From: a virus
Direction: 5' to 3' (one strand)
Virus record (IMG/VR): IMGVR_UViG_3300023180_000063
Span: 1 to 57,646 of that record
DNA length: 57,646 nt
Shown: positions 1 to 57,646 of the stretch, in pieces
Position numbering within the stretch: position 1 is the first letter of the stretch
How the letters are laid out: each line of letters begins with the position of its first letter
The notes under the pieces: model-generated
The model's input: the letters and a program-made list of their open reading frames with translations, nothing else
Databases searched by the model: none
What the model was told of the DNA's origin: nothing
Made by a program: the position numbers and the translations under genes

Positions 1-3000
1 AACGTCGAAAGACTACAAGAGTTTAAAGGCGACATGTTTGATTCGCCTGAGTACAGCCCGGCACGCTCCGAAATACCTCAGACGCAAGGCGAGGCCGACA
101 GAGTCACGGCGCAGAAAGCTCAGCGAACTGGGCAGAGCTTAGACAACGAGCGAGCGCAACGCGCTGTTGAGCTTATGCGCTCTCACGAAGAAACAAATCC
201 AAAGATCAAAGAAATCGCGGATCAAATTATCTTCGGCCGCAGCGACGATCCGGTTTTGTCGTTTGATGAAGCGTTTGAAAGATTCTACCCACTATCGAAG
301 TCCGACGACCCAGCAGATCGCGAAGCGTTCAGAGCGTTCTGGGGTATCGTCATGTCTATTGACGGTGGAGACGGCGGAGATCTCGCTGAACCAGACGTAA
401 TCTCCCCCGAAGACTCAAGAATGCGAATGCTCGGTGCTATCAGCAATATTCTTGAGAGAGACGGAGTAGACGGTGACATTGCATCAATAGCAGAAGACGC
501 GTACTACGAGATGATCGAAGAGTACGGCCAGTACGCCGACTACATCAATGGTAAGAAAGCAATTTCGTCTGGCTCTGACGATCTGTCGGCGGACACTACC
601 GCTGCCGCGTTCTACAGAATTGTTTCTTCCGCCGCGTCACCGAATAATCGGCCACTCTATAGAGTCCTTAACATTCACAAAGATAATCCGGAGATCGAGA
701 CTCTTCTGACTGAGGGTTCGACGTTTTCTATGGATGCTCGCCCATTCACTGCGCAGGAGATTGCCGATGGCTCTCTAATGAGTCGTCTGTTCTTCCCCAC
801 CGGCGTGAATGAGCGTAGAATTGTTCTTGAGGTGCCACCAGGCGAGATTGACAGCCTTAACGTGTCAGACATGTCGTTTGTCCCAGACGAGCAGGAATGG
901 ATCGGCTTCGGAGAGCTACAGGTAGTGTCTGTCCGCGAGCAGAGTAATGAGTTTGGTGTTGAGACTATTGTTCAAGTTCGTAGAGCCGATGCGGCGGCGC
1001 CTGAAGCGCCGTCTGCTGCTACAGCGTACGATCCAGACGCCGACGACATTGAAACATGGTCTCGCACTGGCGGCCAGGCGGGATCGAACCCGGGTGGGTT
1101 CTATGAGACTCCCGATGGCAGAAGATACTACGTCAAGTCGCCGAGATCGCAGTCTCACGCGGAGAACGAAGTTCTTGCATCCGCATTCTACGAGATGCTC
1201 GGAGTGCCGGCAGCACGTGTTCGCCTCGGTCGTGAAGATGGCGACACAAGAATCGTCTCTACATTAATTGAAGACGCCGACACCGGTGACTTTGAGTTTA
1301 GGGTCGACGGTGGAGACACTGAGTATCTCGACAAGGTCCGTCAAGGATTTGTTGCTGACGCCTGGCTAGCAAACTGGGACAGCGTTGGGCTGGTCTATGA
1401 CAACATCGTCACAGACGGCAATGGAGACCCGGTGCGTCTCGACCCAGGCGGCTCGTTGATGTATCGTGCTCGTGGCGCTGAGAAAGGCTCGGCGTTTGGC
1501 AACAACGTAACAGAGCTCGACACTCTTCGCGACCCAGATCTAAATCCGCAGGCGGCGTCAGTCTTTGGCGATATCGATGATGCAACATTGCAGGCTGCCG
1601 CGAAGAGACTTCGTGACATCACTCCGTCGCAGATTGACGAAACAGTAGATTCAATTGTCTCGGATCCAGATGATGCCGCTCTTCTTAAGGAGCGCTTGAA
1701 GGCTCGTCGCCAGTCGATTCTTGATCGCTTCGGGATTCAAGAAGGCCAAGACGATCCCGATCTTTTCCCAGATCCAGAGCCGCTCACTGACGCGATGGGC
1801 TACCAGGCGCAGGACCTAGTGCCAGGCGACATTACCGCGACTGATTCATTTGTCGTCGAAAAAGTTTTCCGCGATTCCGAAACTCCAAAAGGCAAGGTAA
1901 GTATTCAAGGATACTACCCTGGCCACGAGTCTCAGCGCAAGGAGTGGAACGAAGACACTGAGATTGAAGTTAGCCGCGGCGGTACGACACCTCCAAAGGG
2001 CGATAAGCCCGCGCTTCATCGACCAAAGAGACCGTACTCGCCTAGAAGTCAAGAGACGTTCAGTGGCGACATGCGAGATCTTCTTGAGGGCGCAGAGAGC
2101 TGGGAAGAAGTCGCGGAGATCATTCGCGGAACTGAGATCGTCTACTTTGACTATGAGACAACTGGCATTGGAGACGGCGAACTCAACCGTCCTGTGCAGA
2201 TCGGTGCTGTTCGAATTGTCAACGGCGAGGTCGTCGATAGATTCAACATGTACATGAATCCAGAGTTTAGACTCTCGGATTGGTCAAAAGAGAATCTAAA
2301 GCGCGAGGACGGGGAGCTTGTCACCGACGAGTGGCTAGAGACTCAGCCATCAATGCGCGAGGCGCACGAGCGATTCATCGAGTTTGTTGGAGATCGTCCG
2401 ATTCTTGGCGGACAGAACGTTCCGTTTGATACTGAAGTACTACAGCGTACTCTAGGCGAGCAGGGCCTCGAACTCGAGATTGGTGGAACTATTGATTCTC
2501 TGCCAATGGCAAGAGGGACTCTGCCAACGTGGTCGTCTGGCTCTCCAGACGGTCCTTCGCAGGTAGGCCGCGACGGCAAGAGGCGTTCGTCGAACAGCCT
2601 CGGCCCTGTCGCTGAGTACCTCGGTGTAGAGCTCGGCAACTGGCACCGCGCTGACGCTGATGCCGAAGCCGCCTGGGACATTACTGACGCGATGCTAACC
2701 CGCGCATCGGCGCCTGATGCTGACGTTTCTACAGAGTCGTTCGATGGCCGTGAGGCTGAAAAGATCGCCCAAGACCGCGCAGAGTACGACGCTGCAATGT
2801 CGGTGTACAAGGACGAGCTCGCTGACTACGAAGCCGCTAAGGCCGTAGCGGCCGCGTGGAACTGCGGCGGCGCCGGCATCACAGCGGCAGTCGGTGATGG
2901 AGAAGGCCCGTGCGACGTGCCAGACCCAGACGACATGATCAACAATGCGACTCCAGACGAGTCGATTGTAGACCCCGAAGGCGTACCTGGCGGCGCAACA

Positions 3001-6000
3001 GACAGCAACGTCTCAATGGCAGATGCTCTTGATGACGGAGTTGTTGAGCGTCCTGAGAAAGATGGCGTAAACGTCAAGGATCCCTACGCTGACGAGAAGT
3101 TCCCACCGACGGCTCAACAGCGCGATGTTGTTGACGCCGTGCTTACTGGTGAAAATGTTGTTGTTCGTGCTCTTGCCGGGACTGGTAAGACGAGCACTCT
3201 TAAGCTTATTGCAAGGCGCTTGAAGAAAGAGCAGCCTAAGAAGAGAATAGCGTACGTCGCGTTCAACAAGTCAATTCAGCTCGAGGCTGATGCGACAATG
3301 CCAGGCAACGTTGAGTCACGTACTGGCGACTCAATCGCGTGGAGAGCAATTGGCTCGAGTCTCACAGACAAGCGTAAGAAAAACCGCTTCAACAACAAGC
3401 CAAGTAAACTTGCCAATGACCTCGGAATAACTGGGCAGCCAAGCCCAGACGAGCCAGACAAGGACATGACGGCTACTCAGGTGTATCGCGCGATCAATAA
3501 GGCGGTCACAAACTATACGATTAGCGCCGATGATGAGATTGGCCCTCAGCACTTCGAGTTTGACAACGTCCCAGACGAATGGATTGCTAAGGCCGGAGAA
3601 ATTTGGGACGATCTTAAGAGCCCGAGTGGCGTTCTTCCGTTCAACAACAACCACGCGACGAAGATCTGGGCGTTGTCTCGCCCTGATCTATCTGCCGACG
3701 GCTCCGGACTTGACTACAAAGCCGATGTCATCTTCTTTGACGAAGCACAGGACATCAACCCTGTAATCGGAAAGGTCATTGCAGATCAGACCGCGCAGGT
3801 TGTGTACGTTGGAGACGGTAATCAAGCGATCTACGGTTTCCGCGGTGCTGAAGACGAGCTACAAAAAATCAGTGCTCCGAATGATCTGCCATTAACAAAG
3901 TCTTGGAGATTCGGCCCGCAGATAGCCGGAATCGGTAACAGGTTCTTAGCAGCTCTTGGTTCGGACTACAGAATCGAAGGCGGCGGCCCAGACGGCAAGA
4001 TCCTCCCGAGAGGGGGCATGCCCGATGCTGACGCGGTTCTTGTTCGCTCAAACGCCGGCGCAGTTCGAGAAATCTACAGAGAGCTCGAGGCTGGAAGAAA
4101 AGTCGGTGTAACTAAGTCGTTTAAAGAAGACCTAGAGAGATTTGTTCGCCACGCTGATTGGTTGAAGTCTGGGGCAAGACTAGACGATCGACCGCAGATG
4201 CACGAAGATCTTGCGCCGTTCTCGTCGTGGGATGAAGTTGTCAAGTCTCTCGAAGACGAAGACAATAAGAAGCTGGAATTTCTTGTCGATCTTGTAGACA
4301 GCGAAGGCGTCGACGGACTGTACGACATGCTAGGTCGTCTAATCCCGTACACTACTAACGCTGACGTGTCATCTGACGAGCTTCCGAGCGCGCCGCCGCT
4401 TATGCCATCAGAAGTTGCGAGCGGTTCGTCTGGCGAAGTTGCTAATGGCGTTATGTTCGAGGTTTCTGGAGACAGAGTAAAACTCTCCGGAAAAACATTT
4501 GACACTAAAGAGTCGATCAAGGCTCTCGGATTTAAGTGGAACGCCGCTGACAAGAGCTGGGTGCGCTCAATCAAGGGCGACGACAACCGCGCGCGGACAT
4601 TGAATGAGCTTCGCTCGAAGCTTGCTGGCGACGGATCAGCGGACAGACCTGACGTCGTAGTTAGCACGGCGCACAGAGCTAAAGGTCTCGAGTGGGATCG
4701 TGTTCGTATTGGCGATGACTTCAGAGGACCAAGAGTCGACGGCGAAACTGGCGCAACAATTATGCCAGCGGATGAAGAGCTGCGTCTTGCGTACGTTGCT
4801 GTTACACGCGCGCAGAAACAACTTGATCCAGGCTCTCTTGAGTACATCTACGGATATACAACTGAAGCAGACGAGTCGCCCAATCTGCCTAGCGCTCCTG
4901 AGGCTGATGTCCCAGAAGCTCCAGAAGCTCCAGAAGCTCCGCCAGTACCCGTGGAGATCGACCCAGAGCGTCGCGCCGCTGAAGTAGCGAAGTACAATCT
5001 TGAAGATCTCGGTGAAGGCGAGCTTGACGCTGTCGGAAGCGAAAATAGCTACATTCGACAGATGTTCTCAGACACCTGGGAAGCGTGGGTTGACGGTCAG
5101 TCAATCGGGACTGCCCCGACTCAAGAAGAAATCGTCGAGATGTACAACGAACGCGTTGGCGAGGTCGTTGACTCAAGACTCTCAGCGAGCGAAGAAGTTG
5201 CTGAGACACGTGACGAAGTCGCGCCAGGCGGGACTCCGGAGTCTCCTGAGGCTCTCGAAGGTGACATGCCGCTGCCGCCTCCTTCTCCAGACGAGGCTCC
5301 GGTTGACACATCTGGCGCAATCATTGAAGAAGTCGCGTTTGATCCTAAGACCCAGAAGACATTCGGCGACGACTTGTCAGAAGCCACAGACGACCTTGAG
5401 ATGGTTAAGGACGATATCTATAGCAAGGGCTCAACTGGTAAGAAGTTCAAGGACGCTCTTCAAAGAGCGATTGACGCGATTTCAGACTACACCGACGGGA
5501 AGATTTCTCTCAGCGAGGCAGTATCTCGTTTGCGCAACGAGGAGGACGGGCTTGACGAGTTCTCTACCTCGACTGGCAAGACAAAGCTCGACTACGACTT
5601 TGCGCACGGATCAGTGCGTGACGCAAGAAGAATTCTTGACGGCTCGGTGTATGGACCTGCTGAGATTGGCAAGGGTCTTCCGCCAGAGGGTAGCGGTCTT
5701 GGGTTTAGTAAGGACGGCGTGTTCATCAAGCCTGGGATGCGAGTTCGAGATAAGTGGGGCTATGCCGGCACAGTTGTTCGGTACAACGAAAGTGGCGGAT
5801 ACGTCAATGTCTACATTCTTAAGGACATTGATCATCGCGACCCAGACAAGCTTGGTGAAAAAGCGAAGAAGAGCTATGGTCCTAAGAAGTACATCGACAG
5901 TAAAGGCACAACTGCGCTTACAGTAATCAAGGACGGCGACGACAACTCGCCGTGGATTGACAGCGGTAAGGTTCCTGAAGGCAAGAAGCCGAAGAACCTT

Positions 6001-9000
6001 GACTCGCAGCTCGAAGAACTTCGTAAGATGGGCGACGATGACGGTGAAGGTCCGATGGGTGTCGAGCCGCCGTCTCCAAAGCCAGACGACAGCGGGGACT
6101 CGGGCGAAGCGCCAGCCGGAACTACAGAGGCTCTTCGTGAAAACGTCGAGGACAATAGAAGAGATGACGCCTGGACAGGCGAGGAGTCTGATCGTCCTGA
6201 GTCTCCTGGTACCGACGTGGCGCAAGCTTCAAAAAACATCACAGAAGCTTTACGAGATTCTGAGAATCCGGAGTATACGGCAGACGATGAGACGATCAAA
6301 GATCTTCTTCGAGAAGAAATTGGTCAGACGTCGCCAGACGATACGTTCATTACGATTAGTCCACCGAGTGGCTTTGAAACAACAATACGTCGATCCGACG
6401 CTATTGCAGTTGTTGGTGATTCCCCAAAAGTTGACGCCCCTGAGGGGGCGCCAAACAACGACGCTCTCGCTGAGGAAAAGCAGCTTAAAGAAAGAATCAA
6501 AGTCTTTGAGGCCAAAGGTGGACTAACAAGGGAAGAAGCCGAAGAGTACGTCGCGTTATCAAAAAGAATAAATGAGCTACGTTTCGATAGAAGAAAAGAC
6601 GCAAAAGCATCAGTAGAAGACGTCGCTGATGCTGCTGAAAGGCTGAGCACTCTTTCTCCAGAAACTAACTTGGCCGCATACAAAGATCTGTTCAAAAATA
6701 AAGGAGTGTACACGGCAATAAAGAGTGCTGCCTCCGGAGTATTTTTCAATGCTGATACAGACGTAGACAAAATTATGGACGGCGATGATCCAGAAACATC
6801 GCCACAAGATTTTTACGACGCCTTTAAGGCGACTAGAGAAGCTCTTCGTTCGCAGTATGGTGACACCGTTCCGTTGTTTCGCGCTGTCGGTGCTCAGAAA
6901 AAGAAGTCGACAACAAACTGGGCGACTACAAGAGAGTTTGTAGAGCAGTTTGGTGACAACGTTGTCGAGGAGTTAGTCCCCGTTGAGAGAATTGCAGCAG
7001 TCCATGTGACGCGCAATGGCAAATACCACGAGGTGATAGTCCTAGACGAAGACTACGACATCAGCGACCTTGTAGATTCTCCAACAGTCGATGCTGAATC
7101 TGAAGTATCTGAAAAAATTAAGAATTTCGAGCCAGATGATGTTCTGTACAGCGATGACGATGAGCTTACATCCGAATTTGAGTTGGCCGGATTCTTACAG
7201 TCTAGAGATGTTGCAGACAGAACTATCTCGCTGTTAGAAGAGTATCTAGAAAATAATTCAAAAGAAGAGAATGAGTACTTAGACGATCTAGTCGACGTCT
7301 TATCCAATGCTCTACAAGACGACGACAATATTGGTCTTAAGGACGTAGTATCGGAACGCATAGAGTTTGCAGAATCTGACGACGTAAAGAAGAAAGAAGC
7401 TCTAAGAGCCTTAGTCGCGTTTCTAACATTCTTTGACGGCGGAATTTTAGACGGGTACGGCACGACGGAGCGCTATCTAGGGGGAGCGCTTAGCAAGATT
7501 GACAAGCCTAGCTCGATGAAAGACGTTGTTAAGTTTGCTCAAGAAAACAAACTTCCAGTGTCGTATGGAGATCTTCTTAGATCACAATTAAAACTAGTAC
7601 AAGGAGAAGAACAGATAGGCGGAGAAGAGCCATCAGTTGCTGGCGCTTTCTTTCGTCTACTTACGCGACTTTCAGAGTCTTCTCCCTACAGTGGAAAAAT
7701 GTACAGAGGGATTGTCAACAATGAGAGCACTGAGGACTTCATAACAGAAGGATCTACAGTTACTATCCCGCCTCGATCTTTTTCAAAGGACGTAGAAACA
7801 TCAGAAGAATTCGGAGACATCATTCTAGAAGTCGATGGAGAAGATGCAATTGGAGTAGATGTAAGCGAACTATCGACATGGGATGAGGGAGAGGTTATCG
7901 CGTACGGCTCGTTCAAAGTAGACTCAGTCGAAGATCGCGGAGACGGCTCGTACTACGTTAAGCTCGTGAAGTCGCAGAAATCTGAATCTTTAGAAGAAAA
8001 AGTTAAATCTCTCGAAGAAAACACTCAAGATACAGAAACTTCCGATGTAGATAGCCCGGTCGATGGTGATGACTCTGATGCCGGCGAGTTCTCAGATTCT
8101 GAACGTGCCATTATTGAAGGTGCAGGGTTTGAGCCAGGGTCAGTAGAAGATGCTTCGTACCGAATTTCAGCGTTGAGAATAATAGATAGTCAGAGAGAAG
8201 AGCAGGGAAAGTCCCAGTCTGATTTCACCGAGCAAAAAGTACAGCTCTTTATCGAGAATATCGCAAAGGCAGTCTCGGAAAAACACGATACGTACTCAGA
8301 AAGCCCGAGCAAAGAACTTGCCCGCGACTATTACTCAATCGCATCAGACGAGTGGCTTGACGCAAATCTCGTAGATGCTCGTCACCCTAGACCGACTCGG
8401 GAAATAGTTGTCAAAGCGCTAGAGAGTCTCAATCCATTTCGTGTCGGCAGCCCGCATCACATCGCGTGGAGTCGAGTGCTTAATTCGCAACTTGAAGAGA
8501 CGTACGACAACGCTGGAATATTGCCAGACTATGAAGGAAGGTTGACTACTCCTCAGACCAACAAGGTCTTTTACTTCATTGAAGGTGATCTCAAAGCCAA
8601 AGTAGAAAGTGGTAAATGGAGAAAGTACATCGAGGATGCTGATCCCGAGTGGGTTGAGCAGAACATTAATTCTTCTGGAGAAATATCAAATCAGAAGAGT
8701 ATCTACCCTCTCCAAAAAGCTACGTACAAGGGAGTAGAATTTAGTCAGATAGACGACGATGTCTGGGTGGCGGAGTCGTTTATAGATAGATACGACGTCA
8801 ACGTTGACGATCCCGATGTTCTACTACCAATGTTTATACCGATGGGTGACGGTGGAGCAGATAGCGCTGGCGAAGGTTATTTCTTCTCGGCGGAGAAGCA
8901 AAGATTTTGGGGAAGATACGGCGCCGGCGGCGCGCTAATCTCGTTTGTTGACGATGATGGAGAAGTTAAGTACGTTCTTGGCAAAAGAGCAACGTGGATC

Positions 9001-11649
9001 CCAGGAGGAGGGGGGAAGTGGGGTCTGCCTGGTGGAGCGCATAGAAACAGAAGAAATGCAGAAGACCCTAGAACAACCGCGATTGAAGAGACCGCAGAGG
9101 AAATTGGAATTTCTATCAACGCGTTGACAGTCCCCGACTTCATACATGAGAACGATGTCACGCAGGACTGGCGGTACTCTACAGTTGGCTTCACAGTTTC
9201 TGCTGAAGACGCGAAGAGCGCGAAAATCAGCGATAACGAGACGTCAGAAATTAAATTCTTCACCGCTGATGAGCTCCTACGCATGGTCGGAACCGGCGAG
9301 CTACACCCGTCTCTCGACGAATTCATGCCAGAGCTTTTGGAAAGACACTCAGAAGCACTCCGCGCGCGCGCCGAGACTGCAAAGATGTCTAAGAATTTCA
9401 CGGACTACAGCAACGAAGATCCTTTTGAGGTAGATGAAATTTCTGAGGTCCTTGCAAAAGAATATAGACAGATTTTTGATGAGCAAGGCATTCCTGAGAC
9501 AGTTATGGGCAACACTATGGCTGTAGTGGCTGCTGTTAGGCACGCGTACTCTTCAGAAATTGACAAGAGCGAGAGAGGGTACTTAGGCGAGCTCGCTCGC
9601 ATCCGCGATATTCTTAATTTTGCGCGAGTGGCGGCGGTCGATATCAACTATAATAGAAGACCTGATACTCCTGATGGAGACGCTAAGCCGTACAACGGGG
9701 CTATTGAAACTCAGACCCTCGCGATGATTAGTCAAGGCGACGTAGTTGGGGCTTCAATATATCTTCATGCTGCAATAGGAGAAGCGACAGATCCTGAAGT
9801 TCGTGCTGTACTAGGAGAGTTTAAGAACGCTCTTATTAACGGCAGATTTAAAGACATCGAGGTAAAAGACGACTGGACAATTAGTAAGAAGAATCAGTCA
9901 TCAATTGGAAAGAACGCAGTCGGCGGGAAAGATTCGTGGGTTGCTGTCGCCACTACTCTTCGCGAGAGCATCGAATCCATTAAACGAATAATGGCTGACA
10001 ACCCAGAAGCGGCTAGAAAGGTCTCAAAACTGTTTATGTCAGACCCGGCACTAGCGGCGCGGGTGGCCGCGTCACGATTCCTCGGGCCAGGGAGAGAGCT
10101 TAGAGAAGACGTAGACGTTCTTCCGTTAACGAGCTCGGCGTTTGACGACGTACCGTCTATGACTGAAGCTATTAGTATAGCCAACTCTGCTGACAAGAAG
10201 TCGATAGCAACTTCTACATTGTTTGATGGTTCAGACATAGAAGACGGTGAGGTGGAGATATCTCGAGTCAAGCGCAACTTTAGCGACAAAGTTAAGACAC
10301 AAATGTCATTCAAACTTACCGCCTGGGCTGCTGAAAGACTTACTGCTGTCGCTAAACAGCGGGCTAGAGACGATGACTCCGGGTGGTCAGTTAGCACTTC
10401 AACTGGCACTGATCGTATGAGAAACACCGTGATCGGTTACGCGCTATACAACACTTTTATTCAAGTCGACGACAACGGCGTAAAGTATGTAGGCGAGTCA
10501 AATGACATTAGAAAAGAAGACGGTAACGGAAGACTCTACCTTGATAGATCTATGCAAGAGCTCGTGTATCAAGGAGATGGTTTTTCAATAAGAATTGCAA
10601 CAACCTCTTCTGGCAGCTCATACAGTAGTCCATACACGGGGCTGTACAATGAAGAAGGTGGAGCTGTCCAGGGCGGATCTGACAATCTTATTGCAGACGT
10701 AAACAGAGTTCGTATTCTTTTTGACGACGACAATCCCTCAAGTGAAGTCGTTGAACTAGCAATGAAAGTAGCCGGCGTTCGCGACCCAAGACCGGCAACA
10801 GAGCAGGACATCGAGCTCCTTGTAGAAAATAGAGCGATTAGCGTTCTTAGTTCAGAAGGCAACTACAACAACCCGGCGTTCACGACCTCGGGGGCAAATA
10901 GAGATAGAATAGTTCAAGAGCTGCGGCAGTTGTATCCGAGTCTTTTTGACTACACTGTAGCAACAGATCCTGCAACCGGCAAGGTCGAGATTCGACACTC
11001 TCAAGAGCTTGTCGACGCTCTAAGGAAAAGAATCGCGCTTGGAGGCGGCGAGTCGTTCTGGCACGCTGGCAATCTTCCAGCGTCCTATTCAGAGACTTTT
11101 GATGACTCTTGGATAACTGAGAGCGAGGCCGCCGCAAAGGTAGTTCTTCGAGTGCTCGGGCTTAGTGAGCCAGATGATATAGGCGCGGGAGTACCTGGCA
11201 TTGTCAGTTCTAGAAAGAGATTTGATTCCGGCATAGGCATCGAAGGCCAGTCGTCGTACGCCGACTACGGAACTGGCTCTGCTGAATACGCGTACATTTC
11301 TAGAGCTACCCCGAGATCTATTCAAATGGACCCGACATCGACGTACTCGACTACAAACTACGCGTTTGAACTTGATCCAGACGTCATTCTCAGTCGGTTA
11401 GACATATGGGCAAACGAGACTGACAGATTTGGCGCTCGGTCGGAGAGAGATCCGTACAATGAAATGACTTCATTCGACGCGTACGAGATTCTTGTTAAAG
11501 GCGCGATATCGCCTTCTGCTATTAAGAAAGTGCACGTAGGAACGCAAGTGCGTGAAAATATACTCGTGAGTCTAGAAGCTCGTGGTATATCTGAAATAAA
11601 CGGAGTGCCTGTTGAAGACTTCTTTGTATTGTTCGAGCGGATTTATTAA
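1..11649 (+). CDS. Giant multi-domain phage effector (ART-like, kinase-like, DnaQ exonuclease, SF1 helicase, NUDIX), 5' partial
   Basis: The frame is open from base 1, so the N-terminus lies outside the window; an ATG at 34 is weakly preceded by AAAGG. Residues counted from that ATG: an ADP-ribosyltransferase-like region at 185-310 (R210, E286-Q-E288); a HipA/lipid-kinase-like region at 350-575 (candidate ATP lysine K368); a DEDDh exonuclease at 695-900 (D706, E708); a UvrD/Rep-type SF1 helicase at 1020-1600 (Walker A GTGKT 1049-1053, FFDEAQD, GDGNQAIYGFRG, STAHRAKGLEW, YVAVTRA) with a small inserted KALGFKWN domain near 1490; a KOW/Tudor-like stretch near 1900-1955; a second ART-like region at 2260-2340; a third at 2545-2650 (R2558, E2618-G-E2620); a NUDIX box at 2996-3026; and a C-terminal ART-like region near 3670-3870. 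Acidic linkers join the parts. Its place just before the head genes suggests a packaged internal protein, which is inference. Confidence 0.85.
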   Translation, partial: NVERLQEFKGDMFDSPEYSPARSEIPQTQGEADRVTAQKAQRTGQSLDNERAQRAVELMRSHEETNPKIKEIADQIIFGRSDDPVLSFDEAFERFYPLSKSDDPADREAFRAFWGIVMSIDGGDGGDLAEPDVISPEDSRMRMLGAISNILERDGVDGDIASIAEDAYYEMIEEYGQYADYINGKKAISSGSDDLSADTTAAAFYRIVSSAASPNNRPLYRVLNIHKDNPEIETLLTEGSTFSMDARPFTAQEIADGSLMSRLFFPTGVNERRIVLEVPPGEIDSLNVSDMSFVPDEQEWIGFGELQVVSVREQSNEFGVETIVQVRRADAAAPEAPSAATAYDPDADDIETWSRTGGQAGSNPGGFYETPDGRRYYVKSPRSQSHAENEVLASAFYEMLGVPAARVRLGREDGDTRIVSTLIEDADTGDFEFRVDGGDTEYLDKVRQGFVADAWLANWDSVGLVYDNIVTDGNGDPVRLDPGGSLMYRARGAEKGSAFGNNVTELDTLRDPDLNPQAASVFGDIDDATLQAAAKRLRDITPSQIDETVDSIVSDPDDAALLKERLKARRQSILDRFGIQEGQDDPDLFPDPEPLTDAMGYQAQDLVPGDITATDSFVVEKVFRDSETPKGKVSIQGYYPGHESQRKEWNEDTEIEVSRGGTTPPKGDKPALHRPKRPYSPRSQETFSGDMRDLLEGAESWEEVAEIIRGTEIVYFDYETTGIGDGELNRPVQIGAVRIVNGEVVDRFNMYMNPEFRLSDWSKENLKREDGELVTDEWLETQPSMREAHERFIEFVGDRPILGGQNVPFDTEVLQRTLGEQGLELEIGGTIDSLPMARGTLPTWSSGSPDGPSQVGRDGKRRSSNSLGPVAEYLGVELGNWHRADADAEAAWDITDAMLTRASAPDADVSTESFDGREAEKIAQDRAEYDAAMSVYKDELADYEAAKAVAAAWNCGGAGITAAVGDGEGPCDVPDPDDMINNATPDESIVDPEGVPGGATDSNVSMADALDDGVVERPEKDGVNVKDPYADEKFPPTAQQRDVVDAVLTGENVVVRALAGTGKTSTLKLIARRLKKEQPKKRIAYVAFNKSIQLEADATMPGNVESRTGDSIAWRAIGSSLTDKRKKNRFNNKPSKLANDLGITGQPSPDEPDKDMTATQVYRAINKAVTNYTISADDEIGPQHFEFDNVPDEWIAKAGEIWDDLKSPSGVLPFNNNHATKIWALSRPDLSADGSGLDYKADVIFFDEAQDINPVIGKVIADQTAQVVYVGDGNQAIYGFRGAEDELQKISAPNDLPLTKSWRFGPQIAGIGNRFLAALGSDYRIEGGGPDGKILPRGGMPDADAVLVRSNAGAVREIYRELEAGRKVGVTKSFKEDLERFVRHADWLKSGARLDDRPQMHEDLAPFSSWDEVVKSLEDEDNKKLEFLVDLVDSEGVDGLYDMLGRLIPYTTNADVSSDELPSAPPLMPSEVASGSSGEVANGVMFEVSGDRVKLSGKTFDTKESIKALGFKWNAADKSWVRSIKGDDNRARTLNELRSKLAGDGSADRPDVVVSTAHRAKGLEWDRVRIGDDFRGPRVDGETGATIMPADEELRLAYVAVTRAQKQLDPGSLEYIYGYTTEADESPNLPSAPEADVPEAPEAPEAPPVPVEIDPERRAAEVAKYNLEDLGEGELDAVGSENSYIRQMFSDTWEAWVDGQSIGTAPTQEEIVEMYNERVGEVVDSRLSASEEVAETRDEVAPGGTPESPEALEGDMPLPPPSPDEAPVDTSGAIIEEVAFDPKTQKTFGDDLSEATDDLEMVKDDIYSKGSTGKKFKDALQRAIDAISDYTDGKISLSEAVSRLRNEEDGLDEFSTSTGKTKLDYDFAHGSVRDARRILDGSVYGPAEIGKGLPPEGSGLGFSKDGVFIKPGMRVRDKWGYAGTVVRYNESGGYVNVYILKDIDHRDPDKLGEKAKKSYGPKKYIDSKGTTALTVIKDGDDNSPWIDSGKVPEGKKPKNLDSQLEELRKMGDDDGEGPMGVEPPSPKPDDSGDSGEAPAGTTEALRENVEDNRRDDAWTGEESDRPESPGTDVAQASKNITEALRDSENPEYTADDETIKDLLREEIGQTSPDDTFITISPPSGFETTIRRSDAIAVVGDSPKVDAPEGAPNNDALAEEKQLKERIKVFEAKGGLTREEAEEYVALSKRINELRFDRRKDAKASVEDVADAAERLSTLSPETNLAAYKDLFKNKGVYTAIKSAASGVFFNADTDVDKIMDGDDPETSPQDFYDAFKATREALRSQYGDTVPLFRAVGAQKKKSTTNWATTREFVEQFGDNVVEELVPVERIAAVHVTRNGKYHEVIVLDEDYDISDLVDSPTVDAESEVSEKIKNFEPDDVLYSDDDELTSEFELAGFLQSRDVADRTISLLEEYLENNSKEENEYLDDLVDVLSNALQDDDNIGLKDVVSERIEFAESDDVKKKEALRALVAFLTFFDGGILDGYGTTERYLGGALSKIDKPSSMKDVVKFAQENKLPVSYGDLLRSQLKLVQGEEQIGGEEPSVAGAFFRLLTRLSESSPYSGKMYRGIVNNESTEDFITEGSTVTIPPRSFSKDVETSEEFGDIILEVDGEDAIGVDVSELSTWDEGEVIAYGSFKVDSVEDRGDGSYYVKLVKSQKSESLEEKVKSLEENTQDTETSDVDSPVDGDDSDAGEFSDSERAIIEGAGFEPGSVEDASYRISALRIIDSQREEQGKSQSDFTEQKVQLFIENIAKAVSEKHDTYSESPSKELARDYYSIASDEWLDANLVDARHPRPTREIVVKALESLNPFRVGSPHHIAWSRVLNSQLEETYDNAGILPDYEGRLTTPQTNKVFYFIEGDLKAKVESGKWRKYIEDADPEWVEQNINSSGEISNQKSIYPLQKATYKGVEFSQIDDDVWVAESFIDRYDVNVDDPDVLLPMFIPMGDGGADSAGEGYFFSAEKQRFWGRYGAGGALISFVDDDGEVKYVLGKRATWIPGGGGKWGLPGGAHRNRRNAEDPRTTAIEETAEEIGISINALTVPDFIHENDVTQDWRYSTVGFTVSAEDAKSAKISDNETSEIKFFTADELLRMVGTGELHPSLDEFMPELLERHSEALRARAETAKMSKNFTDYSNEDPFEVDEISEVLAKEYRQIFDEQGIPETVMGNTMAVVAAVRHAYSSEIDKSERGYLGELARIRDILNFARVAAVDINYNRRPDTPDGDAKPYNGAIETQTLAMISQGDVVGASIYLHAAIGEATDPEVRAVLGEFKNALINGRFKDIEVKDDWTISKKNQSSIGKNAVGGKDSWVAVATTLRESIESIKRIMADNPEAARKVSKLFMSDPALAARVAASRFLGPGRELREDVDVLPLTSSAFDDVPSMTEAISIANSADKKSIATSTLFDGSDIEDGEVEISRVKRNFSDKVKTQMSFKLTAWAAERLTAVAKQRARDDDSGWSVSTSTGTDRMRNTVIGYALYNTFIQVDDNGVKYVGESNDIRKEDGNGRLYLDRSMQELVYQGDGFSIRIATTSSGSSYSSPYTGLYNEEGGAVQGGSDNLIADVNRVRILFDDDNPSSEVVELAMKVAGVRDPRPATEQDIELLVENRAISVLSSEGNYNNPAFTTSGANRDRIVQELRQLYPSLFDYTVATDPATGKVEIRHSQELVDALRKRIALGGGESFWHAGNLPASYSETFDDSWITESEAAAKVVLRVLGLSEPDDIGAGVPGIVSSRKRFDSGIGIEGQSSYADYGTGSAEYAYISRATPRSIQMDPTSTYSTTNYAFELDPDVILSRLDIWANETDRFGARSERDPYNEMTSFDAYEILVKGAISPSAIKKVHVGTQVRENILVSLEARGISEINGVPVEDFFVLFERIY

Positions 11650-11652
11650 ACT

Positions 11653-11925
11653 ATGATTGAATACACTGGAATCACGATAAAAGAGTTGACTGGAGAATAC
11701 ACGAACAGGGTCCAATATTGGAATTCTGCACTTGTCTTCAATGATGAAAATCCGGCAATTCAGCTAAGTAGCTTTGACAAATATAAGGTTCTACCGCTGT
11801 CAGAACCTCTTAGTGACTTTGAAAATGGCGAAATATCATTCTCGAGTCGTGGAGTACAGTATAGAATGACAGTTGAACGCGCTTCCGATGATTCGGTAAA
11901 CCCGTCTGATGAGATGAGAGACTGA
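11653..11925 (+). CDS. Small hypothetical protein
   Basis: A 90-residue acidic protein whose ATG lies 3 bases after the stop of the giant gene, so it is probably translated from the same message. I see no recognisable motif, signal peptide or membrane segment. It is followed after 5 bases by the Cys-rich gene at 11931. Its position in a tight run of head genes suggests a head or packaged accessory protein, but nothing in the sequence shows a function. Confidence 0.6.
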   Translation: MIEYTGITIKELTGEYTNRVQYWNSALVFNDENPAIQLSSFDKYKVLPLSEPLSDFENGEISFSSRGVQYRMTVERASDDSVNPSDEMRD

Positions 11926-11930
11926 CTGCT

Positions 11931-12680
11931 ATGGCAAGTAAGACCGCTAGCGTCCCAGTGTGGCCAACATCGATCGGCCCCAGAGACGACCTCTACGTTG
12001 TTGTCGATTCTGACGTCGATGACGGAGTATACCTTGTTTTTGCTAGCGAGCAAAAAGGCAGAACGTTCATCAGAGACAACGGCTCGTGGGTTCAAATCGA
12101 TGAAAACTTCTTTGATGAAATTGACGACCCGAAGTACTACACCGAGTATGTGAACGTCGATTTCATCAAATACTTTGACACCAGACAGGTTAAAGGCGAA
12201 CGAGTTCCAGTTCTCAAGGTCGAGGATTTTTCCGATAAGGACGGCGATCCGACCACGGTCACAGCGGCTGTAGAGGACGGTAAGTGCCCTCCGGCAACGT
12301 CTGATATTGCCTTGAATATCAAGAATCGCCAGCGCGCGATCGAGGTTGCTGAATACGGGCCACTCAACCCAGAGCAGCCAAACGATATGTACTGGAAAGA
12401 TATGGCGGATCGCTGGAGTGTCTCTCCAGAAGATGCTAAAAAGAGCCTGTGCGGCAATTGCGTGTTTTTCTACGTAACAACCAGTGTTAAGAACTGTATT
12501 GCTGAAGGTCTTGGCGGCACAGACGGCGCAACCGACCCGTGGGACTCTATCGACGCCGGCGAGCTTGGGTATTGTGAAGCCTTTGACTTCAAATGCGCCT
12601 CTGCTAGAACGTGTGCTGCCTGGGCGACCGGCGGGCCGATTACTGACGATAAGCTACAACAAAAAGGTGTAGAGAAATGA
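11931..12680 (+). CDS. Cys-rich head-module protein, possible metal or Fe-S cluster site
   Basis: A 249-residue protein of unknown function. The N-terminal ~110 residues are acidic and aromatic (DNGSWVQID pattern). The C-terminal third has an ordered cysteine set: CGNC, a further Cys after about 12 residues, then LGYC, then CASARTC, ending AAWATGGP. CxxC...C...GYC resembles small high-potential iron-sulfur-like or zinc-binding folds found near phage head genes; this is a resemblance, not a proven family. The same pattern recurs in the 95-residue protein at 16801. The stop overlaps the start of the protease gene by 4 bases (ATGA), implying translational coupling. Confidence 0.65.
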   Translation: MASKTASVPVWPTSIGPRDDLYVVVDSDVDDGVYLVFASEQKGRTFIRDNGSWVQIDENFFDEIDDPKYYTEYVNVDFIKYFDTRQVKGERVPVLKVEDFSDKDGDPTTVTAAVEDGKCPPATSDIALNIKNRQRAIEVAEYGPLNPEQPNDMYWKDMADRWSVSPEDAKKSLCGNCVFFYVTTSVKNCIAEGLGGTDGATDPWDSIDAGELGYCEAFDFKCASARTCAAWATGGPITDDKLQQKGVEK

Positions 12681-15600
12681 TCACCGTTCATGGCGAGTCA
12701 GAGAATCTGGTTCTCTTTACAGACGGCTCTAGGGGCGTAGTTGTAAACTCCGAAACTAATATGGTAGAAGACTCCGGAATGCTTTCGGAGATGTCGTATC
12801 TAATGCCTTGGGGGCCGTGCGATAGTGAGCCCTCCGACGTAATGCACGAGCTTGCATCTGCCGCTCTCTCCGACCTTCGTGTCGTTGCGTTGACTGCTTC
12901 TGCCAGAATGTACACTATCCCAAAGGGTGTACAGGCTGAAGCAAAGAAGGCTCTTGAGTGGAGAAAAGAGTACAAAAGAGGCGGGACGCCGGTCGGCATC
13001 AGCACGGCAAGAACTTTAGCCGCCGGCGGGCAAATTGGAATTAAAAAGGTTCGCCATATCGCTAAGTACTTTCCTCGTCACGAGATTGATAAGAAGGCAA
13101 AAGGCTACGACCCTGGAGAAGATGGCTACCCGTCGAATGGAAGAATTGCCTGGGCGCTATGGGGTGGAGATTCGGCGTGGCGCTGGGCCAAAAACATCGT
13201 TGAGCGTGAAAATAAGAAGGCGAAGACTGCCAGCGGCGAGACGGTCGTAGACCCGTACGAAGAGTACAGCGACCAAGAGTCAATGTCAATTAGTAGATAC
13301 GCTAAGCCTGCCATTGATGTCTTTGATCTTGCACAAAACATTAGTGACGGCGATTGCCCAGAGTTCATCGCTCGTGTTCGTCTTGACGGCAGCGGAATTG
13401 ATCGTCTCTACATGCTCGGTCTCGATGAGGTTATCTACGTTTGGGACGATGGTGACTGGGACGATCTCGGTCACGTCGACAGCGATATCTACACGTACGA
13501 TCGGTCTCTTGACGATCCGTATGATGTCGTAGAAAAGCGCCACATTCTTATTGATCCGCAAACCGCGTTGATTATTTCCGCGCACCTTCAGGAGCGCCCG
13601 TTCACAAGCGTGTCTGTCTACTCACTCAATGAGGAAGAAGCCGAGCTTGCTGCTGCGGCCGCTGATCAAATTGACTGGGGCGAGATCGACTCAGTGCTCA
13701 CCGCCGCCGGAGAAGAGAGTGACGCTGACGGCGAATATACTCCCGAGGAGCGATCAGCAAAGGCACGAAAGCAAGTTCGCGACAAAAGCGGCCGCTTCGC
13801 TAAGATGGGTGGGCGAGTTGTAGTTGACGGCGATGCGTCGAAGTCCGGCTCGATTAGCGGGATTGACCCAGACACTCAGAGCGTCACTCTGAAGATGGAC
13901 GATGGCTCAAGTCAGACAGTTCGTGCGAACAGGGTCCAGGCGGAGGGTACACAGCCGGCGATGCAGACTGGCCCTCTCACCGATACACCTGGGATGCCGC
14001 TCGATACTCGAGGAATTCTTGGCGAGCCACGCGCGCCGATTGACAGACCAAAGGCAGCAATTCCTGGCGGTCTACCAGCACTACGCTCTGAGGACCTACA
14101 AAAAATTGTCAATAATTATCCAGCGTGGGTAATGGAGCAGCGCAGCGGCGGGGCCGATCTACAAGATAAGCGTGTCCGTGGGCAGAAAATTCAACCTGCT
14201 GGCGATCGCGCGCCGGAGTATCAAAAGTCCGACTACATTCGCAACATGGAAAGAGAGAGCGGAGAAGAGCTGTTCACTAAAAGAGCAGAGCATCATCCGC
14301 TTCTTCAGGACTACTTTAAAAAGAAGCCAAAAGAAAGTAAGATTTGGTACAGTCCAATAACGTCTACCGCGTACGACATCAACGAAAACACCGTTGAACC
14401 GTCTAAGCCTGGTGAAGAGCTTACACCAGAGACAAGCGACGTCGAGCCAATGTACGTCGCTATAGTCTCACCTGATGATCCGCAAGCGGTCATGGATCTT
14501 GTAAGCGTAGTTCCAGCGTCGTCTACATCGACATCACCGACAACGTTTATTCGCGAAGACGGTGAATGGGTTAAGGACGAGCAGATTCTTGCTGACCTAA
14601 CATCAGCAACACCTCCGCCTGTAGTCGCTCTTACAGGCGAGGTCTACGATGACGTTTTGGCCCAGGTCGATCAAACGATGACGGCGTCTGGGAACTACGT
14701 CTACGTGTTTGATGAAAATGAGAGACGTCTCCTTGAGATGTACGGTGTTGAGCCGTTGAACACCCTGATGGCTGCCGGCGGCCTTGATAGAAATCGCGGC
14801 AAAGCTGAGAAGCTCAGAAGATATTGGACAATTGGCCGCGGCGCTCTTAAGATTCGCTGGAACACTCCAGGCGATTGGACACGTTGCTACCGCCATCTAC
14901 GTAAGTACATGGGCCCTCGCGCGAAAGGCTACTGCTCACTTCGTCACAAGGAGATGACTGGAGTCTGGCCTGGCAGTAAGTACAACGTTGGAAAGAAGAA
15001 GAAGAGCGTTCGCGGAAGCGCTGAAGATCTGTACGATGTTCTTTCTGAAGAGCAGATCATCGAGACAAGCATTCTACGAGCAAAAGTCGCTGACGCGAAG
15101 AGCAGAGTTCTTGTCGCCGGAGGCTATAAGAATTCTTACGGCGGGTGTAAGTTCAAGATCCCTCTCGTAATCCCAGAAGGTGCAGAAACCGGAGACGGAA
15201 GAGTCTTTAAGAAAGGCGCGATCACTCTCCGTGAGCTCCCGCTGCCGCTTCTGTGGCAGATCAAGACAGGCGATGGGCACAACGGATCTGTTGTTGTTGG
15301 TCGAATTGATCACATGGAGCGAACTGATGACGGGATCGGAAACGCGTATGGCGTCTTCGACACGGGCGCGTACGGCGCCGAGGCAGAGCGTCTTGTGAAA
15401 AACGGATTCATCCGAGGAGTATCGGCGGACCTGGACATGTTCGAGGCCAGCGAAAGTGATGATGACGACGACGAAATTCTTGGCGACGACTCTGATGAAA
15501 AAGCGGAAGAGCTTCTTGAAGAGGTCAAGAAAAAGGTCAAGAAGATCGGCGGAGGGAAAATCGAGGTCGATAAGGCCCGAGTAATGGCAGTTACAATAGT

Positions 15601-16804
15601 ACCTAAGCCAGCGTTCCAGGAATGCAGGATCTACATAGAAGACGAAGATAGCGAAGATCTTCAGTCTCAGGAGGAAGAAATGGAAGTCACCCCTGACGGA
15701 ATCTACGTCGAGGACCTCAACGATCTTGACGCACAGGCGCTAGTCGCCTGTGGCATGGTTGCTGGCTCGATACCTATTGTTCCGCCCGCCGAATGGTTCC
15801 AGAACCCCAAGCTCACTAAGGCGACGCCGCTTACAGTGACAGACGAGGGTCAAGTGTACGGCCATATCGCTGCATGGCACGTTGATCACATCGGAATGGC
15901 GTACGGGACAAAGCCACCGAGAAGCAAGAGCAAGTACTCGTACTTCCATACAGGAGTTCTCCGAGCAGATGACGGCAACGACTACCCAGTCGGGCAGTTA
16001 ACTCTCGCCGGCGGTCACGCGCCTCTCGAGGCTAGCGCTTCAGACGCAGCACGTCACTACGACGACACTGGCTCTGCCATCGCCGACGTGCACGCTGGGG
16101 AAGATTCATATGGCATCTGGGTAGCTGGCTCTCTTCGCACTACAGCCACGCCTGAGCAGATCAGAGCTCTTCGCGCTTCTGCGCCGTCCGGTGACTGGCG
16201 GCCTATTGGTGGTTCGCTAGAGCTCGTCGCCGTGTGTCAGGTCAACGTCCCCGGCTTCCCAATCGCTAGAGCTCGAGTAGCGAGTGGCCAGGTATACGCT
16301 CTTGTTGCTGCCGGTGCGTCTACACTGGCGAGAATGAAGAGCGACCCTCTTCAGGACATGAAGAAGAGACTTGACGCTCTTGAAAAACTCTCGGTAGTTA
16401 GTGAAGATACTAAGTCTAAGGCCGAAGAGCTTTCTAACAGGGTGCGTAGCACGTTCGCGTACGATGAGCTCGGATACATCTCGACCAAGACGCGCGAAAA
16501 GCTTGCTAAAGAGGGTAAGGCTCTTCCGGACGGTTCGTACCCGATCAGAAATATCGAGGAGCTCAAGGACGCGATTCAAGCGTACGGACGCTCAAAGCCG
16601 AGCAAGCGAGCCGCGGTGCGCCGTCACATTATGAAGCGCGCGCGTTCTCTCAAGCGAGCTGACCTTATCCCAGAGAAGTGGAAGAACGCAGGTCTCGTAG
16701 ACGACGACGTTGTTGATGGCATCAAGGCAAGAGTGCAGAGCCTTACGATTCGTGCTGCCGTTGAGAGTGGTGATGCTGACCCAAAAGCGCCGCCGATGCA
16801 GTGA
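12677..16804 (+). CDS. Prohead maturation protease embedded in a 1,375-residue multi-domain fusion
   Basis: The protein that should cleave scaffold and capsid chains during head assembly. Regions in order: an N-terminal segment (about 80-175) with EAKKALEWRKEY and GRIAWALWGGD, recurrent in actinophage head proteins; a basic RDKSGRFAKMGGRV segment near 370; a domain at 705-770 with RRYW, KIRWNTPGDWTRC and GYCSLRHKE; the protease proper at about 830-985, with candidate catalytic H868 (GDGHNG) and S916 (RGVSAD), like S78-type prohead proteases; a domain near 1050-1220 (GHIAAWHVDHIG); and a DUF6582-like C-terminus at 1260-1340 (LPDGSYPI, LIPEKW). Ordinary prohead proteases have about 200-300 residues, so this is an extreme fusion. 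It overlaps both neighbours by 4 bases. Confidence 0.85.
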   Translation: MITVHGESENLVLFTDGSRGVVVNSETNMVEDSGMLSEMSYLMPWGPCDSEPSDVMHELASAALSDLRVVALTASARMYTIPKGVQAEAKKALEWRKEYKRGGTPVGISTARTLAAGGQIGIKKVRHIAKYFPRHEIDKKAKGYDPGEDGYPSNGRIAWALWGGDSAWRWAKNIVERENKKAKTASGETVVDPYEEYSDQESMSISRYAKPAIDVFDLAQNISDGDCPEFIARVRLDGSGIDRLYMLGLDEVIYVWDDGDWDDLGHVDSDIYTYDRSLDDPYDVVEKRHILIDPQTALIISAHLQERPFTSVSVYSLNEEEAELAAAAADQIDWGEIDSVLTAAGEESDADGEYTPEERSAKARKQVRDKSGRFAKMGGRVVVDGDASKSGSISGIDPDTQSVTLKMDDGSSQTVRANRVQAEGTQPAMQTGPLTDTPGMPLDTRGILGEPRAPIDRPKAAIPGGLPALRSEDLQKIVNNYPAWVMEQRSGGADLQDKRVRGQKIQPAGDRAPEYQKSDYIRNMERESGEELFTKRAEHHPLLQDYFKKKPKESKIWYSPITSTAYDINENTVEPSKPGEELTPETSDVEPMYVAIVSPDDPQAVMDLVSVVPASSTSTSPTTFIREDGEWVKDEQILADLTSATPPPVVALTGEVYDDVLAQVDQTMTASGNYVYVFDENERRLLEMYGVEPLNTLMAAGGLDRNRGKAEKLRRYWTIGRGALKIRWNTPGDWTRCYRHLRKYMGPRAKGYCSLRHKEMTGVWPGSKYNVGKKKKSVRGSAEDLYDVLSEEQIIETSILRAKVADAKSRVLVAGGYKNSYGGCKFKIPLVIPEGAETGDGRVFKKGAITLRELPLPLLWQIKTGDGHNGSVVVGRIDHMERTDDGIGNAYGVFDTGAYGAEAERLVKNGFIRGVSADLDMFEASESDDDDDEILGDDSDEKAEELLEEVKKKVKKIGGGKIEVDKARVMAVTIVPKPAFQECRIYIEDEDSEDLQSQEEEMEVTPDGIYVEDLNDLDAQALVACGMVAGSIPIVPPAEWFQNPKLTKATPLTVTDEGQVYGHIAAWHVDHIGMAYGTKPPRSKSKYSYFHTGVLRADDGNDYPVGQLTLAGGHAPLEASASDAARHYDDTGSAIADVHAGEDSYGIWVAGSLRTTATPEQIRALRASAPSGDWRPIGGSLELVAVCQVNVPGFPIARARVASGQVYALVAAGASTLARMKSDPLQDMKKRLDALEKLSVVSEDTKSKAEELSNRVRSTFAYDELGYISTKTREKLAKEGKALPDGSYPIRNIEELKDAIQAYGRSKPSKRAAVRRHIMKRARSLKRADLIPEKWKNAGLVDDDVVDGIKARVQSLTIRAAVESGDADPKAPPMQ

Positions 16805-17088
16805 TTGCCGTTGGCAAAATCATTGCAGAAGAGCAAGAGCTTGCTGACGCGCTAATTGCGATAACTCAGAAGTACGGCAAGTTCAACGAAGATGATACCG
16901 GTGTCTGGGCTGGATACGAAACTGCGGCTGAAAATGAGAATGCTGAAATTGGCGTCACCTGCCAAAACTGTATTCTCTACGCGGGAGGCACTGAGTGCAA
17001 AATCATCTCAGCGGAAGTCGAACCCATGGGATATTGCAGATTTGCCCTAATTCCCGACGGTGTAGTGAAAGGTAAGACCTCAGAATGA
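16801..17088 (+). CDS. Small Cys-rich protein, HiPIP-like cysteine pattern
   Basis: A 95-residue protein starting at a GTG that overlaps the protease stop (GTGA). It has a TCQNC pair, a third Cys in ECK and a fourth in MGYC, spaced as in the C-terminal part of the 11931 gene. Four cysteines in this order could bind a metal or an Fe-S cluster; no function is shown. The stop overlaps the next ATG by 4 bases, so protease, this gene and the next appear translationally coupled. Confidence 0.65.
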   Translation: MIAVGKIIAEEQELADALIAITQKYGKFNEDDTGVWAGYETAAENENAEIGVTCQNCILYAGGTECKIISAEVEPMGYCRFALIPDGVVKGKTSE

Positions 17089-17648
17089 CGGGTGTAAAAG
17101 CAGTTTCTGCTGCGGCAAAATATGACCGCGAAAACACTATCTATACCTCGGGAGTCGATCAACCACGAGACGCAAAGGGTAAGTTTCGTGTTGTTCTCGC
17201 TAGGATCAAAGAGAACCTCGGTACGTCAGGTCTTCAACGCGCTGTAGAACGTGTTGAGGAGCTTGAGAACCTCGATAGTGCTGGAAACTACGCTGCTGCC
17301 GCGGCAAGCGCCGCGAAACTGCAAACGCTACTAACGAGACTTGATGAAGGCGCATTAAACGCCACATCCCTTGAAAACGTTAGGGAATCGGCTAGACTTC
17401 TAGGAGAAGTCATGGCGAATCTTCCGCTGCCGTTCGGCGAGGAAGTCGAGAAAGTTAAGTTCAGTGATCTTCCGCCAGTACTGCGAGATCTTGTCAAAGA
17501 CATGATCAGCAGAGTAGAAGAGAAGATCGGCGCCGAAGATGCAGAAGAGCCAACAAAGAAACTTAAAGGATATATGTCTGGAAGTGACGTCTTTTCTCAG
17601 GGGGAAGTTTCTTCTGAAATGAGCACTCTTCTGCGCCTACTAACCTAG
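17085..17648 (+). CDS. Hypothetical head-assembly (scaffold-like) protein
   Basis: A 187-residue, largely helical, charged protein with no catalytic motif. It opens with a DQPRDAKGKFR segment resembling the basic RDKSGRF motif of the upstream protease fusion, then has an alanine-rich helical stretch (AAAAASAAKLQ) and an acidic C-terminus. It lies directly between the protease and the major capsid gene and is coupled to the former by a 4-base overlap. A scaffold or capsid-assembly role is inferred only from position and predicted helicity. Confidence 0.6.
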   Translation: MTGVKAVSAAAKYDRENTIYTSGVDQPRDAKGKFRVVLARIKENLGTSGLQRAVERVEELENLDSAGNYAAAAASAAKLQTLLTRLDEGALNATSLENVRESARLLGEVMANLPLPFGEEVEKVKFSDLPPVLRDLVKDMISRVEEKIGAEDAEEPTKKLKGYMSGSDVFSQGEVSSEMSTLLRLLT

Positions 17649-17724
17649 TTATATGTTACAATGTTTTCTAGGAGAGTGCCTCTGCCTTCCATGGCTTGAG
17701 TCCCTCCCTTGGACAGAAACCCGA

Positions 17725-17747
17725 GGCAACATTATAGTGATGTTGCC
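17725..17747 (+). promoter_or_regulatory. Stem-loop in the major capsid gene leader
   Basis: GGCAACAT and ATGTTGCC form a perfect 8-base-pair stem around a 7-base loop, ending 23 bases before the capsid start codon. No T-run follows, so it does not look like a terminator. It lies in the only sizeable gap (17649-17770) within the head operon, where a separate promoter or processing site for the capsid message would fit. TTACAAT at 17654-17660 is a loose -10-like match without a convincing -35. Confidence 0.45.
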
Positions 17748-17770
17748 GTGACTGGCCCGGAGGAGGGACA

Positions 17771-19804
17771 GTGGACCGTATCAAGCAAATGCTCGACACG
17801 ATTGCTGAACTGACCGATGATCAAGTAATCGAGCTTCAGGATGCAATTGTAGGCGAGTTTGAAGCGGTCGAGGGTGAAGATCCTACTCCAGAGTCAGTAG
17901 AGAAGATGACAACTCTCGCCGACATGCTTGACACCGTTCGCGATGAGTCGAAGCGTCGCACTGCACTTGCTGAAGAGCTCGCTGCACGCGCCGCCGAGGC
18001 CGCATACCGTGTCAAGGGCATGAAGGATGGAGAGGGTGACATGGATGACACCGCTGAAGCTCCAGAATCGGACATGGAGGAAACTCCAGACATGCCCGAG
18101 GAAGAGAAAGAAGAGGAGAAGTCAATGTCTGTCGCTTCAACTGACACTGAGGTAGAGGCTGAGCTTTCGACCACACAAGATGAACAAGTTGCCGAGGCTG
18201 CCGAAGAGGCTGCTTCTGACGAGGCGGTAGTTGCCGCTGGCGACCCAGAGGAAGACGCTGAGGAAGAGGCTGCGGCCCCTGACGAAGCTGCCGCTGAGGT
18301 TGAGCCAGAGGCCGAGCTTGCCGTTGAGGAAGAGGTTGCTGAAGAGGCGCCCGAGGCTGAACTCCAGACTGAAGAAGTTGCTGTTGAGGAGACCGAGACA
18401 GCTGCTGAACTCCAGACTGAAGAAGTTGCTGTTGAGGAGACCGAGACAGCTGCTGAACTCCAATCAGAAAACATTGAAATCGCTCAGGAAGAGCAGGAAG
18501 GTCAGGAGGCACCAATGACTGCCGCCGCAGATGAGGGCATGGATGTAGAAGTCCAGGCTCCAGAAGACCGTCGTCCCGTACAGACCGAGGCTGCGGCTCC
18601 AGTGGTGATCACCGCTGGCGCTGACATCCCTGGCTACACGGCCGGCGCGACACTTAGCAACGTCAACGAGGTCGCTGAGGCGTTCGTCTCCCGTCTGCAC
18701 GGTCTTCGCCGTGTTAAGGGTGGCGACGGCGAGCAGCACATCGTTGCTTCATTCACAACCAAGTACCCGGAGTCCCGCGTGCTCGGTCAGGACGTTGACA
18801 GCAACATCACGAAGATCAAGGAAGTGTCCGGCCCAGAGGCTCTCGTCGCTTCTGGTGGTCACAGCACCCCGTTCGAGGTCAAGTACGACATCTTCGGATT
18901 CGGTGTTGGCGATCGTCCGGTCCGTGACTCGCTGCCTCGTTTCCAGGCCGATCGTGGCGGCATTCGCTACATCGTCCCGCCGGTGCTCGCTGATCACGCG
19001 AACGCTGTCGGTGTCTGGACAAACGCTGATGACATCGCGGCTTCCTCCACTAAGGACAGCCTCACCGTCACTGCGGCTACAGAGACCACCGTCGCTACCG
19101 ACGCTGTGACCCTGCAGCTCCAGTTCGGCAATCTCATGACACGTGCGTACCCAGAGCTCGTCGCTCGTCACAACGAGCTCGCTCTGATTCAGCACGCCCG
19201 TGAGGCTGAGCAGTACCTGCTCGGTAAGCTCACCAGCGGTTCAACAGCGGTCACGTCCACCAGCCTCATCGGCGTGGCTCGTGACTTCCTAGTTCAGGTC
19301 GGTCGCGCCGCGGCTCTATACCGCAGCCGTCACCGTCTCGACTCAAGCGCGCAGCTCCGCGTCGTTGCTCCTCACTGGATCAAGGACGCTATGGTTGCCG
19401 ACCTCACACTTGCGATGCCTGGTGACGACACCATGGCGGCTGCCGGTGAGATCGACGGCTACCTCGCGGCTCGCAACGTCAACGTCACGTACTCACATGA
19501 CCTCAACGTTGCTGGCGCCCAGAGCGCAGGCGCGCTGAACGAGTTCGGCGACACCTTCACCTGGTACTTGTTCGCCGAGGGAACGTTCCTGTTCCTCGAC
19601 GGCGGCACGCTGGACCTCGGAATCATCCGTGACTCTACACTGGTTGGCACCAACGACTACAAGATGTTCGTTGAGACCTTCGAGGGTGTTGCTAAGGTTG
19701 GTATTGAGTCGCTCGTCGTGACATCCACCATCTCGGTCAACGGTGTGGCTGCGGCCCTCCGTGACACGACTGGCGGCGCCGCGGCTGCTGCGATCGAGTA
19801 CTGA
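17771..19804 (+). CDS. Major capsid protein with long acidic N-terminal extension
   Basis: A 677-residue protein. The last ~410 residues look like an HK97-fold major capsid protein of actinophages (opening near VNEVAEAFVSRL, then FGVGDRPVRDSLPRF, and a long helix with ARHNELALIQHAREAEQYL). The first ~265 residues are a separate low-complexity region rich in Glu and Ala, including two exact 48-base tandem repeats. It probably acts like the HK97 delta domain, an internal scaffold removed by the protease; that is inference. The start is GTG with a strong GGAGGAGGG Shine-Dalgarno at 17759-17767. The codons of the capsid part are more GC-rich than those of neighbouring genes, as expected for a highly expressed gene. 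Confidence 0.85.
   Translation: MDRIKQMLDTIAELTDDQVIELQDAIVGEFEAVEGEDPTPESVEKMTTLADMLDTVRDESKRRTALAEELAARAAEAAYRVKGMKDGEGDMDDTAEAPESDMEETPDMPEEEKEEEKSMSVASTDTEVEAELSTTQDEQVAEAAEEAASDEAVVAAGDPEEDAEEEAAAPDEAAAEVEPEAELAVEEEVAEEAPEAELQTEEVAVEETETAAELQTEEVAVEETETAAELQSENIEIAQEEQEGQEAPMTAAADEGMDVEVQAPEDRRPVQTEAAAPVVITAGADIPGYTAGATLSNVNEVAEAFVSRLHGLRRVKGGDGEQHIVASFTTKYPESRVLGQDVDSNITKIKEVSGPEALVASGGHSTPFEVKYDIFGFGVGDRPVRDSLPRFQADRGGIRYIVPPVLADHANAVGVWTNADDIAASSTKDSLTVTAATETTVATDAVTLQLQFGNLMTRAYPELVARHNELALIQHAREAEQYLLGKLTSGSTAVTSTSLIGVARDFLVQVGRAAALYRSRHRLDSSAQLRVVAPHWIKDAMVADLTLAMPGDDTMAAAGEIDGYLAARNVNVTYSHDLNVAGAQSAGALNEFGDTFTWYLFAEGTFLFLDGGTLDLGIIRDSTLVGTNDYKMFVETFEGVAKVGIESLVVTSTISVNGVAAALRDTTGGAAAAAIEY
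18359..18454 (+). repeat. Two perfect 48-bp tandem repeats inside the capsid gene
   Basis: Units at 18359-18406 and 18407-18454 are identical, and the first 8 bases of a third unit follow. Each encodes a 16-residue acidic unit beginning ELQTEEVAVEE. The repeats lie in the Glu/Ala-rich N-terminal region of the capsid protein, upstream of the folded domain, so changes in copy number would keep the frame. Confidence 0.9.
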
Positions 19805-19872
19805 TCCCAGTAATAGTCACAAGAAATAAGTAGTACATCCACGGGCGGCGTTGAGGACCAAAGGAGAATAAA

Positions 19873-20967
19873 ATGGCATTTCGCGGTGTATACCCTGCAT
19901 CGGAGTTAAAGCCATCTGTCTTTGGTATTCTCAGCGTCGCCCGTGTGATGTCTCACACCGCAAGGGCGTACGACGAGCGCTGGATTCGTGGATTCTCTTT
20001 CGAATACGATTCTGAGCCGACCGTTCGCCTTCTCGAGGACACCGGCACGTCAGCGCACGAGATTTTCAACGGCACTGGGCTGGCGCAGTATGTTGAAGTC
20101 AAGCCATTCTTCATCGAAGTAGAAGACTCAAGATCTACATTTGGTCTTACTGGTGAAGATCGAATGGCGTTAGTTGTCAAGCAGCTCGAGGCAGCTACAC
20201 AGAAAGCTGTTGAGCGAGAGCTATGGAATGGCTACGTAGTAAGAAGTGATTCGACTACTAGTCAATATCTGACAGAAGCCGGCGAGTACACTCTTGCTGC
20301 TGGGTCATCGGCTTCGACACCAGTCTCAGCCTGGCGCGCGATTGCTATTCTTGAGGGCGCCATGGCAGGATCGCCTGCTGGGGAGCAGGGAGTGATTCAC
20401 GTATCTAGAGATGTTGCAATTCAGGCAGTGTCCGACGGGCCGCTTATTAGAGTTAAGAACTCCGACGGTCGAGAGCACTTGGAGACAGTTAACGGAACTC
20501 CAGTGATTGTTGGCTCTGGCTACACTGGTGACGGTCCATTTGTGGCAGTCACTAACAAAGCTCTTACTAGCAACGTTGCCACATTGACAACATCTGCTAC
20601 CCACAATTTGACTACCGGCGACACTGTAAGTGTTTCTGGTGTTGATTCAACATTCAATGGGACGTTCACCGTGACCGGTACCCCCACGTCTACCACGTTC
20701 ACTTACGCTAAGACAGCGGCGAACGTAACCTCTACGTCTGCATCAGGGCTTGCACAAATGGTCGGATCAACAACTACGAAGTGGATTTTCGCCACTGGCT
20801 GTGTAGACGTTCATCTTGGTAAGCCAGAAGTTGTCAATGAGACATTAGCTCAGGGATATAACGTGTCTGGAAACCAAAATGACATGCTAATCAAGGCCCT
20901 GCGCCCAGCAGCGGTCTACTTCGATCCAGCGATACACTACACAGTCAAGGTCGATTTGACCGTCTAA
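19873..20967 (+). CDS. Second capsid-like (minor capsid) protein with inserted beta module
   Basis: A 364-residue protein next to the major capsid gene. Features such as MALVVKQLEAATQKAVERELWNG and a C-terminal RPAAVYFDPAIHYTV are typical of HK97-fold capsid or encapsulin-like subunits. At about residues 235-300 it carries a small Thr/Val-rich module (SNVATLTTSATHN ... STTFTYAKTA) that recurs in three other virion proteins here. The module may be exposed on the surface. The ATG follows AAAGGAG at 19859-19865 with a 7-base gap. A minor capsid role is inferred from position. Confidence 0.65.
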   Translation: MAFRGVYPASELKPSVFGILSVARVMSHTARAYDERWIRGFSFEYDSEPTVRLLEDTGTSAHEIFNGTGLAQYVEVKPFFIEVEDSRSTFGLTGEDRMALVVKQLEAATQKAVERELWNGYVVRSDSTTSQYLTEAGEYTLAAGSSASTPVSAWRAIAILEGAMAGSPAGEQGVIHVSRDVAIQAVSDGPLIRVKNSDGREHLETVNGTPVIVGSGYTGDGPFVAVTNKALTSNVATLTTSATHNLTTGDTVSVSGVDSTFNGTFTVTGTPTSTTFTYAKTAANVTSTSASGLAQMVGSTTTKWIFATGCVDVHLGKPEVVNETLAQGYNVSGNQNDMLIKALRPAAVYFDPAIHYTVKVDLTV

Positions 20968-21010
20968 AATAGGAACTAGAACACCGCCTCACTGAAGGAG
21001 ATAAACAGAA

Positions 21011-22054
21011 ATGGCGACCCAAGACTACGCCGCGAGCATCCAGGGTGTGTCAATTCGCGTGACGCGTCTTGATGCCGCCGGTAACCTTCTAAACAACGAT
21101 GGTGATAGCTACACCACGTCAGCGTTTATGCGCTTGTCGTTTACGCCTGAGTACGAGGCTGGCGATGAGATCACTGAAAAGTCCGCTGACGGCACCATCT
21201 GCGTTTCATATCAGGCCCCAGACACTCTGAAGAGAGTCACCATGGAGCTAGCGATCTGTGAGCCAGACCCAGAGCTGACTCAGCTCATGTCAAGCGGCCT
21301 TCTTCTTCGCAAGAACTACGGCACGTTTGTTAGCCCCGACCGTAAGAGCATCGGCTGGGCGTCTCCTGGTGTTGGTGACGATCCCTCCGGTCTCGGTGTT
21401 GCGATCGAGTGTTGGTCATTCGCGGTTGCCGACGGCAAGCGCGCTGCGACCAACCCGTACTTCCATTGGGTGTTCCCATACTGTCGACTTCGCCTCTCTG
21501 GCGATCGCGTCATCGAAAACGGCATGATCGCGACAACGTTTGAGGGCTATGGTCTCGGTAACTCAGCGTTCGGCGACGGCCTCGACGACCGCTGGGAGTT
21601 CGCAACTGCGACAGAGCGTCCGTACGCCTACGCTCGTTCAGACTGGGCGCCGACTGGCCGCAAGGGCTTCTACACATGGCACGGCGATCTCAGCGCGACA
21701 GTCAATAATGTCGAGCTCACGTCGAACGTCGCGACAATCACTACAGCGGCGGCTCATAACTTTGCCGCTGGCGACACAGTTGTTGTTGCTGGTCTCACGA
21801 ACACAGATCTTAACGGCACGTTTACAATCGTCGATGTCCCATCGACAACAACGTTTACGTACGCTAAGACTGCGTCCGATATCGCGTCTACTGCTGACAG
21901 TGGCACAGCCGACGTCGCGAAGAACAGCCGCGCGGTCAGTGACTTTACTTCTCAGGGTTCAACCACTGAGTACAACGTACCTGGAGCCACGGACTACAAC
22001 GCCGATGAGGACATCGACTTCATCATTGCTTCAACAGAGGACCCAGTAGCCTGA
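21011..22054 (+). CDS. Probable major tail protein with C-terminal beta module
   Basis: A 347-residue protein. The N-terminal ~220 residues contain features I associate with actinophage major tail subunits (GDEITEKSADG, ICVSYQAPDTLKR, a conserved PDPELTQL). About residues 235-300 are another copy of the module seen in the preceding gene (SNVATITTAAAHN ... STTTFTYAKTA), which could be a surface decoration on the tail tube. AAGGAG precedes the ATG by about 10 bases. A very strong hairpin follows the gene. The alternative, a head fibre, is less likely given its position ahead of the connector genes. Confidence 0.65.
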   Translation: MATQDYAASIQGVSIRVTRLDAAGNLLNNDGDSYTTSAFMRLSFTPEYEAGDEITEKSADGTICVSYQAPDTLKRVTMELAICEPDPELTQLMSSGLLLRKNYGTFVSPDRKSIGWASPGVGDDPSGLGVAIECWSFAVADGKRAATNPYFHWVFPYCRLRLSGDRVIENGMIATTFEGYGLGNSAFGDGLDDRWEFATATERPYAYARSDWAPTGRKGFYTWHGDLSATVNNVELTSNVATITTAAAHNFAAGDTVVVAGLTNTDLNGTFTIVDVPSTTTFTYAKTASDIASTADSGTADVAKNSRAVSDFTSQGSTTEYNVPGATDYNADEDIDFIIASTEDPVA

Positions 22055-22068
22055 GTCTAAACTACCTG

Positions 22069-22115
22069 GTAGGCGGCGCGTTCTGTGTATAGAATACATA
22101 GGACGCGCCGTCTGC
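22069..22115 (+). promoter_or_regulatory. Very stable 22-bp RNA hairpin downstream of the major tail gene
   Basis: The arms 22069-22090 and 22094-22115 can pair over all 22 positions (18 Watson-Crick, 4 G-U) around an AGA loop, with a GC-rich base and an AT-rich top. It fills most of the gap between two plus-strand virion genes. The bases after it (ATTTGCTGC) are not a proper T-run, so it is more likely an attenuator, an RNase processing site or a 3'-end stabiliser than a classic terminator. Confidence 0.75.
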
Positions 22116-22141
22116 ATTTGCTGCAAAAGAGGTAGAGAACG

Positions 22142-23506
22142 ATGCCAAATTTATGGGTTACGCCAGAAGAACTTGGCGACTACGCTGAGACTGAGTTTTC
22201 ATACGAAGCGGCGAAATCGGCTTCTAATCTTCTCTGGGCGTTGTCTGGAAGAAAGTATAGCGGGACGACTACGGTAACTGAGCGCTACATTTGCGCGGGT
22301 CGGTCGTTTAGATTTGGGCCAAGCTACAGAAACATTGAGGCTGCTCTTATCGAAGGCGACATGTACAATTACTACTCAGACGACATTGACTTTTATGAAG
22401 ACATGACCTCAGACGGTACTACACCGTCTTCACGTATTCGTCTTCGCGGTCGGCCTGTGACTAAGATTCACACAGTAAGAAACAGAGTGGGCACTATAAT
22501 CAGCCCAGACAAATACTATCTAGTCGATCACTCAACACTTCAAGCACGAGACGGTGTTGCGTGGACACCTTGCAACATTGAAGTCACTTACTCCTACGGA
22601 GTAGAACCGCCAACCATTGGTAAGATGGCCGCAAGAACACTTGCGATGGAGTTCGCAAAACTGTGGGCTGGCGACCCGTGCGATCTTCCAGAGCGTGTAA
22701 CTTCTATATCAAGACAGGGTGTTTCCTACACTATTCTTGACAATCAAGACTTTATCGACGAACTTAAAACTGGCATATACGCCGTTGACCTGTTCTTAAG
22801 AGCGTCTAACCCGGATCGAGCCAGGGCCCGCGCAAGAGTGTTTACGCCAGATGTTCCAAGAGCTAGGCGCAATGCGCCCAAGCCATTGAAGTACCCGAGC
22901 GGCATTGCAGATATTGACGTCTCAGCAAGCAGCGGCTCAGGCAGCACAGACGTCTCTCTTTCTTCGCTAAACGCTCTGTTCTTAGCCGCAGGCGGGTGGT
23001 CGACTAAAGTGTACATCAGAAGCTACGCCGAGACCGAGTCGCTAGAGCTCGAAGGGGCAGCCACTATTACTGACCCAACGCCGACAACAGTGTCTGTGTC
23101 AACTGCCGAGCTTTCTTCTAATCTTGTTACGCTAACTACATCGTCGAACCACGGATTCTATGTCGGTACTGAGGTTGTAGTTTCAGGCATCGATTCAACG
23201 TTCGATGGCACGTACACCATTGAGACCGTCCCGACGTCTACAACATTTACGTACGACAGGGTCGCATCAGACGTCGCGGAAACTGCTGTAGCTGGAACTG
23301 CTGAGTCGGTAACTGACGACAGGCTTACTGTAACTGTTACGTACGAGGACGCTCTATCAGTGCTGGGAATGATTGACAGCGGCTCGTGGGACCTATACGC
23401 AACAAGAACAAGTGGCGGTGCAGAAGAAACAGTGTACGTTACTTCTGGAAATCTAAGAATCGCTCTTGCGTCTAACGTCGTTTCTACGTACACGATTGGC
23501 TCGTGA
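22142..23506 (+). CDS. Head-tail connector (adaptor) protein with C-terminal beta module
   Basis: A 454-residue protein. The N-terminal ~230 residues match the layout of head-completion/adaptor proteins of the gp6/gp15 type: an N-terminal helical part (WVTPEELGDY, AAKSASNLLWALSGRKY) and a later region with RLRGRPVTKIHTV and VTYSYGVEPP. The remainder is unusual for this family: a Ser/Gly linker, a beta-rich part, and at about 320-380 a copy of the recurring module (SSNLVTLTTSSNHG ... TSTTFTYDRVA). AAGAGGTAGAGAAC before the ATG supplies the ribosome-binding site. Confidence 0.7.
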   Translation: MPNLWVTPEELGDYAETEFSYEAAKSASNLLWALSGRKYSGTTTVTERYICAGRSFRFGPSYRNIEAALIEGDMYNYYSDDIDFYEDMTSDGTTPSSRIRLRGRPVTKIHTVRNRVGTIISPDKYYLVDHSTLQARDGVAWTPCNIEVTYSYGVEPPTIGKMAARTLAMEFAKLWAGDPCDLPERVTSISRQGVSYTILDNQDFIDELKTGIYAVDLFLRASNPDRARARARVFTPDVPRARRNAPKPLKYPSGIADIDVSASSGSGSTDVSLSSLNALFLAAGGWSTKVYIRSYAETESLELEGAATITDPTPTTVSVSTAELSSNLVTLTTSSNHGFYVGTEVVVSGIDSTFDGTYTIETVPTSTTFTYDRVASDVAETAVAGTAESVTDDRLTVTVTYEDALSVLGMIDSGSWDLYATRTSGGAEETVYVTSGNLRIALASNVVSTYTIGS

Positions 23507-23507
23507 T

Positions 23508-24011
23508 ATGTCGATAGTTGATATTTCTGGTGTGTCTAGCGACGCTCTAAACATTGTCACTCTTCTTGATGGAGTTCTTACTAGAACTGTGTCTACGTTT
23601 GAGTCGTACAATGTCCCGATACCGTCTAGAAGGTACTACACTGTTGGCCAGACAGCAATTGATTGCGAGCAGTTGACAGTTACACTTCTTCAAGCGTATC
23701 TTGGGCCGCCTGGGGATCAAGCGTCTACACCGCAGAGGTGCAACGTCCCTAGAACTGCTGTTGTTCTTGTCACGGTTGCACGAGAAATACCGATAGTTTC
23801 AGTGAACGGTCGTCCGCCGACAGCAGCAAACATTCAAGACGCCTCTAAGATCACAGCAGTTGACGCCTGGGTTCTACTACAGGCAATTGACTTGTTTGAT
23901 CAGTGGGACGAAACTGGTTTCGGCCTTGGAGTAATTGGAACTGTAGATACTCCACCACCTCAGGGCGGCTTTCAACTTACTACAATGCAGCTAACTCTGG
24001 CTATCCCGTAA
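23508..24011 (+). CDS. Probable head-tail connector or tail-terminator-like protein
   Basis: A 167-residue protein. I chose the ATG at 23508, right after the preceding stop, over the upstream in-frame ATG at 23466, which lies inside the previous gene. It contains a long beta-rich region with a conserved-looking TVGQTAIDCEQLTV segment, then ITAVDAWVLLQAIDLFDQWD, and a hydrophobic C-terminus. I do not recognise the family firmly. Its place between the adaptor and a gp10-like neck protein suggests a connector or tail terminator. Confidence 0.6.
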   Translation: MSIVDISGVSSDALNIVTLLDGVLTRTVSTFESYNVPIPSRRYYTVGQTAIDCEQLTVTLLQAYLGPPGDQASTPQRCNVPRTAVVLVTVAREIPIVSVNGRPPTAANIQDASKITAVDAWVLLQAIDLFDQWDETGFGLGVIGTVDTPPPQGGFQLTTMQLTLAIP

Positions 24012-24403
24012 TGACTACTACAATAGTTTGGAACTACCCTGCACTTGACGTGCTTTTAAAGTCGCGCGGCGGTGCTGTAGGGCGAGATCTGGAGCGTCGC
24101 GCTCTTAAGGTTAAGGTGGCCGCGCAAGCGCAGGTGGGGGTAAAGACCGGAGCACTTAAGGCGTCAATTCACCTAGAGCACAACAGAACTGCGTATGGGC
24201 AACAGATGCTCGTAGGATCTGATCTCAATTACGCGTATATGCATCACGAGGGCACACGACCGCACGTTATTCTTCCTAGTCCCGGTAAGACATTGCGATT
24301 CCGCGGTCGCGGTGGCGCAATTGTGCATACTGAGCGCGTAGATCACCCAGGTACTCGTGCAAACAGGTATCTATCAAACAATCTGTATCTAGCTATCACG
24401 TAG
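24011..24403 (+). CDS. HK97 gp10-like neck/tail completion protein
   Basis: A 130-residue protein whose ATG shares one base with the preceding stop (TAATG). It has the family layout: a helix with an A-Q-V-V-x-T-G-L-S-I progression (AQVGVKTGALKASIH), then VGSDLNYAYMHHEGTRPH, then a beta hairpin with LRFRGRGGAIV and a VDHPG-R-N ending. HK97 gp10-like proteins join head and tail. The coupling to the previous gene and the position before the tail chaperones agree. Confidence 0.8.
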   Translation: MTTTIVWNYPALDVLLKSRGGAVGRDLERRALKVKVAAQAQVGVKTGALKASIHLEHNRTAYGQQMLVGSDLNYAYMHHEGTRPHVILPSPGKTLRFRGRGGAIVHTERVDHPGTRANRYLSNNLYLAIT

Positions 24404-24483
24404 AGCACCTTCAACGTCTCTACAAGATAAAATATTAATGACATGCACAGGAATGAAGTGCTGACACATACACGGAGATGACA

Positions 24484-24825
24484 ATGGCGAAGTTTAAAGA
24501 CTTTGGTTCACCTACTATTGAAGAAGATGCTGAAGAAGTTCAGTTTTCTCTCTATGGAGAAACATTCAACTGCCGTCGCGGTATTCCTGGCAAGGTTATG
24601 ATTGATCTTGCTTCTAGAACCGGCGACGACAGCAACCCTGCGGCAAACGCTGCTGTTATTGACGACTTTTTTAAGGCAGTTCTTTCTGGTGAAGAAGAGT
24701 ACAAGCGTTTTGATGAAATGTGCAAGGACCCAGATAAGCTGATTCAGATTGATCAGATTATGGAGATTGTCACATGGCTGATGGAGACGTACTCTGAGCG
24801 CCCTACGTCGCGGCCAGAAGCTTAA
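24484..24825 (+). CDS. Tail assembly chaperone, upstream part (gpG-like)
   Basis: A 113-residue acidic helical protein immediately 5' of the tape measure region. The start at 24484 is preferred over the ATG at 24478 because GGAG at 24474-24477 then has normal spacing. Its C-terminus (VTWLMETYSERPTS) looks like actinophage gpG-type chaperones. A second frame overlaps its last 28 bases and continues as the gpT-like part, so some ribosomes probably shift -1 here to make a gpG-T fusion. Confidence 0.75.
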   Translation: MAKFKDFGSPTIEEDAEEVQFSLYGETFNCRRGIPGKVMIDLASRTGDDSNPAANAAVIDDFFKAVLSGEEEYKRFDEMCKDPDKLIQIDQIMEIVTWLMETYSERPTSRPEA

Positions 24826-25241
24826 CCCACTGGGCGTTAGATCTCTGGCCGTACGTCAACGGCAAAGCAATAACTCTAGGCGTAGATCTTAAGCAGCTCC
24901 CAATGAGCGATATGCTCGATGTGTTGCACTTCTTCTTCGAGGAAGATTTCATTCACATCACGACTGGAGAGCAGGCAGAAGCGCGAGACAAGTCTAGGTC
25001 TATGCTCTACAGTCAGTTATACCACAGAGAGTACAGATACGCTGCGCCTACTACAAAGCGCACTGCCGCATCTCCTGGAATCGGCGGGCCGTTAGATGAG
25101 GATCTCGAGGTAGAGGATATTCCCACGCCAATAGATCCGTTCCAGCGCTCGAGAGAGACTAAGCCGTACATTCCGCCAACCCGTGTCAATGAGAACTCGA
25201 GACTGCCATTCGGCGCGGCACTAGACGAGCCTCTAGGGTAG
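24798..25241 (+). CDS. Tail assembly chaperone, frameshifted part (gpT-like)
   Basis: This frame opens after a TGA at 24795-24797 and is -1 relative to the gpG-like gene. It has no good start codon near its beginning; the first ATG is at 24903, while residues before it (WALDLWPYVNGK) already look like coding sequence typical of the T part. The downstream part contains MLDVLHFFFEEDF and a Pro/Arg-rich tail. It is therefore most likely made only as a -1 frameshift extension of gpG, with the slip within 24798-24825. Confidence 0.7.
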   Translation, partial: APYVAARSLTHWALDLWPYVNGKAITLGVDLKQLPMSDMLDVLHFFFEEDFIHITTGEQAEARDKSRSMLYSQLYHREYRYAAPTTKRTAASPGIGGPLDEDLEVEDIPTPIDPFQRSRETKPYIPPTRVNENSRLPFGAALDEPLG

Positions 25242-25299
25242 TCTCAAGTGGGCTAGAATAGTTATGTTGCATGACACGTATGGAAGGAGGTGATGACAC

Positions 25300-28200
25300 G
25301 TGGCTGTAGTCGGTTCTGCGTTTATTACCGTAAATGCGATCACAATTGGCTTCCAAAATCAGATCAAAGACGCTCTTAACGATTCCGCGAAGGACTTTGG
25401 TAGAATTGGAAATCGTGCCGGTAACCAGTTCTCGGCTGGAGTAAGAAAAAATCTTAACAGAACGAGTGGAGCGTTTGCAAAGTTCAGACAAGCTGCTCTA
25501 CAAGCAAATGACGCGTTCTTTAAGATGGTCACCACCGGGTATGCTCTAGGGCCCGCTATCGCTGGTGTCATCAGCAGCATTTCAGCGCTTGTCACTGGAC
25601 TATTCGCAGTCACCTCCGCGGCTCTTGCGGCCGCTCCGGCTCTTATCGTTCTTCCTGGAATATTCGCTGCAATAGGCCAGGGTGCACTGGCAGCTAAACT
25701 GGCGTTTAGCGGCATGGGCGACGCGATCAAAGAGCTCAAGAAGCCAAGTAAGGCTGCAAAAGACAATGCCGAAAGAATCGAGCAAGCCGAGAACAGGCTT
25801 CTTCGTGTTCTTGAGTCAAACAGAGAGTCTCTTGCTCGCGCTGACAAGAATCTAGAGAGAGCCGAGCGAGATCTCACCGAGGCGAGAAAAGAAGCTGCCG
25901 AAAGTCTTCAGCAACTAAACTTTGACGCAGAAGACGCTGCAATCTCAGAGCGCCGTGCTGCAATCGAGCTTGAGAAAGCGCGTGAGACACTCGCTAGGGT
26001 GCAGGATCTGCCACCAAACTCAAGAGCTCGTCGCGAGGCTGAACTTGCGTACGCTGAAGCAGATCTAAATCTTCGCCGCGCGAAAGATCGCAACTCCGAT
26101 CTTGCTGCTGAGACAGAAGAGGCAAACCGCAAGGGTGTTGAAGGTTCTGACGAGGTTGTCGCCGCTACTGAGAGAGTTCAGGAAGCCATTGACGACAAGG
26201 CAAGAGCAGAGCGTGACGCGATCCGCGCGCAGCTCGAGGCGGAGAAGGAGCTCGAGAAAGCGCGTAAAGGGACTGAAGACGCGGCGGCCTCGACAACGTC
26301 TGCTCTCGACAAGCTTAGCGACGAGGCTAGAAGATTCGCGGAGTTCATTGTCGGGCTCGAGGGCGACATGCTAAAGCTCAAGCACGCCGCGGGCCGAGAA
26401 CTGTTTGGACCTCTCGAGCAAGCGATTCAGAAACTGGTTGACGATCTTTTCCCAGTTCTTGAGAGAATACTTGAGAAGACAGGCGGTGCTCTTGGCCGAG
26501 TCGCCGTTCACATCGCTGATGTAGTTACTGAGGCGCGCAATCTCGAAGAGCTGGAGAGAATTGGCGACACGAACGTCTACGTCATCGAAGGTCTTGGTGA
26601 GGCGTTTGGTAATCTCTACGATGTGCTTCTCTCGCTTCTTGACGCTGCTGGGCCACTGATTCAGCGGTTCGTTGACTGGATCGTCACAGTTACCGAGAGA
26701 TGGAAGACATCTCTCGAGGACATGAACTCGGCCGCTGAGGGCGAAGTAAGTGAGCTCACGGAGTACTTCAACAGAGCCGGCGACGTAGCTGCGCAGCTCG
26801 GTGAGATCTTTAGTAACATCGGTGATGCTCTTATGAATCTCGGAGCGGCTGCAGCCGGTCCGGGTAGCGGCGGTCAGAATCTTTTAGATCTGTTCCAGGA
26901 GGCAACAGAGCGCTGGGCAACGTTCACTGAAGAGGCACTCGAGGACGGCCGACTGGAGACGTTCTTCATTGAAATCGCAGAAAACTTTGCGTCAATATCG
27001 CGATTTCTTGCTGGACTTACAGGAGTATTTATTCGTCTCGGCAACAACCCGGGAATCAAGGGATTCTTTGACACCCTCAATCAGGGCGGCGGGTTGCAGA
27101 TGCTCGAGGGGGCATTTGATACGCTAACAAGCACCGGACCTGCCGTTGCAGAGTTCATGTTAACGCTTGGTGAAACACTAGCGTACTTCACCGAGTCCGA
27201 GTCAATTGAGAACTTCTTTGGTGTTCTTACAACAGGCCTTGAGTATCTAAACAAGGCTCTTGCAAATGAAACAGTGCGTGAGATATTCCTCATGACAGCC
27301 GCGTTCTTGGGTGCTGCAAAAGGCGTACAACTCATGCTAAAGGTCAGTGGGTTCTTTGGCAAGGTGTTCGCTGGATACTTCATTAAAGCGTTCGATGTAG
27401 TGAAGAAGTTTCGTGGCGGCATCCATGCGCTTAGCGAGCTGTTAGCAGCCAAAGGGACCTCGCTATTTAGAGTTCTTCTCTCTGGCGGCGGAGCGGTAGC
27501 AGCTATCGGCGCTGTCATCGGCGCGTTGGTTTTGATGTGGCAGAACAGCGAGACGTTTAGAACTGCCGTAATGGATCTTGTCTCCGGAGTGTTCGTAGCA
27601 CTAACTAACGCCTTTTACACCATTAAAGAAGCTATCGATGCAGCGCTCGAGCCGTTTGGCGGTATGAACGGAGCCTGGGAGTCGCTCAACTATTGGATGG
27701 GCCAGGTTGGCGACTTCATGGGGACGTACATTATCCCGTTGATTCAATTTCTTCTTGTTGAGGCAATTGACGTTGCCGCTATAGCGATCTCTTACTTCAT
27801 CGGGATAGTTTCGTCAATCATTCAAGTGTTCCAGGGCGTCTGGGAGTTCGTGCAAGGAATCTTTGCGCTGTTCAAAGGCGACATGGACGGCGTCAGCGAA
27901 CACTTCGGAAAAGCGTGGGAAAAGATCAAGGGCGCGATCTCGACTGCGATTCAGTTCGCGTGGGACTTTCTTAAGGAGATCTTCGGTAAGATTCTCGACT
28001 GGGTAGAAGACATCTTCGGTGTCGACATTCGCGCGATCTTCTCTGGTATCGGAGACTTTATCGGAGGAGTTTGGGAAGGGATCAAGACAGCGTTCTCAAA
28101 GGCGTGGGGCTTTATCACAGGCGTTATCTCTGGGATCGGAAATATCTTTAGCACCGCGTTTAGTGTGGTTTCTGACGTCGTAGAAGGCGTTCTTAACGGA

Positions 28201-28761
28201 ATCGGTCTCGGCTTCCAAAAGGTTGGTAGCTTTATTTCTGGAGTTGCTGGGGCAATTACTGGAGCGTTCAAAACGGCATTTAACTTCGTTGCAAACATTT
28301 GGAATAATACTGCTGGTAAGCTAAGTTGGACTGCCCCGGACTGGATTCCCGTTATTGGCGGAAGAAGCATCTCGGTCCCCAAAATCCCGACGTTCGAGAA
28401 CGCAACAACGGTCGGCGACAACACATCGTTGTTCCAAGCCGTGCAGATATCGGCGGGACGAGATCGCGCGGCTCTTGCTGCGAACATGCGAGCGTTTGCC
28501 GGCGGCCTTGCTGAGGGTGGAATTGTCCCAGCGGTGTCCGGCGGAATGCTCGCTGTGATCGGTGAAGGTGGTCGTAGAGAGCGCGTTGAGCCGCTCGACG
28601 AGCAGGGTTTGTCGACTCGAGATCGCGCAATCATTCAGCAGCTCTCTGGCGGCGGAATTACGCTGAACGTATACCCGTCTGCTGGCATGGATGAAGCAGA
28701 ACTCGCGGCGATGGTTTCACGTCAACTAGCATTTCAACTACGCAAAGGCGCGTTTGTCTAA
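25300..28761 (+). CDS. Tail tape measure protein
   Basis: A 1,153-residue protein that sets tail length and probably helps DNA ejection. It has a hydrophobic Ala-rich stretch at about 80-130, a long charged coiled coil at about 150-340 (ERAERDLTEARKEAAE), a second hydrophobic segment near 725-747 (GGGAVAAIGAVIGALVLMW), repeated W-F-G-x-I motifs in 830-1040, and a Gly-rich C-terminus with LAEGGIVPAVSGG. It starts at GTG behind an almost perfect anti-rRNA match, AAGGAGGTGA at 25284-25293. At about 0.15 nm per residue the tail would be near 170 nm. Confidence 0.9.
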   Translation: MAVVGSAFITVNAITIGFQNQIKDALNDSAKDFGRIGNRAGNQFSAGVRKNLNRTSGAFAKFRQAALQANDAFFKMVTTGYALGPAIAGVISSISALVTGLFAVTSAALAAAPALIVLPGIFAAIGQGALAAKLAFSGMGDAIKELKKPSKAAKDNAERIEQAENRLLRVLESNRESLARADKNLERAERDLTEARKEAAESLQQLNFDAEDAAISERRAAIELEKARETLARVQDLPPNSRARREAELAYAEADLNLRRAKDRNSDLAAETEEANRKGVEGSDEVVAATERVQEAIDDKARAERDAIRAQLEAEKELEKARKGTEDAAASTTSALDKLSDEARRFAEFIVGLEGDMLKLKHAAGRELFGPLEQAIQKLVDDLFPVLERILEKTGGALGRVAVHIADVVTEARNLEELERIGDTNVYVIEGLGEAFGNLYDVLLSLLDAAGPLIQRFVDWIVTVTERWKTSLEDMNSAAEGEVSELTEYFNRAGDVAAQLGEIFSNIGDALMNLGAAAAGPGSGGQNLLDLFQEATERWATFTEEALEDGRLETFFIEIAENFASISRFLAGLTGVFIRLGNNPGIKGFFDTLNQGGGLQMLEGAFDTLTSTGPAVAEFMLTLGETLAYFTESESIENFFGVLTTGLEYLNKALANETVREIFLMTAAFLGAAKGVQLMLKVSGFFGKVFAGYFIKAFDVVKKFRGGIHALSELLAAKGTSLFRVLLSGGGAVAAIGAVIGALVLMWQNSETFRTAVMDLVSGVFVALTNAFYTIKEAIDAALEPFGGMNGAWESLNYWMGQVGDFMGTYIIPLIQFLLVEAIDVAAIAISYFIGIVSSIIQVFQGVWEFVQGIFALFKGDMDGVSEHFGKAWEKIKGAISTAIQFAWDFLKEIFGKILDWVEDIFGVDIRAIFSGIGDFIGGVWEGIKTAFSKAWGFITGVISGIGNIFSTAFSVVSDVVEGVLNGIGLGFQKVGSFISGVAGAITGAFKTAFNFVANIWNNTAGKLSWTAPDWIPVIGGRSISVPKIPTFENATTVGDNTSLFQAVQISAGRDRAALAANMRAFAGGLAEGGIVPAVSGGMLAVIGEGGRRERVEPLDEQGLSTRDRAIIQQLSGGGITLNVYPSAGMDEAELAAMVSRQLAFQLRKGAFV

Positions 28762-28795
28762 GATATTATGAATAAGGTCTGAGAACGGAGACGAC

Positions 28796-30427
28796 ATGGC
28801 TACATATTTAATTGATGGAGCGACGCCGCTCCCAGAAAACGGAGACACCGGCTGGGGTTCTACGTTAAATACTGCTATTCAAGCAATTGACGAGAGATTT
28901 ACGTACTCTTCGCCGTCGTATTCTCTTGCCTCAACCGTTCTTGGCTCAAGTCTTACGTCCGTCGGGACGCTCACTTCGTTGACTGTGAGCGGCGCCGGAT
29001 CAATTGGCGGTAACCTTACGGTGACAGGGAACTTAACCGTCAACGGCACAACAACGACAACAAACTCGACGACTGTTACTGTTGATGATCCGATCTTCAC
29101 TCTTGGTGGAGACACTGCTCCAGCGTCTGACGACAACAAAGATCGCGGTGTCGAGTTCCGCTGGCATAATGGTGCAGCAGCAAAAGTCGGCTTCTTTGGC
29201 TTTGACGATTCCACCGGCAAATTCACGTTCGTCCCAGACGCGACGAATAGCTCTGAGGTGTTCTCAGGTACAATCGGAGAGATCGACGCGCAGGTCGACT
29301 GGTCAAATGTTCTCAACAAGCCGGACCCTGAGATCACCGTAACCCTCACTGGAGACGTGGCAGGTTCAGCAAGCGCGACGCTTACTGATCTTGCTAATGG
29401 AACGATAACTGTTTCAACAACTGTGCAAAGCGGCGCAGTTGCGCTCGGCACTGACACCACAGGCGACTATGTCGAGTCATTGACTGCTGGCACCGGTGTA
29501 ATTCTAAGCGGGACAATTGGAGAAGGGTCGATACCGTCAATCGCTATTGGCCAAGCCGTCGGGACCACGGACAACGTCACGTTCAATAGTGTTACTGCCA
29601 GTCTCTCTGGAAATGTCACTGGTGACGTTACAGGCAGTGTCACTGGCGACATCTATGCTGGAAACGGAACGTCTAAGATTCTCGACAATGGCACTGACGG
29701 CACCGATGCGACATTCACTGGGACTGTCAGTAGCATCGCCAATCACGCGTTAGGTGATCTTAGCGACACTGACTTTACAGTAGTCACTCCTACATCTGGA
29801 GATCATCTGTACTTTGACGGAGCAGATTGGATCAACAGGCCAATCGATCTTGACACTCTTTCAGATGTGTCAATGGGATTTTCCCCACCGGCAGCCGGAG
29901 ACTTCTTAGTTTATGACGGATCAAACTTTTCACCGAGCCCGTTATCAACATACGAAGGAGACACGGCAGACGTCAACCTCACTGCCGCTGGGTCTAACGC
30001 AAACGCTTCTATCACGGACGGTTCGCCAATACAGGATGCTAACGGATCCGCTGCGTCTGTGACAGTGACCGTAACTAGTGGATTTACGAAGAACGTTGTA
30101 GAACTGGGTGGAGTCTTTCAGTCTGTGACTGCGACAGACGAAGAGCCGTATTTGCTTCTACAAAGAAGCACTAACGGCGGAAGCTCATGGACAGACGTTC
30201 AGAGCGTTCAAGTTGGCGCTACTGAAGAAAACTCTGGCGGAACTCTTCAGCAACAGTACGCGCCAATTTTTGTTAGAGTTGTCGACACTCACGGCGCGTC
30301 ATCTGGCACTTCTGTGATGTACCGATTCATCAACAACACTGCCACTGTTCTTGGCGGAAGCGCGAACACTATGAATCAGTTCTTTGCCAATACTGCCGCT
30401 TCGTTCAGTGCTAAGGAAGCTCGGTAG
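28796..30427 (+). CDS. Tail fibre / minor tail protein, beta-rich
   Basis: A 543-residue Thr/Ser/Gly/Val-rich protein. It opens with an ATYLIDGATPLPENGDTGWG segment followed by repetitive beta stretches (NLTVTGNLTVNGTTT, NVTGDVTGSVTGDIY) typical of trimeric fibres, then DPIFTLGGDTAP, a DWSNVLNKPDP segment of the kind found in T4-like fibres, and a C-terminal beta-sandwich-like part (AYILLQRSTNGGSSW-type pattern). It follows the tape measure after 34 bases, the usual position for tail-tip genes. The receptor or host target cannot be read from the sequence. Confidence 0.7.
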   Translation: MATYLIDGATPLPENGDTGWGSTLNTAIQAIDERFTYSSPSYSLASTVLGSSLTSVGTLTSLTVSGAGSIGGNLTVTGNLTVNGTTTTTNSTTVTVDDPIFTLGGDTAPASDDNKDRGVEFRWHNGAAAKVGFFGFDDSTGKFTFVPDATNSSEVFSGTIGEIDAQVDWSNVLNKPDPEITVTLTGDVAGSASATLTDLANGTITVSTTVQSGAVALGTDTTGDYVESLTAGTGVILSGTIGEGSIPSIAIGQAVGTTDNVTFNSVTASLSGNVTGDVTGSVTGDIYAGNGTSKILDNGTDGTDATFTGTVSSIANHALGDLSDTDFTVVTPTSGDHLYFDGADWINRPIDLDTLSDVSMGFSPPAAGDFLVYDGSNFSPSPLSTYEGDTADVNLTAAGSNANASITDGSPIQDANGSAASVTVTVTSGFTKNVVELGGVFQSVTATDEEPYLLLQRSTNGGSSWTDVQSVQVGATEENSGGTLQQQYAPIFVRVVDTHGASSGTSVMYRFINNTATVLGGSANTMNQFFANTAASFSAKEAR

Positions 30428-30441
30428 TTAGAATATCGCGC

Positions 30442-30708
30442 ATGAAGGTAGAAGACTTCGCGTCTGACATTGTCTTCTCAGCACTAGACAAGAACTCTAC
30501 ACTTTACTGTTGCTCAGACTGCGGTGTAAGTTGGGTAGATGACGAGTCGTGCTTTATTTGCGAGACCGCGGGAAGAATCTTAGCGGTTCCGGCTCAAACT
30601 AACGTTGGTCTAAACTTTCCTAGCGATCTCGGTATAAAATTATCCCCGAATCACGTAGCGGTCGATCAAGAGCTGATTGACTTCGTAAAAAGACAGAGGT
30701 ACACGTAA
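30442..30708 (+). CDS. Small zinc-ribbon protein
   Basis: An 88-residue protein with a CSDC pair and a CFIC pair spaced 15 residues apart (CCSDCGVSWVDD...CFIC), a classic zinc ribbon near residues 28-52. The rest has no recognisable motif. It may bind nucleic acid or protein, but no target is apparent. It sits after the fibre gene and its stop shares a base with the next ATG (TAATG). Confidence 0.7.
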   Translation: MKVEDFASDIVFSALDKNSTLYCCSDCGVSWVDDESCFICETAGRILAVPAQTNVGLNFPSDLGIKLSPNHVAVDQELIDFVKRQRYT

Positions 30709-30863
30709 TGGAAAACCCAGACATGCAACTTGATGTCCAGCAGGTGATTAACAGTCTCACCGCGCAGATCGCGCAGCAGGCGCAGAAGATTGCGATGCTA
30801 GAAGCGACTGTGTCGTCGCTTTCTCAGTCTCTTGCTGCGGCAAGAGATCACAGCCACGACTGA
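30708..30863 (+). CDS. Small coiled-coil protein (51 residues)
   Basis: The ATG overlaps the previous stop by one base, and 51 codons follow to a TGA at 30861-30863. The protein is a short amphipathic helix with a heptad pattern (VINSLTAQIAQQAQKIAMLEATV) ending in an HSHD tail, so it probably oligomerises. Similar short coiled-coil proteins occur at the end of virion operons in actinophages. It is the last plus-strand gene, ending one base from the oppositely directed WhiB gene. Confidence 0.6.
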   Translation: MENPDMQLDVQQVINSLTAQIAQQAQKIAMLEATVSSLSQSLAAARDHSHD

Positions 30864-30864
30864 C

Positions 30865-31368
30865 TTACGTCTTCTTAGGCTTTCTCTTTTTTGAAGACTC
30901 GGCCTTCTTTTTAGACTTCTCTCGCGCTGAATGATATGCGCTTACAGCGTTTGCGCTTGTTCTACTTCTCCAGGTGAAGTCGCACTCTGTGCAATTTACT
31001 AATCGCATTGTCGGCCAACGTCCGCCTTCAGGTGATGGGCGCACAAGAACTTGAAGCTTGACCGGACGGGCTCCGCAATATGGGCAATTCGGGAATCTTG
31101 TTCGTCGTATTTCCTTGCCCTCGTGAGAAACTGACAACGCTCTTCGTATTTCAGACTCGTCCTTGCCACCCCACACGCCCCAAAGTTCTTTTTCTTCAAG
31201 AGCGTACTTGAGGCAGTCTTTTCTTACGGGACACGAGTAGCAAAGATTCTTAGCGTCGTATCTGTCCCTGAGCTCGGCAGAAAAGAAGTTGGGGGCAAGA
31301 TGCTTATTCTCTGGCTTCTTACACTCTGCGTTGTCTTGCCAGTCGAATCTACTTAGACCGCTAGGCAT
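30865..31368 (-). CDS. WhiB-like transcription regulator with C-terminal zinc ribbon
   Basis: A 167-residue protein. Residues 1-80 are a WhiB domain: Cys16, then C43-x2-C46, then C52, which would hold a 4Fe-4S cluster, followed by the GVWGG turn at 64-68. WhiB proteins bind the primary sigma factor and change host or phage transcription. The extension is unusual: a CxxC pair at 95/98 and another at 126/129 form a probable zinc ribbon, and the C-terminus is strongly basic (lysine/arginine-rich), suited to nucleic-acid binding. The start overlaps the next upstream gene by 8 bases. Confidence 0.9.
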   Translation of the reverse strand: MPSGLSRFDWQDNAECKKPENKHLAPNFFSAELRDRYDAKNLCYSCPVRKDCLKYALEEKELWGVWGGKDESEIRRALSVSHEGKEIRRTRFPNCPYCGARPVKLQVLVRPSPEGGRWPTMRLVNCTECDFTWRSRTSANAVSAYHSAREKSKKKAESSKKRKPKKT

Positions 31369-31702
31369 CGATTTCGACCCAGGTAGCTTCTAGCACCTCG
31401 TCGATTTCGTCACCGTAGTATGTCTCTCCGTCGGAATCGCAAACTGTTGGCTCGTCGTCTCCGTCTGTGTATCCGACGTATCCATGTGTCGGCACACCTG
31501 ACTCGACAAATTTGTAGCCTTCACCTAAGGAGAGAGCTACTCCATCTCTTTGAAGAGACGATGCCAAAGCGCGCTTTACAACTTCATTCTCGATGTCCAC
31601 GTGCTCGATAGTGTAGTAGACAATTCCGCCGCTCGAGAATAAAGAGTAGTCTTCACCTAACCACTCAGACCATAGAGTCTCGCCCGGGCGTGAATCATTC
31701 AT
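31361..31702 (-). CDS. Hypothetical acidic protein
   Basis: A 113-residue acidic protein with no motif I recognise; it contains a tyrosine/glycine-rich middle and ends in a run rich in Asp and Glu. It overlaps the WhiB start by 8 bases and so is probably co-transcribed with it. The 86-base gap upstream holds two hairpins (listed separately), which suggests that the pair may have its own transcription start. An anti-host or regulatory role is possible but not shown. Confidence 0.6.
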   Translation of the reverse strand: MNDSRPGETLWSEWLGEDYSLFSSGGIVYYTIEHVDIENEVVKRALASSLQRDGVALSLGEGYKFVESGVPTHGYVGYTDGDDEPTVCDSDGETYYGDEIDEVLEATWVEIDA

Positions 31703-31726
31703 ACCGAATAATTCTATACTATGACC

Positions 31727-31772
31727 ATTGCTTATCGGAGCAATATCGTAGAGTTTATTGTGCGGAACTCTA
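31727..31772. promoter_or_regulatory. Two adjacent inverted repeats in a short intergenic gap
   Basis: ATTGCT / AGCAAT (31727-31732 and 31739-31744) make a 6-bp stem with a 6-base loop, and TAGAGTT / AACTCTA (31749-31755 and 31766-31772) make a 7-bp stem with a 10-base loop. Both lie in the 86-base gap between two minus-strand genes. Neither is followed by a T-run, so they could be operators or leader hairpins for the WhiB pair rather than terminators. Confidence 0.3.
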
Positions 31773-31788
31773 GGGCCATCTCAGCCGA

Positions 31789-32301
31789 TTAGCCGGCGAT
31801 GACGTAGCCGTCTTGATGAGGCCACAAGTACTCGTACGTCTCTGGTGCAGTCCCCGAGTCCTCTGGCCAGCCGAACTGATGGTACCACTCGTAGTTCTTG
31901 CACAGGAGTGCGGTCCGATGAGTAGAACATAGGCTGCTAAAGTACGTAGAGTCTTGCATCCATGGTGGGAGTCGATACTCGGAAGAGACACGGCCTAGTG
32001 AGACTGCTAGATCGTACGTTCTGTACGTTTTCTCAAGAAGAGTTGATTTGTACCCGCGCGATCGCCACTCGAAGTACGTAGCCGAGATGTATGAGACAAA
32101 CACTGTCTCGTAGCCGCGCCACATTTTTACAACTGGGTGATTCACCCAGCCCTTAGGGTTTCGGTCGTTGCCCTCTGGGTCTAGGCCAGAGATTGTTAGC
32201 AAGCACTGCCATGCCTCAAGAGTCTGCTTATGCAGGCGCTTGTTGTCTAGTACTTTTGCTGTTGTCTCAAACGAGTCAGTCGAGACTAGAAATGATTGCA
32301 T
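31789..32301 (-). CDS. Pyrimidine-dimer glycosylase-like / MSMEG_6728-family protein
   Basis: A 170-residue protein resembling a family of small proteins annotated as pyrimidine-dimer DNA glycosylase or MSMEG_6728-like: VLDNKRLHKQTLEAWQCL near residue 20, WVNHPVVKMWRGYE near 52-65, and a C-terminal stretch with LPPWM, STHRTALLCKNYEWY and YLWP. The repair function is known for T4 endonuclease V but is not proven for this branch, so the role is inference. It is a member of the minus-strand accessory cluster; the start has no overlap with a neighbour. Confidence 0.6.
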   Translation of the reverse strand: MQSFLVSTDSFETTAKVLDNKRLHKQTLEAWQCLLTISGLDPEGNDRNPKGWVNHPVVKMWRGYETVFVSYISATYFEWRSRGYKSTLLEKTYRTYDLAVSLGRVSSEYRLPPWMQDSTYFSSLCSTHRTALLCKNYEWYHQFGWPEDSGTAPETYEYLWPHQDGYVIAG

Positions 32302-32372
32302 GCGTCGCTCCGTATTAGTTGACAGCTACTGTCTGCCGCCACTATATCAAATGGCGCTTTCTTTAGAACGAC

Positions 32373-33620
32373 TTAGTCTTCTCGCTGGTAGAAGTTCTTC
32401 TTGACGAAGTTTCTACTAAAGCCCTTGTCAGTGTCGAGAAGGTATTCGCGATCACCAATCAATTCACCCTGTGGACCGTTTGGCTGGCCGTCTAAGGCCG
32501 CTGAGCAGGCCTCTCCGATCCAGTTAGCCGCCTGCACCGCCACTGCCTTGCCCCAAGTCGCGCTCTGCGGGGTGTAGTCCTTCGCGGCGACGATTTCCCA
32601 ATCATCGGGAAGGCCTTGAATTCTTGCCGCCTCCCTGTGAGTGATTCTTCTCGGCTGCGTTGGGTGCACGACGTGATCGAGCGCGCTACCGGTGAGCACG
32701 TGGCAGAAAGATTCAGCGTCCCATCTTGCTGGGAGTGAGAACCCCATGTAGAAGTCATTGGCGCGAATCTTGTCTTCTTTGTTGCTCCAGCTCTGTGGAA
32801 AGTACCCTCCGTTCATCTCGACGGCGAGCTTAAGAGCCTCGTTCATCTGCTTCATCGGCTTCCAACCATCGTTGCCGATGATGTCAAAGATTTCTTGAAT
32901 TCTCTGCGACTCGAGATTTGTCTTGTTCATGTGACCGTCAACAGTACCGTCTTGGTTTCTGAGATCGGCAACGTACTTCGACCCGTCGTTGGAGTACGCC
33001 TGTCGGTCCCACGTGATCTCGCAGTGCTCGAGGTCACCAATTACGTCTATCATTCTAGGCATCTCGCTAGGCGTCTCAGCGTGAGCGCCAAACGGCATGC
33101 CTTTTTCAACAGCAACCCAGAAGTACCGCATGCGATATGAGAATCCGCCGACCTGGAGATTGTTGTGCTTGACGTGATAGAGATCGTACTGCTTGCCTGA
33201 GAGATCCTCTACCATTTGACGATACTGATTCATCATTGGTCGTCCTTGAGTGTACGCTTGCTGCACACATTCAAAGACAATCATCTTCGGCTTGATGCGA
33301 GCTGCGTATCTCATGAACGCGCGAGTATGCTCGTGAGCCTTAGCATCAGGCCCGCGGTTTGCCGGGCCAGACCATAGAGACCATCCAGAGCACGGCGGGC
33401 AGCCGAGAACAATGTCTGCTTCCATATCAGGCCAGTCGCTCGGATCATCGGAGAATGACGAGTTCCACGAGTTGCCGAGATGATGTCTATTCACTTCTGC
33501 AACTGGATTACCGAAGTTCAACGTCCCAGTCCTTGCCAGCATCTCCATTCCGGAGTTTACAAAGCCAAGGCTCATGAAGCCAGCGAGGCCGTTGCAGTCG
33601 ATAAACTTTTTCGTGCTCAT
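32373..33620 (-). CDS. Dcm-like cytosine-C5 DNA methyltransferase
   Basis: A 415-residue protein of a type common in actinophages. Motif IV with the catalytic Cys is GCPPCSGWS (C77), the ENV equivalent is FECV (E117), the QxRxR equivalent is YRMRYFWV (R163, R165), and motifs IX and X are the RRITHREAARIQGLPDDW region (about 340) and WGKAVAVQAANWI. The enzyme should transfer a one-carbon group to cytosine C5 in DNA, though its target site cannot be read from sequence. It sits next to dUTPase-like and glycosyltransferase-like genes and could act on host or phage DNA. Confidence 0.85.
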   Translation of the reverse strand: MSTKKFIDCNGLAGFMSLGFVNSGMEMLARTGTLNFGNPVAEVNRHHLGNSWNSSFSDDPSDWPDMEADIVLGCPPCSGWSLWSGPANRGPDAKAHEHTRAFMRYAARIKPKMIVFECVQQAYTQGRPMMNQYRQMVEDLSGKQYDLYHVKHNNLQVGGFSYRMRYFWVAVEKGMPFGAHAETPSEMPRMIDVIGDLEHCEITWDRQAYSNDGSKYVADLRNQDGTVDGHMNKTNLESQRIQEIFDIIGNDGWKPMKQMNEALKLAVEMNGGYFPQSWSNKEDKIRANDFYMGFSLPARWDAESFCHVLTGSALDHVVHPTQPRRITHREAARIQGLPDDWEIVAAKDYTPQSATWGKAVAVQAANWIGEACSAALDGQPNGPQGELIGDREYLLDTDKGFSRNFVKKNFYQRED

Positions 33621-33621
33621 G

Positions 33622-33930
33622 TCACTCTCCTGAGTCGATCAACCCGACCTCGTAACCGCACGCCGCGTACCCCGCGATGTCCGTCCAGGTGTCTGGTTGA
33701 AATCCGTAGTTGGAAGAAAATCGCGCGAGTTTTACTGCGATCATTGCCATTGCGACATCTTCTTTGCTGAAGTCTCTGTCAAAAATGACTGACCATAGCG
33801 ACGCGATTCTTTGGAAATTGTCTTCCGGTCCGCCGTACTGAAGATCACGCTCTCCAGAGATAATTTTTGCTGCCTCCGAAAGCATCTTCTCTCTTGGAGA
33901 CTCGCTCGTGGTTTCAATCTTTTTTGTCAT
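33622..33930 (-). CDS. DUF6378-like protein
   Basis: A 102-residue protein fitting the small phage family DUF6378: EAAKIISGERDLQYGGPEDNFQRIA at the N-terminus, then DVAMAMIAVKLAR, then DTWTDIAGYAACGYE. The family is common in phage nucleotide-metabolism clusters but has no established reaction. It follows the methyltransferase gene after one base, so the two are likely co-transcribed. Confidence 0.75.
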   Translation of the reverse strand: MTKKIETTSESPREKMLSEAAKIISGERDLQYGGPEDNFQRIASLWSVIFDRDFSKEDVAMAMIAVKLARFSSNYGFQPDTWTDIAGYAACGYEVGLIDSGE

Positions 33931-33935
33931 TTTCC

Positions 33936-34130
33936 TCAGGTTTCTATATTAACTCGAGCGGTGCACACGGCCCTGTATTTTTCGTCAGTTTCTTCTAACT
34001 TGTCTATGTCAATCGAGCTGTCTCTTGGGAAGTCTTTTCCATTTGACAGCGACGCCCATTCTTCTCTAAGTTTTGATAGCAGCTCTTCGATGTCACTACC
34101 GACGGCTGTAAATCTTACTATTGCTCTCAT
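33936..34130 (-). CDS. Small hypothetical protein
   Basis: A 64-residue protein with a beta-alpha pattern (MRAIVRFTAVGSD at the start, then a charged helix). The ATG at 34130 overlaps the stop of the upstream gene by 4 bases, which supports it as coding. No motif or function is recognisable. Confidence 0.55.
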   Translation of the reverse strand: MRAIVRFTAVGSDIEELLSKLREEWASLSNGKDFPRDSSIDIDKLEETDEKYRAVCTARVNIET

Positions 34131-34372
34131 AAAACGCTTACCTTCCGTTCAAGACGATGAGGCGCGTGCCTCGCGTCGTTGATATGTGGTGTCTTTAAGT
34201 CAATAGTGTGTACTCTTACGTCTCCGTCTTTTACTTCTCTTACTCGAACTAGCCGCCCGTTGTGCATTTTTCCAGCAGAAGTCGTGTACGCATCGAGCTT
34301 TACTCGCAGTACGTCACCTTGCTTGATTGTCTGGGCTGAAACATCAACCCACGCGAACTCAGACGACTCCAT
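34127..34372 (-). CDS. Small hypothetical protein
   Basis: An 81-residue basic, probably beta-barrel protein with ISAQTIKQGDVLRVKLDAY-like alternation near its start and an R/H-rich tail. It overlaps neighbours on both sides (14 bases with the dUTPase-like gene, 4 bases with the next), so it is part of one operon. No known family is evident. Confidence 0.55.
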   Translation of the reverse strand: MESSEFAWVDVSAQTIKQGDVLRVKLDAYTTSAGKMHNGRLVRVREVKDGDVRVHTIDLKTPHINDARHAPHRLERKVSVL

Positions 34373-34832
34373 GACGCTGCGGGCACCCGTCTTCCTTACA
34401 CGAGGAGGTGTCGTAGTCGTCTAAGGCACGCGCGCACAGTTTGCACTTCATGCCGTCATCAAGAACTCTGTACCCGGCCTTCTGTCTATTCGCGTTGATT
34501 TGCATCTTTGCGATGTACTCAGAATCAAGATCTTCATCAAGTGCACCAGCGGCGCAGAGAATGTTAGCGACAAAATGAAGAACGTCTACGCATTCCTTGA
34601 GAATCTCGCGGCGATCAGCGTACGGCTCGTCGTGCTGCCAAGGCTTCCAAGAAATCGCCTTGCGAACCTCCGAGAGCTCGTCATCAATAGCAAGCATGTT
34701 CCAGCGGATGTACTCGATAAGCGCTCGAAGATCTTCTGGGCTGTCGCTATGAAACACGGAGTAATCTACACCGTAGACTTCTGATTGAAGCTTCTTTGTC
34801 TTTTCAAGCCACTGATTAAATAGAATGTTCAT
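34359..34832 (-). CDS. All-alpha dUTPase/dCTPase-like pyrophosphatase with zinc-ribbon tail
   Basis: A 157-residue protein. Residues 45-95 carry the metal-binding pattern of the dimeric dUTPase/MazG-like superfamily, which also holds T4 gp56: E52 and E55 (DELSEV), a KxW pair at 63/65, then E76, E80, D83 and H86 (KECVDVLHF). It should hydrolyse dUTP or dCTP to the monophosphate. The C-terminus adds four cysteines (130, 133, 145, 150) that would form a zinc ribbon, an addition I do not know from the T4 enzyme. The gene is next to two glycosyltransferase-like genes. Confidence 0.75.
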   Translation of the reverse strand: MNILFNQWLEKTKKLQSEVYGVDYSVFHSDSPEDLRALIEYIRWNMLAIDDELSEVRKAISWKPWQHDEPYADRREILKECVDVLHFVANILCAAGALDEDLDSEYIAKMQINANRQKAGYRVLDDGMKCKLCARALDDYDTSSCKEDGCPQRHGVV

Positions 34833-35857
34833 TAGAGTGAAAGCTCCTTAAATAGTCTAGATGTCTCTGTCTCTGCGTCTCTAATAGATAGAGAGTATTG
34901 CTCCAGTTGTTCTAATGCTAGAGAGTATCTCTCCGCTATGCTCATCGACTCGACGGCCTGCGGTATGGCAGACCATGACTGCCCGATAGAGATTGTATCT
35001 CGCCATTCTGTACAAACCGGGACTAGAGCTGCTAAAGATTGCACTAATCTGTACGTCCACCACGTAATTGAGTCGTTTTGCGGGCATATGATTGTTCCCG
35101 TGGATCTGCAAATTCTGTCTAGTGACACGGTGTCCGGCTGCATTCTTTTAATTTTGACCGGTTCCCAGTCATATGAAAGAAGATTTTTCATTCTCTCAAA
35201 CCAGCGCGTCTTGTGATTTTCTACAAGCCATAGCTTGCTTTTCTCCGCTGAAATTACTGCGTCAACTTCCTGCCTCGTGTATAGAGCATCGAAGTTGAAC
35301 GGAACCATTCTCAGCGAGTCCTCCCCGAACAACTTTCTTGATACGTGAACGTCGTCTGTGAACGAGAACGCTGGGTACAGCACTCTGTAGTTTTTGTCTG
35401 AATACAGATACTCAGCAGACTCAGCGAGCCTGTCTACAATCTCACTTGAGCCAGAAACTTTAGAGTACTCGTTTCTATTCTTATAGATCGGCTTTTTCAA
35501 CGACTCTGGCGTCTTTACAATCGCGCTCAGACTTTGACGTATCTTTGCCGGGTCAGGAGCGTCAATATAGAAGTGCAGTCGTTGATCGCCCTTTAGCATG
35601 CCGACGACATTAAGAACGCCGTACGCGCAGTGAGAAGCAAGACTTAGAAGAGGAGAAAGACCGACAAGTATCGCATCGTATTCTTCAAAGTCGCTTTGCG
35701 CGTGAGAGACAGACGGCTTTATCCACGAAACACGGACGTCGTCTCCATACATGGTAGCAGCGTCGCTTAGACAGGCGACAAAGCTTAGTGACGATGAATT
35801 GCGCGATCTTGAGTACTGAGATGCTGTCATCCCAGTCACCGCGATGTTTTTCATCAT
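34832..35857 (-). CDS. Putative glycosyltransferase (GT-B-like), second of a pair
   Basis: A 341-residue protein whose N-terminus (MMKNIAVTGMTASQY) and order of alpha/beta elements resemble its upstream neighbour, though it is more diverged. A hydrophobic strand with DAILVGLSPLLSLASH, a central VLYPAFSF region, and a C-terminal SAIPQAVESMSIAERYSLAL helix suit a two-domain Rossmann-type glycosyltransferase. It overlaps the neighbour by 4 bases (ATGA) and shares one base with the dUTPase-like gene. No donor-binding residue can be named with confidence, so the call is structural guesswork supported by context. Confidence 0.5.
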   Translation of the reverse strand: MMKNIAVTGMTASQYSRSRNSSSLSFVACLSDAATMYGDDVRVSWIKPSVSHAQSDFEEYDAILVGLSPLLSLASHCAYGVLNVVGMLKGDQRLHFYIDAPDPAKIRQSLSAIVKTPESLKKPIYKNRNEYSKVSGSSEIVDRLAESAEYLYSDKNYRVLYPAFSFTDDVHVSRKLFGEDSLRMVPFNFDALYTRQEVDAVISAEKSKLWLVENHKTRWFERMKNLLSYDWEPVKIKRMQPDTVSLDRICRSTGTIICPQNDSITWWTYRLVQSLAALVPVCTEWRDTISIGQSWSAIPQAVESMSIAERYSLALEQLEQYSLSIRDAETETSRLFKELSL

Positions 35858-37056
35858 CTACTTCCGTCTGGGTGTATCTTCAAACCTTTGTCTTCGTTGA
35901 TCGCCCTAAGAACAATTCTTTCGCAGTGATCTACAAAAGAATCGTAGCTTGGCATGTACGGGCGAAGAGACTCGGCCTGCGCTCTGGCAGTTTCCTCGAG
36001 CTCAGCGTCGCTCATACTCTCGACTTGTTTGATTGTGATTTTGTACGCGTCACCGATAGGGTCGCCTTCGCCTTTATCTACTACAAGAATAGACCTAACT
36101 CGAGCGGCGTACATAAATCTGCTTCTCCACCAACCGCTGCCAGCGTGTGGATACGGCGGAGACAGAATCCCCCAGTGATTGTTGTAGAACGCTAGAACGT
36201 CTTCTTCCGTGTCAAGACGCTGCCCGCCGAACTTCTTAATAAGCTTTCTGCTTCCGATGATTTCTACCGGCCACTCGGGCTTCTTCTTTTCTAGCCACGT
36301 ATCGTGCGGCATCAGCGCGCCGAGAACCCACGATCTCTGCTTGCTCTCCGGTGGCAGCGGCTCGCTGCTCGCTAGGATGTTATAGATAGTCGAGCTCGGG
36401 TCGAGCGCTTCTATGCCATTCATTTCCTTAGGCATTCGCTTTCTTACGAGCTGCCTATCACCAAACGCGTACATTGGGCACGCCGGAACAAGGCCTGCTG
36501 CCCAGCGCTCAGCGAGCATAGACTCTCCAGCAGCGACAAGTTGGTTTTCGTAAAGCTTGATGTTCTCGTCAGTGTCATTGAAGAAGTACCGCCCAAGACC
36601 GCATTTCGCTGCGTCCTCAGGGTTCTTCGCCGCGACGCGATCAAGTGCTGCCTTCGCGTCATCATACGAGTAGTACGTCGCCGGCTCATCGCCTCTCGGC
36701 CCAGACAATAGATACTTATACAGAAGCTCTGGATGTCGCTTCAACGCTCGTGACGCGTTAAACACTGCGGCGAATTGCCAGTCATCGAAGAATCCAACGG
36801 CGGGCAGACCAGAGGAGAGCGTGTACAGCGCACCCATCGCGCCCTGGCGACCGTTCAGCGAGTTTAGCGGCGCAAGGTTTACCCAGGCGACGTCGTATGA
36901 TGAGAGATCTTCCCCGGGAGTCACTCTTCTCCAGTCGACAGAGTGCCCTCGAGACTCGAGTGCTTCGGCAATAGACGCTGGCACGTCGATCTTCTTGATC
37001 GTTCTACGCTCTGTGTTTATTTGCAGAGCGGTAAAACCTGTCATTAGAATACGCAT
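35854..37056 (-). CDS. Putative glycosyltransferase (GT-B-like)
   Basis: A 400-residue protein. MRILMTGFTALQINTE at the N-terminus and a Rossmann-like alternation (SYDVAWVNLAPLNSL; GLPAVGFFDDWQFAA) suggest an N-terminal GT-B domain. The C-terminal half has WPVEIIGSRKLIKKFGG, then GILSPPYPHAGSGWWRSRF and ARVRSILVVDKGEGD, the layout expected of the donor-binding domain and reminiscent of T4 beta-glucosyltransferase. AAGGA sits 7 bases before the ATG. A role in glycosylating phage DNA is inferred from nearby base-modification genes; a cell-surface target is the main alternative. Confidence 0.6.
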   Translation of the reverse strand: MRILMTGFTALQINTERRTIKKIDVPASIAEALESRGHSVDWRRVTPGEDLSSYDVAWVNLAPLNSLNGRQGAMGALYTLSSGLPAVGFFDDWQFAAVFNASRALKRHPELLYKYLLSGPRGDEPATYYSYDDAKAALDRVAAKNPEDAAKCGLGRYFFNDTDENIKLYENQLVAAGESMLAERWAAGLVPACPMYAFGDRQLVRKRMPKEMNGIEALDPSSTIYNILASSEPLPPESKQRSWVLGALMPHDTWLEKKKPEWPVEIIGSRKLIKKFGGQRLDTEEDVLAFYNNHWGILSPPYPHAGSGWWRSRFMYAARVRSILVVDKGEGDPIGDAYKITIKQVESMSDAELEETARAQAESLRPYMPSYDSFVDHCERIVLRAINEDKGLKIHPDGSR

Positions 37057-37088
37057 TTGTGTCCTTAGAAAAGAAATTGCAGGCTAGC

Positions 37089-37115
37089 CGCCCGCCCCTG
37101 AAGACGGAGCGGGCG
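37089..37115 (-). terminator. GC-rich hairpin terminator candidate after the SSB-like gene
   Basis: On the minus strand CGCCCGCTCC pairs with GGGGCGGGCG (10 base pairs, one G-U) around a 7-base GTCTTCA loop, in the 74-base gap downstream of the SSB-like gene. About 13 bases beyond the stem comes a T-rich tract (AATTTCTTTTCT). This is good, though not perfect, for a factor-independent terminator or attenuator that would lower expression of the downstream glycosyltransferase genes. Confidence 0.55.
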
Positions 37116-37130
37116 ACTCACCTACAGCTA

Positions 37131-37727
37131 TCAGAACGGCGCAGCAGGCGGCGCTGAGGGGGCTGCCTCAGCAGCAGCGGGCGCTGCTTCCGCAACAGGC
37201 GCGGCCTCTGGCGCAGCGACCGGCGCGGCCGGAGCCGGAGCCGGCGCCGTGGGCGGCGCTGGCGCAGCAGCGGGAGGGGCCGCAGCTGCGGCGGGAGGGG
37301 CAGACGCGGCAACGGCGTTCGCCGGATTGGCCGAGTAGTACGCCTTGATCTCGTTCTTCTTCTGGCCCTGCCAAGTGCGGCTGCCAACCTGCCCGCGGAA
37401 CGGGCGATCTACAAGCGCCTGCTCGATCTGAGCGTTGCTCGGGTTGGTTGAGAAGAAGTCACGACCGAGACCGAGAGCTCCCATCTTCCTGAAGAAGATC
37501 GCGAGAGCGTTCGGGTTGTCGGTCGAAACGACGAGATTGTCCCAGACGAGACGCTTCGCGTGGGCGCCAGTCGTAACCTGCGCCTTGACTGCGAACATCG
37601 TCTTTCCAGTCTGAGTCACCTTGGCGTTTGCCTCCACGATCTTGAGATCGTAGTCGCCGTCGGGAAGTGGCTCGTAGCCAACATCCCCTGCTTCGCTGAT
37701 GAGGTCACCCCAGTTGAGGCTAGTCAT
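37131..37727 (-). CDS. DUF669-like phage single-strand DNA-binding protein candidate
   Basis: Starts at the ATG at 37727, since AGGTGA stands 5 bases before it; a GTG 9 bases upstream is the alternative. Residues ~10-125 resemble DUF669/SSB-like phage proteins: YEPLPDGDYDLKIVEA, then GKTMFAVKAQV, RLVWDNLVV, and ALAIFFRKMGALGLG. The last ~65 residues are Ala/Pro low complexity ending in PAAPF, like the disordered tail of SSBs, though without their acidic tip. It is followed by a terminator candidate, and upstream lies a Sak4-like recombinase, so a recombination or replication role fits. Confidence 0.65.
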   Translation of the reverse strand: MTSLNWGDLISEAGDVGYEPLPDGDYDLKIVEANAKVTQTGKTMFAVKAQVTTGAHAKRLVWDNLVVSTDNPNALAIFFRKMGALGLGRDFFSTNPSNAQIEQALVDRPFRGQVGSRTWQGQKKNEIKAYYSANPANAVAASAPPAAAAAPPAAAPAPPTAPAPAPAAPVAAPEAAPVAEAAPAAAEAAPSAPPAAPF

Positions 37728-37761
37728 GTCTATCACCTATCCTTTGGTGTTGTTGTTGTTG

Positions 37762-38511
37762 TTAGCTTTCACTCGGCCGAGGGCCGAAGACAATGTCCAG
37801 CATCGACTCGACGCTGAGATTCTGTTGATCGACGACTTTACCAAGTCGTCCCTGAACACGCTCGCCTGCCTCGTAGTCGCTAGTACGCTCGACGTACATT
37901 TGACGCGCCTTGATTGGCGGCTGCGTTGGGTCAGGATTTGGGAATGTCTCGACGGTAACCGCGCCGAGAATGTCGTAGAAGTACGGTGCCTGAATGGCAA
38001 GCTGCCCCTGGAGGTACGGACGATAGCGACCGTCTTGACCCATTCTTGCCATCGCGGTAAGTACGATCGCCTCCAGAGGCGCGACTGGGTGCATCGTAAG
38101 ATCGCGGAGATCTCGAAGCAGACCGCCCATGTGACGAAGAAGCTCGCCCCACTGTTGCATCTGCATTTGATTCTTTCCAGCAATGCTGTCGACGCACTTT
38201 ACCTGGAGCTCTGAGATCGAGTCGATGATCAGCGACTTGAACTGATGCTTACCGAGCTGCAGCCACTGGTACGCCTTGAGAACAGTGTCGTACTCGGTCA
38301 CGTTGACAACGCACGTGTCCCAGCTTCCATCTGCTACAGGAGGCTCCTCGCGCATCGGGTCCCAGTACTTTACGTTGATCGGGAGGAATCTGTGTCCGCC
38401 CTCCACGTCGAGCATGAGACGCGGGTACGGTGCTGTCACTGCGAATGTCGACTTTCCGACCTTTGACTCGCCGTAGACCATAATGGTCAACGACCGTTGA
38501 ATACCACTCAT
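37762..38511 (-). CDS. Sak4-like RecA-type ATPase
   Basis: A 249-residue protein with a P-loop GESKVGKST at 14-22 and a Walker B-like strand followed by SLIIDSISELQ around 93-103. The length and layout fit Sak4-type phage single-strand annealing/RecA-core ATPases that pair with an SSB-like partner encoded next door, here the neighbouring DUF669/SSB-like gene. A GPRPSES C-terminus closes it. It is 3 bases from the Cas4/RecB-like nuclease gene, so the three genes form a recombination module. Confidence 0.8.
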   Translation of the reverse strand: MSGIQRSLTIMVYGESKVGKSTFAVTAPYPRLMLDVEGGHRFLPINVKYWDPMREEPPVADGSWDTCVVNVTEYDTVLKAYQWLQLGKHQFKSLIIDSISELQVKCVDSIAGKNQMQMQQWGELLRHMGGLLRDLRDLTMHPVAPLEAIVLTAMARMGQDGRYRPYLQGQLAIQAPYFYDILGAVTVETFPNPDPTQPPIKARQMYVERTSDYEAGERVQGRLGKVVDQQNLSVESMLDIVFGPRPSES

Positions 38512-38514
38512 GTG

Positions 38515-39465
38515 TTAGTTACCTTTCGGCTCATTTGTCTGATAATAGCTGTACGGGTCATCTGTAATGAAAAGCTCCTCAAGTGCTTGCTCTGCTGCGC
38601 TACCGTCGTCAAACAGCGGGCACACAGCGAAAAACTGACATTTCCACTTGCAATCTCGGCTGGGGCTCGGGTACGCAACGTAGTGCGGGTCAGAGCCTTC
38701 GTCAAGAGCGTCACGTACTCGAAGCATGTCTTGAATTACTCCGTGTATGCGATTCCAAAAAGTTCTTAGCGTAAACTGATTATGCCGAACCTCTATCTGA
38801 TCGTAGAACGGAGGCTTTGCATTAGCAGTTCTTTTCACCTTCTTGAGCATCGTAAAGATGCCACCGTCGCAGCGCTCGCCATCTTTGTTCTGATACGCTT
38901 CAAGAAGCATGTACGTAAGAATCTGCTCATTCATGTGAGCAAGACTGGCGAACTCTGCAAACGAGCCACCGACTGTCTTGAAGTCTCTAAACAGTCGAAC
39001 ACCGTCCGCCTTTCTGCGGACTCGCATGTCAAGTTTTCCCTGCAACTCGACTCTGCCATCGAAGAGTGGCATGCTGATGATCTCCTCAGTCGAGATCATC
39101 TCTAGTTCTGCGTCAATTCCGTTTTCCTCTACCCACTCGAGGTAGCCCTCAAGCATGATTCTGCCGAGTTCGGCTTCAGTGTCAAGTTCAACTGTGTCCC
39201 TAAACGAGTCAATGAGCGCTTGCTTGTCGATCTCGACGTACTTTGCGTACGACTCAAGAAGCGGTACTCCTTGCGAGTAGTACTCGTCTAGAGCCGCATG
39301 GACCCTGGTGCCGAGCGCCAGTGGGCCAGTGTATTTTTGTGCACGTGGCTGAAGTCTTCTATAGTAGCTTAGCCACCACTTTCTTCTACAGTCTTTAAAC
39401 GTTTGAATCTCGGAGTTGGATATGCGTATTGGCTTGATTTCTACCGGAGTCTCTAGAACTGTCAT
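38515..39465 (-). CDS. Cas4/RecB-like PD-(D/E)XK exonuclease with Fe-S cysteines
   Basis: A 316-residue nuclease of the RecB/Cas4 family. Motifs: QTFKDCRRKWWLSY near 21-34 (C26), H56 (GTRVHAALDEY), D146 (GKLDMRV), D161-x-K163 (RDFKTV), Q181, and C-terminal cysteines C272, C276 and C282 (CKWKCQFFAVC). Four cysteines in this arrangement hold an iron-sulfur cluster in the family. It likely resects DNA ends for the neighbouring Sak4-like ATPase. Its start lies one base from the stop of the SNF2 helicase gene. Confidence 0.85.
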   Translation of the reverse strand: MTVLETPVEIKPIRISNSEIQTFKDCRRKWWLSYYRRLQPRAQKYTGPLALGTRVHAALDEYYSQGVPLLESYAKYVEIDKQALIDSFRDTVELDTEAELGRIMLEGYLEWVEENGIDAELEMISTEEIISMPLFDGRVELQGKLDMRVRRKADGVRLFRDFKTVGGSFAEFASLAHMNEQILTYMLLEAYQNKDGERCDGGIFTMLKKVKRTANAKPPFYDQIEVRHNQFTLRTFWNRIHGVIQDMLRVRDALDEGSDPHYVAYPSPSRDCKWKCQFFAVCPLFDDGSAAEQALEELFITDDPYSYYQTNEPKGN

Positions 39466-39466
39466 G

Positions 39467-41263
39467 TCACTCTCCCTTTAGCATCTTGAGAAGCTTTGCT
39501 TTATCTTGAACGACTTCTTCAAAGTTCTCAGATTTTACGTCCAGCACGTCAATGACTCTCTCCTCAATAGTGCCCTCGGTAACGTAGTCCGTGATCAAAA
39601 TAGAGTCGTGAATCTCTGACCCGATGCGATGAACTCTGTCTAGTGCCTGTTTGTAGTCGACAAGTGACCACGGGCGCTGAAGCATGATAAGCCGCCGAGC
39701 AGCAGTCAACGTCACTCCAACGCCACCCGCCTGCGCGGTGAAGAGAATCCACTTGATTCTTCCTTCTTGGAAATCATCAATTGCCTGCTGACGCTCGTCT
39801 TCGTCCTGTGCGCCTGTGATTAGCCCGTGAGGAATTTTGGCTTTTTCTAGGCGCGCGCTCAGCAGTTCAATTAGCTGCCTAGAAACAGCGCAGACGGCAA
39901 CTGAGTCATCTCCAAAGTCTCCGTTCTGTATATCGTCCATCAACGCGTCGACCTTGCACGATGGCTCAGCGAGCTTTACTTGGATTTCTCCAGTCATTTC
40001 GTCTACGTCTATCTCCGCAAAAGAGCTTGCAAATTGAAGTAGACGAAGTGTCTGTGTCAACGGACTTGGCGCAGTAATAGCATCGCCGTGCTCCAGTTCG
40101 GCGATCATTACTTCCTGCATCTGAGTGTACGCTTTTCGTTGCTTAGCCGACATCTCGACATCGCGTCTGTCCATGATTACGGGCGGGAGCCATGGGAGCA
40201 CGCGCTCTTTAAGCATCCTACGCATCCTCGGGTTGATTGCGGCGTAGAACTCATCGCGCATGTGCGGCTTTACGCCAAGAACCATCATGCCACCAAATGC
40301 GTTGAGCATGATGTCGACCATTCTGTCGATCCACCTAGTCTTGCTCGGCCACTCCTCGGGGGAAATCCAATGCAGAATCGGCCAAAAATCAAGAACGTCA
40401 TTAGCGATTGGAGTGCCAGTCATCGCGAATCTAATGTCGGCCTCGCCAGTCGCAGACCATAGCGCACGCGTCTGCTTGCTCTTTGGGTCCTTCGATCTGT
40501 GGATCTCGTCGGCTACAACCGCCTTGAAATCAATCTGATTTAGCTCACGTTGGTGGACCTCGCAACGAGTCTCACTGACTTTGTCGTCGTGACCCCCGCA
40601 CTCAACGCATCGAGCAAGCGCAACAGACCCGTATGGCGCAAGCCTTGAGTGCGCTCGAAGAGATTCCCAGTTGATCACGTAGACGTCTGCTTCTTCTTCA
40701 AACTGCTTGCGTCTCTGAGCCGCAGACCCGGCGATAACCTGAACGTTTACCTCTGGCCACCAAAGAGAAAACTCGCGTTTCCAAGTTTTCTTGACGGTGT
40801 TCGGGCAAACGATGAGAGCCGGGAATACCTCATCACCGAGATCTTGGATTTTCTTTAATCCTCGAATAGCCTGTGCTGTTTTTCCTAGCCCCGGCTCATC
40901 GGCGAGAAGCGCGCGACGTGCAGCAGCGAGAAACTCGACTCCAGCGCGCTGGTGCGGGAACAGATCTTCATTGTAGCCGTCGCCGTCTGGAAGTGCCTCG
41001 AGCTCACGGAGTGAATTACACGGGTCTACTCGTGACGTGCGCTCATTGACTGCCCAGTCTGTTAGTCTGCTACCGATCTCAAGTTCTTCGCGAAAGACAG
41101 ATCGCAGTGCCAAGCACGAGGCCCAACTTGTAGGAACCTTCCAAACACCATCTTTTGCAGCCCACGACGCGCCGGGGATGCTCTTACATAGCTCTTTGTA
41201 TCGCCACTCAGCATGAATGTGAATTGAGGAGCCGTCTTGACTTAGTTCTACCTGAACTGCCAC
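39467..41263 (-). CDS. SNF2-family DNA helicase/translocase
   Basis: A 598-residue protein. Residues ~1-70 look like the small HARP-like N-terminal domain seen in phage SNF2 enzymes (W-x-Y-K-E-L-C-K ... KVPTSWAS). The helicase core follows: Walker A DEPGLGKT (122-129), DEAH-type VVADEIHRSKD near 265-275, SATGEADIRFAMTGTPIAN, and motif VI QALDRVHRIG near 553. It should translocate on double-stranded DNA and may aid recombination or repair with the adjoining nuclease and Sak4-like ATPase. The gap upstream (41264-41352) has two small hairpins. Confidence 0.85.
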   Translation of the reverse strand: MAVQVELSQDGSSIHIHAEWRYKELCKSIPGASWAAKDGVWKVPTSWASCLALRSVFREELEIGSRLTDWAVNERTSRVDPCNSLRELEALPDGDGYNEDLFPHQRAGVEFLAAARRALLADEPGLGKTAQAIRGLKKIQDLGDEVFPALIVCPNTVKKTWKREFSLWWPEVNVQVIAGSAAQRRKQFEEEADVYVINWESLRAHSRLAPYGSVALARCVECGGHDDKVSETRCEVHQRELNQIDFKAVVADEIHRSKDPKSKQTRALWSATGEADIRFAMTGTPIANDVLDFWPILHWISPEEWPSKTRWIDRMVDIMLNAFGGMMVLGVKPHMRDEFYAAINPRMRRMLKERVLPWLPPVIMDRRDVEMSAKQRKAYTQMQEVMIAELEHGDAITAPSPLTQTLRLLQFASSFAEIDVDEMTGEIQVKLAEPSCKVDALMDDIQNGDFGDDSVAVCAVSRQLIELLSARLEKAKIPHGLITGAQDEDERQQAIDDFQEGRIKWILFTAQAGGVGVTLTAARRLIMLQRPWSLVDYKQALDRVHRIGSEIHDSILITDYVTEGTIEERVIDVLDVKSENFEEVVQDKAKLLKMLKGE

Positions 41264-41294
41264 TAAAAACCTCTTGTCGTCGTTGAGTAATCAT

Positions 41295-41348
41295 CACTGT
41301 ATCACATATTACAGTGCAAAGTATGCACATGTTGAAGTTTTTTCTTCA
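41295..41348 (-). promoter_or_regulatory. Two hairpins in the gap between the resolvase and helicase genes
   Basis: CACTGTA / TACAGTG (41295-41301, 41310-41316) make a perfect 7-bp stem around 8 bases. TGAAG / CTTCA (41333-41337, 41344-41348) make a 5-bp stem around six identical bases, T on the plus strand. The first is directly upstream of the helicase gene on the minus strand, the second just after the resolvase stop. They may act as an attenuator or mark a separate transcription start; the second stem is too short and has its run in the loop, so it is not a good terminator. Confidence 0.35.
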
Positions 41349-41352
41349 GTAT

Positions 41353-41823
41353 CTATTGTAACAAAGCACGAGGCACCCAGCCATCCTTTGTGACTGCCAA
41401 CAAACCGTGACGTATCGCGTCAAGCGCATGGCCGTCTCCACCTTTGTGCCAAAAGTCTAACTTTTTCAGTGCGCTGTTGTCAAACATTCTCTTTGCGTCT
41501 GACGGTGACTGAAACACTATGTCGTCGGGTTCAAGCCCATTTACAAGCATCAAGTGCTTGAGAACTCCGATCTGCTCTAGACTGTACGGCGCTTGAGAGT
41601 TCTTAACAGTCTGCGCGTTGATCGTAAACCTTTCACAAATCACCTTGATCGGTGTCTTAGTGTAATAAGACGCTACAATAGTTTCTATGATCGGCTTATG
41701 ATAGTTTCTGGCGTCGTACTCGCCTGACGCGACTAGCTCTGGCGCTTCTTGATGGTCGTAGCTTATGGCGGCTATACCGCTCATTTTTCCTGGATCGACG
41801 CACAAATAAATTGTCATGTCCAC
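41353..41823 (-). CDS. RuvC-like Holliday junction resolvase / RNase H-fold nuclease
   Basis: A 156-residue protein with the acidic-residue layout of the RuvC/RNase H fold: D10 (CVDPGKMSGIA), E64 (VICERF), and a C-terminal DGHALDAIRHGL (H132, D135, H139). Phage resolvases of this class cut branched DNA before packaging. It overlaps the end of the deaminase gene by 10 bases, so it is part of the same operon. Confidence 0.7.
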   Translation of the reverse strand: MDMTIYLCVDPGKMSGIAAISYDHQEAPELVASGEYDARNYHKPIIETIVASYYTKTPIKVICERFTINAQTVKNSQAPYSLEQIGVLKHLMLVNGLEPDDIVFQSPSDAKRMFDNSALKKLDFWHKGGDGHALDAIRHGLLAVTKDGWVPRALLQ

Positions 41824-42119
41824 ACTACCTTAGATACTCCAGATCTTTTCATCATATTTTCACACTTCTTACAAGGCTTAGACAGCGCAGTCGAGCCGTC
41901 TGCTTGGACTCTGGCTACATAGACTGTTGAACCCGCGGCGTGCGTTCCTGCCGCTACAACAGCCGCAAACTCCGCGTGAAGCGCGAGACGAAACTCCACG
42001 GACGGGTCTCCGACTTTTTTGTTTGTGGCTTTTGAAATGATCTTTCCGTTTTTGACTACAACGCACCCGTGCTTGTGCCTGCACTTGCTGCTGTGAGCGA
42101 GCTCTATCGCTTTTTCCAT
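41814..42119 (-). CDS. Small cytidine/dCMP deaminase-family protein
   Basis: A 101-residue protein from the ATG at 42119, which comes 11 bases after the polymerase stop; a GTG at 42149 inside the polymerase gene would add 10 residues. It has the zinc-dependent deaminase motifs LHAEFAAV (HAE) and PCKKCE (PCxxC). The small size is nearer to tRNA or cytidine deaminases than to dCMP deaminase; the substrate cannot be fixed from sequence. A second deaminase is encoded at 43955, so the two probably differ in substrate. Confidence 0.7.
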   Translation of the reverse strand: MEKAIELAHSSKCRHKHGCVVVKNGKIISKATNKKVGDPSVEFRLALHAEFAAVVAAGTHAAGSTVYVARVQADGSTALSKPCKKCENMMKRSGVSKVVWT

Positions 42120-42130
42120 GTACCTATTCA

Positions 42131-43948
42131 CTAGTACTTGTCGCCCCACGTCTCTAGCGGGCCGTCTACGTCAGCGGTCAGTGGCACATCCCAGCCGTCA
42201 GACGTGGTCATGCATTGCTTCACTATCTGCTTGATCTCGTCTGCGTCTTTTCGTGGCGCCTGTAGAACTATTTCGTCGTGAACCGGGACGATGAGAAGTT
42301 CAGTCAAATCGGCTTGATCGAGTTTGACAAGATTTGCTTTGAAGACCTCTGCCGCTCCACCCTGAATGAGGTAGTTCACAAGCGTGTAAACTCTGTCTTC
42401 GTCGCACGGCAGTCTTCTTCCTGTCCACGTATATACGTAGCCTTGGCCCTCGCTCTGCAACCTTCGCATGCCGGCGTCCTCGATCTGCTTTTGAAAGTAC
42501 GACATGCCCGGAAATCTGCGATCAAATGCATCAGAAACTTGTCGCATCTGTGGCTCAGGAACGCCGGCAGTTACGGCTTGCTTCGCGACACCGGCGCCAT
42601 AGAGTCTTCCGTACACCGTGCCTTTAATCAGCGCGCGGCGCTTATCGGACTTCTGCATCGTCGGATCGTTGTAGATCTCTCTGCCAATCTCCGTGAACGG
42701 GTCAGAGCCAGTTGCGTCCGCCCTGTTGAACAGCGTAATTAGATTTGGATCTTTAGATAGAGACGCGAACATTCTGAACTCAACCTGGTCGAGGTCAGAA
42801 GTGATAATCACGTGGTCATCGTCTTTTGGGATGAACGCTCGGCGAACAACGTCATCGCCTTTCGGCAATGTCTGTAGCGCCGGATTTGTGATCGACATTC
42901 TGCTCGTTCGAGCGCCAAGAGTCTTCACAGACGGGTGAACAATGCCGTCAATTGACTCAGTGAGAAAGTTTAGAAAGTACGTTCCAGCAAGTTTGTCGGC
43001 CTTACGCTGCTTGAGAACAGTGTCCGCGAGATTAGCGACCTCCGCTATCGGGCTCTGTGCTAGCAGCCTCAATTGATCCTTTGTGCAAGACTTCTGACCG
43101 GTCGGAGTAAACTCAGTGATCTCAGCGCCAAGACTCTCAAACAGCCGAACAAGTTGTATGTTGCTCGTTATAGAAGTTCCGTTGTACGTATTCTTAGCCC
43201 AGTTCTTTACAGACTCGGTGTATGAGCTAAGCTCGTTGTACTTTCTCTGCGAGTAGTCAAGATCAACTCGAGCGCCGTTGATCTCCATTCTCGTGACGAT
43301 CTTACGAGTCGCCATCTCGAGCTCATACGGTTTGTGGTACGCGCCGTTAGGTCCGCACTTTTCGTAGAACATTTCCCAGAGACGCATTGTAAGAACGCAG
43401 TCGAGCGCGCCATACGACCAGTACGGCTCAAAGTTTGTGGGAACAGTTCCCCAGGTCCAACCGTTGGCTGATAGCTCTTGATCAAGAGTGTCTTGTAATG
43501 CAACTGCACGCGCGTCGACGTGCAGCGCGGCAAGACGCTTCAGTGCGCCTGAACCAAGCGGGTCGACAATGTGAGCCATAATCATCGTGTCATGCGCGCG
43601 ATGCCATGGCATTTTCCAGCGTGACTGAGTCTCAAACCAGCGTGCCTCGAACGCGATGTTGTGGCAGACGATCGGACCGTCAAAGCGCTCCATCGCCTGG
43701 TAGAACACTCCCGACCATTCGTCCCACGGTATTGACCAGCCCTGCATGCCATCACCGACCTGAACTAGCCGAAGACGTCCGTGCCACGGTGACAGCGCAT
43801 GCTGCCTCGGGTTTCCAGGTATCTCGCCCGTCTCCGTGTCGATCGCGATGGCGTTGTGTGGCCGTCGTTCGCTAAGCCACGAAAGAAAGTCATTCGCAGA
43901 CTCTACGCTGTTGACAAGGTGAAGTTGTACTTGAGAAAGATCAGCCAC
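42131..43948 (-). CDS. polA: DNA polymerase I (family A)
   Basis: A 605-residue replicative polymerase. The N-terminal exonuclease has AIDTETGEI (D37, E39), CHNIAFEARW and YGALDCVLTM. The polymerase domain has motif A SDLDQVEFRMF (about 380), motif B RRALIKGTVYGRLYG, and motif C VPVHDEIVL (about 557). The second exonuclease motif shows Glu where Asp is usual, and the aromatic residue of motif B that discriminates sugars is Tyr, as in T7 polymerase. There is no 5' nuclease domain. The stop overlaps the neighbouring deaminase by a few codons if that gene starts at its GTG. Confidence 0.9.
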   Translation of the reverse strand: MADLSQVQLHLVNSVESANDFLSWLSERRPHNAIAIDTETGEIPGNPRQHALSPWHGRLRLVQVGDGMQGWSIPWDEWSGVFYQAMERFDGPIVCHNIAFEARWFETQSRWKMPWHRAHDTMIMAHIVDPLGSGALKRLAALHVDARAVALQDTLDQELSANGWTWGTVPTNFEPYWSYGALDCVLTMRLWEMFYEKCGPNGAYHKPYELEMATRKIVTRMEINGARVDLDYSQRKYNELSSYTESVKNWAKNTYNGTSITSNIQLVRLFESLGAEITEFTPTGQKSCTKDQLRLLAQSPIAEVANLADTVLKQRKADKLAGTYFLNFLTESIDGIVHPSVKTLGARTSRMSITNPALQTLPKGDDVVRRAFIPKDDDHVIITSDLDQVEFRMFASLSKDPNLITLFNRADATGSDPFTEIGREIYNDPTMQKSDKRRALIKGTVYGRLYGAGVAKQAVTAGVPEPQMRQVSDAFDRRFPGMSYFQKQIEDAGMRRLQSEGQGYVYTWTGRRLPCDEDRVYTLVNYLIQGGAAEVFKANLVKLDQADLTELLIVPVHDEIVLQAPRKDADEIKQIVKQCMTTSDGWDVPLTADVDGPLETWGDKY

Positions 43949-43954
43949 TATACG

Positions 43955-44443
43955 TCACTCCGAGTGCGCGACAAGCGTAACGCTTATTCCACACTTTTTA
44001 ATGTACTCGACGACATCCAACGGATTGCGGTGCATGTCGTGCTCGCCAATATAACATACGACGTGCAACAACCCGGAATTTGTAATTAGCTTTGCGCACT
44101 GCATACACGGCGGACTTGTGATGTATATTGTTCCGCCTTCAACGCTTGATCTGTCTACGTACAGCAGCGCGTTTGCTTCAGCGTGAATTGACGGGCACTG
44201 GTCATAGATGTTGTCTAGTGGTGACTCGCCGCGCGCTCTTGGGCACCAGTCGATACAGTCGCCGCTTTCAGGCCACGACGCCGACGGCCCGTTATAGCCG
44301 GTGGCGCAGACACGCTGGTCTTTTGACACTACAACTGCGCCCATCTGCGCTCTTGAGCACCGTGAGCGCAGCGAAATAACAGTCGCAACGGTGAGCCATG
44401 TCGACTGCCACGATGGCCGCGCGTTAGTCGTCGTCGTCGTCAT
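43955..44443 (-). CDS. dCMP deaminase
   Basis: Deaminates dCMP to dUMP. From the ATG at 44443, which has GGTGA just upstream, the protein has 162 residues; a TTG at 44464 would add 7. The zinc site is SIHAEANALLYV and PPCMQCAKLI, and the early TGYNGP loop with the later SGDC and CPRARGES segments are the layout of T4-like dCMP deaminases, with extra cysteines and histidine for a second zinc. It overlaps the next upstream gene by 20 bases. It would divert dCMP to dUMP, competing with dCMP hydroxymethylation. Confidence 0.8.
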   Translation of the reverse strand: MTTTTTNARPSWQSTWLTVATVISLRSRCSRAQMGAVVVSKDQRVCATGYNGPSASWPESGDCIDWCPRARGESPLDNIYDQCPSIHAEANALLYVDRSSVEGGTIYITSPPCMQCAKLITNSGLLHVVCYIGEHDMHRNPLDVVEYIKKCGISVTLVAHSE

Positions 44444-44636
44444 CGTCACCAAGCTCGCTCTCAATTATTAGAGTCTCTGTGACTCCGTATGAAAGCATTC
44501 TTGCTATCAACTCGAGAGCTTCAGTTCTTGAAAACCCGGCAGACTTCAGCGTGATGTACATCTCGTGCATGCCAATCGCTGCGGCATGCATCGGAGACGC
44601 ATACTCAAAAGCTTCTTCGTTTTCATCACTAGGCAT
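44424..44636 (-). CDS. Small hypothetical protein with acidic tail
   Basis: A 70-residue protein with an amphipathic helix HAAAIGMHEMYITLKSAGFSRTEALELIARM and a C-terminal run of seven aspartates. Short helix-plus-acidic-tail proteins of this kind recur in actinophage nucleotide-metabolism clusters, but no function is known to me. It overlaps the ThyA-family gene by 8 bases and the dCMP deaminase by 20, so it is translated in the same operon. Confidence 0.6.
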   Translation of the reverse strand: MPSDENEEAFEYASPMHAAAIGMHEMYITLKSAGFSRTEALELIARMLSYGVTETLIIESELGDDDDDDD

Positions 44637-45501
44637 TTCCGAGTTTGGCCTCGTTGCTCTCGATAGCGGAGCGCATTGCGTTAACGTACCAGAGCTCTGT
44701 ATCGTTTAGCTCCGGTACGTGCAAAGCTTCGGGGTCAACGGCGAGAAGACAGTTCTGCGCAGATAGTGCGACGTCTGCCCACGAGTTGCCAGCAAAATAC
44801 GGAATTGGGTCGACAGGGGCGCTCGTCTTACGCAACTTAGTCACCGCATCTATATTTGACTCGTAGATGTGAAGCGACCCAACGTGATGCGCATACGTGC
44901 CTGGCTCTATTCCAAGTATCGAGCAGATCGCTAACTGCACCCGCGTGAACTGGAAAAAGTCGTACGCTGCACCAAGCCACACGTCGTTTGAGCGCATGTA
45001 GACACTCATATTTAGTTTGCCGTCACGAACTCTAAACTGATGAAGAACTGTGCATGGGTAGTCACGCTTCTGTGGCATGTTGTCAAACTCAGGGTTCCAG
45101 ATCGTCACGACTGCTTGCCGCGTGTCTGGGTCACTCTTGATTTTGTCTACAACGTGAGCGTACTGGCCATTTGTACGTAGACCGTACGCTCCGTGAAATT
45201 CTCCGTTGTTCTCAGCGTAATTCGTAAACTGCGGACCTATAGCAATCACTGTCCGTGGCGTGCTCCTACCGGCGACGAGTTGGCACGCCTCAACGGCGCC
45301 AATGCCCGGGACGACACCTCGACCAACGCCCATCGGCATTGCGTCGTACACGTTGTCTATGAATACAGTTGCGTCTTCAATTTCTCTTGTCTTCACACCG
45401 CGTGGGGACACCTCGCGGCCGTGCTCAAGCACGTGATGAACAAGATCAACGTAGCCGTTTACTCCGTCTTCGATGTGAATTGCTGTCAGCGAAGAACCCA
45501 T
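44629..45501 (-). CDS. ThyA-family nucleotide C1 transferase, probable dCMP hydroxymethylase
   Basis: A 290-residue member of the thymidylate synthase family, about the size of T4 dCMP hydroxymethylase. Active-site residues are in register with E. coli ThyA: catalytic C150 (DYPCTV; C146), R170 and D173 (MRSNDVWLG; R166, D169), H211 and Y213 (LHIY; H207, Y209). The residue that reads the pyrimidine, N177 in E. coli, is D181 here, 31 residues after the catalytic Cys, exactly as C148 and D179 in T4 dCMP hydroxymethylase. Asn to Asp at this place is the known switch from dUMP to dCMP. The product would be 5-hydroxymethyl-dCMP. It overlaps the kinase fusion by 16 bases. Confidence 0.75.
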   Translation of the reverse strand: MGSSLTAIHIEDGVNGYVDLVHHVLEHGREVSPRGVKTREIEDATVFIDNVYDAMPMGVGRGVVPGIGAVEACQLVAGRSTPRTVIAIGPQFTNYAENNGEFHGAYGLRTNGQYAHVVDKIKSDPDTRQAVVTIWNPEFDNMPQKRDYPCTVLHQFRVRDGKLNMSVYMRSNDVWLGAAYDFFQFTRVQLAICSILGIEPGTYAHHVGSLHIYESNIDAVTKLRKTSAPVDPIPYFAGNSWADVALSAQNCLLAVDPEALHVPELNDTELWYVNAMRSAIESNEAKLGNA

Positions 45502-46487
45502 GACGCATACTCCTGTGTGTTTCCGTTTGCGAAGCTATCAATTGCGCGACCATACTCTGTTTGATCAGAGTAGTGAAATCGTCTAACATGTTGAGGATGC
45601 GGAAGAACTGTGTATAGACTTTCGTAGAGTGAGCATTGACGAAGACGCTTTTCTGCCATGCGACCAAGGGCTATAACTTTTGGCCGATTAAGAGCTTCAT
45701 ATAGTCGTATGATGTCTTCTCCATAGACATCGGCAGAATTTATGATTCCGTAGTCGCGCCAGGTTTCGCACGGTAGGGCGTTCAACAAATAGTCTGCTGA
45801 ATTTGCACCGGAAGGCTTGAAAGGCAACATCGTGTCAGTCTCGTCGTTTCTTTCGTCACCGACGAGAAGCGCCTTTGGCTTTGGAGGTCCGATGTACCAA
45901 GTAAATCTTTCTAGATGCTGAACTTCAGATTGCAATGTCTTAGCGTAGCTGATGACGTCACGCGCCAGGTTTGCTACTTGATCTAATCCGCCGTTTGACG
46001 GCTGCAACTTAATGCACGACATGGTGTTGTCGAACGCATAAGAGTAGAGACTTAAAATATGCTCGAGCTCATGCTCTTCTACAAAGTCGTCTCCGCGTTC
46101 TCTAATTCTTTGCTGAATAATCTCAAGCGGCTGATACAGCCAAAACTGAGTAATGCCGCGAGCGCGAAGAAACATCTCGGTCCATCGCCAGCCAGCAACG
46201 CCAAGTAGACCAAAGCCGTCAATGTTAGTATGACGACGCTTGATCGGAGCATACGTTACCTCACCCCAATGCCATCGATCAGCGACTGCTGTCGCTGAGA
46301 ACCAGTTGAAGTCTTGAATGTCTTCTACGTACTCTGAAAGTACGCCTTTGCGAGTGAACTCTTTCGGCGCGCCCTTGTGGTACTGAATCGCGCCGGCAGT
46401 TGACCGCTGCCCGGTGAGTTCAGAGACAACAGCGTCTACAAGAGTAGACTTTCCCGAGGCGTCAGTGCCTTCGATGACGATAAACAT
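45486..46487 (-). CDS. Deoxynucleotide monophosphate kinase fused to a uracil-DNA-glycosylase-like domain
   Basis: A 333-residue protein. Residues ~1-205 are a thymidylate-kinase-like P-loop kinase (GTDASGKST at 6-14, ATAVADRWHWGE, RERGDDFVEEHE). Residues ~210-333 have the pattern of a UDG-like glycosylase: a KALLVGDERND loop, LPFKPSGANSADYLL, IINSADVYG, then KVIALGRMA, and the final LPHPQHVRRF loop. A kinase would phosphorylate (hydroxymethyl-)dCMP or dTMP, as T4 gp1 does. The role of the glycosylase part is unknown. GGAGGG precedes the ATG, and the gene overlaps the ThyA-like gene, so the two enzymes are linked. Confidence 0.7.
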   Translation of the reverse strand: MFIVIEGTDASGKSTLVDAVVSELTGQRSTAGAIQYHKGAPKEFTRKGVLSEYVEDIQDFNWFSATAVADRWHWGEVTYAPIKRRHTNIDGFGLLGVAGWRWTEMFLRARGITQFWLYQPLEIIQQRIRERGDDFVEEHELEHILSLYSYAFDNTMSCIKLQPSNGGLDQVANLARDVISYAKTLQSEVQHLERFTWYIGPPKPKALLVGDERNDETDTMLPFKPSGANSADYLLNALPCETWRDYGIINSADVYGEDIIRLYEALNRPKVIALGRMAEKRLRQCSLYESLYTVLPHPQHVRRFHYSDQTEYGRAIDSFANGNTQEYASWVLR

Positions 46488-46520
46488 TCCATCCCTCCGT
46501 CTTTTCGATACTACACGGAA

Positions 46521-46536
46521 ACGAGAAAAATCTCGT
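46521..46536 (-). promoter_or_regulatory. Small hairpin upstream of the kinase fusion gene
   Basis: ACGAGA AAAA TCTCGT, read on the plus strand, is a perfect 6-bp stem with a four-base loop, in the 63-base gap between the 46551 gene and the kinase fusion. It may be a leader hairpin or attenuator; the T-run is in the loop on the minus strand, so it is not a classic terminator. Confidence 0.3.
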
Positions 46537-46550
46537 GACAGAGCGAAAGA

Positions 46551-47027
46551 TTATGGAATGATCTCTACTCTGTAGACGTCTGAGATGCCTCGATCGGCGT
46601 TTGACGCCTCCTCGAGAAGCCGCTGTGCTACATGCGTTAGGTAGCGTGCGCCGCTGTCGTCGTATTTGTAGAGCGCCTCGAGCACGGCGTCTGGATTCTC
46701 ACTTACCTGTGCCCAGTGGCGATTCTTCTCCGGAAACACGATTTCTGCCGCGAATGATGGAGAGCATGAGTCACATGGGACCATGTTCTCTCTACTTTGG
46801 AGATTCGCTACTGGGGCATCTTGAAGATTGTATCTCTTCACAAGATGACAGGCCGCGCCGTGGTAGACTACTGACACGCCGACTCTTGATAGAACATACG
46901 AGCCATTTTCTGTCTTGTAAAGCTCGAATTCTATCCAGCGAAGAGATCCTCTTCGCCACGATGATGATTTTCCCAGTAGCTCTCCGTTAAACTGAAGAGT
47001 TCTATCGCCGTCTTTGATGTGTATCAT
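46551..47027 (-). CDS. Hypothetical protein, 158 residues
   Basis: The ATG at 47027 is preferred over a TTG at 47114 because a purine-rich GAAAGAGAA lies just before it and the long leader would otherwise overlap a promoter-like sequence. The protein begins MIHIKDGDRTLQF, contains a beta-rich middle (SLRWIEFELYKTENGSYVLSRVGVSV), a CDSCSPSF pair and a helical C-terminus rich in Ala and Asp. I recognise no family. It is the first gene of the minus-strand early cluster downstream of the candidate promoter. Confidence 0.55.
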   Translation of the reverse strand: MIHIKDGDRTLQFNGELLGKSSSWRRGSLRWIEFELYKTENGSYVLSRVGVSVVYHGAACHLVKRYNLQDAPVANLQSRENMVPCDSCSPSFAAEIVFPEKNRHWAQVSENPDAVLEALYKYDDSGARYLTHVAQRLLEEASNADRGISDVYRVEIIP

Positions 47028-47039
47028 TGAATTCTCTTT

Positions 47040-47053
47040 CACTACGTGTAGTG
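47040..47053. promoter_or_regulatory. Palindrome overlapping the start of the early transcript (operator candidate)
   Basis: CACTAC GT GTAGTG is a perfect 6-bp inverted repeat with a 2-base centre, located between the candidate promoter (47071-47099) and the start of the 46551 gene. Its place and symmetry suit a repressor or activator binding site, but no second copy was found by eye elsewhere. Confidence 0.3.
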
Positions 47054-47070
47054 AAATTCTATCCCGTTCT

Positions 47071-47099
47071 TTTTTATCTCGTGTACAAATTGACGTCAA
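47071..47099 (-). promoter_or_regulatory. Candidate sigma-70-type promoter for the early gene cluster
   Basis: Minus strand: TTGACG at 47094-47099 (rc CGTCAA), a 17-base spacer, then TAAAAA at 47071-47076 (rc TTTTTA). The -35 fits the TTGACA consensus in 5 of 6 bases; the -10 fits TATAAT in 4 of 6. It lies between the fibre gene and the first early gene, the right place to start the 30.9-47.0 kb cluster. Many AT-rich stretches in intergenic DNA match this well by chance. Confidence 0.35.
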
Positions 47100-47114
47100 A
47101 ATCGACTTAGTCAA

Positions 47115-48650
47115 CTAGCCCGCTGTGAGATTTGGATCTATCTCTGGCAGAACTTCTTTTTCTTTTCTAACATTGTACTCCGACTTTAGTGGCTCAACGA
47201 CTGTTTCAACATCTCCACGAATTGCAAGTACCAGCCAATCAAACTGATGAGAACAGCTATCAATGCACCCTTGAGTGGAAACTGTGAACTTACCATTTTC
47301 TACAGACGAAGCTGCCATGTTGCACTGAGAGCCGTCATCTGCAATTTTTGGCGTAATAAACACCGTTCTACCTTCTAATTTTGACGCTGCCTCAAAATAT
47401 CTTGGAAGTTCTACCTCAACTAAACCGTTTTCAAGGCTAGAGGTACCTCGATATATAAGATCAGCAGTAGGGCCCTCAACAGCAGCGTGTACTAGATAGC
47501 GATCTTCGTCCAGTGGGTGCTGAATGGAAAAGTTTTTCGTGCCATACACATTCAAAGCACCTGTAACCGTAACCCTTCCCGCATAAAGTTCATCACTAAG
47601 AGAAATATCTACACCGTAGTAATCGCTAACTCGAACAGTACTGCCAAGCCTATTTTGACCTATAACGCTAGCCGTTAGCCTAGTTACCTCTGCATTGTAC
47701 GTCTCAAAGTACAATGCGCCAGCGTATACTCTGCCCACGCCGGAGCCGCTTGTGTTACCCATGTTGATGAAAGTTTTACTGCTTCCGCCTGTTGTAATTT
47801 CTAATGCTTTATCCCCCGTAATATAGTTTGTGCCAGAGCCTGCGTTTGTATTAAACTTAAGAGACGCGCTCGAGGTAGTGCCAGTCGTGTTAATAAGCAC
47901 CTGAGTGCCAGTGATTGATACGCCATCGCCAGTTGGATTGCCTGCGGAAAACGTCGACGTGGTGATAGTAGTACCGCTAATTGTTGAGCCAGTGATGGTA
48001 CCGACGATGTTCAGCGCAGTGCCGTTCCACGTCATATATTGAGTTGCACTACCGACCTTGAAGTACACATTTCCAGTCGACGTGTCTACGTACCAGGCGT
48101 TGTTCGAGTTCCCAGAATCGAGTGTCACTCCGCGATAATTTGCATTGCTGTAGATGCCGTCGCCAATTTGAACGTTTCCAGCGGAAATAAATCCACCAAA
48201 CGTTCCTCGAGCAGCGGTGAGCTCTCCCGCGAAGAGAATAGCAGTGCTGATCGTGCCAGATGTAATCTTACCGGCGTCAATGTTTGAGAACGCCGCGTTG
48301 CCCAGACCAAACGACTGCCACGCTGCGCCGTCCCAGCGTGCTAGCGCGTTGTCGTTGTCTGTCTCGAACCACAAATCGCCTTCAGTGTACGTGCCGCCAG
48401 ACGGCTCCGTTGCGCTGTAGTAGATCGTATTTTTACCGTTTGCAGCGGCCTGAGCGTACTCGATGTCTTGAACAACGTCGTTTGCTAGCACGACCGTAGT
48501 CACAGATCTCGGTGCAATATTGTTTGTCGTAATAACTCTTGCACCGATTCTTCGCGGCGCTGGGTTGCGCGAGGACGCAGACGCTCTTTGCTCAGTTCTT
48601 AGATATCTTTGACCGAACGTTCTTTTGCTTCTTCTAAGATTACTCGCCAA
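47115..48650 (-). CDS. Minor tail / fibre protein
   Basis: A 511-residue protein opening with a basic N-terminus (RRSKRTFGQRYLR) and the phage tail features GTYTEGDLWFETDNDNALARWDG and ITSGTISTAILFAGELTAARG, common to minor tail proteins that hang from the hub. A Ser/Thr/Gly repeat region follows. The C-terminus (NFSIQHPLDEDRYLVHAAVEGP, then VEVELPRYFEA) resembles a conserved tail-tip domain near chaperone/peptidase-type ends, but lacks a recognisable S74 catalytic pair. The start overlaps the hub gene by 11 bases. Confidence 0.7.
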   Translation of the reverse strand: MASNLRRSKRTFGQRYLRTEQRASASSRNPAPRRIGARVITTNNIAPRSVTTVVLANDVVQDIEYAQAAANGKNTIYYSATEPSGGTYTEGDLWFETDNDNALARWDGAAWQSFGLGNAAFSNIDAGKITSGTISTAILFAGELTAARGTFGGFISAGNVQIGDGIYSNANYRGVTLDSGNSNNAWYVDTSTGNVYFKVGSATQYMTWNGTALNIVGTITGSTISGTTITTSTFSAGNPTGDGVSITGTQVLINTTGTTSSASLKFNTNAGSGTNYITGDKALEITTGGSSKTFINMGNTSGSGVGRVYAGALYFETYNAEVTRLTASVIGQNRLGSTVRVSDYYGVDISLSDELYAGRVTVTGALNVYGTKNFSIQHPLDEDRYLVHAAVEGPTADLIYRGTSSLENGLVEVELPRYFEAASKLEGRTVFITPKIADDGSQCNMAASSVENGKFTVSTQGCIDSCSHQFDWLVLAIRGDVETVVEPLKSEYNVRKEKEVLPEIDPNLTAG

Positions 48651-50619
48651 TCTTATCTACCTCCGACTCGGCTACAAGTTGTAGCTGCACCGTCTCAGGG
48701 AACGTGTTGCCGTCCGGCACTGTTACTGAGAAACCTTCGATCTTACGAACAATAATGTCGTCTCTCGGCTCAAGGTTGCTCAAAAGTCGAAGTTGAATGA
48801 ACGGATCGTCTACAATGAGCGCGCACCAGTCTCCTGGAGAGTACGTTCCAACAGTTGGGTCGAGTGAGCCGTTGACTGTGATCGACATGTCGGTGAGCGG
48901 TGGACGAAACTCTGCCAAATAGCGCGAGGCGTAGCTGTAGAGAATGTTTTCGTCGTACGCTTCTCCACGCGTCTCCTCCATATCGAGCAGTGGCCATCCA
49001 GCGTCGAGTAGCCCGGTATCAGCGGCAACGGCGTATGGTTGACTCGCATCTGAGCCAAGATCGCCGATGTTGCCAACAACAAAGAATCGAGTCGCTGAGT
49101 TTTCAGCAGATTCGCTGATAGAAACTTCATTTACGTTTCCAGGATACTCGAATACGAACTGATCAGCGCCGTATCTACTTAGAGGAGCGGCTTCTCCAGC
49201 AGGCGGCGGGTTGGGGAAGTTGATCGGAAGAAGCACGAACGTTCGAGTAAACGTGCCAGTCAATGAATCGTATTCGCAGTCAATCCGATACTCAAAGCCG
49301 TCAACAGTGTCTGAGTACTCGTCGAGTTCTTCACCAATCGAGCGAAGTTCGTAGCCGCGGTAGGTGACGTTTGGAACATTGACGCCGCTGTACGCCGCGG
49401 TCGAGTACTCGATTCCGATGTCCGCATTCGCGGGATACGGTCCGTATGTGCTCGAAAGAGCTCTTGGCGTCAACGTCGCGGTTCCAGACACGGCGGTCGC
49501 GTCGACGTTCGGTTCGAATGAAAAGACCGAGTACGTAAATGTAGTCGAGGATGGAACACTCGTGATCGTGTGAGTGCCGTTGAATATTACGTAGTCTGAG
49601 GTAAGCGAATCGACGTTTTCAATGTCAACGGTTTGTCCGACTGAAAAACCGTGAGCAACACTTGTAGTAAGAGTGGCAACGTTTTCAGACATCTCTTTTT
49701 GAGACACTGTTCTTGACACAACTGAAACCGCGGTGCTGCCAACGTTTGATGCTGTCTTAGCGTACGAAAATGTCGTGTCAGTCTTTGATACAACCGTGTG
49801 CGTGCCGTCGAACGTCGAGTCAACGTTCTTTACCAGAACTGACTGACCGGGTATCATGTTGTGTGCAGTTGACGTCGTCAATGTCGCTACATTAGAAGTC
49901 AGTGACTTTGTCGTGATGTCGTAGTCGAGAGTAAGCGTCGGCTCAATTTCTCCGTTTGGAAATTGTATGCCAGAGAAGTCAATGTTCATCTGATCGAGTA
50001 GCTGCCGAACGTAGTCATATGTATCTACGCGAACTCTTACCGTCGTGTTGTCATACGTCCCGGCAGGCATTCCTGGAATGCTAACCGCCACGGTTGTTGA
50101 CGACAGCCCGAGTGAAAGGACTGTGTAGTAGCCGCTGTATTGAAAGTTTCCAACCTCGTAGAACTCGACTGCGATTGTTGAGCCAGGGACAAAGTTAAAT
50201 GAACCAAATGTCAACGTAGTTGTTGCGTTACCAAGAACATCAACGACAGTGGTTCCGGCAAAGTCATGGCTGTACGTCTTCCAAATGTTGCGATGGTAGA
50301 GGTAGCTCGTAAACTCTGACCCACTGACGTTTAGAACTTTTTCAGTGATGCTGTACGATCTTCCCCAAATGATTCCTCCCCATACGCAGACATTGTTTCT
50401 TACAATGTATAGCGAGGTTTTTCCCGGGACTGTGTAGTCGTACAGGTTTGCTGCTACTGTGTCGTCAAGAACAGCGACCTGCCCTGAAAATGTTCCGGCG
50501 CCTTTAAGAGCTCTGTCGTACGTGACGCCTGTAAAAGGTATCTCGGCAAGAACCGAGTTTGTCATTAGGTCCGCGACAAAGTAGCGGTACACTGGCTGCG
50601 CTGGATCAAATGTTGTCAT
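48640..50619 (-). CDS. Tail hub/baseplate-like minor tail protein with two beta modules
   Basis: A 659-residue protein. The N-terminal ~220 residues (VLAEIPFTGVTYDRALKG, VWGGIIWGRSYSI, GSEFTSYLYHRNIWKTY) fit the hub proteins that form the tail tip of siphoviruses. Between about 235 and 370 lie two tandem copies of the recurring module (SNVATLTTSTAHN... TTFSYAKTASNV; ENVATLTTSVAHG... STTFTYSVF). The C-terminal part (TVNGSLDPTVGTYSPGDWCAL) resembles a hub-associated domain. It is preceded by the distal tail gene, 7 bases upstream. Confidence 0.7.
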   Translation of the reverse strand: MTTFDPAQPVYRYFVADLMTNSVLAEIPFTGVTYDRALKGAGTFSGQVAVLDDTVAANLYDYTVPGKTSLYIVRNNVCVWGGIIWGRSYSITEKVLNVSGSEFTSYLYHRNIWKTYSHDFAGTTVVDVLGNATTTLTFGSFNFVPGSTIAVEFYEVGNFQYSGYYTVLSLGLSSTTVAVSIPGMPAGTYDNTTVRVRVDTYDYVRQLLDQMNIDFSGIQFPNGEIEPTLTLDYDITTKSLTSNVATLTTSTAHNMIPGQSVLVKNVDSTFDGTHTVVSKTDTTFSYAKTASNVGSTAVSVVSRTVSQKEMSENVATLTTSVAHGFSVGQTVDIENVDSLTSDYVIFNGTHTITSVPSSTTFTYSVFSFEPNVDATAVSGTATLTPRALSSTYGPYPANADIGIEYSTAAYSGVNVPNVTYRGYELRSIGEELDEYSDTVDGFEYRIDCEYDSLTGTFTRTFVLLPINFPNPPPAGEAAPLSRYGADQFVFEYPGNVNEVSISESAENSATRFFVVGNIGDLGSDASQPYAVAADTGLLDAGWPLLDMEETRGEAYDENILYSYASRYLAEFRPPLTDMSITVNGSLDPTVGTYSPGDWCALIVDDPFIQLRLLSNLEPRDDIIVRKIEGFSVTVPDGNTFPETVQLQLVAESEVDKIGE

Positions 50620-50625
50620 TGTAGT

Positions 50626-51609
50626 TTAGCCTATCCAACCGGAGCGATAGTACACAGTGAGTACCGCGTCCGATGTTGCGTCACCAAGATCTTCAAAGAC
50701 TATCGAGTTGTTGCCTGGCGTGAGCTCCAGCCAATCCGTAAGAGTGTCGAGATACACGCGGGCGCCAAGAACGTCGCCGTCAAGCGCGACCTCGTGCTTG
50801 TACGTGTCAATCTCGAGAAGCTCACCGGAAGCAACAGACTCGACGATTGTAAGCGTTTGGTCTGTTGTAGTGTTTTTAATTGTAGCGTTTCCAACTACAG
50901 GGCCGTCAATTTCAAGAAACATCGTAACGTTAGTGTTTCCGAGGTTGGTGATTGTCGCGGCGCCAGTCTCTGCCGTTGACGTATTTTTACACGGAATAGT
51001 GACTGAGCTGTAACCAAGTGCGTCTGAGTCATCCCAAGAGTATTTGATCGGGTCGGACGCGCGTAGACCGATCGAGAACTCCGTCTTCCCTCGAGAGTTC
51101 ACTGTTTGTATCTCAGGTCTGCCGCTGAGTCTCACGAATGACGCTCTTGTCGGCGATTCATTTGTCTTCAGCCACGCGCCTTGCCGAGCGAGAGACGCTG
51201 CACGAATTAGGGTGTCTCTTGCCGTAGACACGTATTCCGGCCCTGGCGGAAAAAATACTCCAGTAAGATTTATCTGTCGCGCGGCCCAGCGGCCGTTTGC
51301 CTCATAAGAGCCGTCTCCCCATCCGCGAGGAATGTCTGGAACCTCCGGGTCTGGAAGACCCCACCAGCCTTCAATGTCTGTGCAGATCCAAATGACATTA
51401 TTTGAGTCAATTGAGTTCAACACTAAAGTGTCGAGAATAACGTCTTCCTGTAGAAAGAGACCTGAGAAGACTGGCGGCGGTAGCGGTGTTAGCGCCTTAT
51501 TGACTACAGAGGTTTCGAAGTCTTGGCCTTCAGGATCGTTGTACGAGCCTTCTCCGTATAGACCTTCTCCGTAATAGAGAATCGCGCCGTCTTCTGTGTA
51601 CAGTGTCAT
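50626..51609 (-). CDS. Distal tail protein (Dit-like)
   Basis: A 327-residue protein with the elements of the siphovirus tail/Dit family: GAARQINLTGVFFPPGP-type beta strand pattern, SFVRLSGRPEIQTVNSRGKTEFSIGLRASDPIKYSW near 180, and a C-terminal galectin-like part (VTMFLEIDGPVVGNATIKNT, LTPGNNSIVF). It caps the tail tube and carries the hub. It is translated in the order Dit, hub, fibre on the minus strand, downstream of the fibre genes. No clear Shine-Dalgarno sits before the ATG. Confidence 0.75.
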   Translation of the reverse strand: MTLYTEDGAILYYGEGLYGEGSYNDPEGQDFETSVVNKALTPLPPPVFSGLFLQEDVILDTLVLNSIDSNNVIWICTDIEGWWGLPDPEVPDIPRGWGDGSYEANGRWAARQINLTGVFFPPGPEYVSTARDTLIRAASLARQGAWLKTNESPTRASFVRLSGRPEIQTVNSRGKTEFSIGLRASDPIKYSWDDSDALGYSSVTIPCKNTSTAETGAATITNLGNTNVTMFLEIDGPVVGNATIKNTTTDQTLTIVESVASGELLEIDTYKHEVALDGDVLGARVYLDTLTDWLELTPGNNSIVFEDLGDATSDAVLTVYYRSGWIG

Positions 51610-51634
51610 CTTATGCCGCCATGTCTCGTCCTTC

Positions 51635-51648
51635 GTCGGTCACCCGAC
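51635..51648 (-). promoter_or_regulatory. Small hairpin in the leader of the distal tail gene
   Basis: Minus strand GTCGG GTGA CCGAC is a 5-bp stem capped by a GNRA-type tetraloop (GTGA), in the 126-base gap upstream of the distal tail gene. A TAGAAT element at 51655-51660 (minus strand) matches the loose actinobacterial TANNNT -10, but without a good -35. Together they may mark a transcription start for the tail hub operon. Confidence 0.3.
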
Positions 51649-51735
51649 ACAGCAACATTCTATCACAGTGAGAGAGCCCAATTAGAGCGAGTTCGCGCCC
51701 TGATGGTTGTTCTTATTGCGATAGCGCGGGAGCAA

Positions 51736-52011
51736 TTACTGGGCGTTTACTGCCCACCATGTGGCGACAACATCCGCCGCCGGAGTCTCCGTGCCGTCAA
51801 TCTCGTTGGTGAACACGGGTGAGAACGCTTCGACGTAGGTGACGAGTTCGGCTTCGGTCATCGCGTCGCCGGGAGCGTCATCAGCACAGACGCCGACCAG
51901 TGTCCAGTCTTGCGGAGAGTCGCCGACACGGGCATCGGGGAAGTAGCCGCCGTTAGTCACGAACCCGGGGATCGTGCCGTCGGCGTTCAAGGTATACGTT
52001 GTTACTTTCAT
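51736..52011 (-). CDS. Small fibre-associated hypothetical protein
   Basis: A 91-residue acidic protein with YTLNADGTIPGFVTNGGYFPD at the start, a middle with DDAPGDAMTEAELVTYVEAF, and a WWAVNAQ end. Its ATG overlaps the stop of the upstream gene by 4 bases. Similar short proteins appear next to tail-fibre genes in marine and freshwater phages, and a fibre-assembly or adhesin-tip role is possible but unsupported by a motif. Confidence 0.55.
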   Translation of the reverse strand: MKVTTYTLNADGTIPGFVTNGGYFPDARVGDSPQDWTLVGVCADDAPGDAMTEAELVTYVEAFSPVFTNEIDGTETPAADVVATWWAVNAQ

Positions 52012-52805
52012 ACTGTTAATTCCTTCGGTTGTGCGAGGGCGGCTTCGACTTGCGGGATGAGTCCACGATGCTCGGCGTACAAGGCGACTTGTGGGGCGAA
52101 CTTGTCGCTGACCGCATCCAGCCAGCCGTACTGAACCTCGAACGTCGGCACCTTGCCCTCGTTGAGCATCTGCTGTTCCATTTCGAGGTAGGTGATGAGT
52201 TCCCGTTGGGCGGCGGCACCGTTGATGCCGAGGTCTTGGAAGAAGATGAAGTTGCCTTCGTCGATCAAGCCCTGCCGTGAGCGGGCGGCGGCGAGCGCCT
52301 GCGAGAACGCCCGCATCACTTGAGCCTTCGACTCGTTCGCCTCGTACATTTCTTCGGTGATGACTTCGACACCTAACTTGTCGCAGATTGCTTCGTACTG
52401 GTGAACGAGGAACGTCACCTCACGGACGGCACCCCGCTGGTAGTTCTGCGTCGATTCGATCTGTGACGACAGTTCCAGAATGTCGATCTCTAACAGTTCG
52501 GCGGCGTACCCGGATGCTGATTCCAGTTCGTCTTGTTTCTGAGCGAGTTCGATCCGCTTACGGCGCAACCCCAACTCGGACTCCTTCAACGCTTCCCGCT
52601 TCCGTTCGATACGGGCGAGGATATGCTTCGCCGCACCAACATCGGTCAGGTCGGTGACGTTCAGCGAGACGGTCTTGAGTTGTGAGTCCGACTTGTAGAA
52701 CGACTCGTTCGATGCGTCGATCCTTGGGAGCAGTTCGGTCACCTTGTCGATCATCTGCTCGTACCGTTCCGGTAGTTGCGATGCGGTGAGTGCTAGTTCG
52801 GTCAC
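52008..52805 (-). CDS. Coiled-coil protein of the fibre module
   Basis: A 265-residue protein predicted to be almost entirely helical, with long charged heptads (about 60-130: IERKREALKESELGLRRKRIE; then SSQIESTQNYQRGAV). No catalytic residue or membrane span is seen. It is coupled to the kelch-repeat gene by a 4-base overlap and to the small 51736 gene by another. A fibre trimerisation, bracket or assembly-factor role is the simplest reading. Confidence 0.6.
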   Translation of the reverse strand: MTELALTASQLPERYEQMIDKVTELLPRIDASNESFYKSDSQLKTVSLNVTDLTDVGAAKHILARIERKREALKESELGLRRKRIELAQKQDELESASGYAAELLEIDILELSSQIESTQNYQRGAVREVTFLVHQYEAICDKLGVEVITEEMYEANESKAQVMRAFSQALAAARSRQGLIDEGNFIFFQDLGINGAAAQRELITYLEMEQQMLNEGKVPTFEVQYGWLDAVSDKFAPQVALYAEHRGLIPQVEAALAQPKELTV

Positions 52806-55522
52806 GACAGTCCTCCATGACAGTTTGATGTTGCGCCACCGTGATAGGAGGCGGTCGATGCGTCACCAAAGTCGGTGGCGTTCCCGGTGGTGGCGATCGT
52901 CCAGTAGTCGATGACGTTGTAACCCTCGCCGGGGGTACAGATACCTCTCGTCGTGTTCGACATAGACTTACATTTCCCTCGGGCAACCGTCAGGTCACCG
53001 AAGTCCGTAGCGTTTCCTGTCGTAGCGATGGTGACGTAATCCATCGTGTTGTACCAACCGGAAGCCGTAGCGTCACGACCGCCGACGATGACAGCCCTAG
53101 TAGTGGACGCAGAAGCACCGAGATCACGACGAGCCACCGTGAGATCACCAAAGTCGGTAGCGTTTCCGGTGGTTGCGATGGTCACATAGTCGATCTGGTT
53201 TCGGACTGTCGGGCCGGGAGTCGTGGCACCTCCGCAGAACAAGCCTCGGGTGGAGTTGGATGTTGCTGACGTATCACCACGGCTCACCGTCAGATCACCG
53301 AAGTCGGTTGCGTTGCCGGTCGTGGCGATGGTCACATAGTCGATGACGTCCGAGTTAGGGATGCCACCGCCGAACAGTCCTCGGGTAGAGTTCCCACAAC
53401 CGCCCATTGCTGAACGAGCGGACGTTGTATCACCGAAGTCAGTAGCGTCGCCACCGGTCGTGAACGTCAGATAGTCAATGGTAACATCGTCCCCCAAGCC
53501 GGGACCGAACACGGCCCGAGTAGTGGAACCGACAGCATCCATCCGTGACCTTGCGGTACTCAACTTGCCGAAGTTCAGCGAGTTACCGGTCGAAGCGATG
53601 TTCAGGTATTCGATGTAGTCCCCGTTGTCGAACACGCCGATGTTGGAGATTGACTCCAACGGTGACGCTCCAAGCCCACCGTGACCGTCAGAGCAGGCAC
53701 CCGGCTTCAAGATCGTCTCCGTGAGATCACCGAAGTCGGCAACATTACCGAATGTGGCGATGTCGATGTAGTCGATCACGTTGTAGTAGCCCTCACCCGA
53801 AGCAAACAGGCCACGGGTCGGAGAAGCGGCACCAGCCGCCTTTGCTCTTGCCACCGTCAGGTCACCAAAGTCTATCGAGTTTCCGGCAGATGCCAGCGTA
53901 ATGGCTTGGATCACATTCGCTACGGTGCCGCCACCAGCGAACACGCCTCGGGTGGCATTAGACACACCGTTGCTCACCGAATAGTTTGTCTGATACAGGG
54001 TTCCCCACTGCACCGTGTTGCCGGTCGACGCAAACGCAACGTAGTAGATGCCGTCTTGGTCGATGGAACCGCCGTGAACGATGCCGTGGATGGGAGACTG
54101 GACCGCCATCGGGTTACGGCTCGCACCCCAACTTAGGTCACCGAAGTCCGTAGCATTACCAGTCGTAGCAATCGTGATGTAGTCAATCACGTTAGTCAGA
54201 ACAGTTGGAGTTTGACCACCGAAGTTCAGACCTCGGGTTTCATTAGATGCTGTTCCATGATCGTCGTGAACCAACGTCAGGTCACCGAAGTCAAGGGCGG
54301 TCCCACCCTCAGCGATGGTCACATAATCCATCGTGTTGACACGGGTGCTGCTTCCGATATTGCCGCCGGTAAACACGCCTCTTGTAGAGGAAGACAACCC
54401 GTTGAGATAAGTTCGAGCCTGCGTCAGGTCACCGAAGTCGGTGGCGTTCCCAGTCGAAGCGATCAGTACCGTGTCGATCTGCGTTCTGACAGAACCGCCA
54501 TCAACGAGACCGCCACCGAACAGCGCACGAGTACCGTCAGCAGTAGGCAGAACTAAGATCAGCCCACCGTGACCGCCAGAGGTGCCGTCAGCATTACGAG
54601 CAATGGTGAGATCACCAAAATCAACAGTGTTGCCGGTAGTGGCAATCTCAACATATTCAATGGTGTTACTGCCGTAAGAATTGGGATAACCGAGGGTGAA
54701 TAGTGCCCTCGATGAAGAAGCCGCCCCAGCGTTACTGCTAGAAGCGACACTAAGATTACCGAAATCTGCGGAGTTGCCTCTAGCCGCAAGGGTCAAGTAG
54801 TCAATGGTGTCTCTTAGGACGGTAGCACTAGTCGTACCAACTCGGCTTACACCGCCAGCGTACAGACCTCTGACAGAGTTAGATGCGGGACCGCCAACGA
54901 AACGTGCTTGTGTTAGATCACCAAAATCCAGAGCGTTACCTAAAGAACTAAATGTAACGTAGTCAATAGTGTTATATGTGCTGAATACGGTCGCTGCTGA
55001 GTTCACGAACTGACCGCCCATAAACAAACCGTGAACAGGTGACTCAACTCCACCAGCCTCAGCCCTAGTTACTGTCAAGCCTCCTACGTTTATAGCATTA
55101 CCCGTGGAAGCAATAGTCACATACTCGATGCGATTGCTAAAGGCGTAGTACGCACTCGTAATGTTTGCGCCGCCTATTACGAAACGTGTTTCGTTAGACG
55201 CACCCGCCTGACCGGAGGCGTTCTGTGTCAGATTACCGAAGTCTGTTGCATTACCCAGCGTGGCGATAGTTACATAGTCAATAGTGTTTTCTCTGGAGGT
55301 GGAGTAACCGCCAGCAAATAAAGCGCGAGTTGAAGAAGCCCCAGCCGCACCACCGTTACGAGCAACGGTTAGATCACCAAAATCGGTGGCATTACCCAGA
55401 GTCTCAATGTTGACATAGTCGATTACATCGCTACGAGCAGACCCCGTATAACCGCCAAAAAACAACGCACGGGTACCGGCGATTACTGCGCTAATAAACC
55501 CGGAGAAGGTAGACAACTTCAT
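52802..55522 (-). CDS. Kelch-like beta-propeller tail fibre protein (18 repeats)
   Basis: A 906-residue protein made almost wholly of 18 repeats of ~48 residues on the pattern IDYVTIATTGNATDFGDLT...TRGLFAGG. Every sixth repeat breaks the pattern and ends with an HGGL segment (near residues 317, 614 and 904), and the next unit restarts with a TRALFGGG-like half blade, as does the N-terminus. That matches three tandem six-bladed propellers of ~295 residues, each closed by its first and last half blades. The protein is likely an elongated fibre or receptor-binding part. The first third (54.5-55.5 kb) is visibly more AT-rich than the rest. Confidence 0.8.
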   Translation of the reverse strand: MKLSTFSGFISAVIAGTRALFFGGYTGSARSDVIDYVNIETLGNATDFGDLTVARNGGAAGASSTRALFAGGYSTSRENTIDYVTIATLGNATDFGNLTQNASGQAGASNETRFVIGGANITSAYYAFSNRIEYVTIASTGNAINVGGLTVTRAEAGGVESPVHGLFMGGQFVNSAATVFSTYNTIDYVTFSSLGNALDFGDLTQARFVGGPASNSVRGLYAGGVSRVGTTSATVLRDTIDYLTLAARGNSADFGNLSVASSSNAGAASSSRALFTLGYPNSYGSNTIEYVEIATTGNTVDFGDLTIARNADGTSGGHGGLILVLPTADGTRALFGGGLVDGGSVRTQIDTVLIASTGNATDFGDLTQARTYLNGLSSSTRGVFTGGNIGSSTRVNTMDYVTIAEGGTALDFGDLTLVHDDHGTASNETRGLNFGGQTPTVLTNVIDYITIATTGNATDFGDLSWGASRNPMAVQSPIHGIVHGGSIDQDGIYYVAFASTGNTVQWGTLYQTNYSVSNGVSNATRGVFAGGGTVANVIQAITLASAGNSIDFGDLTVARAKAAGAASPTRGLFASGEGYYNVIDYIDIATFGNVADFGDLTETILKPGACSDGHGGLGASPLESISNIGVFDNGDYIEYLNIASTGNSLNFGKLSTARSRMDAVGSTTRAVFGPGLGDDVTIDYLTFTTGGDATDFGDTTSARSAMGGCGNSTRGLFGGGIPNSDVIDYVTIATTGNATDFGDLTVSRGDTSATSNSTRGLFCGGATTPGPTVRNQIDYVTIATTGNATDFGDLTVARRDLGASASTTRAVIVGGRDATASGWYNTMDYVTIATTGNATDFGDLTVARGKCKSMSNTTRGICTPGEGYNVIDYWTIATTGNATDFGDASTASYHGGATSNCHGGLS

Positions 55523-55532
55523 GTTGTCAGCC

Positions 55533-56303
55533 TCAGGCGCTCAGATCGCCAATAGCCACCCACACATCAGTGGCACGCTTGATCAACGTCACGCCACACC
55601 ACTGATCCGACAACTTCAAATTACCGTCCTTAGAGTTGATGGTAACGCCAGTGTCGGGGGCCAACGTCGTCTGACCAGCACCAGTCTGAAGAACCAGAAT
55701 CTGAGAACCCACAGGGAAAGCAACTGAGGAGTTCGGGGGAACAGTCAACGTATTTGCCGAAGCATTGTTCATCTCCACCAACTTACCACCGTCAGCAAGA
55801 ACCAGCGTGTAGGTGGTTCCAGTCTGCTCGTTCTGCTGAAGTTCATTGATGTTAGAAACATCGGCTTCAACTGCATCAATGCTGGCTTCGACGTCAGTGT
55901 TAGAGCCAACTGCCAGGTTGCCGCCAATGGTGACGTCACCACTCGCGTCAATGGTCATACGCTCACTACCTGCCGTATCAAAGCGGATAGTGTCGTCGTC
56001 TGTGCCCTCTTCGACGTGGACGATGGTATCTCCATCTGCGTCGGTCAAGAACGCTGTAACAGCGGCGGTGTTACCTAACTCCACCCATGCGCCGTCATAA
56101 TACGTGAACGTGCGCCCCGTATCTGACTCATACCACATATCTCCTGATACAGGAGAAGCAGGGGGCGTGTCGGAGATCTCAAGACTCAGGCCGCGCAGAA
56201 CAGAGCCGTACAACTTCCAGTACGTACCGTTCCATACCCAAGTTTTGCCCCCTGAGGTAAACGAGTCATTTACTGATGGGGACGACGGAAAATCAATTGC
56301 CAT
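55533..56303 (-). CDS. Tail fibre protein
   Basis: A 256-residue protein with an N-terminal virion-anchor-like motif DFPSSPSVNDSFTSGGKTWVW, then SGDMWYESDTGRTFTYYDGAWV, a repetitive GDVTIGGNLAVGSNTDVEA stalk and a C-terminal beta domain (NTLTVPPNSSVAFPVGSQILV; SDQWCGVTLIKRATDVWVAIG), as in fibres of aquatic phages. GGAGGG stands 4 bases before the ATG. The C-terminus probably forms the trimeric tip or a connector to the kelch-like protein that follows. Confidence 0.7.
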   Translation of the reverse strand: MAIDFPSSPSVNDSFTSGGKTWVWNGTYWKLYGSVLRGLSLEISDTPPASPVSGDMWYESDTGRTFTYYDGAWVELGNTAAVTAFLTDADGDTIVHVEEGTDDDTIRFDTAGSERMTIDASGDVTIGGNLAVGSNTDVEASIDAVEADVSNINELQQNEQTGTTYTLVLADGGKLVEMNNASANTLTVPPNSSVAFPVGSQILVLQTGAGQTTLAPDTGVTINSKDGNLKLSDQWCGVTLIKRATDVWVAIGDLSA

Positions 56304-56339
56304 TACACCCTCCAGTGTCAGAACTATAGTAACACATTA

Positions 56340-56726
56340 TCAATCACCTTCGTCGATCTGAACCCAACTAACAGTGTCCTCGTCCCAGCCATACGCATTG
56401 CCGTCATTTGGTTTAGGGGCCGGAGCGTTCCACAAGCAGGTATCTTCGTCTAGCACCCATGACGGGTATGGCTGTGACGGAATAAAAGCATCGCGGCTTT
56501 CATCATAGGTGCCGCCGATAGACGCATGGTTTTTGCGGAATGGAACACCTCCATCCAAGTGTTGACCACCAAACATGTCGCAATCAGACCCCACAGCCCT
56601 ACAGCCGTGAAACTCACCGTAATACGATTCCCAGTTATCAACACCGTCCACGACAACATTGGGGTTTTGACCAGTGATGATATCGGTCACAACATTGTTT
56701 TCGTCAAGTAAAGCATAATGCCACAT
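56340..56726 (-). CDS. Fibre attachment or assembly-like protein
   Basis: A 128-residue protein starting at ATG 56726, with GGAG upstream and overlapping the previous stop region; the longer open frame to 56900 lies inside the Gly-rich gene and has no such signal. It shows the aquatic-phage pattern MWHYALLDENNVV, ITGQNP, WESYYGEFHG, then WVLDEDTCLWNAPAPKP and YGWDEDTVSWVQ, where Trp-rich motifs recur. Such proteins sit beside fibre genes; the biochemical role is unknown. Confidence 0.65.
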   Translation of the reverse strand: MWHYALLDENNVVTDIITGQNPNVVVDGVDNWESYYGEFHGCRAVGSDCDMFGGQHLDGGVPFRKNHASIGGTYDESRDAFIPSQPYPSWVLDEDTCLWNAPAPKPNDGNAYGWDEDTVSWVQIDEGD

Positions 56727-56728
56727 CG

Positions 56729-57544
56729 TCAACTCCAAGAAACAGAGCCAGAACCGGCAGTAATAGTAGTGATCTTGGTTGATCCGCTTGTGGTGGTAGA
56801 AGCAGTATGACCTGCCGCAACTGTCAAGGTATATACGTCTGGATAGCGCAGAATAACAACACCAGAACCACCACGGGCACCCAAGGAGTTGGTATTCCAT
56901 CCTCCTTGACCACCGCCGCCACCACCGCCAAGACCGTGCGTACCAGCAGAACCGTTTGCAGCACCGTTCCCGCCACCACCAGCACCACCGGAACCAGTAG
57001 CGGTAGCACCGTTTCTGCCGCCACCACCACCGCCAGCGTAATAGGTGCCATAAAACGCAAGACCAGCACCACCGTTCATGTTGCTACCACCTGCACCGGC
57101 ACCACCACCGCCACCGCCAGCCCACGAAGTCGTGCTACTTGCGCCAGCGTTTCCTTGACCAGCCGTTCCCAATCCCCGATTGGCGTTTCGGAAACATCCA
57201 CCGCCGGAACCGCCGCTTTGACCGCCACCGCCACGGCTAGCGGCACGACCACCGCCAATTGCTGTGGCCGAATCGAATACTGAGTTTCCGCCACTAGAGC
57301 CAACGCTGAGCGATGGCGATCCACCGCCAGCACCGCCAACTGTTACAGTGTAATTAGAACCAGCCGTCAAAGTCACGGTACTGGTCAGGAAGCCACCTGC
57401 GCCTCCACCACCGCCTCCGCCGTCGGCATCGTCGCCTCCTCCGCCACCCCCGCCGCCAGCGACAACCAGATATTCAACCTCTAGCGGCGGACGGCCATAC
57501 CTGATCGCCCCAGCAGGCTGAGAAACCGCACCTAAAATAGGCAT
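56729..57544 (-). CDS. Glycine-rich tail fibre tip / adhesin
   Basis: A 271-residue protein, the middle two-thirds made of glycine runs of up to 9 residues separated by short sequences (GGGGGGAGG, GGGSGVV-like), opened by YLVVAGGGGG and closed by GVVILRYPD and a TLTVAAGHTASTTTSG domain. This resembles polyglycine-II-type tips such as gp38-like adhesins of T-even phages and many marine-phage glycine-rich fibres, which bind the host surface. The host receptor cannot be deduced. Its ATG shares one base with the upstream stop. Confidence 0.7.
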   Translation of the reverse strand: MPILGAVSQPAGAIRYGRPPLEVEYLVVAGGGGGGGGDDADGGGGGGGAGGFLTSTVTLTAGSNYTVTVGGAGGGSPSLSVGSSGGNSVFDSATAIGGGRAASRGGGGQSGGSGGGCFRNANRGLGTAGQGNAGASSTTSWAGGGGGGAGAGGSNMNGGAGLAFYGTYYAGGGGGGRNGATATGSGGAGGGGNGAANGSAGTHGLGGGGGGGQGGWNTNSLGARGGSGVVILRYPDVYTLTVAAGHTASTTTSGSTKITTITAGSGSVSWS

Positions 57545-57646
57545 CAGGCAAACTGAACCTGCTGAGCCAACACCGTAAACGTAGCGCTAGCAGTCTTGAC
57601 AACAGTAAACAGGTAAGCATCAACCGAACTAGCATTACCGAAGTGG
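57544..57646 (-). CDS. Tail fibre-module gene, 5' part outside the window
   Basis: A reading frame enters from the right edge and ends with TGA at 57544-57546, sharing one base with the next ATG. The 33 visible residues end FTVLAQQVQFA, with NASSVDAYLFTVVKT before. It is the C-terminus of a further gene in the minus-strand tail operon; nothing more can be said. Confidence 0.6.
   Translation of the reverse strand, partial: HFGNASSVDAYLFTVVKTASATFTVLAQQVQFA

Follow-up and report, generated by a model that had tools for sequence, protein, structure and literature searches.

A conserved gene block in an actinobacteriophage that probably encodes a cytosine-hypermodification pathway with T4-like logic

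The gene block described here, carried in the window (the whole 57,646-nucleotide stretch of viral DNA that was analysed), probably encodes a pathway of cytosine hypermodification, with a probability that we put at about 0.8; 5-hydroxymethylcytosine would be made and sugars would then be attached to it, by a logic like that of phage T4. The named genes are all intact open reading frames on the minus strand, and positions 34359 and 46487, between which the initial annotation placed the pathway, are exact ORF ends. The C5-cytosine methyltransferase gene at 32373-33620, which that annotation left out, lies in the same conserved block. The genes are:

45486-46487, minus strand: P-loop nucleotide kinase, C-terminal extension conserved (phrog_761, 5.6e-14; PDB YorR, 1.7e-9, with a family profile)
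44629-45501, minus strand: ThyA-family enzyme, predicted dCMP hydroxymethylase (PF00303, 4.1e-27; alignments; tree)
43955-44464, minus strand: dCMP deaminase, an ordinary phage nucleotide enzyme (PF00383, 2.6e-17; phrog_174, 1.7e-40)
42131-43948, minus strand: DNA polymerase A (PF00476, 2.1e-54)
41814-42149, minus strand: second, short cytidine/dCMP-deaminase-like gene, missing in some relatives (PF00383, 1.6e-13)
35854-37056, minus strand: GT1, conserved GT-B-fold glycosyltransferase (AF2 pLDDT 83.1; Foldseek match to T4 BGT, E 3.8e-6; paralogue of GT2)
34832-35857, minus strand: GT2, hypervariable paralogue of GT1 (AF2 pLDDT 90.7; Foldseek match to phage HY126 glycosyltransferase 9iqz; divergence)
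34359-34832, minus strand: dUTPase_2/gp56-family pyrophosphatase, putative dCTPase/dUTPase (PF08761, 2.6e-11; hhalign to T4 gp56, 97.8% probability, E 1.1e-12)
33622-33930, minus strand: DUF6378 protein, syntenic in the block (PF19905, 1.4e-26)
32373-33620, minus strand: C5-cytosine DNA methyltransferase homologue, motifs intact (PF00145, 8.1e-23; motif alignment)
30865-31368, minus strand: WhiB-family regulator, a marker of an actinobacterial host (PF02467, 2.4e-16)

Dozens of other viral contigs, and GenBank phages too, carry the entire block in collinear order, so the grouping of these genes is not due to chance. The isolated Gordonia phages GMA2, Sixama and GodonK carry a syntenic module and, with the Actinomycetia phage DSL-LC01, share the block, GT1, GT2, WhiB and the C5-methyltransferase; the TS-family, GT1 and GT2 proteins of these four phages are 23-59% identical to those of the window. 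They differ from it in that the Gordonia phages have additional glycosyltransferases and that, in DSL-LC01, a UDP-galactopyranose mutase (UGM) gene sits between GT1 and GT2. The isolated Micrococcus phage Kurnik (OR756649) has a homologue of T4 gp42 (51% identical) in the TS slot; the gene order from TS to methyltransferase is shared with the window, the methyltransferases being 34% identical, whereas the glycosyltransferase cassette of Kurnik is of an alternative type. The Kurnik module is homologous to that of the window and has not been described as such before, and, among the papers that could be read, we found none recognising the module as a pathway or dealing with DNA modification in Gordonia phages. 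The window does belong to a WhiB-bearing phage, as first annotated, but the novelty then seen in finding such genes in one does not hold, because the four phages above already carry the block with WhiB and a Micrococcus phage carries a gp42 homologue.

The ThyA homologue was studied in alignments and a maximum-likelihood tree. The catalytic residues C150, E71, Y106 and R170 are kept, and D181, which had been placed at the pyrimidine-reading position, indeed aligns with Asn177 of E. coli TS, with Asp at this position in all 33 distinct environmental homologues (33/33). The protein carries a CT motif (CH in TS) and an MRSND motif, as does T4 gp42 and, again like gp42, has no TS-type C-terminal tail. 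On the absence of the TS hallmarks Asn177, His147 and C-terminal tail (here D181, T151 and no such tail), we rejected an ordinary thymidylate synthase, the label that the protein bears in GenBank. The enclosing explanation, namely that a TS acts with the dUTPase and dCMP deaminase in ordinary nucleotide metabolism to boost dTMP, the glycosyltransferases being unrelated, is very improbable; it would suit the GenBank label, the single TS-family gene of each genome and the lack of ThyX in most of them, but it conflicts with the Asp in all homologues and the gp42-type enzyme in the TS slot of Kurnik, and also with GMA2, whose ThyA homologue is dispensable for dTMP because that phage encodes a separate ThyX.

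The exchange of Asn for Asp sets specificity for dCMP and, alone, is equally compatible with a dCMP methylase, such as that of phage Xp12. An enzyme of this kind would yield 5-methylcytosine DNA, leaving the glycosyltransferases with other targets, such as cell-wall or teichoic glycans, and a C5-methyltransferase does lie nearby. We nevertheless consider there to be only a very slight chance of this, because the MRSND and CT motifs and the missing tail fit hydroxymethylases, a gp42 homologue fills the same slot in Kurnik, relatives of GT1 adjoin a TET gene and accompany gp42, and the best fold match of GT1 is a DNA glucosyltransferase (see below). The CMP hydroxymethylase MilA (5b6d) is among the nearest solved structures (E 5.6e-20) and is alike in its CT and MRxND motifs and its Asp reader, although the homology is remote. 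MilA acts on CMP, in antibiotic synthesis.

The folate-binding Asp (D169 of E. coli TS) is D173 in the ThyA homologue and is kept in all module homologues examined, while the enzymes of RB69, Acj61, Serratia 92A1 and Rhizobium AF3 have Asn. In the tree, the ThyA homologue belongs to a clade of its own, apart from T4 gp42, and the RB69-type 5-hydroxy-dCMP synthases cluster apart from the module homologues. Because the folate Asp lost in the RB69-type enzymes is retained, the product is most likely hydroxymethyl-dCMP, as judged from the sequence; an RB69-type 5-hydroxycytosine maker was rejected on the same residue and on tree position. In the RB69-type arabinosyl-5-hydroxycytosine pathway, two glycosyltransferases act in series (PMC13390438), and the window resembles that system in having two glycosyltransferases and a TS-superfamily enzyme with the same Asp at the pyrimidine-reading position. 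A route of this type, with the ThyA homologue making 5-hydroxy-dCMP and sugars such as arabinose placed directly on the cytosine O5, nevertheless seems unlikely, if a little less so than the two explanations above; Providencia phage PSTRCR_121 does combine a GT1 relative with an RB69-type synthase and SIS/NTP-transferase genes, but such sugar genes were not found near the glycosyltransferases of the window.

The reading of the block as a hydroxymethylcytosine pathway draws in the smaller enzymes to differing degrees. The dUTPase/dCTPase-like gene of the initial annotation is borne out, the pyrophosphatase being homologous to T4 gp56 dCTPase and having the gp56-family motifs DDE..E and E..D.HF, and we regard it as a putative gp56-like d(C/U)TPase. 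The proposed dNMP kinase is a P-loop kinase, matching a family labelled 'thymidylate kinase', but is not recognisably T4 gp1; with a family profile its best PDB relatives were YorR and thymidylate kinases, and T4 dNMP kinase was not among the matches. A UDG-like C-terminal part of this kinase was considered and dropped, as the Pfam match had an E-value of only 0.24 and a scan of 26 members of the family at E 0.01 did not find it again. The dCMP deaminase is present, and is joined by the second, shorter gene; such deaminases are common among phages, however, and are no marker specific to cytosine modification.

Searches of Pfam, PHROGs and PDB sequence profiles gave nothing useful for GT1 and GT2, and structures were therefore predicted. 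Both proteins gave confident GT-B folds and are paralogues of each other, so that the two glycosyltransferase-like genes first reported, although in no Pfam family, were correctly recognised. The best PDB fold match of GT1 is T4 beta-glucosyltransferase, with modest TM-scores (0.49/0.55), and the matches of GT2 include UGT and 9iqz (Foldseek probability 1.00). The models for T4 AGT (PF11440) and BGT (PF09198) matched nothing in the window, and the T4 control was positive. GT1 matches of approximately 1.4 kb in some loci look like alignments extending into the paralogue GT2, with no insertion. GT2-bearing GenBank records all carry GT1 too, and GT1 is also found without GT2, which is consistent with GT2 acting after GT1.

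GT1-family genes co-occur with three different makers of C5-hydroxymethylcytosine, namely the Asp-type ThyA homologue, T4-type gp42 (in Aeromonas phage 25 and Erwinia FBB1, both without AGT and BGT) and a TET/JBP oxygenase, which the GT1-family gene of phage C48C1 directly adjoins. In more distant GT1-bearing viral contigs with a TS-family gene, this gene was always (8/8) of the Asp type and retained the folate Asp. GT1 alone is no proof of hydroxymethylcytosine, because of its relative in PSTRCR_121. No bacterial relative of GT1 was confirmed in the genome contigs searched. Although a GT1-family gene is common to C48C1 and the window, a TET route to hydroxymethylcytosine was rejected for the latter, since no Tet_JBP gene was found in the window (a record that may be incomplete), the Gordonia phages, DSL-LC01 or seven related viral records; here hydroxymethylcytosine would arise at the mononucleotide level.

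GT1-family genes adjoin UGM genes in several lineages, one of them that of a TET-bearing phage, and this makes a furanose donor for GT1 a testable idea. Phage papers now read UGM as cell-wall metabolism, in DSL-LC01 (PMC10611076) and in Atu_ph04 (PMC6630229). Glucose, the sugar of T4, is not implied; gene neighbourhood suggests a furanose no less strongly. More tentatively, and with the odds against it, the GT1 family might be widespread DNA furanosyltransferases, with GT1 here putting a furanose, most simply galactofuranose, on 5-hydroxymethylcytosine; the Galf would come from the UDP-Galf pool of the host cell wall (from a phage UGM in relatives whose hosts lack it), and GT2 would cap it with a second sugar, changing under host nucleases that read DNA sugars. 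The hypervariability of GT2 across relatives, the replacement of the glycosyltransferase pair as a cassette in one sublineage and the adjacency of GT1-family genes to UGM are new here.

From homology, catalytic residues, fold, synteny and co-inheritance we infer the substrates, the products, the order of steps and a role in counter-defence. The pyrophosphatase would convert dCTP (and dUTP) to monophosphates, excluding ordinary cytosine from phage DNA and supplying dCMP, to whose C5 the ThyA-like enzyme would add a hydroxymethyl group from methylene-tetrahydrofolate, Asp181 reading the cytosine. The phage kinase and host enzymes would raise hydroxymethyl-dCMP to hydroxymethyl-dCTP for incorporation by the phage PolA; after replication, the BGT-like GT1 would place the first sugar on the hydroxymethyl group and its fast-evolving paralogue GT2 would extend or alter it, giving a product that should block restriction and guided nucleases. 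The T4-like pathway originally proposed (gp42, gp56, gp1 and alpha- and beta-glucosyltransferases in T4) thus stands as to a folate-type, Asp-reading dCMP hydroxymethylase, a gp56-homologous pyrophosphatase and GT-B glycosyltransferases of the DNA-modifying type, but the hydroxymethylase is in a clade separate from gp42, the glycosyltransferases are mutually paralogous and outside the AGT and BGT families, the kinase is not recognisably gp1-like by sequence, nothing in the evidence is specific to glucose, and the block includes a C5-methyltransferase. The methyltransferase homologue is catalytically intact and belongs to the conserved module; it would have no substrate if all cytosine were hydroxymethylated, so that replacement may be partial or the enzyme may do another job.

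These results raise two ideas that can be checked, namely that the folate Asp is the residue separating hydroxymethyl- from hydroxycytosine makers, and that UGM marks furanosylated DNA instead of cell-wall metabolism. Collections already contain isolates on which the prediction itself can be tested (Micrococcus phage Kurnik and the Gordonia phages GMA2, Sixama and GodonK) and, if it is true, the known range of cytosine hypermodification would grow by a large and mostly uncultured set of actinobacterial phages.

The window is one single IMG/VR virus record of 57,646 bases, in which the genes of the putative cytosine-modification pathway lie in the following order of transcription:

46487-45486, minus strand, kinase-like gene
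45501-44629, minus strand, ThyA homologue
minus strand, dCMP deaminase, DNA polymerase A and a short deaminase, in that order
minus strand, RuvC-like, SNF2 helicase, PD-(D/E)XK nuclease, RecA-like and DUF669/SSB-like genes, in that order
37056-35854, minus strand, glycosyltransferase-like GT1
35857-34832, minus strand, GT2, directly after GT1
34832-34359, minus strand, pyrophosphatase
minus strand, DUF6378 gene
33620-32373, minus strand, C5-MTase
minus strand, DenV-like gene, then WhiB, the last two

The initial annotation had named the pathway genes here, and its coordinates, as well as its residue number D181 in the ThyA homologue, match the genes found exactly. Elsewhere in the window, a giant ORF of 3871 amino acids (34-11649) is unusual and polyprotein-like, with exonuclease-, helicase- and NUDIX-like regions, and an ORF of 1375 amino acids (12677-16804) has PHROG matches of portal and head-maturation-protease type on one chain.

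The ThyA homologue was aligned with E. coli thymidylate synthase (TS), T4 gp42, SPO1 gp29 and homologues. Its catalytic core is complete, with Thr at TS His147 and the motif MRSND; the TS-type C-terminal tail is absent by alignment with the E. coli enzyme, and position 177 of the latter is occupied by Asp, as in T4 gp42, whereas TS and the SPO1 dUMP enzyme have Asn. The solved structures closest to it include that of the CMP hydroxymethylase MilA. In chemical terms, the chief alternative is that the protein is a 5-hydroxy-dCMP synthase of the RB69 type, a TS-superfamily enzyme whose product is the precursor of arabinosyl-5-hydroxycytosine (PMC13390438). RB69ORF048c, which we infer to be this synthase in RB69, and its relatives in Acj61, Serratia 92A1 and Rhizobium AF3 form a clade of their own in the tree and have Asn in place of the folate-binding Asp169 of TS. 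By contrast, the window enzyme keeps this Asp (Asp221 by L. casei numbering), as do 33 of 33 distinct environmental homologues and every one of the eight more distantly related viral contigs that have both GT1 and a TS-family gene. The retained residue speaks against the 5-hydroxy route and, as far as alignment can tell, points to folate-dependent hydroxymethylation by the ThyA homologue. The window clade and T4 gp42 branch separately in the tree, some of whose long branches leave deep joins unsure. Rhizobium phage AF3 (locus L193) has an RB69-type synthase and a UDP-galactopyranose mutase (UGM; match H267) together in one phage; the UGM there could be a sign of furanosylated 5-hydroxycytosine.

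That this slot would serve dCMP hydroxymethylation is supported most strongly by Micrococcus phage Kurnik (OR756649; loci L237 and L240), in which the module order is the same and the protein in the TS slot is 51% identical to T4 gp42 over 208 residues, so that a gp42 homologue replaces the ThyA homologue slot for slot. In this isolated actinophage the protein is annotated merely as thymidylate synthase. Gene order is also kept in related viral contigs, and the GenBank phages DSL-LC01, Sixama, GMA2 and GodonK carry the module with WhiB and the C5-MTase; the module is therefore not new to WhiB-bearing phages, although it had first appeared to be. The DSL-LC01 paper makes no mention of hydroxymethylation and interprets the UGM of that phage as a cell-wall gene (PMC10611076).

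T4 gp56 is homologous to the window pyrophosphatase family (97.8%, E 1.1e-12). The kinase shows similarity to YorR and to thymidylate kinases, with no detectable relation to T4 gp1; the C-terminal third of this protein (45486-46487) is a conserved domain, LPFxP ... HPQxVRRF, that recalls UDG-fold proteins, at a Pfam E of only 0.24.

GT1 and GT2 are paralogues over their full length (99.1%, E 6.9e-19), and both gave confident AlphaFold2 models from locus alignments. The top PDB match of the GT1 model is T4 beta-glucosyltransferase (BGT; E 3.8e-6; TM 0.49/0.55), with alpha-glucosyltransferase (AGT) lower in the list, and the GT2 model matches a plant UGT and the phage HY126 glycosyltransferase 9iqz. 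Between the window and its relatives GT2 is 29-38% identical, against mostly 55-88% for other block genes, and where GT1 pairs are 80-90% identical the mean identity of GT2 is 60% (range 28-82%), compared with 82% for the pyrophosphatase. Because every GT2-bearing GenBank phage record also has GT1, while other records have GT1 alone, we suggest that GT2 acts on the product of GT1.

The neighbours of GT1 hint at a furanose. A GT1-family gene has UGM as its immediate neighbour in DSL-LC01, in the environmental loci L196-L200, L205 and L207, which are actinophage-like, and in the phages Aeromonas 25 and Erwinia FBB1; phage C48C1 has the order Tet_JBP, GT1, UGM. A sequence search, matched by organism, finds UGM in 86 of 50,697 phage records compared with 24 of the 42 with a GT1 homologue, the latter representing about three or four lineages rather than independent cases. 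Aeromonas 25 and FBB1 have a T4-type gp42 and neither AGT nor BGT, so that GT1 is the candidate hmC glycosyltransferase of these two phages. UGM is absent from the window and the Gordonia phages in a search that found it in the control genome, Corynebacterium glutamicum. Gordonia-type hosts make UDP-Galf for arabinogalactan, so the GT1 donor of these phages could be borrowed from the host. Against the furanose reading, the Providencia and Morganella GT1 relatives neighbour SIS/arabinose-5-phosphate-isomerase-type genes, which argues that donors vary within the family.

The GT site itself is subject to exchange. A different GT-B-like protein of 412 amino acids, a relative of which is found in Kurnik, occupies the GT1 site in 12 loci (e.g. 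L091, L130, L134, L137, L152 and L154), followed by APH-like kinase and HAD-like genes wherever the locus reaches far enough. At L091 18145-20662 and syntenic sites in L128, L130, L133, L134, L137, L140 and L152, this alternative sugar cassette (GT-B-like, APH-like kinase, HAD-like phosphatase) stands in place of GT1/GT2. Loci L058 and L060 carry, just past WhiB (at about 16768-19347), a hexapeptide acyltransferase-like gene, a DegT-like aminotransferase gene and a GFO/IDH-like gene, which together resemble, as judged by eye, a nucleotide-sugar pathway.

The C5-MTase (32373-33620) has intact motifs and is conserved in the block throughout the module family, across the actinophage lineages examined. 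This is hard to square with full C5 hydroxymethylation, because fully C5-modified DNA would leave it no substrate; cytosine replacement may be partial, or the enzyme may have another target. As read from sequence, the initial interpretation holds in that the pathway would work like that of T4, but does not extend to its genes belonging to the T4 enzyme families.
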